Shown here in pieces: positions 1 through 64,000 of a stretch of 64,000 bases of DNA. Below the pieces are notes generated by a model, which worked only from the letters and a program-made list of their open reading frames with translations, was not told the DNA's origin and searched no databases. The translations under genes and the position numbers were made by a program. How positions within the stretch are numbered: the stretch's first letter is position 1; each line of letters begins with the position of its first letter. Source of the stretch: Synechococcales cyanobacterium bin59.metabat.ball.084 (lineage in GTDB: Bacteria; Cyanobacteriota; Cyanobacteriia; Cyanobacteriales; Chamaesiphonaceae); assembly GCA_013297675.1 (NCBI GenBank), contig JAAFHZ010000005.1:1-64000 (forward strand). Direction: 5' to 3'.

Positions 1-1365
1 GCTAGCAAATACGACTGCGACAGCAAAGCTTTTAGTGGTCAATCGATCGCCCGCGATGCTTTTGTAGATGGCTTAAAGTCTTGCTTAAACAAGGTAGAAC
101 CACTGGTAGCTAAAGGTACCGAACAAGTTTCTGCCGAAGAGCTAGACACCCTCCGTCGCCTCACTCAAGAATTTCGCGCGGAACTGAGCAACATTGATAC
201 TCGCATTGAAAAAGTTCAACAGCGTACCGCTTTGGCTCAAACCAGCCAATTTTCTACCACCACGAAGCTAAAAGGTGAAGTAATTGTTGGCTTGAATGCG
301 GTGCTTGCTGGTGGTGCTCCTGGTAGCAATGCCACTGTAAGCAATCGTGCTCGTCTGCTGCTAGAAAGTACTTTTACGGGTAAAGATAAGCTCTACACTC
401 GTTTAGCAGCTCAAAACAATCTTGCTGGTTACGGTGCGCTCAGAAACGATGGTAATCCAACTGGAATTCCTGCAAACAATGCCAGCCAAGTTGCTTTTGG
501 ACCTAGTGCAAACAACTCCTTTGCTCTAGACTGGTTGGCTTATCAGTTCCCAGTGGGCAATGCCACTGTTTATGCTGGAGCGGTTAATGGTATTCACTCC
601 GACTACGCTGAAACTCACAATCCTTATTTCCAAGACTTTACTGGTGGTAGTGGTGCAATTTCTTCCTTAGCTGAAGAAAACCCCATTTACAAAATTGGTG
701 GTGGTACTGGGTTGGGTGTAACTGTTCCTTTGAATGGTGCTAATACTGGCATTGGTTTAGATTCTATTAACCTCAGCTACTTTGCCGGTGCTTCTGGAGC
801 TAATAGTCCTGCTAATGGCAACGGTATTTTTGGTGGTCGTAACTCCATCCTGGCGCAGGTTAATTTCAAGCCCTCGGAAAAATTTGATTTTGGTCTGGCT
901 TATGTAAGTGCTTACAATGCTGGTGGCGCTATTTATGACTTTGGTGCTGGAGCACCAGGAATTGTCGGCACTAGCCTAACCGCTCAAAATAGCAACTCCT
1001 ACGGTGCTTCTGCCTCTTACAAGGTAAGTGACAATTTCACTTTGAATGGTTATTTGACTAGTACATCGGCTACTGGTACACCGATCGGCAATGCCAACAT
1101 TCTTACCTATGGTGTTGGTGCAGCATTCCCTAATATCGGCCAACCTGGTAACTTGTTGGGTTTCTTTGTCGGCCAGCCTCCTACTGTCACTAATGCGACT
1201 GGTAGTGCAAGCAGCGCTTATCACATAGAAAGTTTCTACAAGTACAAGCTCAATGACAACATTTCGATCACTCCTGGTTTGATCTACTTAACCAATCCCA
1301 ACCAAGTAGGTACTGGAAATGAGGGTGCTTTGTTAGGTACTGTGCGGACAACTTTCACGTTCTAA
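1..1365 (+). CDS. SLH/OprB-type outer-membrane porin, 5'-truncated
   Basis: The frame is open from the first base of the window to the stop at 1363-1365, so the N-terminus (signal peptide and most of the S-layer homology domain) lies outside. The visible part starts with the end of an SLH-like segment (residues LKSCLNKVEPL), followed by a coiled-coil stretch rich in Leu, Glu and Arg (about residues 45-75). A long Gly/Asn/Ser/Ala-rich domain with alternating polarity follows and ends in Phe (TFTF), as outer-membrane beta-barrels do. This is the layout of cyanobacterial SomA/SomB-like porins, also called iron-uptake porins. The SLH part anchors the barrel to peptidoglycan-linked polymer and the barrel passes small solutes or ions. 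The substrate cannot be read from sequence. An internal TTG at 232 is not a plausible start because the family homology begins upstream of it. Confidence 0.9.
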   Translation, partial: ASKYDCDSKAFSGQSIARDAFVDGLKSCLNKVEPLVAKGTEQVSAEELDTLRRLTQEFRAELSNIDTRIEKVQQRTALAQTSQFSTTTKLKGEVIVGLNAVLAGGAPGSNATVSNRARLLLESTFTGKDKLYTRLAAQNNLAGYGALRNDGNPTGIPANNASQVAFGPSANNSFALDWLAYQFPVGNATVYAGAVNGIHSDYAETHNPYFQDFTGGSGAISSLAEENPIYKIGGGTGLGVTVPLNGANTGIGLDSINLSYFAGASGANSPANGNGIFGGRNSILAQVNFKPSEKFDFGLAYVSAYNAGGAIYDFGAGAPGIVGTSLTAQNSNSYGASASYKVSDNFTLNGYLTSTSATGTPIGNANILTYGVGAAFPNIGQPGNLLGFFVGQPPTVTNATGSASSAYHIESFYKYKLNDNISITPGLIYLTNPNQVGTGNEGALLGTVRTTFTF

Positions 1366-1385
1366 AAAATTAATTATTAGATTGC

Positions 1386-1409
1386 AAGCGGCCAACTGGC
1401 CGCTTTTTT
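1386..1409 (+). terminator. Rho-independent terminator of the porin gene
   Basis: An 8-bp perfect GC-rich stem (AAGCGGCC paired with GGCCGCTT) with a 4-nt AACT loop runs into a T-tract, 20 bases after the porin stop codon. Confidence 0.85.
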
Positions 1410-1505
1410 GTTGCCAAAATCTTAAGATTACTGCCGATCGACCGTCATTTTGGGGGGATCGCGTTAACCTGTAACAGCAAACAGCCAGAACAACCCCAGA
1501 TTTTT

Positions 1506-2954
1506 ATGACTCTACAAAGCTTTGGTGTCATCGGCCTCGCCGTTATGGGCGAAAATATCGCGCTAAACGTAGAGCGCAACGGCTTTCCGATTTCCGTTTA
1601 CAATCGCTCCAAAGACAAAACCGAGAGCTTCATGCAAAACCGTGCTCCCGGTAAAAATGTCCATCCAGCATATTCGATCGAAGACTTCGTTAGCAGCCTT
1701 GCCCAACCTCGCCTCATTTTGTTGATGGTGCAAGCTGGCGACCCAGTAGATAAAGTAATTCAACAGCTCAAACCCCTACTTGCTAAAGGCGACACCATCA
1801 TTGATGGCGGTAACTCATTGTTTGGTGACACCGCCCGTCGCGCCACCGAACTAGAAAGCATGGGCTTAACCTTCATTGGCATGGGAGTCAGCGGCGGCGA
1901 AGAAGGCGCATTAAATGGTCCTAGCTTGATGCCGGGAGGAACCAAGGCTGCCTATGACAACCTAGAACCAATCCTGAAGAAAATTGCTGCCCAAGTTGAC
2001 GATGGCCCCTGCGTTACCTATATTGGCCCCGCTGGCGCAGGCCACTACGTGAAAATGGTCCATAACGGGATCGAATATGGCGATATGCAGCTTATTGCCG
2101 AAGCTTATGATTTGCTGAAAAATGTCTTGGGTTTAAATCATCAAGAGCTGCGCCAGGTGTTCACTGATTGGAACAAAACTGCCGAGTTAAATTCCTTCTT
2201 AATTGAAATCACTGCTGATATTTTCCGCAAGATTGATCCAGAAACTCAGCAGCCTCTGGTAGAGCTGATTATGGATGCCGCTGGTCAAAAAGGCACTGGT
2301 CGCTGGACAGTTCAAAGCGCTTTAGAACTTGGTGTCCCTATTCCCACCATCATCGCCGCCGTAAATGCCCGGATTATGTCTAGCTATAAGAACGAGCGGG
2401 TCGCTGCTGCGGAAATTTTGAGCGGACCGACAGAAAAATTCACTGGTGACAAAGCTACCTTTATTAATCAGGTGCGCGATGCTCTGTATTGCTCGAAAAT
2501 TTGCTCCTACGCTCAGGGGATGGCTTTGTTGAGAGCGGCTTCTCTATCTGAAAAATACGATCTGAATCTGGGTGAAATTGCCCGCATTTGGAAAGGCGGC
2601 TGTATTATTCGGGCAGGCTTTTTGGATAGCATCAAAAAGGCTTTCGACCAAAATCCAGCGCTGCCTAACTTATTGTTGGCTCCTGAATTTAAACAAACTA
2701 TCCTCGATCGACAGGCAGCTTGGCGAGAAGTTTTGATTCAGGCAGCACGTTTAGGAATTGCCGTTCCGGCGTTTAGCGCTTCTCTGGACTACTTCGACAG
2801 CTACCGTCGCACCAATTTGCCCCAAAATCTCACTCAGGCGCAGCGAGATTATTTTGGTGCCCACACTTATGAGCGCACTGACAAGCCCAATTCTTTTAAC
2901 ACCACTGATGCCAAAGACGCTCAGAAGTTCCATACTGAATGGCCTCAAGTTTAG
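1506..2954 (+). CDS. gnd: 6-phosphogluconate dehydrogenase (decarboxylating)
   Basis: The enzyme oxidises 6-phosphogluconate to ribulose-5-phosphate, CO2 and NADPH in the oxidative pentose phosphate pathway, the main route of carbohydrate use in cyanobacteria at night. The 482-residue length is normal. The N-terminal Rossmann fold opens with [18 protein letters not shown]. The substrate-binding segment [19 protein letters not shown] lies near residues 126-144, and the catalytic Lys/Asn region [13 protein letters not shown] near 183-195. The all-alpha C-terminal domain is complete. The ATG at 1506 puts the Rossmann motif at the extreme N-terminus, as expected, although no strong ribosome-binding site precedes it. 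The gene is monocistronic, with a terminator on each side. Confidence 0.97.
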
Positions 2955-3045
2955 GATTCGGATGTGGTGATCGATGATTGCACCAGATTTTAATCGAGAA
3001 GAAATCTCCTGATAACACAAATGGCGCTCCGTAAAAAATTGATCT

Positions 3046-3086
3046 AAAAAATATCGCTGTACTTTTTAGGTACAGCGATATTTTTT
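3046..3086. terminator. Bidirectional terminator between gnd and gshA
   Basis: A 17-bp perfect stem (3046-3062 with 3070-3086) has a 7-nt loop. It carries an A-run on its left flank and a T-run on its right flank, so it can terminate both convergent genes. Confidence 0.85.
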
Positions 3087-3100
3087 GGAAGTAGAACTAG

Positions 3101-4234
3101 CTATACTGCTTGGCACAGCTTATCAGCCAAGTCAGTTTCCTGTGTTTCCATCTCTTGGATAGCTTGTTGGATCACAGCCCGACCATCTTGATTGATGGCG
3201 TATTCCATGAGCCACTGTTGGGCGGTGTTGCCTCGGTTCAAGATTTTCTGTAGAGGAGTTAAGAAGCACTTAAAGCCATGCTCTTTAGCGATCGAACCTG
3301 CCCCCACATATAGCTCTTCAATCCAATCAGAGGCAGTGATCGATCGACCATCTTGCCAGTGCTGCAAAGTGGCACCCAGGCTATTTTTGGCTACTGCGGA
3401 CTCGTTAGCATCGCTAATTGCCACCAGTTCTTCTGGTGTGAACTTGCTGCAAATCAATGGATCTAGATCGGGGTTTGCCATGAGCTGCCAAATTCGAGCT
3501 TCTAACAAAGCAGTGACTGCTAATAGAGCCACCGGATCGGTGATGAGGTCACAGATGCGTAGCTCCAGGCGATTGATATCGTAGGGGCGGCGATCGCCGT
3601 TGGGACGCACCGATGACCAGAGGTGGCGTACATTCTGCATGGTGCCTAACTGAAGCTGTTGCTCTGTCCAATCAATAAAGTGCTGGTGACTGGTGAATAG
3701 CGGCACCTGAGCGGGAGTCTTGGGAAACATGCCCCAGCGAGTGGAGTGATAGCCGGTCGGTACGGCATTTAGGAAGGGCGAAGCAGCGCTGAGTGCCAAG
3801 TATAAAGGTGCTTCTAGCCGCACCAATCGACAGGCTTTGATCAGCATTTCGGGTTCAGCAATGCCCACGTTGATATGAACACTGGCGGTGACTACCTTGG
3901 TGCCGTAGGTCTGTTCGATAAAGGTATGGTAAGGATGGCTGGGGTCGGAGCGGTGGAATTCGTTGTGGCCGCCCAAAGATAAGGTGCTACCCGGAATGAG
4001 GGTATAGCCGCCGTTTTTGCTCAGATATTCTCGCAGTTTGCGGCGAGGTTGAAGCAGGGCACAGAGTAGTCGATCGTAGTCTCTAAATGGGTCAGTGGCA
4101 TATTCTACGTTGCGGCTATCTGGCTCGGTCATATAGCCATCTAGGTCAGCGGCAATTTTGTTGGCCATGCCCACAATGTCACCCTCGGGAGTGCCGGTGT
4201 AAACTTCGATCTCGAAACCTTTGGTTAGTAACAC
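3101..4234 (-). CDS. gshA: Glutamate-cysteine ligase, cyanobacterial type
   Basis: The protein joins glutamate and cysteine in the first step of glutathione synthesis. The sequence matches the distinct cyanobacterial GshA group: an N-terminus LLTKGFEIEVYTGTPEGDIVG, the segment GGYTLIPGSTLSLGGHNEF, a histidine-rich VTASVHINVGI, and RLELRICD near the middle (carboxylate-amine ligase fold). I place the start at the GTG of 4232-4234. A GGAG sits 7 bases upstream and the family motif begins immediately. An upstream ATG at 4258 would add eight residues without a good ribosome-binding site. The gene converges on gnd and shares its terminator. The reading frame is intact and of usual length (377 residues). 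Confidence 0.88.
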   Translation of the reverse strand: MLLTKGFEIEVYTGTPEGDIVGMANKIAADLDGYMTEPDSRNVEYATDPFRDYDRLLCALLQPRRKLREYLSKNGGYTLIPGSTLSLGGHNEFHRSDPSHPYHTFIEQTYGTKVVTASVHINVGIAEPEMLIKACRLVRLEAPLYLALSAASPFLNAVPTGYHSTRWGMFPKTPAQVPLFTSHQHFIDWTEQQLQLGTMQNVRHLWSSVRPNGDRRPYDINRLELRICDLITDPVALLAVTALLEARIWQLMANPDLDPLICSKFTPEELVAISDANESAVAKNSLGATLQHWQDGRSITASDWIEELYVGAGSIAKEHGFKCFLTPLQKILNRGNTAQQWLMEYAINQDGRAVIQQAIQEMETQETDLADKLCQAV

Positions 4235-4363
4235 GGCAAAACTCCAAATACAGGACAAGGGAGTTGATCCCCATACTCATCATAAACGACTGGATGAAGT
4301 TATGTAACTAGTTTGTCGATGGTGGTGGCCGATCGCTTCGCTTGTACCAAAGGCGATTAAAAG

Positions 4364-4585
4364 TTATGCAGCAATAGCTTTAGGTTCTGGTAAAGATTCT
4401 CCATTGGCTTCATAAGCAAGCATCAATGATTCTAAGGCTTCCACACCATTACTCACTGCCATCTCATAGGTGTCGCCATGGGTACGCCATTTTTGACCAG
4501 GGAAATCTGGAAAGCTCACCAAATAGCAATCATCTTCCTCAGACCAAGCGATCATCATTTCATACTTCATCTTCGTCGATTTCAT
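4364..4585 (-). CDS. hicB: HicB-family antitoxin (short form)
   Basis: This 73-residue protein has the partial RNase H fold of HicB antitoxins: KYEMMIAWSEEDDCYLVSFPDFPG, then a helix containing EMAVSNGVEALESLML. It ends after that fold, so it lacks the C-terminal HTH or ribbon-helix-helix DNA-binding domain of long HicB proteins. By analogy it would bind and block the HicA toxin. Its start at 4585 is supported by AGGAGG six bases upstream, located inside the 3' end of hicA. The two genes overlap by 26 bases, which suggests translational coupling. An internal Met at residue 6 is an alternative start but has a poorer ribosome-binding site. Autoregulation of the operon is uncertain because of the missing DNA-binding part. 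Confidence 0.85.
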   Translation of the reverse strand: MKSTKMKYEMMIAWSEEDDCYLVSFPDFPGQKWRTHGDTYEMAVSNGVEALESLMLAYEANGESLPEPKAIAA

Positions 4586-4802
4586 GATCTTCCTCCTGTT
4601 CTATAGCTTGTTTGACTTCTTGAATTGCCAGACTCACTTCTTTTTCTTGATAGCGTTTAGCATCAGCACTGTCCTGTCCAGAAACCGTTAACTTACCAAG
4701 GTAATAGGGATGAGTCCAGTTAGTGTGGCTGCCCTTTCCGGCTATCTCAGTAAAGCCAGACTTCCGTAGAATTTGCTTTAATTCGCGAATCTTTTTTGGC
4801 AT
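4560..4802 (-). CDS. hicA: HicA-family mRNA interferase toxin
   Basis: This is an 80-residue dsRBD-like toxin that, by family knowledge, cleaves mRNA when free of HicB. The core IRELKQILRKSGF, then GKGSHTNW with the catalytic His at residue 26, and a LTVSG strand fit HicA. The usual protein stops shortly after this. Here it continues with a helix (EKEVSLAIQEVKQAIEQ) and an acidic tail EEDHEIDEDEV. The tail overlaps the hicB start and its ribosome-binding site, so it may partly be a by-product of the overlapping arrangement. It is the first gene of a two-gene leftward operon. Confidence 0.85.
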   Translation of the reverse strand: MPKKIRELKQILRKSGFTEIAGKGSHTNWTHPYYLGKLTVSGQDSADAKRYQEKEVSLAIQEVKQAIEQEEDHEIDEDEV

Positions 4803-4923
4803 GGCATTTACTCAAGCCTGTCACTCTTTGCCTATTTTAGACTTTTTCCGTGCATTGGCACCTGTTTAGGGTAAATCGATCAGAGACAAATTTGGCGCTT
4901 CTTGAGATCTATGAATCCCCTGA

Positions 4924-4967
4924 TCAGAAGTTCGACTTCTGTCTTAGTATCAAAGTCTCAGAAGTTC
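4924..4967. promoter_or_regulatory. Inverted and direct repeat upstream of the helicase gene
   Basis: CAGAAGT and ACTTCTG form a 7-bp inverted repeat with a 3-nt spacer (4925-4941). The 10-mer TCAGAAGTTC at 4924 recurs exactly at 4958. The site lies 40-85 bases before the helicase start and 120 bases before hicA, so it could be an operator for either. No regulator is identified. It does not look like a cyanobacterial LexA box. Confidence 0.35.
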
Positions 4968-5007
4968 ATCTATACTTAGGAGTCTTCTGCTGCTGTCGAT
5001 CGATCCC

Positions 5008-7332
5008 ATGACTCAAAACGATTTTCTCGCTATCCTCAATGCCTCGCAGCGCCAAGCTGTGGAGCATTACTGTGGAGCCTTGTTGGTCGTGGCCGGTGCT
5101 GGATCGGGCAAGACCCGCGCTCTCACTTATCGGATAGCCAACCTGATTTTGAAGCATCGGGTTGACCCAGAACACATCTTGGCTGTTACCTTCACCAACA
5201 AAGCCGCTAAGGAAATGAAGGAGCGGGTGGAAGTTTTGTTTGCTCAGCAGTACGCCCTAGAGAAATTTCAGAAGCCACTGAGTGCTTTAGCGCCGGTAGA
5301 GCAGACCAAAATTAAGTCTCATATTTACAAAACCTACATCAAACAGATGTGGGTGGGGACTTTTCATAGTTTGTTGGGTCGCATCTTGCGCTTCGATATT
5401 GATAAATATACTGACGAAAAAGGTCGCAAATGGCAGCGAAATTTCTCGATTTTTGATGATAGCGATTGCCAGGGGGCGATTAAGCAGATTGTCACCAAAA
5501 TGATGAACTTAGATGATAAGAAATTCGAGCCACGCGCAGTGCGCTATGCCATTAGTAATGCTAAGAACTTGAGCCTTTCTCCGGCAGAATATGCGGCTGA
5601 AAATAAAGATTACCGGGGGCGGGTGATTGCGGAGGTCTATGATGCTTACCAAGAATTTTTGAGCCAGAATAACGCGCTAGATTTTGATGATATGTTGCTG
5701 GTGCCGGTGCGGTTGTTTCAACAGAATGCTCAGTTGTTAAGTTATTGGCACCAAAAATTCCGGCATATTTTAGTAGATGAATATCAAGATACTAACCGGA
5801 CTCAGTATCAATTAATTCAGCTTCTGACCACTAATGGTATTGACAGCAAATTATTTGATGCCTGGGAAAATCGATCGACCTTTGTAGTGGGTGATGCCGA
5901 CCAATCTATTTACTCTTTTCGGATGGCGGATTTCACTATTTTGATGAACTTCCAGACAGACTTTGGAGATAGTTTACCCGATGAAAGAACCAGCACTATG
6001 GTTAAGTTAGAGGAAAACTATCGATCGACTGAAAATATTTTGAGCGCAGCCAATGAGTTAATTCAGAACAATACCCAGCGGATTGATAAAATCCTGAAAG
6101 CTACTCGATCGGCAGGGGAACCGATTTTTCTGTATCAGGCAGATAATGAGTTGGCGGAAGCTGATTTTGTTTTAAACAAAGTCCAGGAACAGATCCGCGA
6201 GAATTCTGAAATTGCCTATAGCAGCTTTGCGGTGCTGTATCGGACTAATGCTCAGTCGCGACCGATCGAAGATGCTTTTGTGCGGGCGGGGATTCCCTAC
6301 AAAATTGTCGGTGGGCTGCGGTTCTATGATCGGCGTGAAATTAAAGATGTAGTGGCTTATTTGCGGGTGCTGAATAACCCCGAAGATACAGTAAGTATGC
6401 TGCGGGTAATCAATACGCCTCGGCGGGGAGTGGGGCAGGCCACGATCGATAATTTGCAAAATGCTGCGCAGCAAATGGGAGTGCCGCTGTGGGAAATTGT
6501 GAATGATGAGACTTCGGTGAAGACTTTGGCCGGACGTTCTTATAAGGGGGTTTTGCAGTTTGTCGAAATTATTAATAAATGGCGAGAAGCGGCTAAAAAT
6601 GAAGCTGTGAGCAATGTTTTGGCAGGGATTTTAAATGATTCTGGCTATAGTCAAGATTTGATTGCTCAGGGTAATGATGAGGCTACGGAGCGGTTGCAAA
6701 ACGTCCAGGAGTTAATTAACGCTGCTACCCAGTTTCAGGAGGAATCTGAGGAACCAAGTTTGGAGAACTTTTTGGCGAATGCGGCGCTTAGCTCGGATTT
6801 AGATAAGCTGGATGACAGTAATGCAATTTCGATGATGACGCTGCATTCATCGAAGGGTCTGGAGTTTCCGGTGGTGTTTTTGGTTGGTTTAGAGGAGGGT
6901 TTGTTTCCCAACTATCGATCGCTGAATGACCCGGCTACTCTGGAGGAGGAGCGCCGCCTTTGCTATGTGGGTATCACTCGTGCTCAGGAGGTGCTGTATA
7001 TTTCTTATGCTTTGGAGCGACGGCTCTATGGCAACCGGGAGCGGGCGATTCCTTCGCAGTTTTTGGGTGAGCTGCCGCCGGAGTTGTTAGAGAGTAATCA
7101 GAAGCGGAAGCAGTTTCGGCATATTACGCCTAGTGCGATGCCTAAGAATTCTCCGGCTACTGAAAAATGGTTGGTGGGCGATCGGGTGTTGCATCCCAAG
7201 TTTGGCATGGGTAGCATTACTCACGTTTTTGGCTCTGAGGGCAAGGTTTCGGTGGCAGTGGCTTTTGAAGGTGGTACAGGGAAGAAAATTTTGGAGCCTC
7301 GGGCTACTGGGCTTTATAAGGTTCCTACTTAA
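5008..7332 (+). CDS. pcrA: ATP-dependent 3'-5' DNA helicase, PcrA/UvrD type
   Basis: This SF1A helicase is used in DNA repair and in clearing replication forks. Motifs in order: Q-motif LNASQRQAVEHY; Walker A AGAGSGKTRALTYR (near residue 32); Ia VTFTNKAAKEM; Ic GTFHSLLGRIL; Walker B DEYQDTN; motif III GDADQSIYSFR; motif IV NYRST; motif V MTLHSSKGLEFPVVFLVGLEEG; motif VI RRLCYVGITRAQ. The C-terminus has a Tudor-like segment (GDRVLHPKFGMGSITHV), which in PcrA/UvrD contacts RNA polymerase. The 774-residue length is normal. The ATG at 5008 places the Q-motif correctly. Confidence 0.95.
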   Translation: MTQNDFLAILNASQRQAVEHYCGALLVVAGAGSGKTRALTYRIANLILKHRVDPEHILAVTFTNKAAKEMKERVEVLFAQQYALEKFQKPLSALAPVEQTKIKSHIYKTYIKQMWVGTFHSLLGRILRFDIDKYTDEKGRKWQRNFSIFDDSDCQGAIKQIVTKMMNLDDKKFEPRAVRYAISNAKNLSLSPAEYAAENKDYRGRVIAEVYDAYQEFLSQNNALDFDDMLLVPVRLFQQNAQLLSYWHQKFRHILVDEYQDTNRTQYQLIQLLTTNGIDSKLFDAWENRSTFVVGDADQSIYSFRMADFTILMNFQTDFGDSLPDERTSTMVKLEENYRSTENILSAANELIQNNTQRIDKILKATRSAGEPIFLYQADNELAEADFVLNKVQEQIRENSEIAYSSFAVLYRTNAQSRPIEDAFVRAGIPYKIVGGLRFYDRREIKDVVAYLRVLNNPEDTVSMLRVINTPRRGVGQATIDNLQNAAQQMGVPLWEIVNDETSVKTLAGRSYKGVLQFVEIINKWREAAKNEAVSNVLAGILNDSGYSQDLIAQGNDEATERLQNVQELINAATQFQEESEEPSLENFLANAALSSDLDKLDDSNAISMMTLHSSKGLEFPVVFLVGLEEGLFPNYRSLNDPATLEEERRLCYVGITRAQEVLYISYALERRLYGNRERAIPSQFLGELPPELLESNQKRKQFRHITPSAMPKNSPATEKWLVGDRVLHPKFGMGSITHVFGSEGKVSVAVAFEGGTGKKILEPRATGLYKVPT

Positions 7333-7631
7333 TGACAGTGATTCTAAATTCAGATCTCTTGTAATAAGCCAGGTCGATGCTGAGGGCTTGCCCCCAGGCC
7401 CCCATTGAGGGGACGGAACGCCTCCCCTCAAACTCCCCTACGTAAGGGTTGATCTTGCTGAGTTGCCGCGTTGTCTTTATTAGCTAAATTGAGTTAGGTC
7501 AACACCCGCAACTGCGCGACAACACTGGTTGGTGTTTTTGAATTTGGAATTGCTGACTTGATAAACTGAGTGTTCAGAAGGAAAGGAGTAAAATAGATCA
7601 AGGTCAAGAAGTTTCTGGCACAAGTTAATCT
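7333..7631. other. Intergenic region with a GC-rich hairpin
   Basis: This gap separates the helicase from the Septu-like pair. A perfect 8-bp stem TTGAGGGG/CCCCTCAA (7405-7412 with 7424-7431) sits in a run of C-rich sequence, but there is no T-tract, so a terminator role is uncertain. No small gene and no retron-like reverse transcriptase or msr/msd signature was recognised here. The promoter of the downstream operon must lie in this stretch. Confidence 0.5.
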
Positions 7632-8852
7632 ATGCGTATCAAACAGCTCAGGCTCAAAAATTTTCGTGGCATCAAGAATCTAGAACTGAACTTTGACACC
7701 ACACAACCGGTCGCTGTATTAGTGGGAGCTAATGGAGTCGGAAAATCTAGTATCTTGGATTGCATTAATGATTTAGTTAGAAGTGGTGAGTTGATTGCTA
7801 CTAACAAGCCTCTTGAATCAATTTTTCCAGATCGAGATATTCATATTGGTGAAAACTCAACATGCAATAGTATTCTGGCTGTAATTGATGATGCTGAAAT
7901 TAATTGGGAAATTGAAAAGGTCAGGAAAGAAGCAGTTAGTTTTAACAAACCAATTAATCACATGCAATTAATAAACAATAGTCCTAACCAATATCAATTA
8001 GGTTCATTCGTTTCAGTTTACTATACAGCAGATCGTCGAGCAATTCAAATGCAAAGTGAGTCTAATGTTTTACCTGTGGTTATGTACTCAAATACTGTGA
8101 TGATCAATTTTCAAGATTTTAGTGGCTGGTTTCATTCTTTAGAAAACCTTGAGAATGAAACAAGATTATTGAGTAATATAGACTATCGTGATATCAGATT
8201 AGAATCAGCTAGACAAGCAGTCTATTCTATGTTGGGAGAAGGATTCAGTCGTTTACTAATGAGAAGGGAAAATAATCGGATGACTATTCAAAAAAATAGT
8301 CAAGAAATTGAACTGAGTTGGTTATCTGATGGAGAGAAAAGTTTGTTAGCACTTGCTAGTGATTTATCTCGGCGCTTAGCCATGGCTTATCCAGATTCTG
8401 TGAACCCATTACATGAGGCAGGCTTAGTTCTAATTGATGAAATTGAGCTGCATCTATATCCAGCGTGGCAACAGATGATTATTCAACGATTGACTCAGAC
8501 TTTTCCGGGTTGTCAATTTATTGTCACGACCCATTCACCACAAGTTCTCAGTAATGCTCAGCCCGAATGTATTCACATACTAAAGGTCGAAGATGGTAAC
8601 GTAGTCGTCAAACGCCCAGAGCGCTCCTATGGTCGAGATATTAACCGCATTCTCGAAGACATTATGGGAGTTATCAAGCGTCCACCAGAGATCGAAAACA
8701 GAATTTTAGAGCTATTTCGGATCATTCATGATGGAGAACTCGATCGAGCCAAAGATCTCATCCAAGAATTAGCCACCGAAATAGGCATCGACGAACCAGA
8801 ACTAATCCGCGCAGCTAGCACCATCCACCGCCGGGAGGTGATCGGTCGGTGA
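7632..8852 (+). CDS. ptuA: AAA/OLD-like ATPase, PtuA-type subunit of a Septu-like defence pair
   Basis: This 406-residue ABC-type ATPase belongs to the RecF/OLD-like class. It begins MRIKQLRLKNFRGI with Walker A GANGVGKSS near residue 32. The ABC signature region ELSWLSDGEKSLLALASDL is followed by Walker B LVLIDEIELHLYP and the switch TTHSPQVL. There is no TOPRIM nuclease domain after the ATPase, which separates it from true OLD nucleases. The C-terminus is a helical tail. Its stop overlaps the GTG start of an HNH-nuclease gene by four bases (GTGA). In Septu systems an ATPase (PtuA) and an HNH nuclease (PtuB) form a complex that degrades DNA during phage infection. The role here is inferred from this pairing. 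The gene reads visibly more AT-rich than the helicase upstream. Confidence 0.75.
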   Translation: MRIKQLRLKNFRGIKNLELNFDTTQPVAVLVGANGVGKSSILDCINDLVRSGELIATNKPLESIFPDRDIHIGENSTCNSILAVIDDAEINWEIEKVRKEAVSFNKPINHMQLINNSPNQYQLGSFVSVYYTADRRAIQMQSESNVLPVVMYSNTVMINFQDFSGWFHSLENLENETRLLSNIDYRDIRLESARQAVYSMLGEGFSRLLMRRENNRMTIQKNSQEIELSWLSDGEKSLLALASDLSRRLAMAYPDSVNPLHEAGLVLIDEIELHLYPAWQQMIIQRLTQTFPGCQFIVTTHSPQVLSNAQPECIHILKVEDGNVVVKRPERSYGRDINRILEDIMGVIKRPPEIENRILELFRIIHDGELDRAKDLIQELATEIGIDEPELIRAASTIHRREVIGR

Positions 8853-9505
8853 GATACATTCATAAAAAAACAGAACCGCCTGCTATTTTGCAGAAAGTTG
8901 CCACGCCAACTCCCCAGAATCCACAGCCAACTTACAGGAAACTGCGCAGCGTAAAAAAAAGAGAAATCCGTAAAATTCTTTCTGAAGAACAGGGATTTAT
9001 TTGTTGCTACTGTGGTCAGAGACTATCGCTCGAAGATTCTCATATTGAACATTTACAGCCTCAATCGGCTGCTGCACATCTTAGTCTGAGCTACGACAAT
9101 CTTTTGGTATCTTGCCAAGCCGAACTTCAGGCAGGCGATCCCCTTCATTGTGGGAAAGCAAAGAATGATTGGTTTGACCAAGAATTGTTAGTCTCTCCTT
9201 TGCAAACAAATTGTGAGCATTTCTTCGAGTACAGTCTGGCTGGTGAGATTTTACCAACCAAAGATGCGAATAGAAGTCGAGCTGCCCAAGAAACGATCGA
9301 TCGGCTGCGATTGAATATCCCCAAGCTGCAAGCTATGCGCCAAGCCGAGATCACGCCCTTGTTTGAGCTAGAATTATCCACCGAGGAAGTACTGAAACTA
9401 ATTGAAAGCTTTGCTACCACTGATGACCAAGGCTACTATCAGCCTTTTGGTTCGGCTTTAATTCATCTGTTGAAGCTGGAGTATTCGATCGACTCTAGTA
9501 AGTAA
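8849..9505 (+). CDS. ptuB: HNH endonuclease, PtuB/TIGR02646-like partner of the ATPase
   Basis: This 218-residue protein has a zinc-bound HNH core: CCYCG near residue 51, then SHIEHLQPQS with the catalytic His pair, YDNLLVSC, and LHCGKAKNDW. This spacing (CxxC, HxEH, N, C, HCGxxK) is typical of the TIGR02646/PtuB family. The N-terminal region contains RKLRSVKKREIRKIL, a basic segment that may contact DNA. The start is a GTG inside the stop of the ATPase gene, so translation is probably coupled. The C-terminal helical part (from about residue 140) would hold the ATPase contact. The function as the nuclease of a Septu-like system is inferred from family and operon. Confidence 0.75.
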   Translation: MRYIHKKTEPPAILQKVATPTPQNPQPTYRKLRSVKKREIRKILSEEQGFICCYCGQRLSLEDSHIEHLQPQSAAAHLSLSYDNLLVSCQAELQAGDPLHCGKAKNDWFDQELLVSPLQTNCEHFFEYSLAGEILPTKDANRSRAAQETIDRLRLNIPKLQAMRQAEITPLFELELSTEEVLKLIESFATTDDQGYYQPFGSALIHLLKLEYSIDSSK

Positions 9506-10658
9506 GACGATACAACCACTGATAAAAATTTGTTCTGACTGTAAATAAAGAGATTTTGCGACGGACAGGAAATGTAGAGAGCGTCAGTAGCTAAAACCTC
9601 TTTATCGAGTCAAGTGTGGCTATATTTCTGGCGATAGAATCTTAGCCGGTATTTAGTGCATCTGTAAAAAGAAAGGAACAATGAGATTGACGGTAGCGAT
9701 GAGTAACACAGGAACTAAGATTAATTCTACTGTTTCCATCGGGTTGAGATTTGTCATGTTTGGAGTGTTACCTCATTTGGTTTACTGAGCTTCTTCGGCA
9801 GCTAAAGACTCCGACTCACCCAAATTTCGGTAAGAGAGAGTACTGCTGATGCAGCTCTTAAATGTAAGATTCCCAGCAGAAAAGCTAAAGTCACCAGGTG
9901 ATCGATATCATTATTGATCAAAGTGTGACCGATCGAACATTTATTTGGTGTGACCCTGATCTTTTCTAAATTGTTCCCTTCTCTGATATTGGCTAAATAA
10001 AGAAATATAATTTACAAAAAGCTTGTAGCCTTTGCTCTGACAGAGTTTTTGCTCTCACCGAACCACTCTGTAGTATTGTTTCTATTCAATTGTTTGGGGA
10101 TCAGGACAATAAATAAAGTCATGAACTTTTTTTCTCTCTACATAAAATTTTATCTGATTCTCTGTTCGAGATATTTCGTGAACACCTATCGTTTTGCCCC
10201 AGTACGACATTTAGGCAGTTATCTGACAAGTCGTGGAGTTATCGAATCTTAAGATTTCACTTTCACCTTGAATTTGATTATTCCATAGACTCCACCCAAA
10301 ATTAGAGTTTGACCAAAGGCAAAACCTTTGAAAAGTTGCAGTAGCCCCAATGGTACTATTTAACAGAATCTCTATTTTGCTATAAAACATGTTATTTGGT
10401 AGGTTCCAAGCCCCAGAATTCGTCAAAAGGGTTGGGGCACTAAAATAAAAATTTATTTTTAGTTGAGAAAATCGCTTTTGGCGAAGAGCGATCAAGTATA
10501 AAAGGAGTCTGACTTTGATAGAGCCGAAGGAAATATTAACGGCCATAGACTGTTGTTTTTACAAGAAATGCGTGAACAATTAGAACATAGATTGTGCACC
10601 AGCATCGAGAAACTCTCGGTGTGAGTACTAAGTAAATTTACAAGCTACAGTTATTGAT
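9506..10658. other. Long intergenic region, mostly without recognisable genes
   Basis: This 1.15-kb AT-rich stretch lies between the nuclease gene and the giant kinase. The only element with some support is a 34-residue hydrophobic open frame on the minus strand (9653-9757). Longer frames at 10049-10252 (+) and 10211-10546 (-) show no family signature or ribosome-binding site and overlap each other, so they are not called. No RNA gene was recognised. The kinase promoter is expected in the last few hundred bases. Confidence 0.5.
9653..9757 (-). CDS. Candidate 34-residue single-span membrane peptide
   Basis: The frame reads MTNLNPMETVELI followed by a hydrophobic stretch to LIVPFFLQMH, giving one convincing transmembrane helix of about 22 residues after a polar N-terminus. 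Many cyanobacterial photosystem and electron-transport subunits have this size and shape, but I could not match it to any named subunit. GAGG lies 13 bases before the ATG, which is rather far. A competing 35-residue frame on the other strand starts at 9681 behind AAAGGA and is less protein-like. Treat it as a candidate only. Confidence 0.3.
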   Translation of the reverse strand: MTNLNPMETVELILVPVLLIATVNLIVPFFLQMH

Positions 10659-13600
10659 ATGCCCAAAGCTTACCTATTCGTCAATGAGTCCACCCGTTTA
10701 GCAGGCTCTCCACAAAAAAGTCAGGGCAACTCGGGTCGAAAAATCGCTTTGGGATTTGGAATATTATTTCTGGTCATGACCGGAATCACTGTTCACTCAC
10801 TGTATGAAACAATAAAAATAGAACAAACGCTTCCACAAAATCCCTCCCCAATTCTGAAAATTGATCAAGAAGCATATTCTAATAATAGGAGCGCTGAACT
10901 GATTCGTCAGACCAGAGCCTCTCTACAGCTTTCTATATTATTAATATTAGCTAAAATCTGTATTGGTGTTTTGTTCTTTGGGCTGGCACTTTATATTATT
11001 TGGTGTGAGTTGGCTCAACGAAAAGTTAACGAAAGGCTTCAGTCTCAAGAGCGAGATTTTATGGCGGCTGTTTTGGATACATCTGATGCACTAGTTCTTG
11101 TTCTTGATCAACAGGGGAAAATCATACACTTTAATCGGTGCTGTGAAAGAGTTAGTGGCTATAATTTTACAGAAGTTCAGAATACTGCTATTTGGGAGAA
11201 GTTAGTCTGTCCCGAAGAAGCAGATTCGATAAAAAAACTATTGTCGGAAATATTGCACGAACAAAAATCTTCTTATCATCATGAACACTACTGGCTAACT
11301 AATACTGGCGAACGGCGTTTAATCTCTTGGCTCAATACAGTATTACTGTCACCAAATGAATTAGTAAAGTATATTGTAGCTACTGGTATAGATATTACCG
11401 AAACCCGTCAAACGGAAATAGACCTAGAAAAACAGAAACAGTATTACAAATCGATTATTGATAATGCTCGTGAAGTCATATATCAAACTGACTTTGATGG
11501 AATTTTGACTTTTCTAAGCCCCTCATGGGAGATTGTAACAGGTTTTAAAATTTCGGACAGCTTAGGGAAAAATTTGCTAGATTTTGTCCAGCCCAGTAAA
11601 GATCAGTATGAATTAAATGATAAAGATAACAGTGCGACACATCTTCAGATAGAAAATCGGAATTACCAAATTATGCGATATTTCACCAAAAAAGGAGATT
11701 TTCGCTGGATGGAAGTTACTAGTCACAAAATTATTAGTGCTGATAACAAAGTTACTGGTACTTCTGGACTATTAAATGATGTTACCGATCAAAAAAGAAT
11801 AGATAGATACCGTACTGCTCAATATGCTGTAACTCACATATTGTCAGAAGCAGATACATTAGCAAATGCCGCTGCTGGAGTGTTGCGATCGCTGTGCAAA
11901 ATTTTAGAATGGGATGTAGGGCATTTATGGTCTGTAGATATAGAAGCAGATAAACTGCAATTCTTGGCTGCTTGGCACCAACCAACTGTGCAAGTGGAAA
12001 AAATGAATGCAGTTGCTAAATCCTTAGATGTTTATGCTGGAAAGAGCTTAGCTGGCAAAATATGGCAGCAGAGCAAGCCAATTTGGGTTAAAGGGCTAGA
12101 AATTGACTCTAATTGTTTATTGGCAAAGGCTGCTAGTGAAGCTGGCTTGACGCAAGCTATGGGGTTTCCAATTTTAAATGATCAGCAAGTATTAGGGGTC
12201 GTGACTATTTTTAACAGAGCGGTACAAATACCTGATGACAACTTGGTACATTTATTGACAGCGATTGGGTTTCAGCTCAATCAGTTTATCGAACGCAAAA
12301 AAATTGAGCTAGAGATTCAACGACACAATTCTCATAATCAACTTCTAACTGCAATCACATTGCGAATACGCCAATCTCTAGACTTAGAAGCTATTCTCAA
12401 CACCACAGTTGCCGAAGTGCGAAAATTCTTGGAAGTTGACCGAGTAGTGATCTACCAGTTTCATTCTGATTGGTCTGGCTCAGTGGTAGTTGAATCTGTG
12501 CTGCCCCAGTGGACTGCCACTTTAGGTGAAAATATTCAAGACACTTGTTTAATGGAAGGACAGTGGAAAAAGTACCAAAAAGGCAGTATTCAAGTCATTG
12601 ATGATATAGAGTCAGGTGATTTGACAGATTGCCACAAAGATTTATTGCGTAGGTATCAGGTTAAAGCTAATTTGATAGTGCCACTGTTGCAAAATGACCA
12701 GTTATGGGGTTTGCTCATTGCTCATCATTGTGCTGCACCCCGTCGTTGGCAAGCATTTGAACTTGACTTATTATATCCGCTGGCTGATCAAGTGGGAATC
12801 GCTTTAGCCCAATCTGATCTACTAACTCAAACTACAAAGCAAAGTTATAAATTAACCCAACAAAATCGTGCTCTTGATCAGTCTCGTAAAGCAGCAGAGA
12901 TGGCTAGGAAAGAAGCGGAGAAAGCGGCATCTTTAAAGACTGCTTTTTTGGCTACTATGAGTCACGAAATTAGGACACCCATGAATGCTGTCATTGGGAT
13001 GACTGGACTGTTGTTAGAAACTAAACTAAATGCTCAACAACAAGATTTTGTAGAAACAGTTCGTAGTAGTGGTGATGCCTTACTCACTTTAATTAACGAA
13101 ATATTAGATTTCTCTAAATTAGAAGCTGGAGAAGTTGAAATAGAAGTATTAGATTTTGATTTAGTTAGTTGTACCGAAGATGTGGTTGGAATGCTTGCTC
13201 CAGCAGCTAATACTAAAGGTTTGGAGATTGCAGTACTGAGACCGCCCAATGTGCCTACTCGCTTACGGGGAGACGTTACTAGGTTGCGGCAAATTTTAAT
13301 CAATTTAGTGGGTAATGGCATTAAATTTACAAGTGTAGGTGAAGTGGTTATTCGCATTTCACTAATGTCTGAAACTGATTCCACAGTAGATATTTTGTTT
13401 TCAATTGACGATACCGGTATCGGGATTCCGACAGCCGCTCAGGAAAAATTATTTACTCCCTTTGTACAGGTGGATGCCTCTACCACCCGCAAATACGGCG
13501 GCACTGGTTTGGGTTTATCGATCTGTAAGCAATTAGTTGAATTGATGGGAGGACAGATTGGGGTTGATAGTACTGCTGGTAAGGGTTCACAATTTTGGTT

Positions 13601-14969
13601 CACAATTACTTTTGATAAACAACTTCAGCCTGCCAACAGTTCACTCCAACAAGATTTACGGGTGGATTTAGATGGTGTTAGGTTATTGGTAGTAGATGAC
13701 AACGAAACCAATCGCCAGATTGTGCGCTATCAAACAGCGAATTGGGGTGTGGTTGTTGATGAAGCAGCTTCTGGCGAAGAAGCATTGATTCTTTTGCGTC
13801 AAGCAATCGCAGAAGGTACTCCTTACAAAATTGCTATTCTAGATATGCAAATGCCTGTTGTGGATGGGGAGATGCTTGGTAATCAGATTAAATCCGATCC
13901 AATTTTGGCAGAAACAATTTTAGTTATGCTTACATCATTGGCCAGAACCAGAACTCAGCAACAGATTCGCCAGATGGGCTTTGCAGCCTATTTAACTAAG
14001 CCAGTTAAACAATCACGGTTACTAGATTGCTTAATGGAAGTAATTAATTGGGATAGTTCAACTTGGGATGGCCTAGATACTTTTGCCCTGTCTACATCAC
14101 CTACAGACAGCACCTTCGGATCTTTAAGTGACCAACTAGGCCAGATTAAAATTTTGTTGACTGAGGACAGTGCTGCTAATCAAAAAGTAGCTTTGTATCA
14201 ATTAAAGAATCTAAACTATGAAGCTGACATGGCAGCTAATGGTCAAGAGGCGCTGGATTTGATGCTTCAAATAGATTATGACCTAATTTTGATGGATTGT
14301 CAGATGCCAGTTATGGATGGTTATATGGCTACTCGTGCTATTCGCCAGTCTAAAAGCATCAAAAAACAACCGGTAATAATTGCCATGACTGCCAATGCTA
14401 TGGCTGAGGATCGCCAGCGCTGTTTTGATGCTGGAATGGATGATTACTTGAGCAAGCCAGTACGCAAAGAAGATTTAGCTGAAAAACTTTCCCATTGGCA
14501 CAGAATACTGATGGCGGCTTCTGGCTCTGTACCAACAGATATTACAGATGGAATAATAGGGGTAGATGCTACCAAGGAAAATCTGATGGTGATTTCTGTT
14601 TCCACAGATTTATTGCCAAATGAGTCTGTATCAGATGAATTAGTTGATGAAGAGTATTTACAACAGTTATTTGGTAATGACGAGTCCAGCAAACTAGAAG
14701 TCATCCAAATTTTGCTTGATACATTACCAGAACGCTTGCAGAACTTACGTAGTGCTATTACTGCCGGAGACTGTCATAAAGTAGAACGAGAGGCTCATTA
14801 CATTAAAGGCTCAAGTGCAGGAGTAGGTGTGATTGGTTTATCGCAGCCAGCCGATCGAATTGAGCAAACTGCTCGTAGTCAAGAGTTAGTTGGGGTAGAA
14901 GAAAATCTTTGGGAGGCGGAGCAAAAATTTCATCAGCTTCAAGTTTGGCTCCAATCTAGACTGAATTAG
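10659..14969 (+). CDS. Giant hybrid histidine kinase with PAS, CBCR-like GAF, two receivers and HPt
   Basis: This is a 1436-residue membrane-attached phosphorelay protein. In order: a transmembrane helix near 28-48 and another near 92-113; PAS-PAC near 132-250 and 262-375; GAF1 near 390-545; GAF2 near 565-720; a coiled coil; HisKA with ATMSHEIRTPMNAVIGM (His769); HATPase with N-box NLVGNGIKFT, DTGIGI and GGTGLGLSI; receiver 1 (Asp1062 in LDMQMPVVDG); receiver 2 (Asp1213 in MDCQMPVMDG); and HPt with EAHYIKGSSAG (His1380). GAF2 contains TDCHKDLL, where Cys658-His659 match the bilin-attachment Cys-His of cyanobacteriochromes, and it shares the flanking YQ.G....IDDI and VKANLIVPL patterns. A complete His-Asp-His-Asp relay is present. 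It lies next to partner-switching genes, so it may feed the receiver-phosphatase at 15553. The target and signal are inferred. Confidence 0.88.
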   Translation: MPKAYLFVNESTRLAGSPQKSQGNSGRKIALGFGILFLVMTGITVHSLYETIKIEQTLPQNPSPILKIDQEAYSNNRSAELIRQTRASLQLSILLILAKICIGVLFFGLALYIIWCELAQRKVNERLQSQERDFMAAVLDTSDALVLVLDQQGKIIHFNRCCERVSGYNFTEVQNTAIWEKLVCPEEADSIKKLLSEILHEQKSSYHHEHYWLTNTGERRLISWLNTVLLSPNELVKYIVATGIDITETRQTEIDLEKQKQYYKSIIDNAREVIYQTDFDGILTFLSPSWEIVTGFKISDSLGKNLLDFVQPSKDQYELNDKDNSATHLQIENRNYQIMRYFTKKGDFRWMEVTSHKIISADNKVTGTSGLLNDVTDQKRIDRYRTAQYAVTHILSEADTLANAAAGVLRSLCKILEWDVGHLWSVDIEADKLQFLAAWHQPTVQVEKMNAVAKSLDVYAGKSLAGKIWQQSKPIWVKGLEIDSNCLLAKAASEAGLTQAMGFPILNDQQVLGVVTIFNRAVQIPDDNLVHLLTAIGFQLNQFIERKKIELEIQRHNSHNQLLTAITLRIRQSLDLEAILNTTVAEVRKFLEVDRVVIYQFHSDWSGSVVVESVLPQWTATLGENIQDTCLMEGQWKKYQKGSIQVIDDIESGDLTDCHKDLLRRYQVKANLIVPLLQNDQLWGLLIAHHCAAPRRWQAFELDLLYPLADQVGIALAQSDLLTQTTKQSYKLTQQNRALDQSRKAAEMARKEAEKAASLKTAFLATMSHEIRTPMNAVIGMTGLLLETKLNAQQQDFVETVRSSGDALLTLINEILDFSKLEAGEVEIEVLDFDLVSCTEDVVGMLAPAANTKGLEIAVLRPPNVPTRLRGDVTRLRQILINLVGNGIKFTSVGEVVIRISLMSETDSTVDILFSIDDTGIGIPTAAQEKLFTPFVQVDASTTRKYGGTGLGLSICKQLVELMGGQIGVDSTAGKGSQFWFTITFDKQLQPANSSLQQDLRVDLDGVRLLVVDDNETNRQIVRYQTANWGVVVDEAASGEEALILLRQAIAEGTPYKIAILDMQMPVVDGEMLGNQIKSDPILAETILVMLTSLARTRTQQQIRQMGFAAYLTKPVKQSRLLDCLMEVINWDSSTWDGLDTFALSTSPTDSTFGSLSDQLGQIKILLTEDSAANQKVALYQLKNLNYEADMAANGQEALDLMLQIDYDLILMDCQMPVMDGYMATRAIRQSKSIKKQPVIIAMTANAMAEDRQRCFDAGMDDYLSKPVRKEDLAEKLSHWHRILMAASGSVPTDITDGIIGVDATKENLMVISVSTDLLPNESVSDELVDEEYLQQLFGNDESSKLEVIQILLDTLPERLQNLRSAITAGDCHKVEREAHYIKGSSAGVGVIGLSQPADRIEQTARSQELVGVEENLWEAEQKFHQLQVWLQSRLN

Positions 14970-14970
14970 G

Positions 14971-15393
14971 CTACATCGGGTCAAAATGCTTGACCAGCAA
15001 TAGACAGTTTTGCTGATCAGCCGATCGAGAATAACTGAAATCGTCGCAGAGACGTTGAATGAGGTATAAGCCACGCCCTCCAATTTGATTTTGGTCAATG
15101 ACATCTGCTGTAGTTGCTAGTTGCTGTGTTAAGTCAAAAGCTGGTCCATGATCCCAAATCCGAATTTCTAAGATACCTGTGAATACTGATACTTCAATTA
15201 AAATAGGAGTATTAGTATCTAGATCCCTGTGAGCATGACGAATGGTATTGGTCAAGCCCTCTGCCAAAGCTGTTTGACATTTGATCCAAATATTCTCTGG
15301 TATTGGTGCTGGATGGTTTGCATTAAACCAGGTGAGGACTGATGGCAAGACATTTAAGTCGGTTTTAACTTGTAGAGAAAATTGATTGTCCAC
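14971..15393 (-). CDS. RsbW/SpoIIAB-like anti-sigma serine kinase
   Basis: This is a 140-residue single-domain GHKL ATPase. The N-box reads EGLTNTIRHAH, the G1-like motif IWDHGPAFD and the G2-like motif GGRGLYLIQ. Proteins of this kind phosphorylate STAS antagonists and hold a sigma factor or another target. The gene converges on the kinase gene with only one base between the stop codons. A PP2C phosphatase and two STAS proteins follow within 2.2 kb, so a complete partner-switching set is present. In cyanobacteria comparable sets (IcfG in Synechocystis, HmpUVW in Nostoc) control carbon use or motility and polysaccharide. No sigma factor is encoded in the window. Confidence 0.85.
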   Translation of the reverse strand: MDNQFSLQVKTDLNVLPSVLTWFNANHPAPIPENIWIKCQTALAEGLTNTIRHAHRDLDTNTPILIEVSVFTGILEIRIWDHGPAFDLTQQLATTADVIDQNQIGGRGLYLIQRLCDDFSYSRSADQQNCLLLVKHFDPM

Positions 15394-15552
15394 GTTGTTT
15401 AAGTAATTAATTATGTACTAGTGATGCGATTTTAGCCCAGAACCTTCCAGAATTTATACCATATTGACTTAAATAGGTCTATTTTAGCTAAATTATGGGT
15501 AGTCTCCTCTTCTACGGGGTAAACTTGGGTAAAGATTCCTTGAGTAAATGAC

Positions 15553-16707
15553 ATGGCTCCCATTCTTATTATTGACGACGATCCCGTAATTCAGATTGTT
15601 TTAAAGCGGACACTTCAAGAGCAAAATTATGAAGTAATCACTGCTCGTAGTGGTGAAGAGGGAGTAATGATGGCAAAGAGTATTTGCCCCTCTTTAATTA
15701 TTTGTGATTGGTTAATGGATGGCATGGATGGTTTGGAGGTCTGTCGGCAGATTAAGGCTACTACAGAATTATCGACAACTTTTTTTATATTACTGACCTC
15801 CCGCTCCGAAATCAAAGATAGAGTAGAAGGTTTGGATGCTGGAGCAGATGACTTTTTGACTAAGCCGATCGATGTTGCAGAGTTAAAAGCTAGGGTGAGA
15901 GCTGGATTACGCTTATATCAATCGGCTGAAGATATGAAAAAATTGGCTGCTGATTTGCAAACCCAAAAGCAGCAAATGGAAGCAGAATTACTAGAAGCAG
16001 CAGAATATGTGCGATCTCTACTACCCATGCCCATAATAGGTGAGATTAGCATCGACAGCCAGTTTCTACCATCTCGTCAGTTGGGTGGAGATTGTTTCGA
16101 CTATTTTTGGTTAGATCCTGATCACCTAGTAGTTTACTTATTAGATGTGTCTGGGCATGGCTTAGGTGCTGCATTACCCTCAGCGATCATTCAAAATGCA
16201 CTACGTTCTCAATCTTTACCAGATCTCGATTTTCATCGACCAACTAGTGTTTTACGAGTTTTGAATGAAGCCTTTCAAATGAATGAGCGTAACTCTCGTT
16301 ATTTCACAATGTGGTACGGGGTCTATCATCGTCAGACAAAAATTTTGACTTATGCCAGTGCTGGACATCCAGCAGCACTACTAATCACTAATGAAGAAAC
16401 TCTACCTGTAAAACCTTTAAAAACACGCGGCTCTCCAATTGGGGTGTTTGCTGAATCAATTTTTACTGAAGATACTTATCTTGTTCAAACTGGTAGTACC
16501 TTATATATCTTTAGTGATGGTATTTATGAATTTACTACAGCCAGCGGTCAAATGGGAGATATGCAAGGATTTATCACAAATATTGCTATCTTGAATAGAT
16601 CTGCTAATATTAATGTTAAAGAAATATTGGATTCTATCTGTAAAACCAGTGCATCGGGGCATTTTGATGATGATTGTTCACTAGTAAGAATTAAATTTAG
16701 TACTTAG
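15553..16707 (+). CDS. Receiver domain fused to PP2C-type (RsbU/SpoIIE) serine phosphatase
   Basis: This 384-residue protein begins with a receiver domain (acidic pair Asp8/Asp9, phosphoacceptor Asp52 in ICDWLMDGMDG, Lys in FLTKPID). A coiled-coil linker (about 125-155) leads to a PPM phosphatase domain. The metal-binding residues are visible in GGDCFDYFWLD, LLDVSGHGLGAALPS, IFSDGIYEF and HFDDDCSLV, so the enzyme should be active. By family knowledge, phosphorylation of the receiver changes phosphatase activity toward phospho-STAS partners. The neighbouring giant kinase with its HPt domain is the obvious candidate donor, and the two STAS genes downstream are the candidate substrates. It is transcribed rightward and converges on the STAS genes. 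Confidence 0.9.
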   Translation: MAPILIIDDDPVIQIVLKRTLQEQNYEVITARSGEEGVMMAKSICPSLIICDWLMDGMDGLEVCRQIKATTELSTTFFILLTSRSEIKDRVEGLDAGADDFLTKPIDVAELKARVRAGLRLYQSAEDMKKLAADLQTQKQQMEAELLEAAEYVRSLLPMPIIGEISIDSQFLPSRQLGGDCFDYFWLDPDHLVVYLLDVSGHGLGAALPSAIIQNALRSQSLPDLDFHRPTSVLRVLNEAFQMNERNSRYFTMWYGVYHRQTKILTYASAGHPAALLITNEETLPVKPLKTRGSPIGVFAESIFTEDTYLVQTGSTLYIFSDGIYEFTTASGQMGDMQGFITNIAILNRSANINVKEILDSICKTSASGHFDDDCSLVRIKFST

Positions 16708-16727
16708 TAAATAATACAAATACTGTA

Positions 16728-16770
16728 AAAGCTGCAAGATATACATTTATAACATTTATCTTGCGGCTTT
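16728..16770. terminator. Bidirectional terminator between the phosphatase and STAS genes
   Basis: A 14-bp stem with one G-U type position (16728-16741 with 16757-16770) sits between convergent genes. It has an A-run on the left arm and T's on the right arm. Confidence 0.7.
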
Positions 16771-16802
16771 CTGTAGATAGAGTTTGATTCAACAATCAGT
16801 CA

Positions 16803-17129
16803 TTAATTCAAAGTAAAAATACTCTGATTAAAATCTTCAATGCTATCATAAACCTTGAAAACGTTGTCCATAGCTGTCAATTCTAGTAAAAGCTTGACTT
16901 GACCGTTAATCTTGCTAAGAGCTAAGTTTCCTCCACTAGCACGTACATTTTTTAAGGTCATGATTAAGCAACTCAAACCAGAGCTATCCATGAACTCAAC
17001 TTCTTGGCAATCAACTAAAATGTTGACTTGCTTAGATTCTAGCAAATCTCCAACATCTCGACGCAGTTGATTGCCACAAATGCTGTCTAAAATACCTAGA
17101 GGTTTTACTACTTTAATATCTGAACTCAT
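16803..17129 (-). CDS. STAS-domain anti-sigma factor antagonist (copy 1)
   Basis: This 108-residue STAS protein carries the phosphorylation loop VEFMDSSGLSCLIMTLK, in which the two serines match those of SpoIIAA. The rest of the fold (LVDCQEVEF strand, ASGGNLAL, VKLLLELTAMDNVFKVYDS) is complete. It should be phosphorylated by an RsbW-like kinase and dephosphorylated by a PP2C phosphatase, both encoded within 2 kb. It lies 92 bases downstream of a second STAS gene on the same strand. That gene in turn follows the GT2 polysaccharide synthase, so all three could share a transcript. Confidence 0.9.
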   Translation of the reverse strand: MSSDIKVVKPLGILDSICGNQLRRDVGDLLESKQVNILVDCQEVEFMDSSGLSCLIMTLKNVRASGGNLALSKINGQVKLLLELTAMDNVFKVYDSIEDFNQSIFTLN

Positions 17130-17220
17130 TTTATCACCTGAAATATGTAATTATTGATTGGTTATCATTGGGTTTTCTCTAAATCAAGATTTTTTAGATC
17201 CAGAGAGTTTTATCTGTTAA

Positions 17221-17574
17221 TCATAAGTTCTCCAAATAAAATATGGACTCGTTTTTCCAGTTGGTTGTTTTAATGACTACTAGGCTTTCGGCTTTCATTT
17301 TAAATGAATCCTCTAAAGCAGCAACTTCCAAAAGAAGTCGAATTTGACTATTAGTATTGGTGAGCGCAAGGCTACCACCGGCTGTACGAACTTTTTTCAA
17401 GGACATAATGAGACAGCTTAAACCCATACTATCCATAAACTCAATACCTGCACAGTCAATTAAAATACTTGTCTGCTTTGCTTGTATAGAATTGCTAATT
17501 ATTTCATGAAGCTTGTTGGCACAAGTTGCATTTAGGATGCCAACTGGTTGTAGTACTTTTACATCAGAACTCAC
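17221..17574 (-). CDS. STAS-domain anti-sigma factor antagonist (copy 2, variant phospho-loop)
   Basis: This 117-residue paralogue of the neighbouring STAS protein has near-identical surroundings (LIDCAGIEFMD, LSCLIMSLKKVRTAGGSLAL, LLLEVAALEDSFKM). Its loop reads DSMGL instead of DSSGL, so the second serine is replaced by methionine. The C-terminus is about ten residues longer and different (KTTNWKNESIFYLENL). If the missing serine is the phosphoacceptor, this copy would act as a constitutive binder. If the first serine is used, it would still be switchable. The gene starts 119 bases after the stop of the GT2 synthase gene, on the same strand. Confidence 0.88.
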   Translation of the reverse strand: MSSDVKVLQPVGILNATCANKLHEIISNSIQAKQTSILIDCAGIEFMDSMGLSCLIMSLKKVRTAGGSLALTNTNSQIRLLLEVAALEDSFKMKAESLVVIKTTNWKNESIFYLENL

Positions 17575-17692
17575 TCCTAATCCCTCTGCATAAATAGAGC
17601 TGATTACTTATAAAAGGTAGATTTAACTTAGGATGCCCGATTGTAGAGCAAAAGAAACACATAGCAAGCCTCAAACAATAAAAGTAGAAATA

Positions 17693-19702
17693 TTACTTAG
17701 TTGATTTAGGTTGCCACATAGCTGCACCAATTACAGACCAGAGCAATGATAGGTTATAAATTGACCAGCCAGCATTAATTAGATAAACCAACGGATCACT
17801 TAGTTGACCAAGGATGAATAATCCTAAACTCCAAGACATTCCCAAAATAGTAAAACCAAAAATAATTATTTGAGGCTTGATTAAATTAAAGTATATGCCG
17901 GACTGGCGCTCTTTAGGAGTGACTTTAAAATGAATTGAGCGCTTGCTGATCACACTCCATACCGCCTGGATAAACAACGGGAACAAAGAGAGAGCATATT
18001 GCTCCGACCGCCATAACTCTCGGGCAGGAATCCCCCAACCAATAATCAAAAACGTCACTCTGTTAAAAATGAAGGCAGGCAGAAAATGCCGTACAAAGTC
18101 ATTTCCATAGGCTGTTACTGGCACAGTGCCAGTAAAAAAGAAGACGATCGGACAAATTAAAAAAACTGCCATTGCAAAGCCAGAAAAGTAGCTATACATG
18201 GTCTGAAAATATTGAAGTCGCTGCCAAAAAGACAATCCTGGTTTAGTTAATGGATTTTCTTGGGTCATTACCTGAATAGTTCCTTGTGCCCAACGTAAGC
18301 GCTGCTGTAAGGTTGAACTGAGGTCGTCTGGGGCAAGACCGATCGCCAGTAGCTCATTATGATAAATGGATTGCCAACCTGCGGCATGTAAACGCATCGC
18401 CGTATTCATGTCCTCAGTAATACTGCTACTGGAAACCCCACCTATTAAGTCAAATTCCTCCAGACTTGTCTCGTCTTGGGCATAGGCTTGGGCAAAGTAT
18501 TTCAAACCAGTATTGACGATCGCCTCTCGCCGCAATACTGCATTGGTTCCAGTATAAAATGCCGAATTCAAGCCATCTTTACCCTGTTGAATTGGGCCAT
18601 AAAATAGATGGGCTTGATGTCCATAGGGATCACCTGGTGGCAGGTTAGAAAAGTCTTGAGGGGTCTGCACCAGGGCAATCCGATTACTTTCGTACTTACC
18701 ATTCCAAGAATTGTAAGTCACAAAATAAGGCAAGACATGTTTTAAAAACTGTGGTTTGGGAATGTGATCGGCATCTAAAGTTATGATGAATTTACCAGTA
18801 GTTTCACCAGCGAAGATTGCATAGTTAATATTGCCTGCCTTGGCATGGTGCGGCTTTCCGGCTGGTTTAGGTCTAGCAATATAGCGACAGCGAGCCAATC
18901 CACTTAGTTCTGTCTGTTTTTGCAGAATAGCTTGTTTTAGTCGCTCTTGTTCAGCTTGCACCTGAGCTTGCACAGTGGCATGTTTTTGCTCTTTCAGTAG
19001 CAGTAGCTGGTGAAAATTTTGCAAAAACCGGGTACCCAAAGATTCTGTTTGGTTGTGGGCAATGGCTGTGGCTAAGAACTTTTCAGCAGCATGTGTATCA
19101 GGGATGAGGAGTTGCAGCGTCTCTAGACGATCGATTAGTTCTTGCAGTTCTGTTTGGATTTGTTTAGCAGCAGCTCGTAACAGTGGGGACTGCATATCTT
19201 CCAGACAGAGCCGTTGAGCCATCTCGCGCATCTGTGGCGAGTTTCCATCATCCAGAATATAGACAATGAGCTTAGTAACTGGGTAATCGATCGCCAGAGC
19301 AGCCCGAGCGGTAGTCTCGACCATTGTGGCCGATTCATTATAGCAAGTGATAAAACCGTCCACGGTTGGCCAGTCAGAAACAGGCAGAGCTGGAGACATT
19401 TGCTCTAACGGCTTAGTTTCTCGTTCGATCGGTCGCCACATGCCCAAGGTGAACAAGACTCCACCAATGTAGCTGTAGATTTCTGCTAGCAGCAAAGGTA
19501 CTGCTAACCATAAAGCGTCATAATTAAGAGAATGACAGACTCGCCACTGCAAATACCAAAAACCCAATAGCAGGTTAATTTCAGCAAAGTAGCGAAACAG
19601 CATTGTGCGTCGTCTTAAAAATGATCGTGAATTCCCGGGGAAAACAGACAACTTTTTATTTGATGTATAAAGGCTAGGTGGTTTAGAGGTTAAAATCGTC
19701 AT
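17693..19702 (-). CDS. Membrane GT2 glycosyltransferase, cellulose-synthase-like, without PilZ
   Basis: This 669-residue processive beta-glycan synthase has transmembrane helices near 38-80 at the N-terminus and several after residue 490. All GT2 synthase motifs are present: the first Asp in YILDDGN, DADH (Asp310, Asp312), TED (Asp431) and QQRLRWAQG (Trp471). It therefore resembles BcsA/CesA. Two things differ from bacterial BcsA. There is no C-terminal PilZ domain, so no visible c-di-GMP site. About 105 residues are inserted between the first Asp motif and the KAGNINYAI segment; the insert is rich in Leu, Gln, Glu and Ala and is probably coiled coil. The gene lies 18 bases after a four-domain DUF3131 gene. 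UDP-glucose is the likely donor because a CugP-type pyrophosphorylase is encoded in the same locus. The product (cellulose or another beta-glucan) is not proven. Confidence 0.88.
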   Translation of the reverse strand: MTILTSKPPSLYTSNKKLSVFPGNSRSFLRRRTMLFRYFAEINLLLGFWYLQWRVCHSLNYDALWLAVPLLLAEIYSYIGGVLFTLGMWRPIERETKPLEQMSPALPVSDWPTVDGFITCYNESATMVETTARAALAIDYPVTKLIVYILDDGNSPQMREMAQRLCLEDMQSPLLRAAAKQIQTELQELIDRLETLQLLIPDTHAAEKFLATAIAHNQTESLGTRFLQNFHQLLLLKEQKHATVQAQVQAEQERLKQAILQKQTELSGLARCRYIARPKPAGKPHHAKAGNINYAIFAGETTGKFIITLDADHIPKPQFLKHVLPYFVTYNSWNGKYESNRIALVQTPQDFSNLPPGDPYGHQAHLFYGPIQQGKDGLNSAFYTGTNAVLRREAIVNTGLKYFAQAYAQDETSLEEFDLIGGVSSSSITEDMNTAMRLHAAGWQSIYHNELLAIGLAPDDLSSTLQQRLRWAQGTIQVMTQENPLTKPGLSFWQRLQYFQTMYSYFSGFAMAVFLICPIVFFFTGTVPVTAYGNDFVRHFLPAFIFNRVTFLIIGWGIPARELWRSEQYALSLFPLFIQAVWSVISKRSIHFKVTPKERQSGIYFNLIKPQIIIFGFTILGMSWSLGLFILGQLSDPLVYLINAGWSIYNLSLLWSVIGAAMWQPKSTK

Positions 19703-19720
19703 GATAATTAGTGCTAAGAA

Positions 19721-22700
19721 TTAATCGATTAAAGGGGTATTTCCTTTTGCTGCATATAAGAGACTTTCTAAAATGACGGCATTAGTATTTGCATCCATAA
19801 CTGTGTTATTCCCCAATTTGGACTTTTCATAACGCCCAGCATAGAATCCCCGTTCAGGAACTGCTAAATCTTGGATGGCTGACCTTAATTTGTTAGCGTA
19901 GTTATTGTCTGGCAGCAAAGCTGACCAGCCAAAAGCTGCTTTGGTGCTAATGAAATGCAGATCTGGATAGGCTTTTCCACTAGGGGTAATCGCCGTCCAT
20001 TCTTGGCCATTGGCGTAGACACTATAGTACAAAAAGTAAGGTGGCCGGTTAATCGAGTCTTCGTTGACAGCGGTTAGTATGCCAGTGCGCTTAAATCGCT
20101 TTTCTTGGACATCCAACAGGGCTTGGACTTGGGGTTTAACGTGCTCCGGCCACCCCATCTCCAAGCCCCAAAGCAGATAGGGTTCGTTAGTTAGGTAATT
20201 GCCCGCTCCAGAGTTTTTTTGATCCCGCTGATCAACTTCCAACGAGACACCTTCAATTTTTACTCGTCGGATGGGGGTTTTGTGGAGAGCATTAAAAGCT
20301 TCTATCCCCCAAAGCTTTAATCCTTGAGCAGCATATTGCTCATAGCCTAAACGCCCTTCTTGGGTAGGATGAGGTTTACCTTTGGAGAAAATTACCCCGG
20401 CTAACCATTCTTCCTTCACTAGGCTTTTTGTTTCCCAGCGGGCCACAATTTTTTGAACGAGATCGCGGTACTCCGGATGATGTTTTTTAATAATGTGCAA
20501 AGCAGTCATTAAACGAGCTGTATCCAAAGCTGATGTGCCACTTTGACCTTGAGGGTCTGGGCTATTATTCAACTTGCGCATTTCTGCTGTTTGGGTACTA
20601 TATGCCTTGTTTGGAAGTTTGGTGGATGGTAATGGTACTTTAGCTAAAGTATCTAAGATGGTGCCCATCCAAGACTTAAATTGCTCTGGCGACAAAATCC
20701 CCAATTGTCGAGCAGAATGTATTGCCATCAATACGCTGCCTTGATCCCATAGAGTTGTCCAGGGGTAGTCACTAACAGCGCTTACTAAACCAGTTTGAGC
20801 ATTGCGGTTACGCACAAAGTATTGCCAAGCTGTGTGGGCTATTTGTCGATCTTCTGCACTTATAAATGGTGAATCAGAGCTTTTAGTCAACGGCGGACTT
20901 GGTTGAGTTATCGGTGTAGCAACAGGTGTTGGTACTACTGCTTGGATAATCGGTGTAGCAACAGGCGTTGGTGTTACTGCTTGGACAATTGGCGTAGCAA
21001 TAGGTGCTGGTGTTATTGCTTGGACAATCGACGTAGCAACAGGCGTTGGTGTTGCTACCTGAGTACTTGGAATTGTTAGTGGTGCGATCGGCGCAGTGGC
21101 AATATCATTAGCTGCGGTCCAATAAGAGCCAGCTTGGTCTGCTATAAACTTCACGGTGGGTTGAGCGATGCGGGGTAAACCTTTGCCCGAATCTCCCACT
21201 CGCACGGCTTGCCACCAAGCTGAATCAAGGGTTGTTTGAGGGCGTACCAAAGGCTGCTGCCCAGTCACTTTATACAAAAGAGATTCTAAAATCAAAGCAT
21301 TGGTAGTACCACTAGAAGACAATGTAGGCTTACCAGTTTTTTCATAGAAACCTTCATAGAAGCCAGTAAATCTGCTGTAAATATCTAGAACAGTTTCTCG
21401 GAGTTCTTTGGCATAGGCATTACTGGGAAAAAGTGCCGACCAACCAAAAGCGGTAGCCGTACTGACAATCCGGGAATCGGGGAGACTTTGACCCGTATCG
21501 CTGAGAGTTGCCCAAGCTTCACCCTTGCCTACTAAAGTACTATGTACAACATAAGGTGCATCTTCGATCAACATGGTGGCCGAAGCAGTTAAAAGATTAG
21601 TGCGCTGATAGCGATTGGCCTCAGCCTTCAGCATTGGTGTTACCAATGATCGCATTTTGGGATCAAAACCATATTCCAAACCATAGAGCAGAAAAGGTGT
21701 ACTCACGGTATAAGGTAATGCTTTCTCTTTAATTTCTGGACGATTGCGCTGAGTAGGAATCGCTTCACCTTCTACATCCACTGTGGTGTAAGTGCCACCT
21801 ACCGCAGCCTGATGCATATCGAAGCCCCATAGTTGGAAAGCTCTGGCCGCATATTCTTCATAACCTAAACGGGTTTCTGGTTCAATTCGAGGCACCATGC
21901 GCCCACGGGTATCTCTGATCATATTGGCTTTGTTCAGCAAGCCATTATTGGCTATGCGCAAATAAGACCAATCCAAGGCTATTTTGTCGATCGCCTCGGT
22001 ATAGCCGGGATAACAGTTTTTGATGGTGTGTAAAGCCGTCATCATTCGGCCAATATCTAGCCCAGACCAGCCAGTGCCATCGGGTGTGGGGTTATTACCA
22101 TAATCTACGGGTTGGAGAGACCAGGTATTATAACCTCGATGAGGTAGTTCATTCATCGCTAAGGGTAATTGAGCGACTGTGCCCAACAGGTTGCGCACGC
22201 GGACATCAAAATCCTTGTTATCAATCACACCAAGAGTGCGAGCGCTGTGTAAAGCCATCAGGTAATTGCCTAGACCCCATAAAGTAGCTCCTTTAATATT
22301 AGTGCGATCATTAGCTAACCCAGAGGTTTCAGTATTGGCCGAAAAGTACGACCAAGCGGCCTGGGCATAACGTTTATCAATCACTCCCAGGGGTTTAGCC
22401 AGAGCTGGGCAACTAGATGGTGTTGGCTCCCGATAAGGGGAATTCTCACGGGGGGAGTTGTTGACTGGGGACTCGATCGGAGCAATTGGAGTAGCTATTA
22501 TGACAGGTAAATTATTACCGATAGGCGCAATATATTTATTGACTAGGGGCTGATTGCCTAAAGCCTTGAAGTGTAAAATTTCTAGAATTAACCCATTAGT
22601 ATTGGCGGTTAGACTTTTGTTGGGTTGTTTAGTCTTTTCATATTGTCCGGCAAAGAAACCATCATTTTTGGGGCTACGTAGATCTTTGACCACATCAAAC

Positions 22701-25270
22701 ACTTGTTTAGCATAGGTATTCGTGGGAAACAAATAACGCCAGCCAAAGGCCGCCTTGGTGCTGATAGTCCGCAAGTTGTCATAAGGCTCATTCTTTTCAT
22801 TGATCGCTGCCCAAGCGACCCCATTGGAGTAAACGGTGTTGTAGATGAAATAAGGTGCTTCATCAATATTATCTTCGGTGACAGCGGTTAGTTGGCCAGT
22901 CGATCGATAGCGTCTCTCTTGAACTTGTAATAATCTGGCTGCGTAGTCTGCTATTTCACCTTTGAGACCAAACTCAATCCCATCTAAAATGTATGATTCA
23001 CTCACCACATAATTATTAGCATTGGTTGTTTGATAATCACGCACATCTACCGGGATTTTTACTCCATAGATATCTACGAATTTCAACGGTTGTAAAGAGG
23101 CTGCTTTGGGAGCTTTAAAACCCCATAGCTCATAGCCCCGAGCGGCGTATTCTTCATAACCCAAGCGCCCTTCTTGCACTAATAATGTTTTTTTGTCAGG
23201 CAAAACTGTTGCACCATAAAGCATTCCGTCTTGGATGCTACGAGCAACCTGCCATCTGTCTACAATGCCCTTCAGCCAAGGTGTATACTGGGGCTGGCAA
23301 GAGCGAATAACATGAAAAGCTGCGAGCATTCTGCCTAGATCTAATGCCGACCAGCCAATCCCTTTTTCGACAGGATTATTACCATAATCCACCATTTGAC
23401 CATTGCCAGCGTGATAAACCTTGTTTGGCAAAGAATCTTCAAACAGTTGTACTTTACCGAAAGTGGTCAAAAATTTATTGAGTTTTTCGTCAAATTCTTT
23501 TTGCTCGATTAAATTTAGCGATCGCGCCGAATTTAAAGCCATCAGATAATTGCCCATATCCCATAGGGAACCTGAAGGATAACCGCCAGCCGAATTCATA
23601 AAACCAGTTTTTTGCTGGTAGTTTTTGACAAAATATTGCCAAGCATCTTCAGCATAAATTTGCTCTTCCGCAGTGAGCGGCGCAATAATCCGGGTACAAG
23701 CATTGGCACTATCAGGCTGGGCTGCTGTTGGTTGGCGACGCAACGTGGGGACAAAGACTGGTTTCGGCGGTGTATTTGGAGGCGGTGGCGGTGGAGCTGC
23801 CTCTGCATTTAGACGGGGCGGAGCAACTTCAGGTTTGGGTTTTGGAGGTGGAGCAATCGCTGGCTTTTTCGGTATTTTTTTAGCTGCTGGACGCTTTTGG
23901 CCGAGTTTTTGCTTAACTAATGGCTGATTACCAATTGCTTTGTAATACAAAATTTCGAGAATTAAACCATTGGTGTTCCCCGTCAAACTTTTATTAGGCT
24001 GTTTAGTTACTTCATATTGTCCTGCCATAAAACCATCACCATTGGGGCTTTTTAGCTCTTTAACTGCTTCAAATACCTTGTGCGTGTAAGGATTTTCGGG
24101 GTAGAGATAACGCCAGCCAAAAGCGGCTTTGGTGCTGATAGTCCGCAAGTTGTCATAAGGTTCATTTTTCTCATTGATCGTTGCCCAAGCGACTCCATTA
24201 GAGTAAATGGTATTGTACAAAAAGTAGGGTGATTTATCAATATTATCTTCAGTAACAGCAGTTAACTGACCAGTTTTTTTGTAACGTAACTCCTGAATTT
24301 TTAATACCTTTTTCGCGTAGTCAGCTAGTTTTTCATCCAAGCCAAATTCAATACCATCTAAAATGAAAGATTCACTTACTACATAATTATTAGCGTTGGT
24401 AGATTGATAGTCTCGTTCATCAACTGGAATCTTGATCCCATAGATCTCTACTTCTTTAGATGGTTGCCAGGATGCAGCTCTAGGAGCTTTGAAATCCCAT
24501 AGCTCGTAACCTCGGGCAGCATATTCTTCGTAGCCTAAGCGCCCTTCTTGCACCAGCAGCGTTTTTTTGTCAGGAAGGACAGTCGCACCATAAAGCATCC
24601 CATCTTTGATTGATCTAGCAATTTGCCAGCGAGCCAGAGTGCCTTTAATCCAGTCATTATATTGAGGATGGCAGACTCGGACTACATGTAAAGCTGCTAA
24701 TATCCGGCCAATATCCAACGCTGACCAGCCAATGCCTTTTTCAACTGGGTTGTTACCGTAATCCACCATCTGTCCGGTGGCAGCGTGATAAACTTTATTG
24801 GGTAATGAGTTCTCAAATAATTCTAATTTCCCCACACTAGTCAAAAACTTGTTTAACTTCTCATCAAATTCTTTCTGCTCAATCAAGTTCAACCATCGTG
24901 CCGAATTTAAGGCCATTAAATAGTTGCCAATATCCCATAAAGAGCCAGATGGATAGCCCCCTGCCGAATTAGTAAAACCAGTTTTAGGTTGATAATTCCT
25001 GGCAAAGTAAGCCCAAGCTAACCGCGCCTGAGCCTCTTCTTCAGGAGTTAGAGGATTAGTAATATTATCACAAGGGGTCTGAGGAGCTGGCTCAGCTAGA
25101 CCCATTTGGGGCATCATTGCAGGCAGCCAGAGCTGAACCCAAGCCCCAATTAAAAATAACGCTGTATAACGCACCCAACGAGGATAATCGTTTCTAATTC
25201 CTCGTTCGATGTGATATCTCCACCAATATTGTAGAATCCTCCGAATTTTAAACACTACTCTTGTGCCCAT
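19721..25270 (-). CDS. Membrane-anchored protein with four tandem DUF3131 domains
   Basis: The protein has 1849 residues. A basic N-terminus and one transmembrane helix (about 34-55) are followed by four DUF3131 units near 66-465, 530-915, 960-1345 and 1465-1849. They are joined by proline-rich linkers: PPPKPKPEVAPP near 485-520, and four copies of a TPTPVATPI-type 13-mer near 1403-1457. Units share WD.G.YLMAL.SAR, GW.ALD.GR, GRLGYEEYAARG, a Tyr/Phe-I-L-DG-I-E-F-G strand, TAVTEDNID..PYF, and STKAAFGW. Units 1 and 2 are nearly identical. Unit 3 lacks the TEDN acidic pair. The fold is probably an all-helical toroid, like many glycan hydrolases or lyases, and DUF3131 proteins are often found beside GT2 glycan synthases. 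The start overlaps the upstream DUF3131 gene by 16 bases. The catalytic reaction is unknown. Confidence 0.88.
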   Translation of the reverse strand: MGTRVVFKIRRILQYWWRYHIERGIRNDYPRWVRYTALFLIGAWVQLWLPAMMPQMGLAEPAPQTPCDNITNPLTPEEEAQARLAWAYFARNYQPKTGFTNSAGGYPSGSLWDIGNYLMALNSARWLNLIEQKEFDEKLNKFLTSVGKLELFENSLPNKVYHAATGQMVDYGNNPVEKGIGWSALDIGRILAALHVVRVCHPQYNDWIKGTLARWQIARSIKDGMLYGATVLPDKKTLLVQEGRLGYEEYAARGYELWDFKAPRAASWQPSKEVEIYGIKIPVDERDYQSTNANNYVVSESFILDGIEFGLDEKLADYAKKVLKIQELRYKKTGQLTAVTEDNIDKSPYFLYNTIYSNGVAWATINEKNEPYDNLRTISTKAAFGWRYLYPENPYTHKVFEAVKELKSPNGDGFMAGQYEVTKQPNKSLTGNTNGLILEILYYKAIGNQPLVKQKLGQKRPAAKKIPKKPAIAPPPKPKPEVAPPRLNAEAAPPPPPPNTPPKPVFVPTLRRQPTAAQPDSANACTRIIAPLTAEEQIYAEDAWQYFVKNYQQKTGFMNSAGGYPSGSLWDMGNYLMALNSARSLNLIEQKEFDEKLNKFLTTFGKVQLFEDSLPNKVYHAGNGQMVDYGNNPVEKGIGWSALDLGRMLAAFHVIRSCQPQYTPWLKGIVDRWQVARSIQDGMLYGATVLPDKKTLLVQEGRLGYEEYAARGYELWGFKAPKAASLQPLKFVDIYGVKIPVDVRDYQTTNANNYVVSESYILDGIEFGLKGEIADYAARLLQVQERRYRSTGQLTAVTEDNIDEAPYFIYNTVYSNGVAWAAINEKNEPYDNLRTISTKAAFGWRYLFPTNTYAKQVFDVVKDLRSPKNDGFFAGQYEKTKQPNKSLTANTNGLILEILHFKALGNQPLVNKYIAPIGNNLPVIIATPIAPIESPVNNSPRENSPYREPTPSSCPALAKPLGVIDKRYAQAAWSYFSANTETSGLANDRTNIKGATLWGLGNYLMALHSARTLGVIDNKDFDVRVRNLLGTVAQLPLAMNELPHRGYNTWSLQPVDYGNNPTPDGTGWSGLDIGRMMTALHTIKNCYPGYTEAIDKIALDWSYLRIANNGLLNKANMIRDTRGRMVPRIEPETRLGYEEYAARAFQLWGFDMHQAAVGGTYTTVDVEGEAIPTQRNRPEIKEKALPYTVSTPFLLYGLEYGFDPKMRSLVTPMLKAEANRYQRTNLLTASATMLIEDAPYVVHSTLVGKGEAWATLSDTGQSLPDSRIVSTATAFGWSALFPSNAYAKELRETVLDIYSRFTGFYEGFYEKTGKPTLSSSGTTNALILESLLYKVTGQQPLVRPQTTLDSAWWQAVRVGDSGKGLPRIAQPTVKFIADQAGSYWTAANDIATAPIAPLTIPSTQVATPTPVATSIVQAITPAPIATPIVQAVTPTPVATPIIQAVVPTPVATPITQPSPPLTKSSDSPFISAEDRQIAHTAWQYFVRNRNAQTGLVSAVSDYPWTTLWDQGSVLMAIHSARQLGILSPEQFKSWMGTILDTLAKVPLPSTKLPNKAYSTQTAEMRKLNNSPDPQGQSGTSALDTARLMTALHIIKKHHPEYRDLVQKIVARWETKSLVKEEWLAGVIFSKGKPHPTQEGRLGYEQYAAQGLKLWGIEAFNALHKTPIRRVKIEGVSLEVDQRDQKNSGAGNYLTNEPYLLWGLEMGWPEHVKPQVQALLDVQEKRFKRTGILTAVNEDSINRPPYFLYYSVYANGQEWTAITPSGKAYPDLHFISTKAAFGWSALLPDNNYANKLRSAIQDLAVPERGFYAGRYEKSKLGNNTVMDANTNAVILESLLYAAKGNTPLID
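20910..21060. repeat. 39-bp tandem repeat encoding a Pro/Thr/Ala/Val linker
   Basis: Four copies of a 39-base unit begin at 20910, 20949, 20988 and 21027. They encode the 13-residue linker unit between the third and fourth DUF3131 domains. Copies differ at a few positions, several of them synonymous, so selection seems to act on the protein. Confidence 0.9.
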
Positions 25271-26619
25271 AGTAATAGTGGTTTACCCACTTTTTTATAG
25301 AGAAGACTTTCTAGGATTACACCATTATTATTGGCTGTAAGCGCTTTGTTTGGTTTGTTAGATGACTCATAAAACCCGTTGTACCAACCCGCATCTGCTT
25401 TAAGATTAGACTCGGTAAAAATAGATAATTTGTGGGTGTAGGGTGTGTTGTATAACACATGCCAACCGATCGCTGCTTTAGCACTCAGAAAGCGTAAATC
25501 ATTGTGTTGTGAGCTTTTGTCAGTAACAGTGTTCCAAGGTTTTCCATTTGCAAATAAGGTGTTATAAACAAAATAAGGTGCTTGGTCAAGATTATCTTCA
25601 GTAACAGCAGTTAAATAACTGGTAGCTTCGTAACGAGCTTCTTGGGCGGCCAACAGTCGATCAGCATAAGCTTTGGGCAAAGATTTAAAACCTGTTTCAA
25701 TGCCATCTAAAATATATGGCTCACTCAACACATAATTATTAGCACCAGAAGTCTTGAAATCACGATTATCATAAGGTACTCCTTGGCCATAGAGATCTAC
25801 AAACTTCACATGAGATTTTACATCTAGCGCCTTGTTAACGTTTAATCCCCAGAGCTGAAGGCCATAAGCTGCATAGCTTTCATAACCAAGTCTCCCCTCT
25901 TGATTGTAAGCTTCTTGACCCTGCTTAGTACTCGTACCAAACATTTGACCATTTTTAACCAAACGCTTCATTTGCCATTTCTGCCAAATTGCGGCGGTTT
26001 GTTCTTGATATTCAGGATAGCGATCGCCGATAATTTTCAACCAAATAGCCATCCGCCCCAAATCGATCGCTGACCAACCAATTTCTTCTTTTTGATCAAG
26101 TTTGCCATAACCTACTGGCAGCAATGTTTTGGCGTTATAGACTTTATTGGGCAACTCATTGCGATAGAGTGGTAAGGTAAGTAAGGTTTGCAAAGTACGA
26201 GTCATTTTGCTTCCAAATTCTTCCTTAGTCACAATGCCTAACTCATAAGCACTAACCAAAGCTGCCATTCCGGCTGCTTGATCCCACATAGTTACAGAAG
26301 CAAAATTATCGGCGGAGTTGACTAGGCCAGTTTTATTATTCCAGTTGCGGCCAAAATACGTCCACGCCTGTTTGGCAAACGCTAACTCTGCTGGAGTAAT
26401 ATGACCAGTATGATCTCCAACTTTAGAAACTTTTGCTAGCTGGCCTGATTCAACTGGTTTACCATTAAAATTTATAGACTGAGCATCAAGCTTAGCAATT
26501 TTCTCAGATAATGGCTGTAACATTTCTAAACCAAAAATCAAAGAAAAAGCGGTCACGATACCACCGACACTTGCTAGAATCGTCCAAAATTTGCGGGGCG
26601 GCTCAAAATCGGTGTTCAT
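25255..26619 (-). CDS. Membrane-anchored single DUF3131 protein
   Basis: The protein has 454 residues with one N-terminal transmembrane segment (about 11-32) and a single DUF3131 domain from about residue 75 to the end. Conserved segments match the four-domain neighbour: MWDQAAGMAALVSAYELG, IGWSAIDLGRMAIWL, EGRLGYESYAAYG, EPYILDGIETGF, TAVTEDNLDQAPYFVYN, LSAKAAIGW. It is the first gene of a leftward operon; the next start codon overlaps its end by 16 bases and the GT2 synthase follows. It would act on the periplasmic side on the growing glycan, but no reaction is established. It is the closest relative in the window of the DUF3131 gene at 36408. Confidence 0.87.
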   Translation of the reverse strand: MNTDFEPPRKFWTILASVGGIVTAFSLIFGLEMLQPLSEKIAKLDAQSINFNGKPVESGQLAKVSKVGDHTGHITPAELAFAKQAWTYFGRNWNNKTGLVNSADNFASVTMWDQAAGMAALVSAYELGIVTKEEFGSKMTRTLQTLLTLPLYRNELPNKVYNAKTLLPVGYGKLDQKEEIGWSAIDLGRMAIWLKIIGDRYPEYQEQTAAIWQKWQMKRLVKNGQMFGTSTKQGQEAYNQEGRLGYESYAAYGLQLWGLNVNKALDVKSHVKFVDLYGQGVPYDNRDFKTSGANNYVLSEPYILDGIETGFKSLPKAYADRLLAAQEARYEATSYLTAVTEDNLDQAPYFVYNTLFANGKPWNTVTDKSSQHNDLRFLSAKAAIGWHVLYNTPYTHKLSIFTESNLKADAGWYNGFYESSNKPNKALTANNNGVILESLLYKKVGKPLLLWAQE

Positions 26620-26737
26620 TGAAACCCTAATATTTTTATTTTTTAGCTTACAATCTTATTATTCCCAATCTGATCTGCATAGTACCGTTTCAGATTAGAG
26701 TTACTTGTATTCCATTCAGATCGCAGTCCTGAATTTC
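26620..26737. promoter_or_regulatory. Divergent promoter region between glucan synthesis and hydrolase operons
   Basis: Only 118 bases separate the DUF3131-DUF3131-GT2 operon (leftward) from the GH2-GH9 operon (rightward). Both promoters must fit here unless transcripts start inside genes. The segment is AT-rich. No clear operator palindrome was seen. Confidence 0.5.
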
Positions 26738-29041
26738 ATGAGGCAGCAACGATTGTTCTTCAAACTCTCACTAGCTCAATCATTCCGGGCAGTGTGCGTT
26801 TTTATATTTATCATTAGTTTAATGATTGCACCGACTGTAAATTGGTCGGTACAGGCTTTTCAACTGACTAATATCGTGAGTAAAGTATCAAATGTTACAA
26901 TTCCTCGAAAACTAAGTTTGGCCAGTGAGTGGAAATTCGCTCCTGGAGACCTACAACCAGCAAATGGTTATGGCCTAGAAGTCAATGATCGTAATTGGCA
27001 GTCGATCACAGTCCCAGGCAATTGGTTTTTACAAGGAAAAGATCTATCGGGAGTCGCTTGGTATCGTCACCATTTCCAGGCCGATCGACAGTTACAAGGT
27101 AAAATAGTACAACTAATATTTGAAGGAGTGGATTACACCGCTGACGTATGGCTCAACGGGCAGTATTTAGGATTTCATGAAGGTTCTTTTCAGCCGTTTC
27201 AGTTTGATGTATCAAAATATTTGAAGTACGGAGCTGAAAACATTTTGGCTGTTAAGGTCAACAGTCCTTTTGAAGAACTAAATCGAGTTTGGTCTTTGCA
27301 CAAACGTCTAATTAAAGGAGTGTTCAGCCATCATGATGCCCGTCCTGGCGGAGCCTGGGATGTGCGTGGACAAGAACAAAATACCGGAGGAATTTGGGCA
27401 CCAGTACATTTACAAGTTTCTCAGCAAATTGCTATTACTCGGCAACAAGTTACGCCTCAGTTAGATGCCCGTCAGCACGAAGCAATCGCCAAAGTAGATC
27501 TAACTATTCTGAATCCTAGTAATCGATCGCAGTCAGTTCAGCTAGCTTTCCAGCTTACACCCCAGAATTTCAGTGGATCTGCGGACTCGCCAATCAGACA
27601 AGAGCAACGCTTACAGCCAGGAATTAACCAGGTCACGGTTAATGTACCAACTATTGATCCCCATCTATGGTGGACTTGGGAACATGGCCGTCCAGATCTA
27701 TATGTACTTAAAACCCAAATCTCATCTGCTAAGCAAGTATTAGATCAGATAGATACTTCCTTTGGCTTTCGGACAGTTCTCTACAATCCTCAATCTCAAA
27801 TTTGGGAACTCAATGGGCGGCGAACTTTTCTGCGTGGGACTAATTATATTTCTTCTCAATGGTTGAGTGAGATGACTCCAACCAAATACCAGCGAGATCT
27901 GAAGCTGATGCAAGCAGCTAATATCAACGCGATTCGGGTACATGCCCATATTGAAAGCCAGGAATTTTACCGGTTGTGTGATGAGCTAGGTATTTTGGTT
28001 TGGCAAGATTTTCCTTTGCAATGGGGCTACAGTGACACTGCCGAGTTTATCGCTGAGGCCACCAGTCAGGCTAATGATATGGTGACAATGCTTTATAATC
28101 ACCCATCAATATTTGCTTGGTGTATTCATAATGAGCCACCTTGGGATGCTTCTTGGATGAAAGAGCGTTATCCAGACTACGATCCCAAGCAGAATAAATT
28201 TTTAGATGAAACAATCTATAACAGTTTAATTACCCGCGATCGCACCCGTCATGTACACATGATCTCTGCAACCAGTGAGCATCCTTGGTGGGGGTGGTAC
28301 TCAGGTCAGTGGCAAGATTACGGAAAACCAACTAAAAATCCTTTAATTACCGAATTTGGGGCGCAGGCTTTACCCAATCTCGATTCACTGCAAAGACTTT
28401 TTTCTGCCTCTGAGTTATTCCCTGATACCCCAGCTAAAATGGCTAAGTGGAGATACCATAATTTTCAACCTCATGAAACTTTTAATATTGCCAAGGTAGC
28501 AATGGGTAAAACTACGCAAGAGTTTATTGATAATACTCAAAAGTACCAGTCTCAGCTAGTCCAATTTGCCGCCGAGGCTTATCGCAGGCAGCGCTATCAA
28601 CCAGTTAATGCCATCTTCCAGTTTATGTTTGTGGAAGATTGGCCGTCAATCAATTGGGGAATTGTTGATTACTGGCGACAGCCCAAACCCGGATATGAAA
28701 TGCTGAAGCGAGCTTACCAGCCAGTATTGCCCAGTATTGCTGGGACTCAGCAACAAAGTTGGCAGCTAGGAGAAACGGTACCATTAGAACTATGGCTAAT
28801 TAATGACTTGCAGCGATCATTTCCCAATGCCCAATTAGCCTACAAGCTCAAACAAGCTCAAAAAGTTGTGATGCAAGAGTCTTTGCCTGTGGCCATTACT
28901 CCAGATAGCGGCGAACTCGTCAGGAAACTTACTTTCTCTAGTTTAGCAATCGGTTCTTATCAATTGTCAGTAAATGTTACTGACCAACAAGGCCACCCCC
29001 TAGGCGAAAATTATTTTCAATTTGCAGTGACCAAATCATGA
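26738..29041 (+). CDS. Exported glycoside hydrolase family 2 (beta-glycosidase)
   Basis: From the ATG at 26738 the protein has 767 residues; a TTG at 26705 would add eleven. A hydrophobic signal or anchor segment is near 19-38. The GH2 layout is complete: jelly-roll sugar-binding domain (ADVWLNGQYLGFHEG), an Ig-like domain, a TIM barrel with acid/base Glu466 in WCIHNEPPWD and nucleophile Glu539 in LITEFGAQ, then a C-terminal Ig-like part. The end of the barrel (FVEDWPSINWGIVDYW) resembles beta-mannosidase or exo-glucosaminidase branches more than LacZ, but substrate cannot be assigned. It overlaps the GH9 gene by four bases (ATGA), so the two are co-translated. It probably trims short beta-oligosaccharides or side chains. 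Confidence 0.85.
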   Translation: MRQQRLFFKLSLAQSFRAVCVFIFIISLMIAPTVNWSVQAFQLTNIVSKVSNVTIPRKLSLASEWKFAPGDLQPANGYGLEVNDRNWQSITVPGNWFLQGKDLSGVAWYRHHFQADRQLQGKIVQLIFEGVDYTADVWLNGQYLGFHEGSFQPFQFDVSKYLKYGAENILAVKVNSPFEELNRVWSLHKRLIKGVFSHHDARPGGAWDVRGQEQNTGGIWAPVHLQVSQQIAITRQQVTPQLDARQHEAIAKVDLTILNPSNRSQSVQLAFQLTPQNFSGSADSPIRQEQRLQPGINQVTVNVPTIDPHLWWTWEHGRPDLYVLKTQISSAKQVLDQIDTSFGFRTVLYNPQSQIWELNGRRTFLRGTNYISSQWLSEMTPTKYQRDLKLMQAANINAIRVHAHIESQEFYRLCDELGILVWQDFPLQWGYSDTAEFIAEATSQANDMVTMLYNHPSIFAWCIHNEPPWDASWMKERYPDYDPKQNKFLDETIYNSLITRDRTRHVHMISATSEHPWWGWYSGQWQDYGKPTKNPLITEFGAQALPNLDSLQRLFSASELFPDTPAKMAKWRYHNFQPHETFNIAKVAMGKTTQEFIDNTQKYQSQLVQFAAEAYRRQRYQPVNAIFQFMFVEDWPSINWGIVDYWRQPKPGYEMLKRAYQPVLPSIAGTQQQSWQLGETVPLELWLINDLQRSFPNAQLAYKLKQAQKVVMQESLPVAITPDSGELVRKLTFSSLAIGSYQLSVNVTDQQGHPLGENYFQFAVTKS

Positions 29042-30789
29042 TCAACCGAATTCAGCGCCTGTTAGTTATTTTAGTAAGTTCTTTGTTAGTAATTTTAGCT
29101 ATCAGTAACTTGCTTTCAACCCATGCAGTTCTCTCTAACCCCGCAAAAATCGTGGTAAATCAGGTAGGCTACTTACCCGATCGAGCCAAGATAGCTTTGT
29201 TGGTAAACAGTAAAGTTCCCTCCAAACAGATTGAGTTGGTTAATAGTACTAATCAGAAGGTAGTGCAGGTTATTAAACCCAGTGCATCTCAGCAAGATGA
29301 CGAAAGTAAAGATCTATTGCAAACTATTGATTTTAGTCAGATCAAACAATCAGGCAACTATTTTTTGCGTTCTGGTACGGTGCAGTCTCAGCCTTTTTCT
29401 ATTGATCCTCATGTCTATCAAGAGCCGATCAACAAACTGCTGCGATCTTATTATTTACAGCGCTGTGGGGTGGCCATCAATGATGCTATTACTGGGATTC
29501 GCCATGCCCCATGTCATATTAATGATGGGACAATTGCCCACTTAGATGGCAGTAACCCTGCCGGGAAAGTAGTTCCGAGCATTGGCGGCTGGCATGATGC
29601 TGGGGACTATGGCAAATATGTTTCTACCACCGCAGTCACAGTTGGTCGTCTTTTGAGTTTGTATGAGTTAAACCCATCAGCCTTTTCCGATCGACAGTTA
29701 TCAATTCCTGAAAGTGGTAACGGCATCTCTGATTTGCTAGATGAAATGCGGGTGGGCTTAGATTGGATGCTGCCAATGCAGCGGGCAGATGGCGCAGTAT
29801 ATCGCAAGCTTTCGGGCAAAAAGTGGCCGCCGATCGTGGCCCCGAATGAAGATACCCAGCCGCGCTTTTTGTATGGGGTTTCTACTCCAGAAACTGCCAA
29901 ATATGCCGCAGCTATGGCGATCGCCGCCCGAGTTTATGCTCCTAAGCAGCCTGCTCAAGCTAAAATCTACTTATCAGCAGCACAACGAGCCTGGGAATAT
30001 TTGCAGCTTCAATCTACAATGCAGGTAGATTGGGTGGATGGTGATGATAGTGGTTCCGGTAAGTACCTAGCATCAGAAGTTGACATCGAACCTAGTCTAA
30101 AAATTGATCAAGATGATCGACTATGGGCAGCAGCAGAACTGTTTGTAACGACTCGCCAGCCCCAATACCAAAAATATTTTGTGCAAAAATTGCCCAGTCT
30201 ACCTTACGCCATATTTGAATGGAAAGACCCATCATCTTTGGGGATGGTGAACTATTTAAGGTCTGTGAGTAATAATCTAAAGCGATCGACACCGGTTAAC
30301 CCAATCACCTTGCAAATTGCGAATAAAATTCAAGATCGGGCTGATGCTGTTTTGCAACAAGTGAAAAAAAGTGGCTACCACTTAGCTAATCATCAGTTTA
30401 TTTGGGGATCAAATAAAATGACGGCTGAAGAGGGTATCACACTCTTCTTAGCTTATCAAATAACCAAAAATCCTTTGTATTTGCAGGGAGCAATCGATCA
30501 AATCGATTATTTACTGGGGCGCAATCCTTTCAATCAAACTTTTGTGACTGGGGTGGGCACAAAACCGGTACAACATGTACATCATATTTTTGCTCGTGCC
30601 AACAAAATCGATATTCCGGGCTTATTAGTGGGCGGTGCTAACTCCGGTGCTCAAGATAATATCGCACCCAAAAACCGAGGTATTTTAAGCTATCTAGATG
30701 ATGAGAGGTCGTATGCCACTAATGAATATGCGATCGATTATAATGCCTCCTTGATTGCCTTAATGAGTATGGTAGCAAATGTGAAGTAA
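29038..30789 (+). CDS. Exported glycoside hydrolase family 9 endoglucanase with CelD_N domain
   Basis: This 583-residue protein has an N-terminal signal/anchor helix (about 8-30). A small Ig-like CelD_N domain starts at IVVNQVGYLPD. The (alpha/alpha)6 GH9 catalytic domain follows. The catalytic base region GGWHDAGDYGKYV contains Asp187 and Asp190, LLGRNPFNQTFVTGVG is the usual substrate-loop motif, and the acid is Glu563 in ATNEYAIDYNASL. All key residues are present, so a beta-1,4-glucan endohydrolase is likely. Bacterial cellulose operons usually carry a GH8 (BcsZ) instead. A GH9 beside a cellulose-synthase-like gene recalls the KORRIGAN arrangement of plants. The gene overlaps GH2 by four bases. 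Its stop is two bases from the stop of the convergent barrel gene. Confidence 0.92.
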   Translation: MINRIQRLLVILVSSLLVILAISNLLSTHAVLSNPAKIVVNQVGYLPDRAKIALLVNSKVPSKQIELVNSTNQKVVQVIKPSASQQDDESKDLLQTIDFSQIKQSGNYFLRSGTVQSQPFSIDPHVYQEPINKLLRSYYLQRCGVAINDAITGIRHAPCHINDGTIAHLDGSNPAGKVVPSIGGWHDAGDYGKYVSTTAVTVGRLLSLYELNPSAFSDRQLSIPESGNGISDLLDEMRVGLDWMLPMQRADGAVYRKLSGKKWPPIVAPNEDTQPRFLYGVSTPETAKYAAAMAIAARVYAPKQPAQAKIYLSAAQRAWEYLQLQSTMQVDWVDGDDSGSGKYLASEVDIEPSLKIDQDDRLWAAAELFVTTRQPQYQKYFVQKLPSLPYAIFEWKDPSSLGMVNYLRSVSNNLKRSTPVNPITLQIANKIQDRADAVLQQVKKSGYHLANHQFIWGSNKMTAEEGITLFLAYQITKNPLYLQGAIDQIDYLLGRNPFNQTFVTGVGTKPVQHVHHIFARANKIDIPGLLVGGANSGAQDNIAPKNRGILSYLDDERSYATNEYAIDYNASLIALMSMVANVK

Positions 30790-30791
30790 GG

Positions 30792-32393
30792 CTAAAATTT
30801 ATATGTTACCCCTCCGGTTATGGTGTTGGTATTTCCGGTTTCTTGAGAACTAAAATCTTTGCGAGAGTTACCAAACCCATAACCAAAGTTAGCTTCCAAT
30901 GAAGGAGAAAGCTTTGTTTTACAAAGACCTTGAAAAGCCTGCCCAATAGTCGTTGCACCACTAGCTTGCTGATTCCCTAACTGGGCAGAGAGGCGGCAGG
31001 TTAAAGAATCAAAGAAAACATTCCCTTCCACACCGATTTCGCCACTGTAAGCCAGGAAATCTGGGGGTGAAAAGTATCCACTGGCTGATCCAATATTTTT
31101 ACCATATCCCCAAGAAAACAAGTTAGCAGCAACCCAAAACTGTCCAGATTTGCGTTCCAACCGACTAAATAGTTGATTCTCAGTGTTGCCATCACTGTAG
31201 TTTCCGAACTTATACACAGCTAAAAAGCTAGTGTCTTGGTCAATCTGCCAAAATATTCCCGGGCCATACCTGACCGCAGATATCTGATTTTGGATAGTTT
31301 CGGTATTAAATTTGTAGGCTCCAGATTCCACAGCTCCAGATAGAGTCAAACCTGAGGTAATTGGGATGGCCACTTTTAATCCGTAAGTGGGGCTGCTAGT
31401 CAGCCGATCAAAAAGGTTCACTCCGATCGATGGCTCAATTTTCACTGAATCGATTTTAGTTTCCCAGCTAAGATTGATTGGCACGTTATTGATAGTAGTA
31501 AATCCTGGCTTGATAAAAGTGTTATATCCAGTAACTAATTTAATTCGATCGCCATTTTCCAACAGAAAGCTGGCTGTTGTTTCTGCTGTCTGATTGATCT
31601 GTCCCGACTCGTTGCGAGTATTCTGAACATTTGGTACTAACGATTCCAAAATCAGGACTGCCCCTTTGGCCAAAATTGGTTTAGCTGCATTCGATGTCGG
31701 TTCAGTTTGTTCTCGCTTTAATTGTTCAGGTTTGACTGGCGGGGAATTTGCTGCTGGTTTAGCTTGTTGCCAACTGCCCCCTGGTCGAGAACGGCCAGGT
31801 GTTTGTATATCAGACTGAACCATTACTGAGTTTGGTTTGGCTTGCACTTGGCCAGATAATACTTGCTCTGGAGATGGATTTACGGGCTTTAATTGTGGTG
31901 GTGGTGGTGTTGGCAGCTCTGTCTGGGGAGGGGGTAGTATTAGCCCAGGGTTAAAATTATTGAAATCAGAAGAAACTTCTACTTTTTGGCGGACAGATGT
32001 GGTGTTTGATCGTGGTGGATTTGCTAGATTAGCCGGTGGAGGTAATGGTGCTGAATCCGATCGAGTTTGGGGTTTTGTATTCAAATCCTCTGTCTTAGCT
32101 GGTGGTAATTGCAAACCAGGATTAAATGTATCTGAACTGAGATTTGCAGTTCCTGTTTCTGCCAGCAGTAATTGGTATGGATAGATACTTATTGTCTCTG
32201 ATGGCTCAACAGTAGCTGAGCGTTGGCCAATTGGTGTCGCATTAGTTATTTGGGCAAATGCTGTGAAGCTAGACATCTCCATGAACAGTGAAAAAAATAA
32301 TGCACCCACTTTGGTAGGGCGAATTTTTTTGGGTTCTAAGAAGAAATAGCTTCTGATAGAGTGCTGAATAAATAATTGATTTAGGGTTTTCAC
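30792..32393 (-). CDS. Predicted outer-membrane beta-barrel with proline-rich N-terminal region
   Basis: I do not recognise a named family for this 533-residue protein. A signal peptide ending near FTAFAQ (about residue 48) is followed by a disordered region (50-240) with a repeated motif FNPGL.LPP and runs of proline. From about 250 the sequence alternates polar and hydrophobic residues in short strands (for example GLTLSGAVESGAYKF, QFWVAANLFSWGYG, LEANFGYGFG) and ends GGVTYKF. The C-terminal Phe is the standard outer-membrane barrel signal. The gene lies inside the glucan locus and converges on GH9. A role in glycan exit or in anchoring to the wall is possible but only by position. The proline region could span the periplasm or bind peptidoglycan. 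Confidence 0.65.
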   Translation of the reverse strand: MKTLNQLFIQHSIRSYFFLEPKKIRPTKVGALFFSLFMEMSSFTAFAQITNATPIGQRSATVEPSETISIYPYQLLLAETGTANLSSDTFNPGLQLPPAKTEDLNTKPQTRSDSAPLPPPANLANPPRSNTTSVRQKVEVSSDFNNFNPGLILPPPQTELPTPPPPQLKPVNPSPEQVLSGQVQAKPNSVMVQSDIQTPGRSRPGGSWQQAKPAANSPPVKPEQLKREQTEPTSNAAKPILAKGAVLILESLVPNVQNTRNESGQINQTAETTASFLLENGDRIKLVTGYNTFIKPGFTTINNVPINLSWETKIDSVKIEPSIGVNLFDRLTSSPTYGLKVAIPITSGLTLSGAVESGAYKFNTETIQNQISAVRYGPGIFWQIDQDTSFLAVYKFGNYSDGNTENQLFSRLERKSGQFWVAANLFSWGYGKNIGSASGYFSPPDFLAYSGEIGVEGNVFFDSLTCRLSAQLGNQQASGATTIGQAFQGLCKTKLSPSLEANFGYGFGNSRKDFSSQETGNTNTITGGVTYKF

Positions 32394-32524
32394 TGCAATT
32401 TCTATTTATGCTGAATTGATGGATTCCTCTACACTGAGTATTCCCACTTGATGTCAAGGAAACTACAGTAAAAATACGTTCGCTGTCCGATCAGTATAAA
32501 TACTGAAAATCAAAAATGTTGGTC

Positions 32525-32568
32525 AACTCAAAAGGAGGTAGCAAATTTTTACTACCTCCTTTTGAGTT
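32525..32568. terminator. 17-bp perfect palindromic hairpin between RTX-GH16 and barrel genes
   Basis: Arms 32525-32541 and 32552-32568 are perfectly complementary with a 10-nt loop. It lies 80 bases after the RTX-GH16 stop and 130 bases before the barrel start, both leftward, so it can act as a terminator or as a leader structure. The arm contains AAAGGAGG, a strong ribosome-binding-like sequence, paired inside the stem. Confidence 0.7.
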
Positions 32569-32648
32569 ACTCCATTTCCAAAATTCGTCGGGATACGTCA
32601 ATTCAAGTACGAAGGCTGGCAAAATACGCCCTATACTAAGTATACATT

Positions 32649-34931
32649 TCAAATAAACGCAAAACCTTGATTAAAGTTATTAAGCTTTACTTGATCAAGA
32701 ACTGCAATTAAATCATTAGTCGATTGTCGAGACCAAATTTCTGTAGATAATTGATCAGAGGTAGATTGTAACAAATAATTACTAGCAGATCCTAATAGAG
32801 TGATCTTATCCTCAAAAAGATTGAAGTCTTTAATTATCACAAAATCTTGTAATCCAGCAGTATTTTGATTTTTATCATCATAAAATAGATTAGTACCACT
32901 TGCCAGCATAAACTGATCTTGTCCTACTCCTCCGATGAATGTATCTAGCCCCATACTACCAACCAGTGTATCGTTGCCCAAACCACCTTGAAGAACATTG
33001 TTACCCGTGCCACCAGTTAACAGATCGTTACCACTTTCACCAGAAATGTTTCCCAGGTTTTTCTTTAAAACGTCATCTGCACTACCGCCAAACAGAGTGC
33101 CCGATTTATCTTGATAAACTCGAATATAGTCGATGTCGAAGTGACTATTTGTTGGGGTAGTTGCATCAGGGTCTCCAGGCCAACTGCCACCGATTGCTAA
33201 ATTAGCCAGTAGATACATAGGAACATCTGGAACATTTTGCCGAACGTTAAACACTGCTTGACCATCAATAAACCAAGTTAATCGATCGCTTGTCCATTCT
33301 GCTGCATAAGTGTGGAACCCTTGTGAAAAATCAACTCCGTCTTCACCGGCAAACGTCTGTCCTTGAGAATAACTACCCACTGCACCAGACGAATCACGAA
33401 AATGACTACTAGTGTAAATTGTGTTTGGTTGATCCCCAATAAACTCCATCACATCAATTTCTGGAGGCCACTCTCCAGATGCTGGTAGCAGCCAAAAAGC
33501 TGGCCAAATACCTTTGCCAGATGGAACATCTGCCCGAATTTCCATGTATCCATTGGTAAAAGCATATTTGTCATGTCCTGAAAGAATACCTGAAGAATAG
33601 TTAAAAGTTTGAGTTGATGAAAAGCCTGGAAGTGGCTGAAGGATATCGGCTGTAATTGGTTGATCTAGTTTTTGAGCAACAATGCTGAGCACATCATTAT
33701 TGAATTCAAAGGCATCATATTTAACACCATTAATAATTTCACTGTCTCCAACATAATATTCTTTTTCTTGGTTGTAAATATTAGTTCGCCCACCATAAAA
33801 ATCACTTTTGTAGCGTGTATTCCATTTACTATAATCTAGCGATGAGCCACTAAATTCATCACTAAATACTAACTCCCAGTCTGGAGAAATCGCCGGATTC
33901 CACTGCGTAGTAGAACCATTATCAAATAGTCCTTTGTCTAGCACAAGCTGATTAGCATTAAGGTTTTCAACTACTGCAATCAACTCATCATTAGCAGTCA
34001 GACTTTTACTTTTATCTTTATCTATGAAGACACCAGCAGAATTTGCTGCATACGACCCCACTAAATCAGTAGGTAGATTACCAACTACATAGTCACTAGC
34101 AGAGCCAAAAAGTTGAATTTTGTCTTTTAGTCGGTTTAAATCTTTGATAACTGCATAATCAGTGATGCCGCTACTTAAAGCTTGACCATCATCATAGTAA
34201 GCAGCAGACGTATTTCCCAAAATAAATCTATCACTGCCAATACCACCAACTAAGGTATCAATTGATTGCTTGCCAATAGTATTACTATTTTCAGTATTGT
34301 TACTTGCACCATCAATAATATCATTTCCTATTCCTCCATAGATAATGTCATTTCCTATGCCGCCATAAAGAGTATCTGCTCCATCATCTCCCTGTAAAAT
34401 ATCATTACCTGTATCTCCATAGACAATATCGGCACCATTAGAACCATAAAGAGTGTCTACTCCGTCTCCGCCCATTAAAATATCATTGCCATCACCTCCA
34501 TATAGAAGGTCATAGCCAGCATTTCCTTGTAAAATATCATTATCATTTTCGCCATAGAGAGTGTCATTGCCATCACCTCCACTAATAGAATCATCCCCGT
34601 TATATCCAAAGAGCAAATCATTGCCTGCATCACCATAGAGAGTATCATTCCCTTCTCCCCCAAAGAGTGAATCATCATCATCACCACCATAAAGCTTATC
34701 GTTTCCTGTTCCTCCATCTAAGAAGTCTTGACCCAGGCCACCTAACAAGAAATCATTGCCTGCTCCACCATAAATTTTGTCATTGCCCGCCCCTCCATCA
34801 ATGGTATCATCGCCTAAATATCCATAAAGAGTATCCTGACCGCCATAACCAAGTACGTCATAGTTTACTCCTAGTTGCCATCCTCCCCAAAGATCATTAC
34901 CTGATGTTAGCAAGGTTTTTTTGATGGCCAT
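32649..34931 (-). CDS. RTX calcium-binding protein with a GH16 beta-glucanase domain
   Basis: This 760-residue protein has no N-terminal signal peptide. Residues about 25-215 are tandem RTX nonapeptides (GGxGNDxLY type) that bind calcium. A GH16 laminarinase/lichenase jelly roll spans about 345-610, with the catalytic motif EIDVME (Glu491, Asp493, Glu496) and the product-side segment LANLAIGGSWPG. A second RTX block (about 615-665) and a C-terminal domain with FVIIKDFN and DKITLLGSASNYLL follow, a segment that also occurs near 260-280. RTX proteins without a signal peptide normally leave through type I secretion, but no such transporter is encoded in the window. Family 16 enzymes cut beta-1,3 or mixed beta-1,3/1,4 glucans. 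Its position suggests that the locus product, or a cohabiting glucan, is the substrate. Confidence 0.9.
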   Translation of the reverse strand: MAIKKTLLTSGNDLWGGWQLGVNYDVLGYGGQDTLYGYLGDDTIDGGAGNDKIYGGAGNDFLLGGLGQDFLDGGTGNDKLYGGDDDDSLFGGEGNDTLYGDAGNDLLFGYNGDDSISGGDGNDTLYGENDNDILQGNAGYDLLYGGDGNDILMGGDGVDTLYGSNGADIVYGDTGNDILQGDDGADTLYGGIGNDIIYGGIGNDIIDGASNNTENSNTIGKQSIDTLVGGIGSDRFILGNTSAAYYDDGQALSSGITDYAVIKDLNRLKDKIQLFGSASDYVVGNLPTDLVGSYAANSAGVFIDKDKSKSLTANDELIAVVENLNANQLVLDKGLFDNGSTTQWNPAISPDWELVFSDEFSGSSLDYSKWNTRYKSDFYGGRTNIYNQEKEYYVGDSEIINGVKYDAFEFNNDVLSIVAQKLDQPITADILQPLPGFSSTQTFNYSSGILSGHDKYAFTNGYMEIRADVPSGKGIWPAFWLLPASGEWPPEIDVMEFIGDQPNTIYTSSHFRDSSGAVGSYSQGQTFAGEDGVDFSQGFHTYAAEWTSDRLTWFIDGQAVFNVRQNVPDVPMYLLANLAIGGSWPGDPDATTPTNSHFDIDYIRVYQDKSGTLFGGSADDVLKKNLGNISGESGNDLLTGGTGNNVLQGGLGNDTLVGSMGLDTFIGGVGQDQFMLASGTNLFYDDKNQNTAGLQDFVIIKDFNLFEDKITLLGSASNYLLQSTSDQLSTEIWSRQSTNDLIAVLDQVKLNNFNQGFAFI

Positions 34932-35266
34932 AATTTTATCTCCAAATCATTATGTAGAAAATATATAAAATTGCCTGTAAATTGTTAAGAAAGGCAATTT
35001 ACAAGCAAAAAAGTAAACACGTTGCAAAAATCATAAATTCCGCTCTGCTTTTATATAAAGTTATAGCTTGTTGTACTCACATTAGGCGACAGTGCAATCA
35101 CCGATTTCGACATAATATGGTCAAAATTAATAGCTAATCTGTTTATGTATTTACTGAAATGTGATAAGAACCATAGGAGCAAAGCTATCAAAATCACAAG
35201 TAAATAGTGACTTCACTAGTCAGGTGTAAATATTTGATTTAAGGAGCAAGCTAAAGAGCATCCTAA
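34932..35266. other. Gap with leader hairpins upstream of the RTX-GH16 gene
   Basis: This 335-base AT-rich gap is read leftward as the leader of the RTX-GH16 gene. Arm 34968-34975 can pair with 34993-35000 (8 bp), while 34971-34984 can pair with 34995-35008 (14 bp, one mismatch). The two pairings exclude each other. No small gene was recognised. Confidence 0.4.
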
Positions 35267-36424
35267 TTAATTGATGGCTCGAATCGCGATCGCCTGTGAC
35301 ATATTCTTTCCCAGAGCAGGAGCCATATCAGATACAGCAAAATGACCAATAGTAGGTGAAGTTACTGGTAGTCCTCCAACACAATCAGTATCTGACCATA
35401 CAGCCAATCGATCGCCTGCTAGTACCCACCAGTCAGGCACGGTAACTTGAGCAGTTCCTTTGTTCACTGTTAGCATTGGTGTGCGATAGATCAATTCATA
35501 ATCACCTCGACCATCGGGTCTGACCACAGATAATTGTGCCTGACCACTACCTACCCATTGAGCTTCCAGAGCTTTCAACCTCCCAAAAGTTAGTGGACTC
35601 AATTGATCGATCATCAGGGTCTGACTGGGCAATGATTGTAATTTGCCGATAAGCTGATTACCCCCTTGGGCATAGGGGGGAGCTACTGCTAACCCGAGAT
35701 CGATCATTTTATTGGCTAAGAAAGAAGCAAATATGGCATGGCCAAGATCGTTTAAATGTAGACCGTCAGCAGCATAAGCCGGTAAATCTGTGACCGGAAA
35801 GGCTTTCTGGCCATCAATGAAGTAACTACCTATTTTTTGGGTTGTTGCCAATAGACTCGCATCATAAGGAGCACGCTGATCGGCTGTTGCTTGATTAGGC
35901 TGAGAGCTGATACTAACCAGTTGATCAGGGCGAAATTCTTTCGCCATCTCGTTAAGCATCTTATTTAGATCGCCGTTATAAGTACCAGGCTGATCAGCTT
36001 GACCAAGAGCAATTTTACGATAAGTATCATTTACTCCATAGAGCATCACTACCAGATCAGGGTGACGAGATAAAACATTGCGCTGCCAGCGCTCTACACC
36101 AGCTTCTAAATACTTGGGCTTACCCGGCCAATTTCCTGTAGAGACAGTAGAACCAGATAGCCCTTCATTAATTTCTTGCCAACCCAAATACTTAGATAAC
36201 AAGGTTGTCCAACGTCGATCGCCTCGGGTAGTACCAAAACCAACCGTAGTACTAGAACCAAAAAAAACTACCTTGGGTGATTTCTTTGGTGCCAGATGTT
36301 GAGTTGTAGCAGTATGAGATATTGGCAGCGGAGCAGGTAGTGATTGCTGAGAACTTATTACCAGTACACTAAATACCATTAAGCTCATCAATATACTCAT
36401 CAAAAATTTAGGGAGCCTTACCAT
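35267..36424 (-). CDS. Exported SGNH/GDSL-type esterase
   Basis: From the ATG at 36422-36424 the protein has 385 residues and begins with a typical signal peptide (LPKFLMSILMSLMVF..). GGAGG lies nine bases before this start. The longer frame from 36487 would add 21 residues and overlap the upstream gene by 80 bases, so I prefer the shorter one. SGNH blocks: I in VVFFGSSTTVGFG (nucleophile Ser), II in NEGLSGS (Gly), III in MLYGVNDTY (Asn), V in DGLHLNDLGH (Asp and His). A beta-rich C-terminal domain of about 150 residues follows. Such enzymes remove or transfer O-acyl groups on glycans. It shares an operon with a DUF3131 gene and an OpgC acyltransferase, so an acylation/deacylation pair on the locus polysaccharide is plausible. 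Confidence 0.85.
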   Translation of the reverse strand: MVRLPKFLMSILMSLMVFSVLVISSQQSLPAPLPISHTATTQHLAPKKSPKVVFFGSSTTVGFGTTRGDRRWTTLLSKYLGWQEINEGLSGSTVSTGNWPGKPKYLEAGVERWQRNVLSRHPDLVVMLYGVNDTYRKIALGQADQPGTYNGDLNKMLNEMAKEFRPDQLVSISSQPNQATADQRAPYDASLLATTQKIGSYFIDGQKAFPVTDLPAYAADGLHLNDLGHAIFASFLANKMIDLGLAVAPPYAQGGNQLIGKLQSLPSQTLMIDQLSPLTFGRLKALEAQWVGSGQAQLSVVRPDGRGDYELIYRTPMLTVNKGTAQVTVPDWWVLAGDRLAVWSDTDCVGGLPVTSPTIGHFAVSDMAPALGKNMSQAIAIRAIN

Positions 36425-37694
36425 ATGCCCAGTCCTCCAGTGGTTGACCAATTTTACTGTAAAGAACCGCCTGTAGAATTTGAGCATTTGTATTTAATGA
36501 AAGTGCTCGGTTGATCTGTTGAGTTTCTTCGTACACGCCTCCAAAAACCCCCTGGGCAGGATCAGCCAGCCAATTGAGAGCTTTATAATTCTTTTCGGTA
36601 TGGGGATTACGAAATAACATATGCCAAGAGACTGCTGTTTTGGTACTACTGACTCTTAATTGATGATGATCTTTGCCTTGTGGACTAATGACTTTCCAGG
36701 GCTGGCCATCTACAAAAACATTGTTATATAAAAAATATGGTTCTTGATCGATATTATCTTCTGACCAAGCTGTAAGCTCACCAGTAATCAATGCACGCCG
36801 GGTTTGGGCTTGCAACAAGCGACCAGCAGATTCTGCGGGGAGGGCTTTAAAGCCTGTTTCTAAACCATCTAGAATATAAGGCTCACTAGTAACATAGTTA
36901 TGATAAGTAGTTCGAGTATCTGCTGGGATTTTTACTCCGCTGACATCTACTAGCTGTTCATGAGTGGTGGGATTCAAGGCATTTTTCGCCACTACGCCAA
37001 TTTTAGTTAGTCCATAAGCAGCATATTGCTCATAACCTAATCGACCTTCTTGTACCCATTGTTCTTGACCCTTTTCAATGTGGGTACCCATTAAATTTCC
37101 CTGCGATTCCAAACGACTAAGCTGCCAGCGAGTTGTGACAGCCTTGGCGGCAGCAGCATGTTGAGGATAGCGATGAGCAACAATATCTAGCCATAGTGCC
37201 AGCCGCCCCAGATCGATTGCAGAAAAGCCAATTTCTTGATACTTATCTAGCTGGCCGTAATTTACTGGTTGGAGAGTGCGAGCATTATAGGCTTTGTTAG
37301 GCAATTCACCTTTATATAGTGGTAACTTGGCTAAAGATGCTAGTGTCTGCGCCATCCATTGATCTAACTCTGCTGGTGGCAGCAAATCTAATTCACGAGC
37401 AGCAGTCATTCCCGCCAATTGACTGGCCACATCCCACATTGTAGTAGCTGGAAACTTAGCTGCCGAAGATACCAAGCCGGTTTCCTTCAGGCGATTATTT
37501 TGGAAGTAAATCCAAGCCTTTTGGGCTAAGGCTTTGTCTTGCCATTCTAGAGGCATTGCCCGCTTGATGGGCACCGGCAAAGTATTGCTTTGTCGCCAAG
37601 TTAAACCTTGATGTATAGCCCAGCCTGTCAGGCCGATCGCCAGACAGATCAAAGCTTGATGGCGAATATTGAAAGTTAAAGCAGTAGTTTTCAT
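36408..37694 (-). CDS. Single DUF3131 protein, membrane-anchored
   Basis: This 428-residue protein has an N-terminal hydrophobic helix (about 10-28). One DUF3131 domain carries TMWDVASQLAGMTAARELD, IGFSAIDLGRLALWL, EGRLGYEQYAAYG, EPYILDGLETGF, TAWSEDNIDQEPYFLYN and SSTKTAVSWHML. All conserved acidic positions seen in the other active-looking copies are kept. It is the sixth DUF3131 domain of the locus and most similar to the one at 25255. Its stop overlaps the SGNH gene by 17 bases and it starts 50 bases after the OpgC gene, so the three form an operon. It is inferred to act on the extracytoplasmic glycan. Confidence 0.85.
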   Translation of the reverse strand: MKTTALTFNIRHQALICLAIGLTGWAIHQGLTWRQSNTLPVPIKRAMPLEWQDKALAQKAWIYFQNNRLKETGLVSSAAKFPATTMWDVASQLAGMTAARELDLLPPAELDQWMAQTLASLAKLPLYKGELPNKAYNARTLQPVNYGQLDKYQEIGFSAIDLGRLALWLDIVAHRYPQHAAAAKAVTTRWQLSRLESQGNLMGTHIEKGQEQWVQEGRLGYEQYAAYGLTKIGVVAKNALNPTTHEQLVDVSGVKIPADTRTTYHNYVTSEPYILDGLETGFKALPAESAGRLLQAQTRRALITGELTAWSEDNIDQEPYFLYNNVFVDGQPWKVISPQGKDHHQLRVSSTKTAVSWHMLFRNPHTEKNYKALNWLADPAQGVFGGVYEETQQINRALSLNTNAQILQAVLYSKIGQPLEDWAYGKAP

Positions 37695-37744
37695 GAAAAT
37701 TTAGGGATGATTAATAATCAGTAAAATGTCTATTGTTTAGCTAA

Positions 37745-38932
37745 TTAACGCGGAATAATCTTGAACAAAAATTCTCGCTTCACCAAAAACCAACACAGGC
37801 CAATGACAGCCATCTGAGCCAAACTGACCACAACAATATGACCCTGAGTTAAGCCCGGAATCATAAACCAGATTGCAGTGAAGAAAACATGGAGAATATA
37901 GACATATAGCGAGTTTTGCCCAAGGGGAATTAACAACTTACCCAAACTTTTATATAAAGGCTGCCAAAAAGCATCAACCGACAAAAACATCAGTGAAAAC
38001 AAACCAAGCAAAGTCACTAGCCGCACAATGCCATTAGTACTTCGATCGGTAATCTGCAACCATAGGGCACGATCTTGTACTTTTGTTGGCCAAGTGCCTA
38101 ACTGCAAATCATAATGAGCTGCCACCAATGCCCCTGTGATGATCGCCACCATTCCTAGTAAAAATGGAGCTTTAGGTAGTCTACGCCACAACATAGCCAA
38201 TTTATCTTTGTGGTATCCAGCGGCTACCCCATGCACATATAAAATTTGCCAAGTACAAAAAACAAAATATGGATGAGGGCGATCGAGTGGCTGAAAGCTA
38301 AATGAATAGGGGTGAAGTTGCTGAATCCCCCATAGAGTCCAAGAAACTGTTAATAATGGTGCCCAAAGCCCTTTACGCAGTAGCCAAAAAATGCCTGGAG
38401 AGGCTAATAAACACACCACATATAACTGCAAAATGTCAATTATGGCTGGTGCTAGATGAAATGTCCCTGCTGCCATAATAATTTGCCACCAGGCTCCCGG
38501 TGCTTGATCAAAACTTGGTCTGGTCATCCAGGGTGCCAGAATGCTCAGTAATCCGAAGCTTATCATCAAGATAAAGCTAGTCACGTAAAGTACTTTAGCT
38601 CTTTCTAGTAGTTTTAGCGTGGCGGGCTTTAGGCCAATCTTATCAATGCGTTGTAACGTAACAAACCCTAGTACAAACCCTGATAAAAAGACAAAACCTT
38701 CTGCGGAACTAGCATAAATATGTCCCTGGGTAATATTATTGAAAAATGACTTGCATTCTAAATGATTTACAACCATCGATACAATTGCCAAACCTCGCAG
38801 AAAATCTATCCGTAGATCACGCTTACCTTCAGTGATCGGATTATAGAACCAAGTATTTTTGCGTACTTTGCTATCAATAATGGTAGTAGTATTTGAAGGG
38901 GGGTTTGTAAGCTTAATCATTTTGATGAACAT
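37745..38932 (-). CDS. OpgC-family membrane acyltransferase
   Basis: This 395-residue polytopic protein has about ten hydrophobic helices. The signature LRIDFLRGLAIVSMVVNHLE, with the conserved Arg/Asp and His, and SSAEGFVFLSGFVLGFVTLQRI match OpgC proteins. In proteobacteria OpgC transfers succinyl groups to periplasmic glucans. Cyanobacterial relatives are uncharacterised as far as I know. It is the first gene of the OpgC-DUF3131-SGNH operon and is divergent from the UDP-glucose pyrophosphorylase gene (304-base gap). O-acylation of the locus polysaccharide is the natural inference; the acyl group is unknown. Confidence 0.85.
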   Translation of the reverse strand: MFIKMIKLTNPPSNTTTIIDSKVRKNTWFYNPITEGKRDLRIDFLRGLAIVSMVVNHLECKSFFNNITQGHIYASSAEGFVFLSGFVLGFVTLQRIDKIGLKPATLKLLERAKVLYVTSFILMISFGLLSILAPWMTRPSFDQAPGAWWQIIMAAGTFHLAPAIIDILQLYVVCLLASPGIFWLLRKGLWAPLLTVSWTLWGIQQLHPYSFSFQPLDRPHPYFVFCTWQILYVHGVAAGYHKDKLAMLWRRLPKAPFLLGMVAIITGALVAAHYDLQLGTWPTKVQDRALWLQITDRSTNGIVRLVTLLGLFSLMFLSVDAFWQPLYKSLGKLLIPLGQNSLYVYILHVFFTAIWFMIPGLTQGHIVVVSLAQMAVIGLCWFLVKREFLFKIIPR

Positions 38933-39236
38933 TCAAATTTGCTGAAGAGAGCTAAAGTATCTAGTCACTCTTGAAGCTCTTGATAGCTAGTATACCCACT
39001 GCTTATTCAGGAAATGATATTCAAATTTCATTCGATTTCTTACGTACTACTACTGAGATTAAATATTTGAGTTAAGCTCTTTAAAACTTGTATTAATAGA
39101 ACAATTATTTGTAGATGTTAAAAGAGTTATGATGTTACTATTTAGTCTCATCAAATCCATCTTAATGATGATTTTGGAAGAATTTGGGGAATTTTGGATA
39201 TATAAGAGTACTGTTTAGCAAGTTTTTTACAAGTCT
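38933..39236. promoter_or_regulatory. Divergent promoter region of OpgC operon and cugP-like gene
   Basis: This 304-base AT-rich gap separates two divergent genes. No small gene or strong palindrome was recognised. A TATATAAG sequence about 40 bases before the rightward gene could be part of a -10 region. Confidence 0.4.
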
Positions 39237-40382
39237 ATGAAAGCGATGATTCTGGCGGCAGGCAAAGGGACTCGGGTGCAGCCAATCACTTATACGATTC
39301 CTAAGCCACTCATTCCGATCATCCAAAAGCCCGTGATGGAGTTTTTGATTGATCTACTACGTGAGAACGGATTCGACGAAATTATGGTCAATGTTAGCCA
39401 TCTAGCCCAAGAGATAGAAAGTTACTTTCATGATGGTCAGCGCTTTGGAGTACAAATTGGCTATTCTTTTGAAGGTTCTATTGGTATAAATGGAGAGCTG
39501 GTTGGTCAAGCAGTTGGTTCTGCTGGGGGAATGAAGCGCATTCAAGAATTTGCTCCATTTTTTGATGATACTTTTGTGGTACTTTGTGGCGATGCCTTGA
39601 TTGATTTAGATTTAAAAGCTGCGGTAAAGTGGCATCGAGCAAAGGGGTCTATAGCCACCGTGATTATGAAATCAGTACCGAAGGAAGAAGTTTCTAGTTA
39701 CGGGGTAGTGGTTACGGATCAAGATGGTCGGATTAGAGCCTTTCAAGAAAAGCCTTCGATCGAAGCAGCACTAAGTAATGATATTAATACTGGAATTTAC
39801 ATCTTTGAGCCAGAAATTTTCAATTATATTCCGGCTAATGAAGAATATGATATCGGCGGAGATCTTTTTCCAAAATTAGTAGAAACAGGCGCGCCGTTTT
39901 ATGGAGTTTCCATGGACTTTCAATGGGTGGACATTGGCAGAGTGCCAGATTATTGGCAGGCTATATGTAGTGTTTTACTCGGGGAGGTTAAAAATGTACC
40001 GATACCAGGTAAACAAGTAAGACCTGGTATCTATGCTGGTATTAATGTCGCAGCTAATTGGGACAAGATTAACATTCAAGGTCCGGTGTATATTGGTGCT
40101 ATGACTAAAATTGAAGATGGTGCTACTATCATTGGCCCTACGATGATTGGTCGAAATTGTCACATCTGCAAAAATTCAACTATCGACAACAGTGTAATAT
40201 TTGAGTATTCGCATATTGGTGCCCAAGCTTATCTTCATGAAAAACTAGTATTTGGCCGTTATTGTGTTGATAAGACTGGGGAAACTCTTGACCTACAAGC
40301 AGCCGCACTGGATTGGCTTATCACTGATACTCGTCAGTCTCAAGTGATAAGCAAAGTACACACCACAGATATTGATCATTAA
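39237..40382 (+). CDS. cugP: Sugar-1-phosphate nucleotidyltransferase, CugP-type UDP-glucose pyrophosphorylase
   Basis: This 381-residue enzyme has the nucleotidyltransferase fold: MILAAGKGTRVQPIT (nucleotide loop), PKPLIPI, LCGDALIDLDL (metal Asp), EKPS, GDLFPKL and FQWVDIGRVPDYW. A left-handed beta-helix of hexapeptide repeats follows (VYIGAMTKIEDGATIIGPTMIG). Annotation pipelines usually call this mannose-1-phosphate guanylyltransferase. The cyanobacterial group with this pattern and a C-terminal VFGRYCVDKTG was shown to contain CugP, a non-GalU UDP-glucose pyrophosphorylase. That would supply UDP-glucose to the GT2 synthase of this locus. Whether this copy is the housekeeping enzyme or a paralogue cannot be told from the window. 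Confidence 0.75.
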   Translation: MKAMILAAGKGTRVQPITYTIPKPLIPIIQKPVMEFLIDLLRENGFDEIMVNVSHLAQEIESYFHDGQRFGVQIGYSFEGSIGINGELVGQAVGSAGGMKRIQEFAPFFDDTFVVLCGDALIDLDLKAAVKWHRAKGSIATVIMKSVPKEEVSSYGVVVTDQDGRIRAFQEKPSIEAALSNDINTGIYIFEPEIFNYIPANEEYDIGGDLFPKLVETGAPFYGVSMDFQWVDIGRVPDYWQAICSVLLGEVKNVPIPGKQVRPGIYAGINVAANWDKINIQGPVYIGAMTKIEDGATIIGPTMIGRNCHICKNSTIDNSVIFEYSHIGAQAYLHEKLVFGRYCVDKTGETLDLQAAALDWLITDTRQSQVISKVHTTDIDH

Positions 40383-40399
40383 AATGGGCTTTAATAAAC

Positions 40400-40426
40400 T
40401 AGCTGATGAGCTTCAATCATCAGCTA
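40400..40426. terminator. Bidirectional terminator-like hairpin
   Basis: A 10-bp perfect stem TAGCTGATGA/TCATCAGCTA with a 7-nt loop sits between the convergent cugP-like and response regulator genes. The T-tract is weak. Confidence 0.6.
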
Positions 40427-40431
40427 ATTTG

Positions 40432-41649
40432 TCAACAAACACAAGGTAGTGTGATTTGAACTTCATCCGAAATAGAATTACTATTATTGTCATTTGAACT
40501 AACTGGGGGATGAAGTTCACGAGCTACATTTGTTACTAAAGGCAATGTAATGTAAATTGTTGCTTCAGTTGGAGTAATATTACTGATTAAAAATAATCCT
40601 TCATGAATCTCAACGATTTTTTTAGCAATCTTTAATCCTATACTTAAATCATGGTCTGTATTAGATACTGGATTAAACCTAATTGACGTTGAAAGTTCTG
40701 TTAGAGGAATATCTTTAATATTTACTCCTCTATTGTCAATATAAAAGTGAAACTCATCATTCATGGTATGACCATAAATATTAATTGAATTACTGGAATT
40801 AGAAAGCTTTAAAATATAATCTATAAATTCAGTTATAATATCTTGTAAGTGTTTTGGTAAAACCGCTAATTCAACATCTTCAATATCAAATATTAACTTG
40901 GGTAGTACCTGAGACTTTTCAACTCTTTTGATAACAATTTGTTCGATTGAGATTCTTGTCAAACAGCTTCTTTGTTTATCAGAATCTGGTAATGATTGAG
41001 ACAGTTGACGAGTGAACAAGAAGCTTTGCTGGAATTGGTCTAGCTCAATGGCTGACTGGTTAATAGATAATAGAATTTCTTTAATTTTTGCTAGAGGCAT
41101 TTTATGAAAATCTTGTAGCAATAACTGAGTTTTATCTAAAACATTATATAAAGGTGCATCTGATTCCTTGGGAAAGCCGATGGCTAAATCTGAGTTCAAG
41201 TCATGCAGGCTGCTTTTCAAAGAATTAATGTTATTGCGCTGAAGCCTAGATAAAGATTCGATGCGATCGTGTTGCTTTTTGATTCGCAGCATAGAATGGA
41301 CTCTGGCGCGTAGCTCTATGCCATTGATGGGCTTGCTGATAAAGTCATCTGCACCTGCGTTCAGACAACGTGCCAAATTATCAGTGCTGCTGAGAGATGT
41401 AACCATAATGATGGGGACAGCTTGCCACCGGGGATTTGACTTGATTTGTTTGCATACTTCAATTCCGTCAATTTCAGGCATCATGACATCTAGTAGAATC
41501 AAATCGGGATCGAATTTATCCAACGAATCGATCGCTGTTTTACCATGATTAGCGTAGTGCAAACTATAATCAATGTTTTGAAGAAGGGCTTGGATCACAT
41601 CAAAATTTTCTGCTTGGTCGTCTACTACTAAGATAGAATAGTTGTTCAT
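40432..41649 (-). CDS. Response regulator with a degenerate GHKL-like output region
   Basis: This 405-residue protein has an intact receiver: acidic pair Asp10/Asp11, phosphoacceptor Asp54 in LILLDVMMPEIDG, Thr/Ser in IMVTSLSS and Lys in FISKPING. Residues about 125-200 are helical. The C-terminal third resembles a histidine-kinase ATPase domain (HLQDIITEFIDYILKLSNSSNSINIYG, FYIDNRGVNI, SIGLKIAKKIVEIHEG), but its glycine boxes are reduced and no HisKA phosphoacceptor motif is present. It may be a receiver-controlled pseudokinase or a scaffold. It lies 63 bases after a hybrid kinase gene on the same strand, so the two probably work together. Confidence 0.8.
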   Translation of the reverse strand: MNNYSILVVDDQAENFDVIQALLQNIDYSLHYANHGKTAIDSLDKFDPDLILLDVMMPEIDGIEVCKQIKSNPRWQAVPIIMVTSLSSTDNLARCLNAGADDFISKPINGIELRARVHSMLRIKKQHDRIESLSRLQRNNINSLKSSLHDLNSDLAIGFPKESDAPLYNVLDKTQLLLQDFHKMPLAKIKEILLSINQSAIELDQFQQSFLFTRQLSQSLPDSDKQRSCLTRISIEQIVIKRVEKSQVLPKLIFDIEDVELAVLPKHLQDIITEFIDYILKLSNSSNSINIYGHTMNDEFHFYIDNRGVNIKDIPLTELSTSIRFNPVSNTDHDLSIGLKIAKKIVEIHEGLFLISNITPTEATIYITLPLVTNVARELHPPVSSNDNNSNSISDEVQITLPCVC

Positions 41650-41712
41650 TTCATTGTCTCCGGGTTACTGCGAATTGGTTTAATGGTAATTGTCAGACTT
41701 AGATGGTTTTGC

Positions 41713-43839
41713 CTAATTCAGGTTCAACCATTCTTGAATTTTTTGATGAAGCTGCTTAAGTTGCACTGGTTTAGCCAGATAATCATTGGCACCGGCAGCT
41801 AAGCAGCGCTCTCGATCGCCAGTCATAGCTAAAGCCGTTAATGCAATAATGGGGACATTTGCTAGCAGCGAATTTTGCCGAATAGTGGTAATTGCCTGGA
41901 TACCATCAATGTGTGGCATTTGAATATCCATTAGAATTAAGTGGGGTTGTTCCTGATGGGTAAGATTAATCGCCTCTTGGCCATTTTTTGCCAAAATCAT
42001 ACTGTATCCCTTAGCCGTCAAGTAACTAGAAAAGGTGCTGATATTAGCTTCGTTATCCTCAGCTAACAGAATCAAAGATGTTTCAGGTATTTTGTGATTA
42101 TTGATCTGAGGGTGAGAAGTAAGGCTATCAAAAATAGAAAAAGAACAGGTATCCTGATCACCCAGTAAGCAGGTGTGGGGTAGAGTCACAGTGAAACAAC
42201 TGCCTCGCTGAATTTCGCTCTGTAGCTGAACTGTGCCGCCATGGAGTTCCACAATTTGCTTTACTAGTGTTAAACCCAGACCAGTGCCCACATATTGACG
42301 GTTTAGGCTACTATCTAATTGCACAAACGGTTGAAAGAGTTTGGATTGATCAACGGCACTAATGCCAATTCCGGTATCAGTGACTTTAAACTCAATCCAA
42401 CTGCTACCATCTTCACTGTCTTCTTTTTCTTGACGGATAACAGAGAGCATGATTCGACCCCCAGTGGGAGTGAATTTAACAGCATTGCTCAATAAATTAA
42501 TTAGTACCTGACGCATCCGTCGTTCATCGACGGCAATGTTACCTATTGCTGGGGGGAGATGTACATCTAGTTTAATTTGTTTATCAAAGGCTTGCTGTTT
42601 CACAAACATCAAGCTAGAGCTACATAAGTCTTGAACAACAGTGGTCGCAATTTCGAGTTCCAGCTTGCCAGCCTCAATTTTGGAAACATCCAAAATATCG
42701 TTAATAAGTGATAGTAAATGTCGGCCGCTACGTCTGATAGTACGTAAAGATTTAAGTTGGCATTCGCTTAGGCTGCCAAATACTTCATCTTCTAAGGCTT
42801 CAGACATGCCTAAAATTGCATTGAGAGGAGTACGTAGTTCGTGACTCATGGTAGCCAAGAATTCATTTTTACGGCGAGTGGCGTGAAGAAGTTCTTGGTT
42901 GACTAGCTCTAGGTCACGATTATTTTCATGGATTTTATCTTCATCATCTTGCCGTTTTATTTCAGTAGCTACTCTATTAGCAAACAGTTGCAAAATAAAT
43001 TGTAGAGTGGCTGTGTCTGTAGGGAGTGGCTTGGTATCAATGACTCCCAAATTCCCGATGATTTTGCCTGCAAAGTCTCTAATTACTACGCTGATATAGC
43101 TTTCACCTTGTAAACTGGCCAGAGCGGTAGCTGTGGGGAAATGGTTTTGGAGATCTGATGGAAAAATACCCCAAGAATTTTGGTAAGTGGCAAGGCAAGG
43201 AGTCCCCGCCAAATCCATTTCGTATGGTTCAATTATTTCACCACCTGTCCAGAGTGAAATCATTTGGGATTTGCTGAAGGACTGATCGAGTAATTTGGTC
43301 AGAAAAGTGTAGCGAACCTCAAATATTTCGGCTAAGTATCGGGTACAAGCTCGGTAAAAATCAGCTCCGGTCTTGCCTGCTGTCCCTTCGACGATCGCTT
43401 TAAGAGCATCTTCTTTGCGTTTGTTTTCACGCGAAGCTGCTTTTTGAGAGGTGATATCTCGGCAAACATAAAGTATTTGGTTATTTGATAGCAAAGACAG
43501 CGATAATTCTTCCTTAAAAGTGCTGCCATTTTTACGAATGCCGATGGTCTCTCCCTGCCACTTTCCACAGTCTGCCAAAGCAGGTTTCACAAATGTCTCA
43601 AAATGCTTTACTTGATCATTAGAATGAAGACAGTTCCAAGATTTATCGCATAATTCTGTGGCTTCATAGCCAAACATCGCAGCATGACTGTGGCTAGAAT
43701 AAATTAATTGATCATTTTCAATAATGGCGACTCCATCTAAGGATGCTTCAATTGTATCTAAGTGCTGAATTACATGCTCGGAATTTACTTGTACAGTTGA
43801 ATCAGACTCAGCAAGATTAATAGTTAAACTCGTATTCAT
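41713..43839 (-). CDS. Soluble hybrid histidine kinase PAS-GAF-HisKA-HATPase-REC
   Basis: This 708-residue protein has no convincing transmembrane helix. It starts with a PAS domain (IEASLDGVAIIENDQLIYSSHS, near 30-140), then a GAF-like domain (150-290), a coiled coil, HisKA with ATMSHELRTPLNAILGM (His333), HATPase (NLLSNAVKFTPTGG, DTGIGI, GTGLGLTLVK) and a C-terminal receiver (LILLAEDNEAN, LILMDIQMPHIDG, YLAKPV). The GAF domain lacks an obvious bilin-binding Cys-His. The kinase and receiver parts closely resemble those of the CBS kinase at 49637, so the two are probably paralogues. It sits upstream of the response regulator gene (63-base gap) and is probably its partner. Confidence 0.9.
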   Translation of the reverse strand: MNTSLTINLAESDSTVQVNSEHVIQHLDTIEASLDGVAIIENDQLIYSSHSHAAMFGYEATELCDKSWNCLHSNDQVKHFETFVKPALADCGKWQGETIGIRKNGSTFKEELSLSLLSNNQILYVCRDITSQKAASRENKRKEDALKAIVEGTAGKTGADFYRACTRYLAEIFEVRYTFLTKLLDQSFSKSQMISLWTGGEIIEPYEMDLAGTPCLATYQNSWGIFPSDLQNHFPTATALASLQGESYISVVIRDFAGKIIGNLGVIDTKPLPTDTATLQFILQLFANRVATEIKRQDDEDKIHENNRDLELVNQELLHATRRKNEFLATMSHELRTPLNAILGMSEALEDEVFGSLSECQLKSLRTIRRSGRHLLSLINDILDVSKIEAGKLELEIATTVVQDLCSSSLMFVKQQAFDKQIKLDVHLPPAIGNIAVDERRMRQVLINLLSNAVKFTPTGGRIMLSVIRQEKEDSEDGSSWIEFKVTDTGIGISAVDQSKLFQPFVQLDSSLNRQYVGTGLGLTLVKQIVELHGGTVQLQSEIQRGSCFTVTLPHTCLLGDQDTCSFSIFDSLTSHPQINNHKIPETSLILLAEDNEANISTFSSYLTAKGYSMILAKNGQEAINLTHQEQPHLILMDIQMPHIDGIQAITTIRQNSLLANVPIIALTALAMTGDRERCLAAGANDYLAKPVQLKQLHQKIQEWLNLN

Positions 43840-44171
43840 TATGAATGACCCTTTTAGTTTTTATTTCTCAAGTAAATACAATTTCAATAAAAGTTAGGCT
43901 GATGTTGGCTAGAGTTAAGCTAAAAGCCGTGAATCGATCACCTCTGAGCCAAAAACTTTACTTGGTTGCATGATGGTATGAAATTTTGTTGACTTACATA
44001 TAAAGTAACATTATAGTAACCTGTCATACCACAGTATTTTCATCTAACTTATAAAAAATCAACTTCAGTGAAGTGTAAAACAAACAAAGAAGTTTTTTGT
44101 TTGCGGTTCTGCCCTTTAGGCAAGGATTCTAGCACCATATATTCGGCATGTTTAGGGATTAATTCTTTTGA
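43840..44171. other. Intergenic region with terminator of the first surface-protein gene
   Basis: This 332-base gap is without a recognisable gene. Read leftward, the stem CAAACAAA/TTTGTTTG (44081-44088 with 44096-44103) is followed by TTTTAC, which fits a terminator for the gene ending at 44172. The rest should hold the promoter of the hybrid kinase gene. Confidence 0.5.
44081..44103 (-). terminator. Probable Rho-independent terminator of the surface-protein gene
   Basis: An 8-bp stem with a 7-nt loop is followed, in the leftward direction, by a short T-run. It lies 68 bases after the stop codon. Confidence 0.55.
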
Positions 44172-47100
44172 TTAATCAACTTGGACTTGGAATCGAACGA
44201 ATCCTTGAAATTGATTGGTTTGAGTTGCATTAGCAGGGTTTATGATGTCTCCAACACCTATGACGACTGCTCCATTATCATTGCTAGGAATTGTACCACT
44301 GGGCAACTTGCAAGCATTCGGTAGTGCTTCGCCTGGAGAATAATAACGACCAGCATCTCCATCAGCTAAGTTGGTGTAGGAAAAGGTTTCACCATTTATT
44401 TGGGCGACAATGCCTCGATCGGCTCCTTTTGTTCCATTAACAGCATGAGTCACAGTCGTAAAACCATTGGGTTGAAAGGTTTGATGAGCAGGCACCAGAT
44501 CACAGATCGCCACGCGATTAGCTGGTACATCTCCTGCCGAGAGAAAATAGATCGTGTAATCTAAAATGCTCTTGGGCTTAATCTTGCCGCCATCGGTTAC
44601 TCCCACCAAGAAAGAGCTGATGTTTGGCCATTTGTCGGTGTCTGGAGGAGTAGGAGCTGGAGAATCTAACACGTTGTCATCATAGGGATTGCTGGCTTCA
44701 TCATAGTAGCTGCTAAAACTTTGGCCATTAGAGGTAGTGCTATTACTGTCGATCGAGGTAATTCGTTTTACCAACAACACATTTGGACTGCCACTAACTG
44801 TCACTGCACTAAACTCTGAGGTATTTCCAGTACTATCGGTAGTAGTCGCTGTAATGTTTTTAGCATTAGTTAGCCCCAAGCCCCCAGCATTGGGGAAAGA
44901 GCAATCAAACTTTCCATTGGCATCGGCCAAGCAGTAGCCCAAATAAGTACGTCCTTCCCCATGGGAAACAGTCTTGCTATCGCCCAGAATAGCTTCACCA
45001 TTTTGGTTAGCTGGATTGTTGTCGGCAATAAAGAATTCTAATGTTGTCCCAGCAAAGATTGGATTCCCAGCCGTTAAGCTGCCTACAAAACCTTTGGCGC
45101 GCAGAGTGCCACTGGTTAAGTTAGTAAAAGTGATGATCGGGTAATCTAGGTCTTGGTTAGCGATCGAAGTGTTTACCGTCCCATTATTAGCACTTACTCC
45201 TGGGGTGCCGATTAAATCAATACCCAGGGTGCCGTTGTTGTAGAGGGAATTCTTCGTAATTTTTACGTTGGCTTGGCCACTAATGGCAATGCCTTCATAA
45301 TTGCCGCCATAGACCAAGTTTTGAGACACTGTAGAATTTTGGGATCCGAACATCAGAATGCCCATTCCCTCGGTGCTATTAGCTCCATTGGTCAATCGGC
45401 CACTATTGGTGATCGTGTTATTAATAACAGTCACATTTTGGCCATAGTTGTTTTGAATCCCTTGATTACCGTTGGCATCCAGCATATTTTGAGAGATCGT
45501 GAATCCCACAAAACCCAGATAACCTGGAGTGTCTAGCTCAATCCCTGCCTGCACAAGAGTAGCACCGGTATCTAGACCATTATTAGAAATAGTATTATTA
45601 CTAATAATTCCGCCATCCCACTTGGCCTCATCGGTGTCAGTGACACCAATCCCATAATAGCCATGAAAACCAATTAGGTTATGCAATACCTGAGTATTCT
45701 GCATATTAGCCGTGTTACTACGGATACCGGCGCTGCCTCTGGCTGCGGCACCAGGATCAATAAATCCATTTGCAGCAGAACCGATAATATTATTGGTGAT
45801 TAATGAATTTTGTCCTTGGGCACCAATAAAAGCAATATCGGCCTGTTTGTATGAGTCATTACCAAAACCATAAATCGAAATCCCTTGAATGATCGTCTGC
45901 TGAGCATCAATGCCAATGCCGTAAATGAGCGATCGCACCCCAGTAATTTGCACCTCTGGCAAAGTCACTGCTGTAATAGTCAGATCATCGGCTGTACCTG
46001 CGATCCCATCGGCACCAGTACCTACTTTGCCCACATAACCGGCACTACCAGCATTTAGATCACCAATATTGGCAGTTTGAGTACGGCCATCAATGCTGGT
46101 GCTGTTATCAGTGACGATCGGAAGCAAAGTAGTTGGAGCAATCATGGCAACCCCATTGGTAAGCTGATTTGCCAAGCCTGCTCTGAGTCCAGGGTGGGCA
46201 GACTGATTGGGAATCATAAAAATGCTTACTTCTCTGCCTGGCGGCGGATCAAAAATGCTGTTTGCTACTTGATCTAAGGTGCTATTGGGCAAAGCATTAC
46301 TGTTGAGAATAAACTGTGCCAAAGAACCTTGACCATTGTTGCTGGTGTTGACGATTGTGTCAAAGTTATAACCAAAATCAATACCGCCTACGTCGGTAGT
46401 CGCAATGTTGACTAGGGTGAGAGACTGAACTTCTTGATTAGTCAGGTTATTGAGATCTGCGAGGGTTTGTGAGCCACTGTTAATGGCTGGATCTATCTCG
46501 CTGGGCTTTTCACCGCCTACTCGATCGAACAATCCACTCACGGTAGTCCCCGTAGCCGTAGTAATTGCGGCATCAGTCCGAAAAGTCTGTACAGGCAACA
46601 AACCAACAGCAGCACTATTGCGGCTAGAAGTTACGGTGCTATTAACTACCCGAATTTGATAAGTACTATTGTCAGGAAGATTAGTGAAGGTGTATTTACC
46701 ATTAACATCGGTGATCACGTTACGAACATAGCTACCCGATGAATCATATAGCTCCACCCTAGCGTTCGCTCGACCAACACCGCTGGCCGTTGCTTGACTG
46801 CGCCCCAGTCCGCCACCATAGTCTACATCTTCAAACACGGTGCCTGAAATAACTCTAGCAGGAAATAGTACTGAGACTGCATTGATACTGCGCCGACTAC
46901 AGCTATCGCTGACTACCACCCGTAAGCTACAGCTTGTGCCAGTAGTTGGTGCTGTGAAAGTGGTGCTAGCTGCACTGCTATTAGCAAATGTACCGCCACA
47001 ATTGCTGTACCACTGATAAGTGTAAATCCCCGAGCCACCAGTAGCGATCGCACTAACATTATTAACTGTTTCATTGACCATATTAGTGGGAATGGTGCTG

Positions 47101-48539
47101 TTAACAGCTACTTTTCTTTCGATGCCAGCTAATAAGGCGAAGTTGAGAAAGGCACGTTGGGCAGCGACTTGTTCAGCCACAGTGCCTGTTGCAGTATGAT
47201 TATGACCGCCTTCATACATTACCATTCCATTATTAGCATCACCAAAGCCACGACCATAAGCGACCTTGACAGCTTCGCCCGGAGATAGTGTAGATGAAGC
47301 AGGTGGTACTTGAGGATGATCAGGATCAATTACTGCAATCCGGGTGGTAGGTCGCCAACTAGAAGTCAGATTCGGTAGATAAACTTGCTCAGAACCGTTG
47401 TCGGTAGCACCATCTAAATTGCCAATGAACTGCATTACTGGGTCAGCATCAGCGATCGGCTTATAAGTATAAGGTGGTACCGCATCTGCATGATTTTTAT
47501 GGGGGACTAAGCCATTTGTACTCAAGAAATTCATATCGGGTGCAGTATCGGCATCACCTGGGTCGTCAATATTTTCCAATACGTTAACGGCATGACAAGC
47601 TGCCCAGATATAGCCTTTGCCAGCGTTAAAGGAAAGTAAGTTATTGTGAGTTGCCCAAGTAGGATCGGCGTGAGGCATGGCATAAAGATCGTCACAATCG
47701 TTAAGTTGAGCAGGAGTGGCAAAACGATAGGTGTTGTAGGTGCCATAAAGCCCACTGCCGATCGCTGGAATGCCAGCGTTATTCAAGTAACTTTGGGCGA
47801 TCGCGCCATTAGCTTGATCTAGAACAATACGCGGAAAACTAGTGATCGTGTCATAGATAGGTGCAAAGAAACCTACAGCCAATGGACCATCTACAATTAC
47901 ACCGGCTGCTCTCCAAGTGGCGATCGCAGTGGCAGCATCGGCAGCAAAAGCGGCTGGAATAATGAATGCACTGCCTTTGTAAGTTTTACCAGCAGCAATA
48001 AAATCATTGCCTCCTTTGGCTTTGGTCGGTTCGATCGCCCACTTCACCGGAATCCCTCGGTTAACAGCTAGCTCGTATACTAAGCCATAGGGCTTTAAAC
48101 CATTGGCAATTGTTTGAGTAGCTTGACCCATATCAATAATGTAGGCTCCGGCTGCAAAATTTTCAGTGGCAGCCATTGCTGGTGCACCAAACCAGAGATT
48201 GATCTGTAAATTAGCTAAGAGGGTCAGAAAAAAGATTCCGCTGAGCACCCAAGCTCGAAAACCTCTTTGTCTGACCAAATTTAGTAGCTCGACTGTGGCC
48301 GATCGAGCTGGTGATAAGCCCCATACTATCAAACCCAATAAATTGAGCCAAACCAGCCCTCCAGCATGGATAGAAATGGGTAGTCCGATTGCCATCAGTA
48401 ACCCTTGACAAGCGCTCCAGACACGGAAAACAGGATAAAGTTTTTTTCTGAATCGCCGTTTACTGGTATTCATCCCAATCGCTACAACGACAGAAATAAT
48501 TATAAATAAGCACAGCAAAGCTAGAGGCAGAAAATTCAT
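44172..48539 (-). CDS. Giant membrane-anchored surface protein: GATase/ThuA-like domain, SdrD-B repeat, beta-helix, DUF11
   Basis: This 1455-residue protein has three transmembrane segments near 5-23, 45-72 and 97-117. Next is a domain of about 370 residues that begins ENFAAGAYIIDMG and ends near GGHNHTATG..AFLNFALLAG; its pattern suggests a class-I glutamine amidotransferase/ThuA-like fold. An Ig-like segment follows, then a carboxypeptidase-regulatory/SdrD-B unit (ISGTVFEDVDYGGGLGR), a parallel beta-helix of about 350 residues rich in Asn-Thr-Ile repeats, and a C-terminal DUF11-like module (SILDYTIYFLSAGD). From about residue 565 onward it is paralogous to the protein at 53369, ending in RFQVQVD versus RFRTRVD. 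No LPXTG or PEP-CTERM sorting signal is visible. It is probably an adhesion or sheath protein. Confidence 0.8.
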   Translation of the reverse strand: MNFLPLALLCLFIIISVVVAIGMNTSKRRFRKKLYPVFRVWSACQGLLMAIGLPISIHAGGLVWLNLLGLIVWGLSPARSATVELLNLVRQRGFRAWVLSGIFFLTLLANLQINLWFGAPAMAATENFAAGAYIIDMGQATQTIANGLKPYGLVYELAVNRGIPVKWAIEPTKAKGGNDFIAAGKTYKGSAFIIPAAFAADAATAIATWRAAGVIVDGPLAVGFFAPIYDTITSFPRIVLDQANGAIAQSYLNNAGIPAIGSGLYGTYNTYRFATPAQLNDCDDLYAMPHADPTWATHNNLLSFNAGKGYIWAACHAVNVLENIDDPGDADTAPDMNFLSTNGLVPHKNHADAVPPYTYKPIADADPVMQFIGNLDGATDNGSEQVYLPNLTSSWRPTTRIAVIDPDHPQVPPASSTLSPGEAVKVAYGRGFGDANNGMVMYEGGHNHTATGTVAEQVAAQRAFLNFALLAGIERKVAVNSTIPTNMVNETVNNVSAIATGGSGIYTYQWYSNCGGTFANSSAASTTFTAPTTGTSCSLRVVVSDSCSRRSINAVSVLFPARVISGTVFEDVDYGGGLGRSQATASGVGRANARVELYDSSGSYVRNVITDVNGKYTFTNLPDNSTYQIRVVNSTVTSSRNSAAVGLLPVQTFRTDAAITTATGTTVSGLFDRVGGEKPSEIDPAINSGSQTLADLNNLTNQEVQSLTLVNIATTDVGGIDFGYNFDTIVNTSNNGQGSLAQFILNSNALPNSTLDQVANSIFDPPPGREVSIFMIPNQSAHPGLRAGLANQLTNGVAMIAPTTLLPIVTDNSTSIDGRTQTANIGDLNAGSAGYVGKVGTGADGIAGTADDLTITAVTLPEVQITGVRSLIYGIGIDAQQTIIQGISIYGFGNDSYKQADIAFIGAQGQNSLITNNIIGSAANGFIDPGAAARGSAGIRSNTANMQNTQVLHNLIGFHGYYGIGVTDTDEAKWDGGIISNNTISNNGLDTGATLVQAGIELDTPGYLGFVGFTISQNMLDANGNQGIQNNYGQNVTVINNTITNSGRLTNGANSTEGMGILMFGSQNSTVSQNLVYGGNYEGIAISGQANVKITKNSLYNNGTLGIDLIGTPGVSANNGTVNTSIANQDLDYPIITFTNLTSGTLRAKGFVGSLTAGNPIFAGTTLEFFIADNNPANQNGEAILGDSKTVSHGEGRTYLGYCLADANGKFDCSFPNAGGLGLTNAKNITATTTDSTGNTSEFSAVTVSGSPNVLLVKRITSIDSNSTTSNGQSFSSYYDEASNPYDDNVLDSPAPTPPDTDKWPNISSFLVGVTDGGKIKPKSILDYTIYFLSAGDVPANRVAICDLVPAHQTFQPNGFTTVTHAVNGTKGADRGIVAQINGETFSYTNLADGDAGRYYSPGEALPNACKLPSGTIPSNDNGAVVIGVGDIINPANATQTNQFQGFVRFQVQVD

Positions 48540-49636
48540 ATTAGCCTGGAAGAAAATATTGATGGTCTGAATTCAGCTATTAATTTATGCCTAAAATATT
48601 GATACTTATCGCGGTTATTGAGTATGACAGCGAAAAATCAGCAATTTTGTATTTATTGATAAAGATACGAAATCATTCAATATAGCAGATAAATTAGTAG
48701 CAGTAGATAATTATGCAGAAAATGAGAGTAGCGTTAGTGACAGTTTAAATTGTCGATGGCGCTAGTCTTGTCTGATATAGATCCTGGCGAAGTTTTAGGA
48801 ATTAAATCAGCATTATCGATAATGATACTACTGATTTATAAAACTTCTCAGTGACAAAGCAGACTAAATACTGACAGGCGTGTTTTACCTGCTTGTCATT
48901 TTTTGTATTTTGGTAATCTACTTCCTTCATGTTACCCGAAGTTTTTATCTGAAACTCATAAATAACTTGAGTTTCAAAAAGTTCAGTATAATTCGTTAGT
49001 AATTATGGCACTAGCTGTATATTCACTGCAAGTATTTTTACTATAAAATAATTCAGTATTTTTTCTATTAGAAAACAGTAAATGTATAAGCGAAAATTAA
49101 ATGTGGCATAACACTATTGTCTGATATGGAGTATGTACCATTACTAGAGATATTAGACATATAGAACAGTCTTTAAGATTTTGCTCTTGAAGACTGTTCC
49201 ATACCTGATCGGGAAACCCGATACTGAAGCTAAATTTAGGATGTCCTACATTATGTATTAAACCAGCCCTTTTACTCCAGCTAACCTAAAATCCATCTAT
49301 TTTTTATTTTATTAATCTATTTAATTAATATTAATAGCTGTGGAAATTGGTTACAAACATTACAAAAAAATGCAGGACAAGATTTTTTAGTTAGACCAGA
49401 CCGTAACTGTGACGCTGAACGAAAATTGCAGCATGACCTCAGAATGTTTCTGTCTTTGATTATATAACGATGTTGGCTCGAATTCCATCAGTAGATTAGT
49501 AAGAAAAAGATATCTTCATCAATTAAATCTGCTTAAGCAGTTTTAATTTTTATCAAAGACTGAAATTTTGCATTTCATTGAAGTTCATTATCGATTTTTT
49601 GGGCATCCTAAAAATTAGTTCTTATATTAAACTCTT
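48540..49636. other. Long AT-rich intergenic region with a structured element
   Basis: This 1.1-kb region separates the first surface gene from the CBS kinase gene. No coding frame could be supported. The notable feature is a pair of adjacent hairpins at 49164-49222. The two divergent promoters must lie here. Confidence 0.5.
49164..49222. ncRNA. Candidate structured RNA: tandem hairpins
   Basis: The first stem pairs 49164-49176 with 49187-49199 (13 bp with one G-U position). The second pairs ATCGGG with CCCGAT around an AAA loop (49208-49222). They lie 8 bases apart, over 400 bases from either gene. Transcription is not shown. A GGGAAACCC loop region vaguely recalls Yfr2/Cyano-1 RNAs, but this is only a guess. 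Confidence 0.3.
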
Positions 49637-52456
49637 ATGCTGATAAATCCAACTAGTCTTACCCAGGGTGAACTATCCTCCGCAATTGTTCGTAATCCTT
49701 TGGTGGTTGCACCTGAGACAATGGTGATTGAGGCAATCGCTCAAATGAGTGGGATACGAACTATCTGTCAAACAGCAAATGCGGTTCATAATCTGCTGGA
49801 TGACATCAATATTGAAGAACGCTCAAGTTGCGTAGTTGTACTTAAAGATCAGCAACTTGTAGGAATTCTTACAGAAAGAGACGTGGTGCGGTTAATTACC
49901 CAGAACCCAACTTTAGAAAACCTGCTAATTCGTGATGTGATGACTAGTTCGGTGATTGCAATGCGCGAATCTGAATTTACTGACCTGTTTTTTGCGGTTA
50001 ATTTACTTCAGCAACATCATATTCGCCATTTGCCGATTTTAGATGAGCATAATTGCTTAGTAGGGCTAGTGACTCATGAAAGCTTACGACAAACATCAAG
50101 ACCAGTAGATCTACTGCGACTACGTCTAGTGGCAGAAGTGATGACAATGGATGTAATTTGTGAGAGTCCTCACGCCATCATGCGCGAGATTGCTCGTCTT
50201 ATGGCTGAACATCGCGTCAGTTCGGTAGTAATTATTCAAGAGCAATTTAATAATGAGCAGTCGCGCATAAAAATCCCCCTAGGCATAGTGACCGAGCGAG
50301 ATGTGGTTCAATTTCAAGCATTGGGCTTGGATTTTCAAACATGTCAAGCTCAAGCCGTCATGAGTACGCCACTTTTCACCGTGCAGCCAACTGATTCGCT
50401 GTGGGTTGTGCAACAAATAATGGAGCAGCGTCTCATCCGACGATTAGCAGTAACAGGCTCTCAAGGTGAGCTATTGGGTATTGTTACTCAAAGCAGTTTA
50501 TTACAAGCGTTTAACCCTCTGGAGCTATATAAGTTAGCTGAGATTTTAGAAAAAAAAGTGTTGCGGTTAGAAGAAGAAAAAATAGAAATTTTAGAAAATC
50601 GCACGATCGAACTCAAACAACAAGTAGAAGAGCGGACAGCAACGCTAAAGACTAAAGCAGATCAGGAAAGCTTGATTGCCATGATCGCTTCCCAAATTAG
50701 ATCGTCTTGGGAGTTACCAGATATTCTCAACATGACGGTTGAAAAAGTGCGGATGATTTTGGGTGGCGATCGGGTTGTTATTTGGCAAGTCCAACCCAAC
50801 CGGCAAATGTGGGCACTGGCTGAATCAACTGGTAATAATATAATTGTTCTATCAAACCAACGGGTTTCCAACCCTTATTTTGCCCCAGGCTATTGGGATA
50901 ACTATCTACAGGGACGGATACGAGAGGTGTCTGATATCTACACGACAGAAATGATCGAGAGTGATCGAGCGTTGTTAGAAAAATTACAAATTCGGGCACA
51001 AGTCTTACTACCGATTATTCATGATCAAAGTCTGTGGGGACTGATTGAGCTGACAGCAAGCTATGCGGCTCGGCAATGGCATTCTAACGAACTAGAGTTT
51101 TTACAACAAATTTCAACTCAACTAGCGATCGCCATTAAACAAGTGGCTGCCTACGAACAGTTACAGCTAGAATTATGCGAACGTCAACAGGCTGAGCAAA
51201 AATTAGCACAGCTCAATGTGGAATTGGAGCAACGAGTGCAAGACCGTACCGCCGAACTTCAAAGCACTAACCAAGAACTAGCTCGTGCTACTCGTCTCAA
51301 AGACGAATTTCTGGCCAACATGAGCCACGAACTTCGCACACCCCTTAATGCCATACTAGGCATGACGGAGGGAATACAAGAAGAGGTCTTTGGCGTTATC
51401 AACGAAAAACAAACGAAAGCTTTACAAATAGTCACAAGTAGTGCAACTCATTTGCTATCACTAATTAATGACATCCTAGATGTTGCCAAGATTGAATCAG
51501 GTCAAATCCAATTAAATTGTGATTCTATCCCCTTAAATCACCTCTGCTCTTCGAGTCTGACGTTTATCAAACAGCAGGCATTCCAAAAGCACATTCAACT
51601 AGAAACAGATTTTGCTCCTAACTTGCCTCATTTATTGGTTGATGAACTACGGATCCGCCAAGTATTGATTAACTTGCTTACCAATGCGGTAAAATTCACT
51701 CCAGAAGGGGGTAAAGTAATATTAACTGCTTTCCGATTGCCTAATTTAGAGGCTAGTACAAAGCAAAAATATATCCGTATTACAGTAGTCGATAATGGGA
51801 TGGGAATCAGCCCTGAAAACATTAATAAGCTATTTAGACCTTTTGTTCAAATTGACAGTGCTCTCAACCGCAAACATTCTGGAACGGGTTTGGGGCTAGC
51901 TTTAGTTAAGAAAATTGTCGAGCTGCATGGGGGACAGGTAGAGCTAACGAGCGAGTTGGAAGTAGGTAGTTGTTTTACCATTGATTTGCCCTGCGAATCA
52001 GAATCAAGTTTAAAGATTAACCGCGCAGCACAACCGAATAATGGAGAAGAAAATATCTCTTCAACTCAACCCGATCTCACTGTGAAATCACCATTAATTT
52101 TGCTAGCTGAAGATAACGAAGCCAATATTAGCACTTTTACCAGCTATCTGGAAGCCAAGGGGTATCGCCTGCTGGTAGCCCAAAATGGACAAGAGGCAAT
52201 AGACCTCGCTAAATCTGAACACCCTGACTTGATTTTGATGGATATTCAAATGCAGGGCATGGATGGACTGGTGGCAACACGGTATATTCGTCAAGATTTG
52301 GAGTTAATTGGCATTCCAATCATTGCTCTCACGGCTTTAGCGATGAAAGGCGATCGGGAGCGTTGTCTTGAAGCCGGGGCTAGTGATTATCTCAGTAAAC
52401 CTGTTAATCTTAAAAAATTAGCTGCTACCGTCGATCATTTTTTAATGATAAACTAA
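49637..52456 (+). CDS. Hybrid histidine kinase with four CBS motifs and a GAF domain
   Basis: This 939-residue soluble protein has two CBS pairs (about 14-165 and 165-295). Their units end in repeats of the type VGILTERDVVRLI, VGLVTHESL, LGIVTERDVVQF and LGIVTQSSLLQAF. A long coiled coil (300-350) follows, then a GAF domain (about 350-500), a second coiled coil, HisKA with ANMSHELRTPLNAILGM (His564), HATPase (NLLTNAVKFTPEGG, DNGMGI, GTGLGLALVK) and a receiver (LILMDIQMQGMDG, YLSKPV). CBS pairs usually bind adenine nucleotides, so the kinase may read energy state. The GAF domain resembles cyanobacteriochrome GAFs in overall pattern but has Ser-Asp where the bilin Cys-His would be. It stands alone between two surface-protein genes. 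Confidence 0.9.
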   Translation: MLINPTSLTQGELSSAIVRNPLVVAPETMVIEAIAQMSGIRTICQTANAVHNLLDDINIEERSSCVVVLKDQQLVGILTERDVVRLITQNPTLENLLIRDVMTSSVIAMRESEFTDLFFAVNLLQQHHIRHLPILDEHNCLVGLVTHESLRQTSRPVDLLRLRLVAEVMTMDVICESPHAIMREIARLMAEHRVSSVVIIQEQFNNEQSRIKIPLGIVTERDVVQFQALGLDFQTCQAQAVMSTPLFTVQPTDSLWVVQQIMEQRLIRRLAVTGSQGELLGIVTQSSLLQAFNPLELYKLAEILEKKVLRLEEEKIEILENRTIELKQQVEERTATLKTKADQESLIAMIASQIRSSWELPDILNMTVEKVRMILGGDRVVIWQVQPNRQMWALAESTGNNIIVLSNQRVSNPYFAPGYWDNYLQGRIREVSDIYTTEMIESDRALLEKLQIRAQVLLPIIHDQSLWGLIELTASYAARQWHSNELEFLQQISTQLAIAIKQVAAYEQLQLELCERQQAEQKLAQLNVELEQRVQDRTAELQSTNQELARATRLKDEFLANMSHELRTPLNAILGMTEGIQEEVFGVINEKQTKALQIVTSSATHLLSLINDILDVAKIESGQIQLNCDSIPLNHLCSSSLTFIKQQAFQKHIQLETDFAPNLPHLLVDELRIRQVLINLLTNAVKFTPEGGKVILTAFRLPNLEASTKQKYIRITVVDNGMGISPENINKLFRPFVQIDSALNRKHSGTGLGLALVKKIVELHGGQVELTSELEVGSCFTIDLPCESESSLKINRAAQPNNGEENISSTQPDLTVKSPLILLAEDNEANISTFTSYLEAKGYRLLVAQNGQEAIDLAKSEHPDLILMDIQMQGMDGLVATRYIRQDLELIGIPIIALTALAMKGDRERCLEAGASDYLSKPVNLKKLAATVDHFLMIN

Positions 52457-52551
52457 AACCTTTACTGCAAGGTCAGCCAATACTGGATGATTTAAAAAAT
52501 TTTATTCCAGATGAATTTCTATCACTCATCTCAATACGGTTCGGATAACTC

Positions 52552-53300
52552 TTAGGCAGTATTGATGACTGAAAATACAAGCGGTTCGACTTTACTGTCA
52601 GCCCCCCTGTGTATACGCTTCTTTGAAGGGAATTTAGATCGAGCTTTTTTTACCACTCTTGGATTACTTCTGCCTGCTTGCTCTGGTATCTGTTCATTTG
52701 AAATTTCTTTTTTTAGCCAATTTAAAAGAGGGGGAGATATTCTAGTTCTGCCCCTTGAAATTTTGGTATGGCGCGACACACTACATCAAGTGTTCCAGTA
52801 GAACTCAATCTCAATGGAGAAATCTTCGCTTCTTGAGCAACTTGAAACATTAATGAACGTACAGCCCAATGCCCTAATAGCCATCTATAAATCTCTTGCA
52901 CTACTTCACGCGGATTTTGAGAGCGAATCAATGTCTTTCTACCTAATAAGTGAATTTTAATTCATCAATGGTGCTTTCTACTTCCCATCTTCTATGGTAT
53001 TCCATCGCCAGTAATTCGGCTGAAAAAGAAACAATATCAGTTAACCTCATGATTAAACGATAAATAGTTGGTTATTTGTCATTATCGATTGTGTATTCAA
53101 TCACTCTTATCATGATTTTTGCTGCTCCCTTTTTTTCTCGATTCGCCATCAGGATGAATCCATGGCAAATAAGAGCCATCTTCCAAAACTTTATCCACTG
53201 GAAACTTCACATTTTTTGGCATTCTTCCCAGAAAATCTGCTTTAGACACTGACTTTTCCTCGATTTGATCACTCCTTTAAGGGTAGCATTACTTCAGCCG
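52552..53300 (-). pseudogene. IS4-family transposase remnant, frameshifted and N-terminally truncated
   Basis: Read leftward in pieces, the region encodes the C-terminal half of an IS4-type DDE transposase: SKADFLGRMPKNVKFPVDK, EDGSYLPWIHP, MIRVIEYTID, then the IS4 signature Y-2-R-3-E-6-K in YHRRWEVESTIDELK (52955-52999), LLGRKTLIRSQNPREVVQEI, LLGHWAVRSLMFQ, and the tail SNPRVVKKARSKFPSKK. At least four frameshifts or stops break it, and the N-terminal half, with the first catalytic Asp, is missing. The remnant stops about where a direct repeat begins at 53311. The inverted end of the element may lie near 52530. It cannot be active. Confidence 0.85.
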
Positions 53301-53310
53301 CACTCTACTA

Positions 53311-53359
53311 GCTTTCGCGTTGGTAGAGGCAATTATTGTTCTCTAAGAACGGATTGCCA
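53311..53359. repeat. Direct repeat, left copy, next to the second surface-protein gene
   Basis: GCTTTCGC-TTGGTAGAG followed by CAATTATT and CTAAGAACGGATTGCCA recurs in the same order and orientation at 59403-59497, with an extra insertion there. This copy ends ten bases before the stop codon of the surface-protein gene (read leftward) and abuts the transposase remnant. Confidence 0.8.
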
Positions 53360-53368
53360 GTTTTAGTA

Positions 53369-56300
53369 TTAATCCACTCGGGTGCGAAACCGCATGAAAC
53401 CGTAAGGTTTATCGGTAAGTGTTGCGTTAATGGGGTTGACTATTGTGCCCAGATCTACCACTACTGCACCATTGGTATTGGTAGGGATTTGAGCTGTTGG
53501 GGATCGCCGACAAGCGTTAGGTAAAACAGTACCTGGTGGATAGTAGTGCGCGTTGTCGCCATCGGATAGATTAGTGTAAGATTTGATTTGCTCATTGGCC
53601 TGTGCCATAATTCCCCGATCACCACCTGATCCACCAGCAGCAGAAGTCAGAATTGGCACAGTTCCTGGCCACATGGCGATCGAAGGCACAAAGGTCTGTT
53701 TCCCAGGGATCAAGTCACAAATGCTCACATTGTTAGCTACCCCATCTCCATTGGACAAAAAGTAAATGGTATATTCTATAATATCTCCCGGCCGCACATT
53801 GCCGCCGTCAGTGCCGCCAACTAAGAAAGTGGCTAGATTTGGCCATTGATCGGTATCTGGCGGAGAAATTGCCGGTGCCGACAATGTATTATCATCATAG
53901 GGATTACTGGGTTCATCAATATAGCTAGCTAAATCCTGACCATTTAAAGTCGAAGTTGAGCCATTAATATTGGTGATGCGTTTGACCAACAACACATTGG
54001 GGTTGTTGAGTGCTACGCTGCTAAATTCTGAAGTGTTGCCTTGGCTGTCGGTAGCTGTGGACGTAATATTTTTAGCACTGGATAAACTCATGGTCGTGGC
54101 GTTGGTGAATTCACAGGCTGAGTTAACACCAAATAGTCCATTGGCATCAGTAGTACAAGAACCAATATAGGTTTTACCTTCGCCATGAGAGGTTGATCGA
54201 GTATCGTTCAGAATCACTTCTCCGTTATTATTACCATCATCATCTGCCACAAACAACTCTACAGTTGCATTGCCAAAAATAGGATTGCCGATAGAGCTGC
54301 TCCCCACATAGCCTTTAACCTTAAGTTTGCCTGCATTTAATGTTGATGCAGTAATGACTGGATAATCGATGCCGTTATTGGGCTGAGTGGCACTAATCAA
54401 ACCATCGTTGGGAGTGACCCCATCGATTTGATGGTCAATGCCCAATTTAGCATTTTGGTAGATACTGTTTTGTGATATGCGGTTTCGCACTCCCGTATTG
54501 AGTGGGCCACCATAATATACAGCAATTCCGCTACCCTGACCTAAGCCAGTATTTTTGGTGCCCCTGATGATATTTTTTTGGATCGTTGTGTCGCTAGAAG
54601 AAGCATTGATCGCATAGACATTGTTGTTAGTAAAAGTGTTGTTCTCGATCATAATGAAACTTGAATAGCTAATCTGAATCCCCTGTCCTTGGGCACTGGC
54701 ATACCCAGGCTTACTAGAATCACGAATTAAATTGCGCTTTATGGTAATGTTTTTAGTGCCCTCAACAGTTTCTATCTGGTCAGCATAAATGCCACTAGCA
54801 TTAGATCCATTATTGTTTTTAGGGCCATTATAAGCTACTTCATTGTCAATAAAATCAACACTAGTACCGTTGGTGTTTTCAAAGGTAATCGCATCTGAAT
54901 TATATGCCAAATAGTTATTAAAGATATTTGCGGCTCCGGCTGTTTGCAAGGTGTAGCCTACATCAATTGTGGGAACACCTGGATCGGAACCATCTGCCAT
55001 CGTGCCGCCTAGTAGTTGGGTGATAGTTGCAGGGCTGCTATTGGGAACAACATCATTAATTACAATTGCCCCTTTGAGCAAGGTCGCTAAATTACCGGTA
55101 GTGCGATAGCCATAAATGGCAAACCCTTTGAGTAAGGTATTACCGCCATTCACCAAGATAGCGTTGGTGTTCGCAGGCACAGACCGCAGATCTAATACTA
55201 CTTCTGGCTTGGGAATAGTGCTGAGATTTAAACCATCGACCCCCACTATGCCGCCAGTGCCGATGGTGCCACTATTTAAGTCGCTGACGTTGGTGGTCTG
55301 AGTGGTAGCATCTAAATGTGTGTCACTATCGGTAATACTAAAATTATTAGCCAAACTGATTACAGCAGCACCAATATTGCCACCAGTACCATTGATCCCA
55401 CTGCTATAGCCTCCAGATAGTCCTGCGCGAGCTGCTCCGTCAGAAATCATAAAGATCGAGACTTCTTTGCCAGCAGTTTGACCTTCTTGAGCTAAATTAG
55501 TATTTTTTAGGGCATTACTATTGGTGACAAATTGGCGCAGGGAACCTTGACCAGCATCATTAGTGTTCACGATCGTGTCGAAATTATAGCCAAAGTCTAT
55601 CCCGGTAACGTTAGTACTATTGACCTGCACAACGGTTAATGACTGAGCTTCCTCTGTGGGAGTATCTAAGGTGGCAAGATTAGCATTAGCGGTATTCGAT
55701 GAGGCATCGATTTCGGCTGGTTTTTCACCCCCTACATGGTCGGTAACATTAATAACCGTTCCTGTGAATGCATCAGTGCGGAAGGTTTGTACTGGGATTA
55801 AAGTACTGACATAACCTAGACGGGAGGATGTAACAGTGCTATTTACTACCCGAATTTTGTAATTTCCGGCTTGTATGCCACCAGTAACGTTGGTATCATC
55901 AAACTTGTATAGCCCAGCGCTATCAGTTGTAGTAAATCCTTTGAATGCTCCAGTAGAATCATAGATTTCGACTCTGGCATTGGCACGACCCGAGGTGGCC
56001 GGGGTATTGAGAGGACGACCCACACCACCGCCATAGTTAGGGTCTTCAAATACTGTTCCAGAAATTTGGATATTAGTAGCAAGACTACAATATGAAACCG
56101 GTCCCATACCAACCCCATTTGATCGTTCTGGGCTAATAGTATTGGTTGAGCTGGAATTTCCTGGCTCAAGTCGCTGGAATACCACGCGCCGCATACCAAC
56201 CGTATTTTGTAATGTGATTGTTCCGTTGGAATTACCATAAGTGCCACCAGCCGTTAAGCTGGCGCTGTAAGTAGTCGGCTCTAGGGTTTGAGTATCGGTA

Positions 56301-59047
56301 AAGAAAGCCAAAGACCCAAATCCAGTCGGTGTGCCATCTACAAACCCATAACTCGTAGCGCTGGTAATATCAGCACCAGCACCATTGTAAACATTCAAAA
56401 TTTTGATATGTTCAATGCCATCAGTGTTGCCATTAATTGCCGAAAAGGCCATGTTCAAAGCAGTAATATCACCATCAAATGAAACCTCATAGGTTTCAGT
56501 ATCTCGTCCAAACCAGCTTCGTACCACTCTATCGTCAGAACCTAGCCAGATACCACCAACAGGGTTTCCAGTCCCTAGGGGATAAAGGTTCGGGCTAGGA
56601 CCGCTGATTGTATTAGAGCCAGACAGCTTTTTCACCGTCATGGTGCGTCCGCCGCCACCCGCATTACTATAAGTGATGGTGGTAGCGTTATCAGTCGCTC
56701 CTGCGTTTAAATCTGCAATGGAGAGGGTATTAATCGGGCAAGTTAAGGGCAAAACTGAAGCCTGAGGACGAACCACTGTTATGCCAGCGATCGCCACCTT
56801 ATAATCTTCTACTTCACCGTCATTTGCAGTACCACTAGGGGTAGCTGAGGTGACGTTGTTATCTGTAGTTAACCGGAACCTGGCAAAGGTATTGCCTGCT
56901 GCACCCATAGTGATTCCACTCCAGCTCAGAGCGGTTGTAGGATTGCCATCATTAGTACCTGTATTGACTGTGACACTGGTGTATTCACTGCTTTCAAAGG
57001 TGCCGTTTTTATTGAAATCTACCCAGGCGTGAAGCGTGGCTGGGTTGCCGCTAGTATTAGTGACTTTGATATTAGCAGCGGGAATGCTGTAGCTAGTTGC
57101 TCCAGGAGTGAGGTTGGGGAGGGTGACGCCATCTTCATCACCGGGGCTACCGTTGATATCGTCTCCGTCGGCATTAGCAGATGCTAAGGATGTCGCTTCG
57201 CTGTCGATATTGGCTCCTAATTTTAGGGTATTGACAATGTTATGGTTGGCATCACCATAGGCATTTGTGTCAATGCCATTAGGTGCTGTACCGCTAGTGG
57301 GGGAATCGCTATAGTCTCTAGCCACAACAGTTACATCTTCACCAGTACTGGCAGAGGCATTGTAGCTGACAGTGGCACTGTTTCCTGATGGATTATTGTA
57401 AGTACTACTAGCAGAATTTTGATAAGTGCCACTAGTAACTCCTGAGCCAACATTGACCGTGAAGAGAATCGCGACGCTGCCACCAGGAGGAATGGTAAAA
57501 GTGCCCCACGTAGGTGTGGTTACTCCAACAGTAGGATTTGTGGTTGTAGCACGATTGGCACCACCATTGAGAGTTATTGTTCCGGTAGAAGCATAAGTAA
57601 ATCCGTTGGACAATGTGCCAAGAATATTGACATCTGTCGCATTACCCCCAGCACTATTAGAGACTGTAATTGTGTAGTTGGCAGTGCTACCCGCTGTGAC
57701 ATTAGGGGTTGTAGTAATTTTATTAACAGTTATATTAGCGGGATTATCAACAACTACTTTGGCTGTGGCAGGAGCATTGTCAGTGGTATCAAACGTTGTA
57801 TCTATTTGCACTGAGCCGATGTGACCAATTGCGCTATTGGTATAAATGCCCAAAGTGCTAGGAATATCTGCTTGATAAGTTAATGTACTAGATCCATTAG
57901 CAGGAACCGTGAATAAATTGAAAAAAGTAAGATCTTGCCCTGAAATAGTAGGATTGGCGATAGTAATACCATTGAATTTAGCTGAACCAGCTACATAAGT
58001 AGCATTAACAGGACTAGATGGCAAAACGTCTTTGATGTCATCTAGGGTTACAGGAACAGTCCCAGAGTTGTTTAAAGTAATAGTGTAAGTAACTCTACTA
58101 GCTCCTGTTAACTGGCTAACATTAACACTTTTAGTTAAGGTGGTTGTGTTGTTGGTAGATCCAAGTTGTCTTAAATTAGCCCAGCTACTAGTGTCTGTGT
58201 GTTTAATTGGATTACCACTACTAATCTCATTAATTGGGCTTAATGAAGTATTGGAGGAGGTGGTAGCAGTAGCCAGAAATGTATATTTAATGGAGTAGGT
58301 AGCAGTAGTCTTGTCAACAATTCTAAATAATGTGTCAGTATAAGTACCTGTTGAGGGACCAGAATTAACGGTGAATTCTGTTTTGACTAGCTGATAACTA
58401 TTAGCGGGCCAATTTGCCAAGCTAGCAGGGGTCATAGCAAAAACACCTGCTGCTCCAACTGTGCCTGCATCACCAGTAGAAGTGACAACTATTTCTCCTC
58501 CTAGTTGACCTGGATTGGGGCTAACAGTAGCAGAAGTAATTTTATTGGCTGAAGCGCTAATCGTTGCTTCAACTGCTGCAAAAGAGAAGCTATGGTTGCA
58601 AATAGAATCAGCTACTAAATCTGGGCGTGTAGAAAATAGTCTCACATTATGACTTTGAGCGCTCGTAGTCGCACCAGAAGCATTAAGGTAAAAATAAGCC
58701 ATTTTGCTACTACCAGCAGCCAGCGGCCCAATATGTACAATTCCATCTTCATTAGTTGCTAGCCCTACCTTACCACCCGTGAAATTATCTAATTTAACCC
58801 AAAGGTCGTTATAATTTGCTCCACTGTTGTTAGTTATTTTGTAGCCAACATACATTCCCGTGATATTGTCGCCCAGGTCAATATAGTAAGTACCGGAATG
58901 AACAGGAGTAACATTTCCTGTGTTGCAAGACCCAGAAGCTAATGCTGGCTGTTGATCACTAAGACTAAATGGCAAGGAAATAATGCTTGCTATTAATCCT
59001 ATACGGATTAAATTTGTATTTCGTAGTGATTCAAAAAAAGCTTTCAT
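53369..59047 (-). CDS. Giant secreted surface protein: DUF11 repeats, SdrD-B, parallel beta-helix
   Basis: This 1892-residue exported protein starts from the ATG at 59045-59047, which gives a proper signal peptide (MKAFFESLRNTNLIRIG to ALASG). An upstream start at 59149 would place 34 non-signal residues in front. After several DUF11/Ig-like units (VTYTITLNNSGTVPVTLDDI; ANYTITVSNSAGG), a GEVEDY-type GEVED domain (WVDFNKNGTFESSEY) and a lectin-like region follow. The second half (from ISGTVFEDPNYGGGVGR) is paralogous to the protein at 44172, with beta-helix (ENTNGTSVDFIDNEV, NITIKRNLI) and C-terminal DUF11 module. Repetitive adhesin or sheath function is likely. The gene is flanked by imperfect direct repeats. 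Confidence 0.82.
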   Translation of the reverse strand: MKAFFESLRNTNLIRIGLIASIISLPFSLSDQQPALASGSCNTGNVTPVHSGTYYIDLGDNITGMYVGYKITNNSGANYNDLWVKLDNFTGGKVGLATNEDGIVHIGPLAAGSSKMAYFYLNASGATTSAQSHNVRLFSTRPDLVADSICNHSFSFAAVEATISASANKITSATVSPNPGQLGGEIVVTSTGDAGTVGAAGVFAMTPASLANWPANSYQLVKTEFTVNSGPSTGTYTDTLFRIVDKTTATYSIKYTFLATATTSSNTSLSPINEISSGNPIKHTDTSSWANLRQLGSTNNTTTLTKSVNVSQLTGASRVTYTITLNNSGTVPVTLDDIKDVLPSSPVNATYVAGSAKFNGITIANPTISGQDLTFFNLFTVPANGSSTLTYQADIPSTLGIYTNSAIGHIGSVQIDTTFDTTDNAPATAKVVVDNPANITVNKITTTPNVTAGSTANYTITVSNSAGGNATDVNILGTLSNGFTYASTGTITLNGGANRATTTNPTVGVTTPTWGTFTIPPGGSVAILFTVNVGSGVTSGTYQNSASSTYNNPSGNSATVSYNASASTGEDVTVVARDYSDSPTSGTAPNGIDTNAYGDANHNIVNTLKLGANIDSEATSLASANADGDDINGSPGDEDGVTLPNLTPGATSYSIPAANIKVTNTSGNPATLHAWVDFNKNGTFESSEYTSVTVNTGTNDGNPTTALSWSGITMGAAGNTFARFRLTTDNNVTSATPSGTANDGEVEDYKVAIAGITVVRPQASVLPLTCPINTLSIADLNAGATDNATTITYSNAGGGGRTMTVKKLSGSNTISGPSPNLYPLGTGNPVGGIWLGSDDRVVRSWFGRDTETYEVSFDGDITALNMAFSAINGNTDGIEHIKILNVYNGAGADITSATSYGFVDGTPTGFGSLAFFTDTQTLEPTTYSASLTAGGTYGNSNGTITLQNTVGMRRVVFQRLEPGNSSSTNTISPERSNGVGMGPVSYCSLATNIQISGTVFEDPNYGGGVGRPLNTPATSGRANARVEIYDSTGAFKGFTTTDSAGLYKFDDTNVTGGIQAGNYKIRVVNSTVTSSRLGYVSTLIPVQTFRTDAFTGTVINVTDHVGGEKPAEIDASSNTANANLATLDTPTEEAQSLTVVQVNSTNVTGIDFGYNFDTIVNTNDAGQGSLRQFVTNSNALKNTNLAQEGQTAGKEVSIFMISDGAARAGLSGGYSSGINGTGGNIGAAVISLANNFSITDSDTHLDATTQTTNVSDLNSGTIGTGGIVGVDGLNLSTIPKPEVVLDLRSVPANTNAILVNGGNTLLKGFAIYGYRTTGNLATLLKGAIVINDVVPNSSPATITQLLGGTMADGSDPGVPTIDVGYTLQTAGAANIFNNYLAYNSDAITFENTNGTSVDFIDNEVAYNGPKNNNGSNASGIYADQIETVEGTKNITIKRNLIRDSSKPGYASAQGQGIQISYSSFIMIENNTFTNNNVYAINASSSDTTIQKNIIRGTKNTGLGQGSGIAVYYGGPLNTGVRNRISQNSIYQNAKLGIDHQIDGVTPNDGLISATQPNNGIDYPVITASTLNAGKLKVKGYVGSSSIGNPIFGNATVELFVADDDGNNNGEVILNDTRSTSHGEGKTYIGSCTTDANGLFGVNSACEFTNATTMSLSSAKNITSTATDSQGNTSEFSSVALNNPNVLLVKRITNINGSTSTLNGQDLASYIDEPSNPYDDNTLSAPAISPPDTDQWPNLATFLVGGTDGGNVRPGDIIEYTIYFLSNGDGVANNVSICDLIPGKQTFVPSIAMWPGTVPILTSAAGGSGGDRGIMAQANEQIKSYTNLSDGDNAHYYPPGTVLPNACRRSPTAQIPTNTNGAVVVDLGTIVNPINATLTDKPYGFMRFRTRVD

Positions 59048-59375
59048 AGTTGATAGATCTAGATAATGAAAATTTGGTGATATTAAATCAAGGCAACGCA
59101 CATTTGAGACAGTTGCCTTCCGAGCAGCAGGGGAAAACCAGAGGAGCATAGTTTGGTGGTTATTTTGCTAAAATATCAAAAAATTAGTAATATAAACCTG
59201 CTACGAATGCACTGTTTTCGGAACAGGTCTGAATACTAGGTGTTCTTATGATGCCCATGATGCAGGCTTAGTTTGTAGTGAAATCACTGAATTTTCAGAG
59301 TAGTAAAAACACGCAGATAATATTATGCAAGGCATCATGTTTAAATTGATTTGAATCGCATCAAACACAAAGATA

Positions 59376-59393
59376 CCCACTCAATTAAGTGGG
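59376..59393. terminator. Small hairpin next to the right direct repeat
   Basis: The stem CCCACT/AGTGGG has a 6-nt loop and is followed by CATTTTG on the plus strand. It could be the remaining terminator of a lost gene. It lies 10 bases before the repeat copy. Confidence 0.4.
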
Positions 59394-59402
59394 CATTTTG
59401 AG

Positions 59403-59497
59403 GCTTTCGCATTGGTAGAGTCCAATTCGCAGTATTATCAAGAAGGAGACTAAATGTCTTTTAATAATGCCAATTATTCACTAAGAACGGATTGCCA
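59403..59497. repeat. Direct repeat, right copy, upstream of the surface-protein gene
   Basis: This matches the copy at 53311: an 18-base left part with one mismatch, an extra segment of about 48 bases, then CAATTATT and an exact 17-base CTAAGAACGGATTGCCA. Both copies have the same orientation and bracket 6.0 kb containing one gene. Confidence 0.8.
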
Positions 59498-59880
59498 AAT
59501 ACTAAACCAAGGGAGAAAATGAGTAGAATCTTTCGACAATAAAGGATTTTTTGTGTAATGACACAGTGCTTTTACAAGCTTTTGTAGTCACAGGCATTAA
59601 TAATCTTTTGTTGCTTATATCTACTTTGGCAAATTAACTAAGTGAAATCAACAGAGGAAACACTTAATCTGCTGGTTAATATTTTTACTGATATCTAGGT
59701 ATTATCATCTTATCAAGCACCGATCCACTGCCAAGATAGATAAACAACCGTGTAATTACACAGATTCAAAAAAATACAATTTGCTGAAATTAACTCTAAT
59801 TGTCAGAACTACCGGCGATTGTGGACGGTTATGGAGGCAGGCCATCTCAGATCTGTTAAATATACGCAAAACCCTAGATA

Positions 59881-60492
59881 ATGGCATTGGCGATCGTTCC
59901 CCCAAATTATTCTCCCATGTCTTTACCAACTGTTTTAGTTTATTGGCTGCCCACTGTGGCCTATTGGCTGCTCCTAGCTGTAATGCTGCTGGGCGTAGTT
60001 GGAGCCTTTATCCCCGCTATTCCAGGGCCAAGCTTGATTGTGGGAGCCATTGTAGCCGCCGGTTTTATCTATGGATGGTCGCAAATGAGCATCCCTTTGG
60101 TGGTGTCGATTATTGTTTTGGTTCTTTGTTTTGCGATCGAATACCTAGCCGGAGTCCTGGGTGGTCAAAAGGCCGGAGCCAGTCACTGGGGACAAATTGG
60201 TGCCATGATTGGCTTAGGTCTGGGCTTTTTTGGCATGTTGCCCGCCTTGCCCGTGGGTGGCCCACTGCTGGGAATTTTCTTTGGGCCTTTTATTGGTGCC
60301 GTGGTAGGCGAAATTCTTTATTTGCTGCGCGATAAAAGTTTGTCTGCGCTCGATCGACTGCAAAAATCTCTCCGAGCTGGCATTGGCATTGTGGCAGGTT
60401 CACTGGTGGGCTTGGTAATGCAGGGGCTGCTTTCGCTGGGAGCCTTAATTGTATTTTTGTTTTATACGTATTCTTACGGCTGGCCTGCTTAA
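59881..60492 (+). CDS. DUF456-family membrane protein
   Basis: This 203-residue protein has about six hydrophobic helices, many of them rich in Gly and Ala: VMLLGVVGAFIPAIPGPSLIV, IIVLVLCFAIEYLAG, IGLGLGFFGMLPALPVGGPLLG, FFGPFIGAVVGEILY. These glycine-rich double units, AIPGP and GPFIGAVVGE, are typical of DUF456. Function is unknown. An internal Met at residue 13 is an alternative start; no strong ribosome-binding site favours either one. It is a housekeeping-type gene at the border after the surface-protein region. Confidence 0.85.
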   Translation: MALAIVPPNYSPMSLPTVLVYWLPTVAYWLLLAVMLLGVVGAFIPAIPGPSLIVGAIVAAGFIYGWSQMSIPLVVSIIVLVLCFAIEYLAGVLGGQKAGASHWGQIGAMIGLGLGFFGMLPALPVGGPLLGIFFGPFIGAVVGEILYLLRDKSLSALDRLQKSLRAGIGIVAGSLVGLVMQGLLSLGALIVFLFYTYSYGWPA

Positions 60493-60650
60493 GCATTTTT
60501 GGGGAACACCGATCGGGTTGACCGACTCTAGCAGATAATGTTTGGGGGTATCCCACAGATATCTCTCAATTATGTTAGTTCAACACTACAAAGTGAAGTG
60601 TCTAGCATTTCAAACCATCTATCTACTGCTAATTTATTAGGGTGTGAGCA

Positions 60651-61190
60651 ATGAACAATCAACTTTTCCAAGGACTTTTATTAGGAGCTTTGGTGTTTCA
60701 GGGTGTGGTAATTTTTTCGGCTGATGCCGCAACGCCCAACAGATCGAAGGTTTCGGCAACAAAGCCCGCCAAACCCACCGCTAAGCCAGAAGCTGAGCCA
60801 CCGCTGGTAATTAACAAAACAACAATTCAAGACAACGGCGTGCGCTATGAGCTGACCGGCTGTCGGCGAGAAAGTGCCGCCACCGCTACTAGTCTGGTTT
60901 GTCGTTTGTTGGTCACTAACAGAAGAAAAAATGACGTGGCCGCCTCTTTAAAGGTAGCTGGCAGCAGATTTATCGATCGAGATGGAGAAGAGTATCTAGC
61001 TAAAGAAGTCAAGCTCGGCAGCGTGAAAGCTGAAGAAGAAGCCCAGAATACTCTAATTGCGGGCATTCCAACCAAAGCAACGGTAACATTTGATGCTCCG
61101 GCGGCGAATGTGGCTACCATGCGGGTCTTGGCCATCAACCACTCTCCTGGTGATACTCTGAAGTTTTTAGATGTGAAAATTGGTAAGTAA
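60651..61190 (+). CDS. Secreted protein with an Ig-like domain, function unknown
   Basis: This 179-residue protein has a signal peptide (about 1-26), a Lys/Pro/Ala-rich linker, then a beta-sandwich-like domain with LTGCRRES and SLVCRLLVTNRR (two cysteines, possibly a disulfide). The pattern of conserved non-charged strands followed by KATVTFDAPAANVATMRVLAI resembles DUF4352-like extracytoplasmic domains. I do not recognise a named family. It lies six bases before the exonuclease III gene and may be cotranscribed with it. Confidence 0.75.
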   Translation: MNNQLFQGLLLGALVFQGVVIFSADAATPNRSKVSATKPAKPTAKPEAEPPLVINKTTIQDNGVRYELTGCRRESAATATSLVCRLLVTNRRKNDVAASLKVAGSRFIDRDGEEYLAKEVKLGSVKAEEEAQNTLIAGIPTKATVTFDAPAANVATMRVLAINHSPGDTLKFLDVKIGK

Positions 61191-61196
61191 TCACTG

Positions 61197-61994
61197 ATGC
61201 AAATAGCTACCTGGAACGTCAATTCGATACGTACTCGCCTGCAAATTGTGACCGACTGGCTGCAACGCCAGCCAGTAGATGTGCTCTGTCTCCAAGAAAC
61301 CAAGGTGACAGATGAACAGTTTCCTCGATCGGCTTTTACTGATCTGGGCTATGAGGTGTACATTTCTGGCCAAAAATCTTATAACGGCGTAGCCCTCATT
61401 AGCCGCCAGCCCCTCACCAATGTTGCGGTGGGATTTGCTGGCATACTAGGGGCTGAGCCAGTGGGAGATTTGGACGAGCAAAAAAGAGTAATTTCTGGCC
61501 AGCTCGGGGATGTGTCGATCGTTAATTTGTACGTGCCCAACGGTAGCGAAGTGGGCAGTGAAAAATATCAATACAAGCTGCGCTGGCTGGAGTTGCTGCG
61601 GCAATATCTGGTAGCGCAGTCTGATAAATCGCTCTGTGTTTGCGGTGATTTTAATATTGCTCTGGAAGCGATCGATATTTACACTAAAAAGAAAGATGAC
61701 CACATTATGTATTCGCCAGTGGAAAGGGCAGCGCTCAAGTCTGCGGTGCTAGATTTAGGGCTAAAAGATGTGTTTCGGCACTTTGTGACCGAACCTGGTC
61801 ACTATAGCTGGTGGGACTATCGCCAGGGCGGCTATAGCCGCAATCGGGGCTGGCGGATTGACCATATGTATCTGAGTCCAGAGTTGATCGATCGGGCGAC
61901 GGGCTGCACGATCGACAAAGCGCCCCGCGAACTAGAGCAGCCCAGCGATCACACGCCGGTAATTGTAGAGATTGAGCAACCTGTGTTAACTTAA
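61197..61994 (+). CDS. xth: Exodeoxyribonuclease III
   Basis: This 265-residue AP endonuclease / 3'-5' exonuclease acts in base excision repair. The endonuclease/exonuclease/phosphatase motifs are all present: ATWNVNSIR (Asn), LCLQETKV (metal Glu), NLYVPNG (Tyr), CGDFNIA (catalytic Asp and Asn), WRIDHMYLS (Asp) and SDHTPVIVE (catalytic Asp-His). The ATG at 61197 immediately precedes the first strand. The gene sits between a secreted-protein gene and a peroxiredoxin gene, all rightward with short gaps. Confidence 0.96.
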   Translation: MQIATWNVNSIRTRLQIVTDWLQRQPVDVLCLQETKVTDEQFPRSAFTDLGYEVYISGQKSYNGVALISRQPLTNVAVGFAGILGAEPVGDLDEQKRVISGQLGDVSIVNLYVPNGSEVGSEKYQYKLRWLELLRQYLVAQSDKSLCVCGDFNIALEAIDIYTKKKDDHIMYSPVERAALKSAVLDLGLKDVFRHFVTEPGHYSWWDYRQGGYSRNRGWRIDHMYLSPELIDRATGCTIDKAPRELEQPSDHTPVIVEIEQPVLT

Positions 61995-62021
61995 CGAAAG
62001 CCCATACTCCTACCAAGTTCC

Positions 62022-62573
62022 ATGCTGTCTCGTCGCAACTTTTTTTCGGCTGTCTTTGCTGTTGTTCTCAGTTTTTTAAGCTGGTCAAATTTTGTGCCAG
62101 CGGCCTATGCCCTGGGTGGTAAGCTACCCGCGCTAAATTCTCCGGCTCCAAGTTTCTCGCTGCCAACCAATACCGGCGATGGTACAGTATCGCTGCAAGA
62201 CTATCAGGGTAAATGGGTGGTGTTGTATTTTTATCCCAAGGATTTCACCTCGGGCTGTACTCTAGAAGCTCGGCGTTTTCAGCAAGATATGGGTGAATAT
62301 ACGAGCAGAAATGCCCAGATTATTGGTGTCAGCGCCGACTCGGTAGATTCTCACGCCAAGTTTTGCGACTCTGAGGGTTTGAAGTTTCCGCTGTTGGCGG
62401 ATGAAGGCGGTGCAGTTAGTAAGTCTTATGGTTCTTGGTTGGGCATTTTTTCGATGCGCCATACTTTTATTATCTCGCCCAAGGGTGAGCTGAAAGCGAC
62501 TTTTACCGGTGTCAATCCTTCTGTACACAGCAAAGAAGTACTATCTAAGTTGGACGAGTTGAAGTCGGCGTGA
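62022..62573 (+). CDS. Exported peroxiredoxin Q/BCP family thiol peroxidase
   Basis: This 183-residue protein reduces hydroperoxides. An N-terminal signal or lumen-targeting peptide (about 1-31, ending AAYALGG) is followed by the peroxiredoxin domain with FYPKDFTSGCTLEARRF. The Cys in SGCT is the peroxidatic one. The usual resolving Cys five residues later is replaced by Arg. A second Cys appears in HAKFCDSEGL, so the disulfide partner is probably in helix alpha-3, as in the alternative PrxQ type. It is likely to act in the periplasm or thylakoid lumen. Confidence 0.92.
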   Translation: MLSRRNFFSAVFAVVLSFLSWSNFVPAAYALGGKLPALNSPAPSFSLPTNTGDGTVSLQDYQGKWVVLYFYPKDFTSGCTLEARRFQQDMGEYTSRNAQIIGVSADSVDSHAKFCDSEGLKFPLLADEGGAVSKSYGSWLGIFSMRHTFIISPKGELKATFTGVNPSVHSKEVLSKLDELKSA

Positions 62574-62604
62574 GATTTTAATCTTAGAGGCACAAATTGC
62601 TACC

Positions 62605-63213
62605 CTAATCCTGAAGCGTTTGGATAAATGCCTCGACGGCATCATATTGATCGGCCATCCGGGAGTGAAATTCCAGCGATCGCAGATCTAGATCAGGTAA
62701 CAATTCGCTTTGGCGCACCAACTCATAACCTGTCGATAGCTCCTCTTGCGCCTTCGGCAACCGCAAAACATAAACCGCAATCACACCATCTTCCCAGAAC
62801 CAAACTTCTGGGACTCCGATACGACGATAGATTTCCAGCACATCGATTCCGCCACTGGTTACGGTGATTTCGATGGCCAAATCTGGAATCGATTTACGTT
62901 CTCCTAGGCTATAGGATTCATCAGGTTCCTTGCGTGCGCCAAGCGCTTTCATGCCGAGAGTTGCACTACCTGATGCATAAAAGCGAATTTTTTTTACTCG
63001 CAGGTATGCTTCGATCAGTTGAGCACAAGTCTTTTTGGGTGTTTCATGATCGCCAGACAACGGAGCCATAATTTCTAACAATCCATCTAAGTACGTCAGG
63101 CGTGCCCCTGTTCCAGTCATGTCTTCATCCAGCTTTTGCAGAATTTCCCACGCTACACCAGAAAGTAACGCAGCACTAGATTTTAGGGTTGTTTGAGAAG
63201 CTGAGACTACCAT
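62605..63213 (-). CDS. Uma2-family PD-(D/E)XK nuclease-like protein (DUF820)
   Basis: This 202-residue protein belongs to a family greatly expanded in cyanobacteria. Core: YLDGLLEIMAPLSGDHE, then SIPDLAIEITVTSGG and EIYRRIGVPEVWFWEDG, which matches the PD, E-x-T and following helix pattern of Uma2 proteins. The catalytic Lys position after the second acidic residue is not clear (EIYRRIG has no Lys). The true substrate of the family is unsettled, and it should not be called a restriction enzyme on this basis. It is convergent with the peroxiredoxin gene. Confidence 0.85.
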   Translation of the reverse strand: MVVSASQTTLKSSAALLSGVAWEILQKLDEDMTGTGARLTYLDGLLEIMAPLSGDHETPKKTCAQLIEAYLRVKKIRFYASGSATLGMKALGARKEPDESYSLGERKSIPDLAIEITVTSGGIDVLEIYRRIGVPEVWFWEDGVIAVYVLRLPKAQEELSTGYELVRQSELLPDLDLRSLEFHSRMADQYDAVEAFIQTLQD

Positions 63214-63354
63214 TTAATTCAACTTTTCAGTGATATTTTTTCATCATACCGCATCTGCAAAATTGCCAAGCGAGTTGATAAAATAGCCCTGTTTTTTTAA
63301 GTAACATCTACAGATTCATCGCCAGACAGTTGAGAATTTTGGTATGCTGCCACT

Positions 63355-64000
63355 ATGCAACAAGTAGATTTCACCACCCTGACCGCAGCTTGCCAAGAGC
63401 TGTCGATCGATTGGATTCCTTCGCGGTTAGAAACCGTTTACCAATTCGACAAACACACCATCGCTCTGGGCTTGCGCAACTTTGCCGGTCGCGGCTGGCT
63501 AGGCATTTCCTGGCATCCAGAAGCTTCACGGATTGCCATGACTCAGGCTCCGCCCAAGATTCCCGATACTTTTACCTTTAGTCAGCAGCTTAAGTCCCAG
63601 CTTGGGGGTTTGGCCTTGGTGGCGATCGCACCAGTAGCTCCCTGGGAGCGGGTGATGGATTTGCAGTTTGCCCGCAGACCGGGAGATCCGATCGAGTTCC
63701 ATTTGTTTGTGGAAGTGATGGGTAAGTATAGTAACGCCACCTTGACCGATGCCGATCGATTAATTATTTCTACTGCTCACCAAGTTAGCGGCAAACAGTC
63801 TTCGGTACGCACGGTGCAGACTGGACAGCCCTATGAGCTGCCGCCGGGAATGCTCAGCGCCATGCCGAAATTGAATGAATCGATCGAAGATTGGCAAGAA
63901 CGAGTTAGCTTGCTGCCGGGATTGGTCACTAAGCGCTTGATCGCTAGCTATCGGGGCTTGAGTACGGCTTTAACCAGTGGGTTATTAGTAGCTGCCGGGT
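63355..64000 (+). CDS. rqcH: RqcH/Rqc2 (NFACT) family protein, 3'-truncated
   Basis: The frame opens at ATG 63355 and runs off the window after 215 codons. The visible part is the NFACT-N domain: VDFTTLTAACQELSIDWIPSR, YQFDKHTIALGLR, GRGWLGISWHPEASRIAM, FSQQLKSQLGGLAL, VMDLQFARRPGDPIEFHLFVEVMGKYSNATLTD and QPYELPP. RqcH proteins bind the obstructed large ribosomal subunit and direct alanine tailing in ribosome-associated quality control; older annotations say fibronectin-binding protein. Coiled-coil and NFACT-R domains must follow outside the window. Confidence 0.9.
   Translation, partial: MQQVDFTTLTAACQELSIDWIPSRLETVYQFDKHTIALGLRNFAGRGWLGISWHPEASRIAMTQAPPKIPDTFTFSQQLKSQLGGLALVAIAPVAPWERVMDLQFARRPGDPIEFHLFVEVMGKYSNATLTDADRLIISTAHQVSGKQSSVRTVQTGQPYELPPGMLSAMPKLNESIEDWQERVSLLPGLVTKRLIASYRGLSTALTSGLLVAAG

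Follow-up and report, generated by a model that had tools for sequence, protein, structure and literature searches.

A cellulose-synthase-like GT2 enzyme as a candidate direct client of a phosphorelay-fed partner switch in cyanobacteria

In the cyanobacterial DNA analysed here, a stretch of 64,000 nucleotides referred to as the window, it was found that the gene of a cellulose-synthase-like glycosyltransferase (GT2) lies beside a complete set of phosphorelay and partner-switch genes. In some relatives, an RsbW domain is fused inside the GT2 protein, which makes the synthase the likely client of such a set. Judging from the sequences, it is somewhat probable that the GT2 synthase is the direct client of a serine-phosphorylation partner switch fed by a multistep phosphorelay. 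The broader proposal is about evenly balanced: a partner switch may gate this GT2 family directly, with neither c-di-GMP nor a sigma factor involved, and in several lineages the kinase may have been built in, so that the polymerase would act both as the STAS kinase and as the receiver of the switch.

Genes of the phosphorelay and the partner switch

The first gene of the block (10659..14969, plus strand) encodes a membrane hybrid histidine kinase of 1436 amino acid residues. Its sequence begins with two hydrophobic helices, and its Pfam architecture is PAS-PAS-GAF-GAF-HisKA-HATPase-REC-REC-HPt. Motif reading placed all phosphorelay residues: His769 of the kinase, Asp1062 and Asp1213 of the receivers, and His1380 of the HPt domain. 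The receiver-PP2C phosphatase (15553..16707, plus strand; 384 residues) has a REC domain and a SpoIIE-type PP2C domain (PF07228, 5e-38) with the metal-site motifs GGD, DVSGHG, SDG, and DD. Its receiver Asp52, which the first-pass annotation had named as the target of the HPt domain, is present by motif reading. The parts of an HptB-type relay, a PF01627 HPt domain with its phospho-His site and a PF00072 REC-PP2C protein with its phospho-Asp site, are encoded by linked genes.

Between these two genes lies the gene of an RsbW-like serine kinase or anti-sigma-type ATPase (14971..15393, minus strand; 140 residues; HATPase_c_2 PF13581, 1e-21). The protein matches the solved RsbW structure 6m36 at 9e-9, and its ATP-binding N, G1, and G2 boxes read as intact (E45..N49, D81xG, and GGRG). 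It scores under the NCBIfam equivalog cut-offs for the anti-sigma factors of the RsbW/SigB and SpoIIAB/SigF types. Two STAS antagonist genes follow on the minus strand (16803..17129, PF01740 6e-16 and TIGR00377; 17221..17574, PF01740 3e-15). Their products, STAS1 and STAS2, share 47% identity, and both keep the D48-S49 motif with Ser49 as the phosphosite. As far as sequence can tell, all the parts of a partner switch of the SpoIIAA/AB and RsbUVW type are present: a GHKL kinase, a D-S STAS protein, and a PP2C phosphatase with metal-binding aspartates. The kinase and PP2C genes lie on one strand, and the STAS, RsbW, and GT2 genes on the opposite one. The first-pass annotation had assigned an HPt hybrid kinase, a receiver-PP2C, an RsbW-like kinase, and two STAS genes to this block; the open reading frames lie exactly where it had put them, and the Pfam domains agree.

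Partner switches classically free sigma factors. No sigma factor had been noticed nearby, and a profile search found no sigma-70 region 2 anywhere on the window's contig, while 13 matches exist elsewhere in the genome. An Rfam search of 9-27 kb of the window found nothing. At 7632-9505 of the window, PADLOC models (1e-113 and 1e-63) identified an AAA ATPase and HNH pair as an anti-phage system of the Septu type (PtuA/PtuB).

The GT2 synthase, its operon, and its insertion

The proposed client (17693..19702, minus strand) is a cellulose-synthase-like membrane glucan synthase. It is similar to Escherichia coli BcsA (7lby) at 8e-51, with a common GT2 core and common catalytic motifs, and its CelA equivalog score (318 bits) is below the cut-off of 699. 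BcsA carries a PilZ domain. Pfam found no PilZ domain in the window GT2, as had been claimed, and the cluster ORFs scanned gave no match to GGDEF or PilZ. The sole PilZ domain of the genome resides in the other cellulose synthase, a paralogue on C206. This confinement fits the idea that c-di-GMP control has been replaced in the window GT2.

The STAS genes had been described as lying just downstream of the GT2 gene on its strand. This is the case; 118 bases separate the GT2 stop codon from the STAS2 start. There is no terminator-like site within this gap, and its one promoter-like match (9/12) is no better than chance. Upstream of the GT2 gene on the same strand is a gene for an 1849-residue protein with four DUF3131 domains (19721..25270), which is found upstream of most GT2 orthologues, is almost always present where the GT2 is, and overlaps with a second DUF3131 gene (25255..26619, minus strand). 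A 533-residue protein encoded at 30792-32393 of the window has no Pfam or NCBIfam match; it recurs in GT2/DUF3131 loci and is also found in L194 and L195, beside kinase modules that have been relocated.

In the alignment with BcsA, residues 42-166 and 274-661 of the window GT2 match, whereas BcsA has only 2 residues in between. This alignment and the motif spacing define an insertion of about 107 residues (residues 167-273; 18884..19204, minus strand), which is absent from E. coli BcsA and from the paralogues; of the proteins compared, only those of this GT2 group have it. The DDG and HAKAG motifs are 132-150 residues apart in the unfused orthologues and 27-34 residues apart in the paralogues that could be measured. 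An AlphaFold model of the window GT2 built from two sequences (overall pLDDT 34) predicted helices at 173-198, 203-216, and 223-267 with a local pLDDT of about 44-64, which is only suggestive of a helical insertion.

Gene order and RsbW-GT2 fusions in related genomes

A GT2 orthologue was found in 54 of 391 genomes of the order and in 41 of 390 genomes sampled in the class. I read 61 unfused GT2 loci from 16 cyanobacterial families and 17 fused loci. A STAS gene lies downstream on the GT2 strand at 55 of the 61 unfused loci with gaps of 19-1203 bp, and in 39 of these cases it is within 400 bp of the GT2 gene. The window order, GT2>STAS><PP2C RsbW><HK-HPt, is repeated in most of the unfused loci read at length, and the linkage of the HPt kinase and the REC-PP2C recurs across most GT2 loci. 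In L242 and L244, GT2, STAS, and RsbW genes follow one another on a single strand. As exceptions, G328, G345, and G385 have an intact HK-RsbW-PP2C-STAS set elsewhere in the genome. Is this order a product of chance or of passive vertical inheritance, with no functional link? Neighbours can persist, and related genomes are not independent of each other. However, the order spans 16 families whose GT2 orthologues share 58-68% identity, none of 20 paralogous cellulose-synthase-like loci of the same order, used as a control, has STAS, RsbW, or PP2C nearby, and fusions exist. Such an explanation is very improbable.

Some loci have additional genes. In family f33, a PIG-L/LmbE de-N-acetylase gene lies between the GT2 and STAS genes at many loci (e.g. 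L159:10935-11648), hinting at an amino-sugar step. G030 (L049:9282-18005) has no GT2 orthologue and has kept a GT2-type kinase-PP2C-STAS set, after which come CHAT/TPR and TPS-secretion genes.

Each of the 17 fused loci, which come from 16 genomes and 7 families, encodes an RsbW-like ATPase domain within the GT2 insertion in a single open frame. Where both motifs match, DDG and HAKAG are 271-298 residues apart. Pfam found both PF13581 and cellulose-synthase domains in 7 of the 9 fused proteins tested; the other two are degenerate. Ten further genomes, outside the 17 loci, have matches of the fusion pattern in frames of 742-825 residues. The window RsbW shares 48% identity with the fused domain of L171, and the fused domains form one clade (support 100/99). 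A STAS gene lies 7-81 bp downstream at 9 of the 17 fused loci, while 5 loci have enough sequence and no nearby STAS. In STAS proteins of fused loci with readable motifs, Asn, not Asp, precedes the phosphosite. In family f14 (L176:7996-10374 and L178:7794-10172), the fused domain has no ATP motifs and there is no adjacent STAS gene, possibly reflecting decay toward a pseudokinase. A small ORF downstream of the L176 fused gene was considered as a STAS gene and rejected, its sequence being ferredoxin-like. An assembly artefact was also rejected as the source of the fusions, since the G195 and G096 loci lie on the main contigs of near-complete assemblies and the fusions occur in 7 families. No such RsbW-GT2 fusion, and no glycosyltransferase as a direct client or fused partner, was found in the open-access literature; an absence of this kind is weak evidence.

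The fusion of proteins that are otherwise encoded apart, side by side, is a classic (Rosetta-stone) sign of direct contact. I infer that RsbW and GT2 may touch each other in the unfused system of the window as well. On the other hand, the fusion may place the kinase at the docking site of STAS: unphosphorylated STAS would bind the GT2 insertion itself, and RsbW and PP2C would only set its phosphorylation. STAS is the most constant neighbour of GT2, and sister genus g2 fits this reading. There, GH2, GH9, and haem-NO-binding protein (HNOB) genes come after the GT2 gene, and then genes for a kinase, a receiver, and a STAS protein fused to a receiver; no close homologue of the window RsbW was found in the g2 genomes. 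This hints that, in g2, STAS itself may contact GT2. The HNOB, kinase, receiver, and receiver-STAS genes (L070:1730-5027) are perhaps a different input into the same synthase. In known precedents, STAS proteins act on HsbD and on BgrR, and SiaC, which is STAS-like, acts on SiaD (PMC5085249, PMC8457831); STAS output was proposed for HmpV and SypA (PMC8256260). However, the fusion partner of GT2 is RsbW, not STAS, and the g2 genomes do contain other HATPase_c_2 proteins. I regard this STAS-docking scheme as rather unlikely.

Of the 60 related genomes searched, most have a receiver-PP2C orthologue of nearly full length, and the GT2 orthologue is rarer. In relatives, the usual core set is RsbW< PP2C> STAS<; its neighbours are various housekeeping genes, and in most cases there is no kinase. 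Since such sets without GT2 occur in most relatives examined, the core module has at least one other client. In the trees, the window RsbW and PP2C group near the unlinked core copies and not within the GT2-linked clade. A single GT2-linked clade including the window was not rejected (AU p 0.425 for RsbW and 0.069 for PP2C); both trees suggest that the window genus recruited the module separately, which these values do not establish. The contig ends of G012 were dropped as one locus because the PP2C there is of the core type. From its place near the unlinked copies, and because the genome has one close RsbW copy of this type, the window RsbW might also serve a sigma factor. A fully conventional switch would go further: the RsbW-like protein would sequester one of the distant sigma factors, and its nearness to the glucan operon would reflect a shared regulon. 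The 13 sigma-70 matches, the Slr1861/Ssr1600/SigC precedent (PMC12329169), and the core modules of relatives, most of them unlinked to GT2, near which the window RsbW groups, are in line with it. It leaves the RsbW-in-GT2 fusions and the repeated STAS-GT2 adjacency unexplained, however, and I consider it still less likely than STAS docking.

A model of direct gating and related systems

If the synthase is the direct client, a signal would act on the membrane hybrid kinase, and phosphate would pass from His769 via Asp1062/Asp1213 to His1380 of the HPt domain and on to Asp52 of the receiver-PP2C. Phosphorylation of Asp52 would change PP2C activity, and the phosphorylation of STAS Ser49 would be set by PP2C and the RsbW-like kinase. 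Unphosphorylated STAS would bind the RsbW-like ATPase, which would sit at the predicted helical insertion of GT2 as the fused ATPase domain does in relatives. The docking and leaving of STAS would alter synthase activity with no need for c-di-GMP. By analogy with anti-sigma factors, the favoured sign of control is that RsbW would inhibit GT2 and unphosphorylated STAS would relieve the inhibition. It had been proposed at the outset that the module could control GT2 and replace c-di-GMP. The conserved gene order, the fusions, and the restriction of PilZ to the paralogue strengthen this idea considerably, although a sigma factor may still be a side target in the window lineage.

Known partner switches of similar logic act on diguanylate cyclases, such as HsbA-HsbD (PMC5085249) and SiaC-SiaD (PMC8457831). 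In Sinorhizobium meliloti BgrSTUWV-BgrR (Baena et al., as relayed in PMC8457831 and PMC7647112), BgrV acts on the cyclase BgrR, leading to mixed-linkage beta-glucan. As relayed there, a kinase/phosphatase pair sets STAS phosphorylation and the output is beta-glucan synthesis, as proposed here; in contrast to the Bgr route through BgrR and c-di-GMP, the window cluster has no cyclase, PilZ is absent from its GT2, and RsbW is found fused to GT2 in relatives. In Pseudomonas aeruginosa HptB-HsbR-HsbA-HsbD/FlgM (PMC5085249), a hybrid kinase/HPt pathway likewise leads to a receiver-phosphatase and STAS serine phosphorylation, but HsbR is a kinase and phosphatase in one protein, the HPt is separate, and the switch acts on FlgM and the cyclase HsbD. 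In P. aeruginosa SiaABCD (PMC8457831), a phosphatase and a kinase likewise control a small enzyme-binding activator, but this activator, SiaC, is a DUF1987 protein phosphorylated on Thr, and the enzyme is a cyclase. Moorella RsbT-like MtT (PMC7647112) is a switch kinase that binds its enzyme directly, but the enzyme, MtG, is a diguanylate cyclase in a stressosome setting.

Among cyanobacteria, Synechocystis Slr1861-Ssr1600-SigC (PMC12329169) also has an RsbW-like kinase and a STAS protein, but its client is SigC and ssr1600 is not adjacent to the kinase gene. The first-pass annotation had compared the module with IcfG and HmpUVW. This comparison is loose: Nostoc HmpUVW (PMC8256260, PMC10581220) has a PP2C, a STAS protein as the proposed output, and an RsbW, and is tied to polysaccharide and motility, but by locus tags hmpV is distant from hmpU and hmpW, and these two papers describe no linkage to an HPt kinase or GT2. 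The Pseudomonas HptB-HsbR-HsbA and Sinorhizobium Bgr systems are closer in logic.

If the model is true, there would be a second, c-di-GMP-independent gate for cellulose-synthase-like enzymes, with a membrane polysaccharide polymerase as the direct client of a partner switch. The natural RsbW-GT2 fusion would offer a single protein for testing direct gating. A GT2 client also suggests where the targets of the output-STAS proteins HmpV and SypA may lie.
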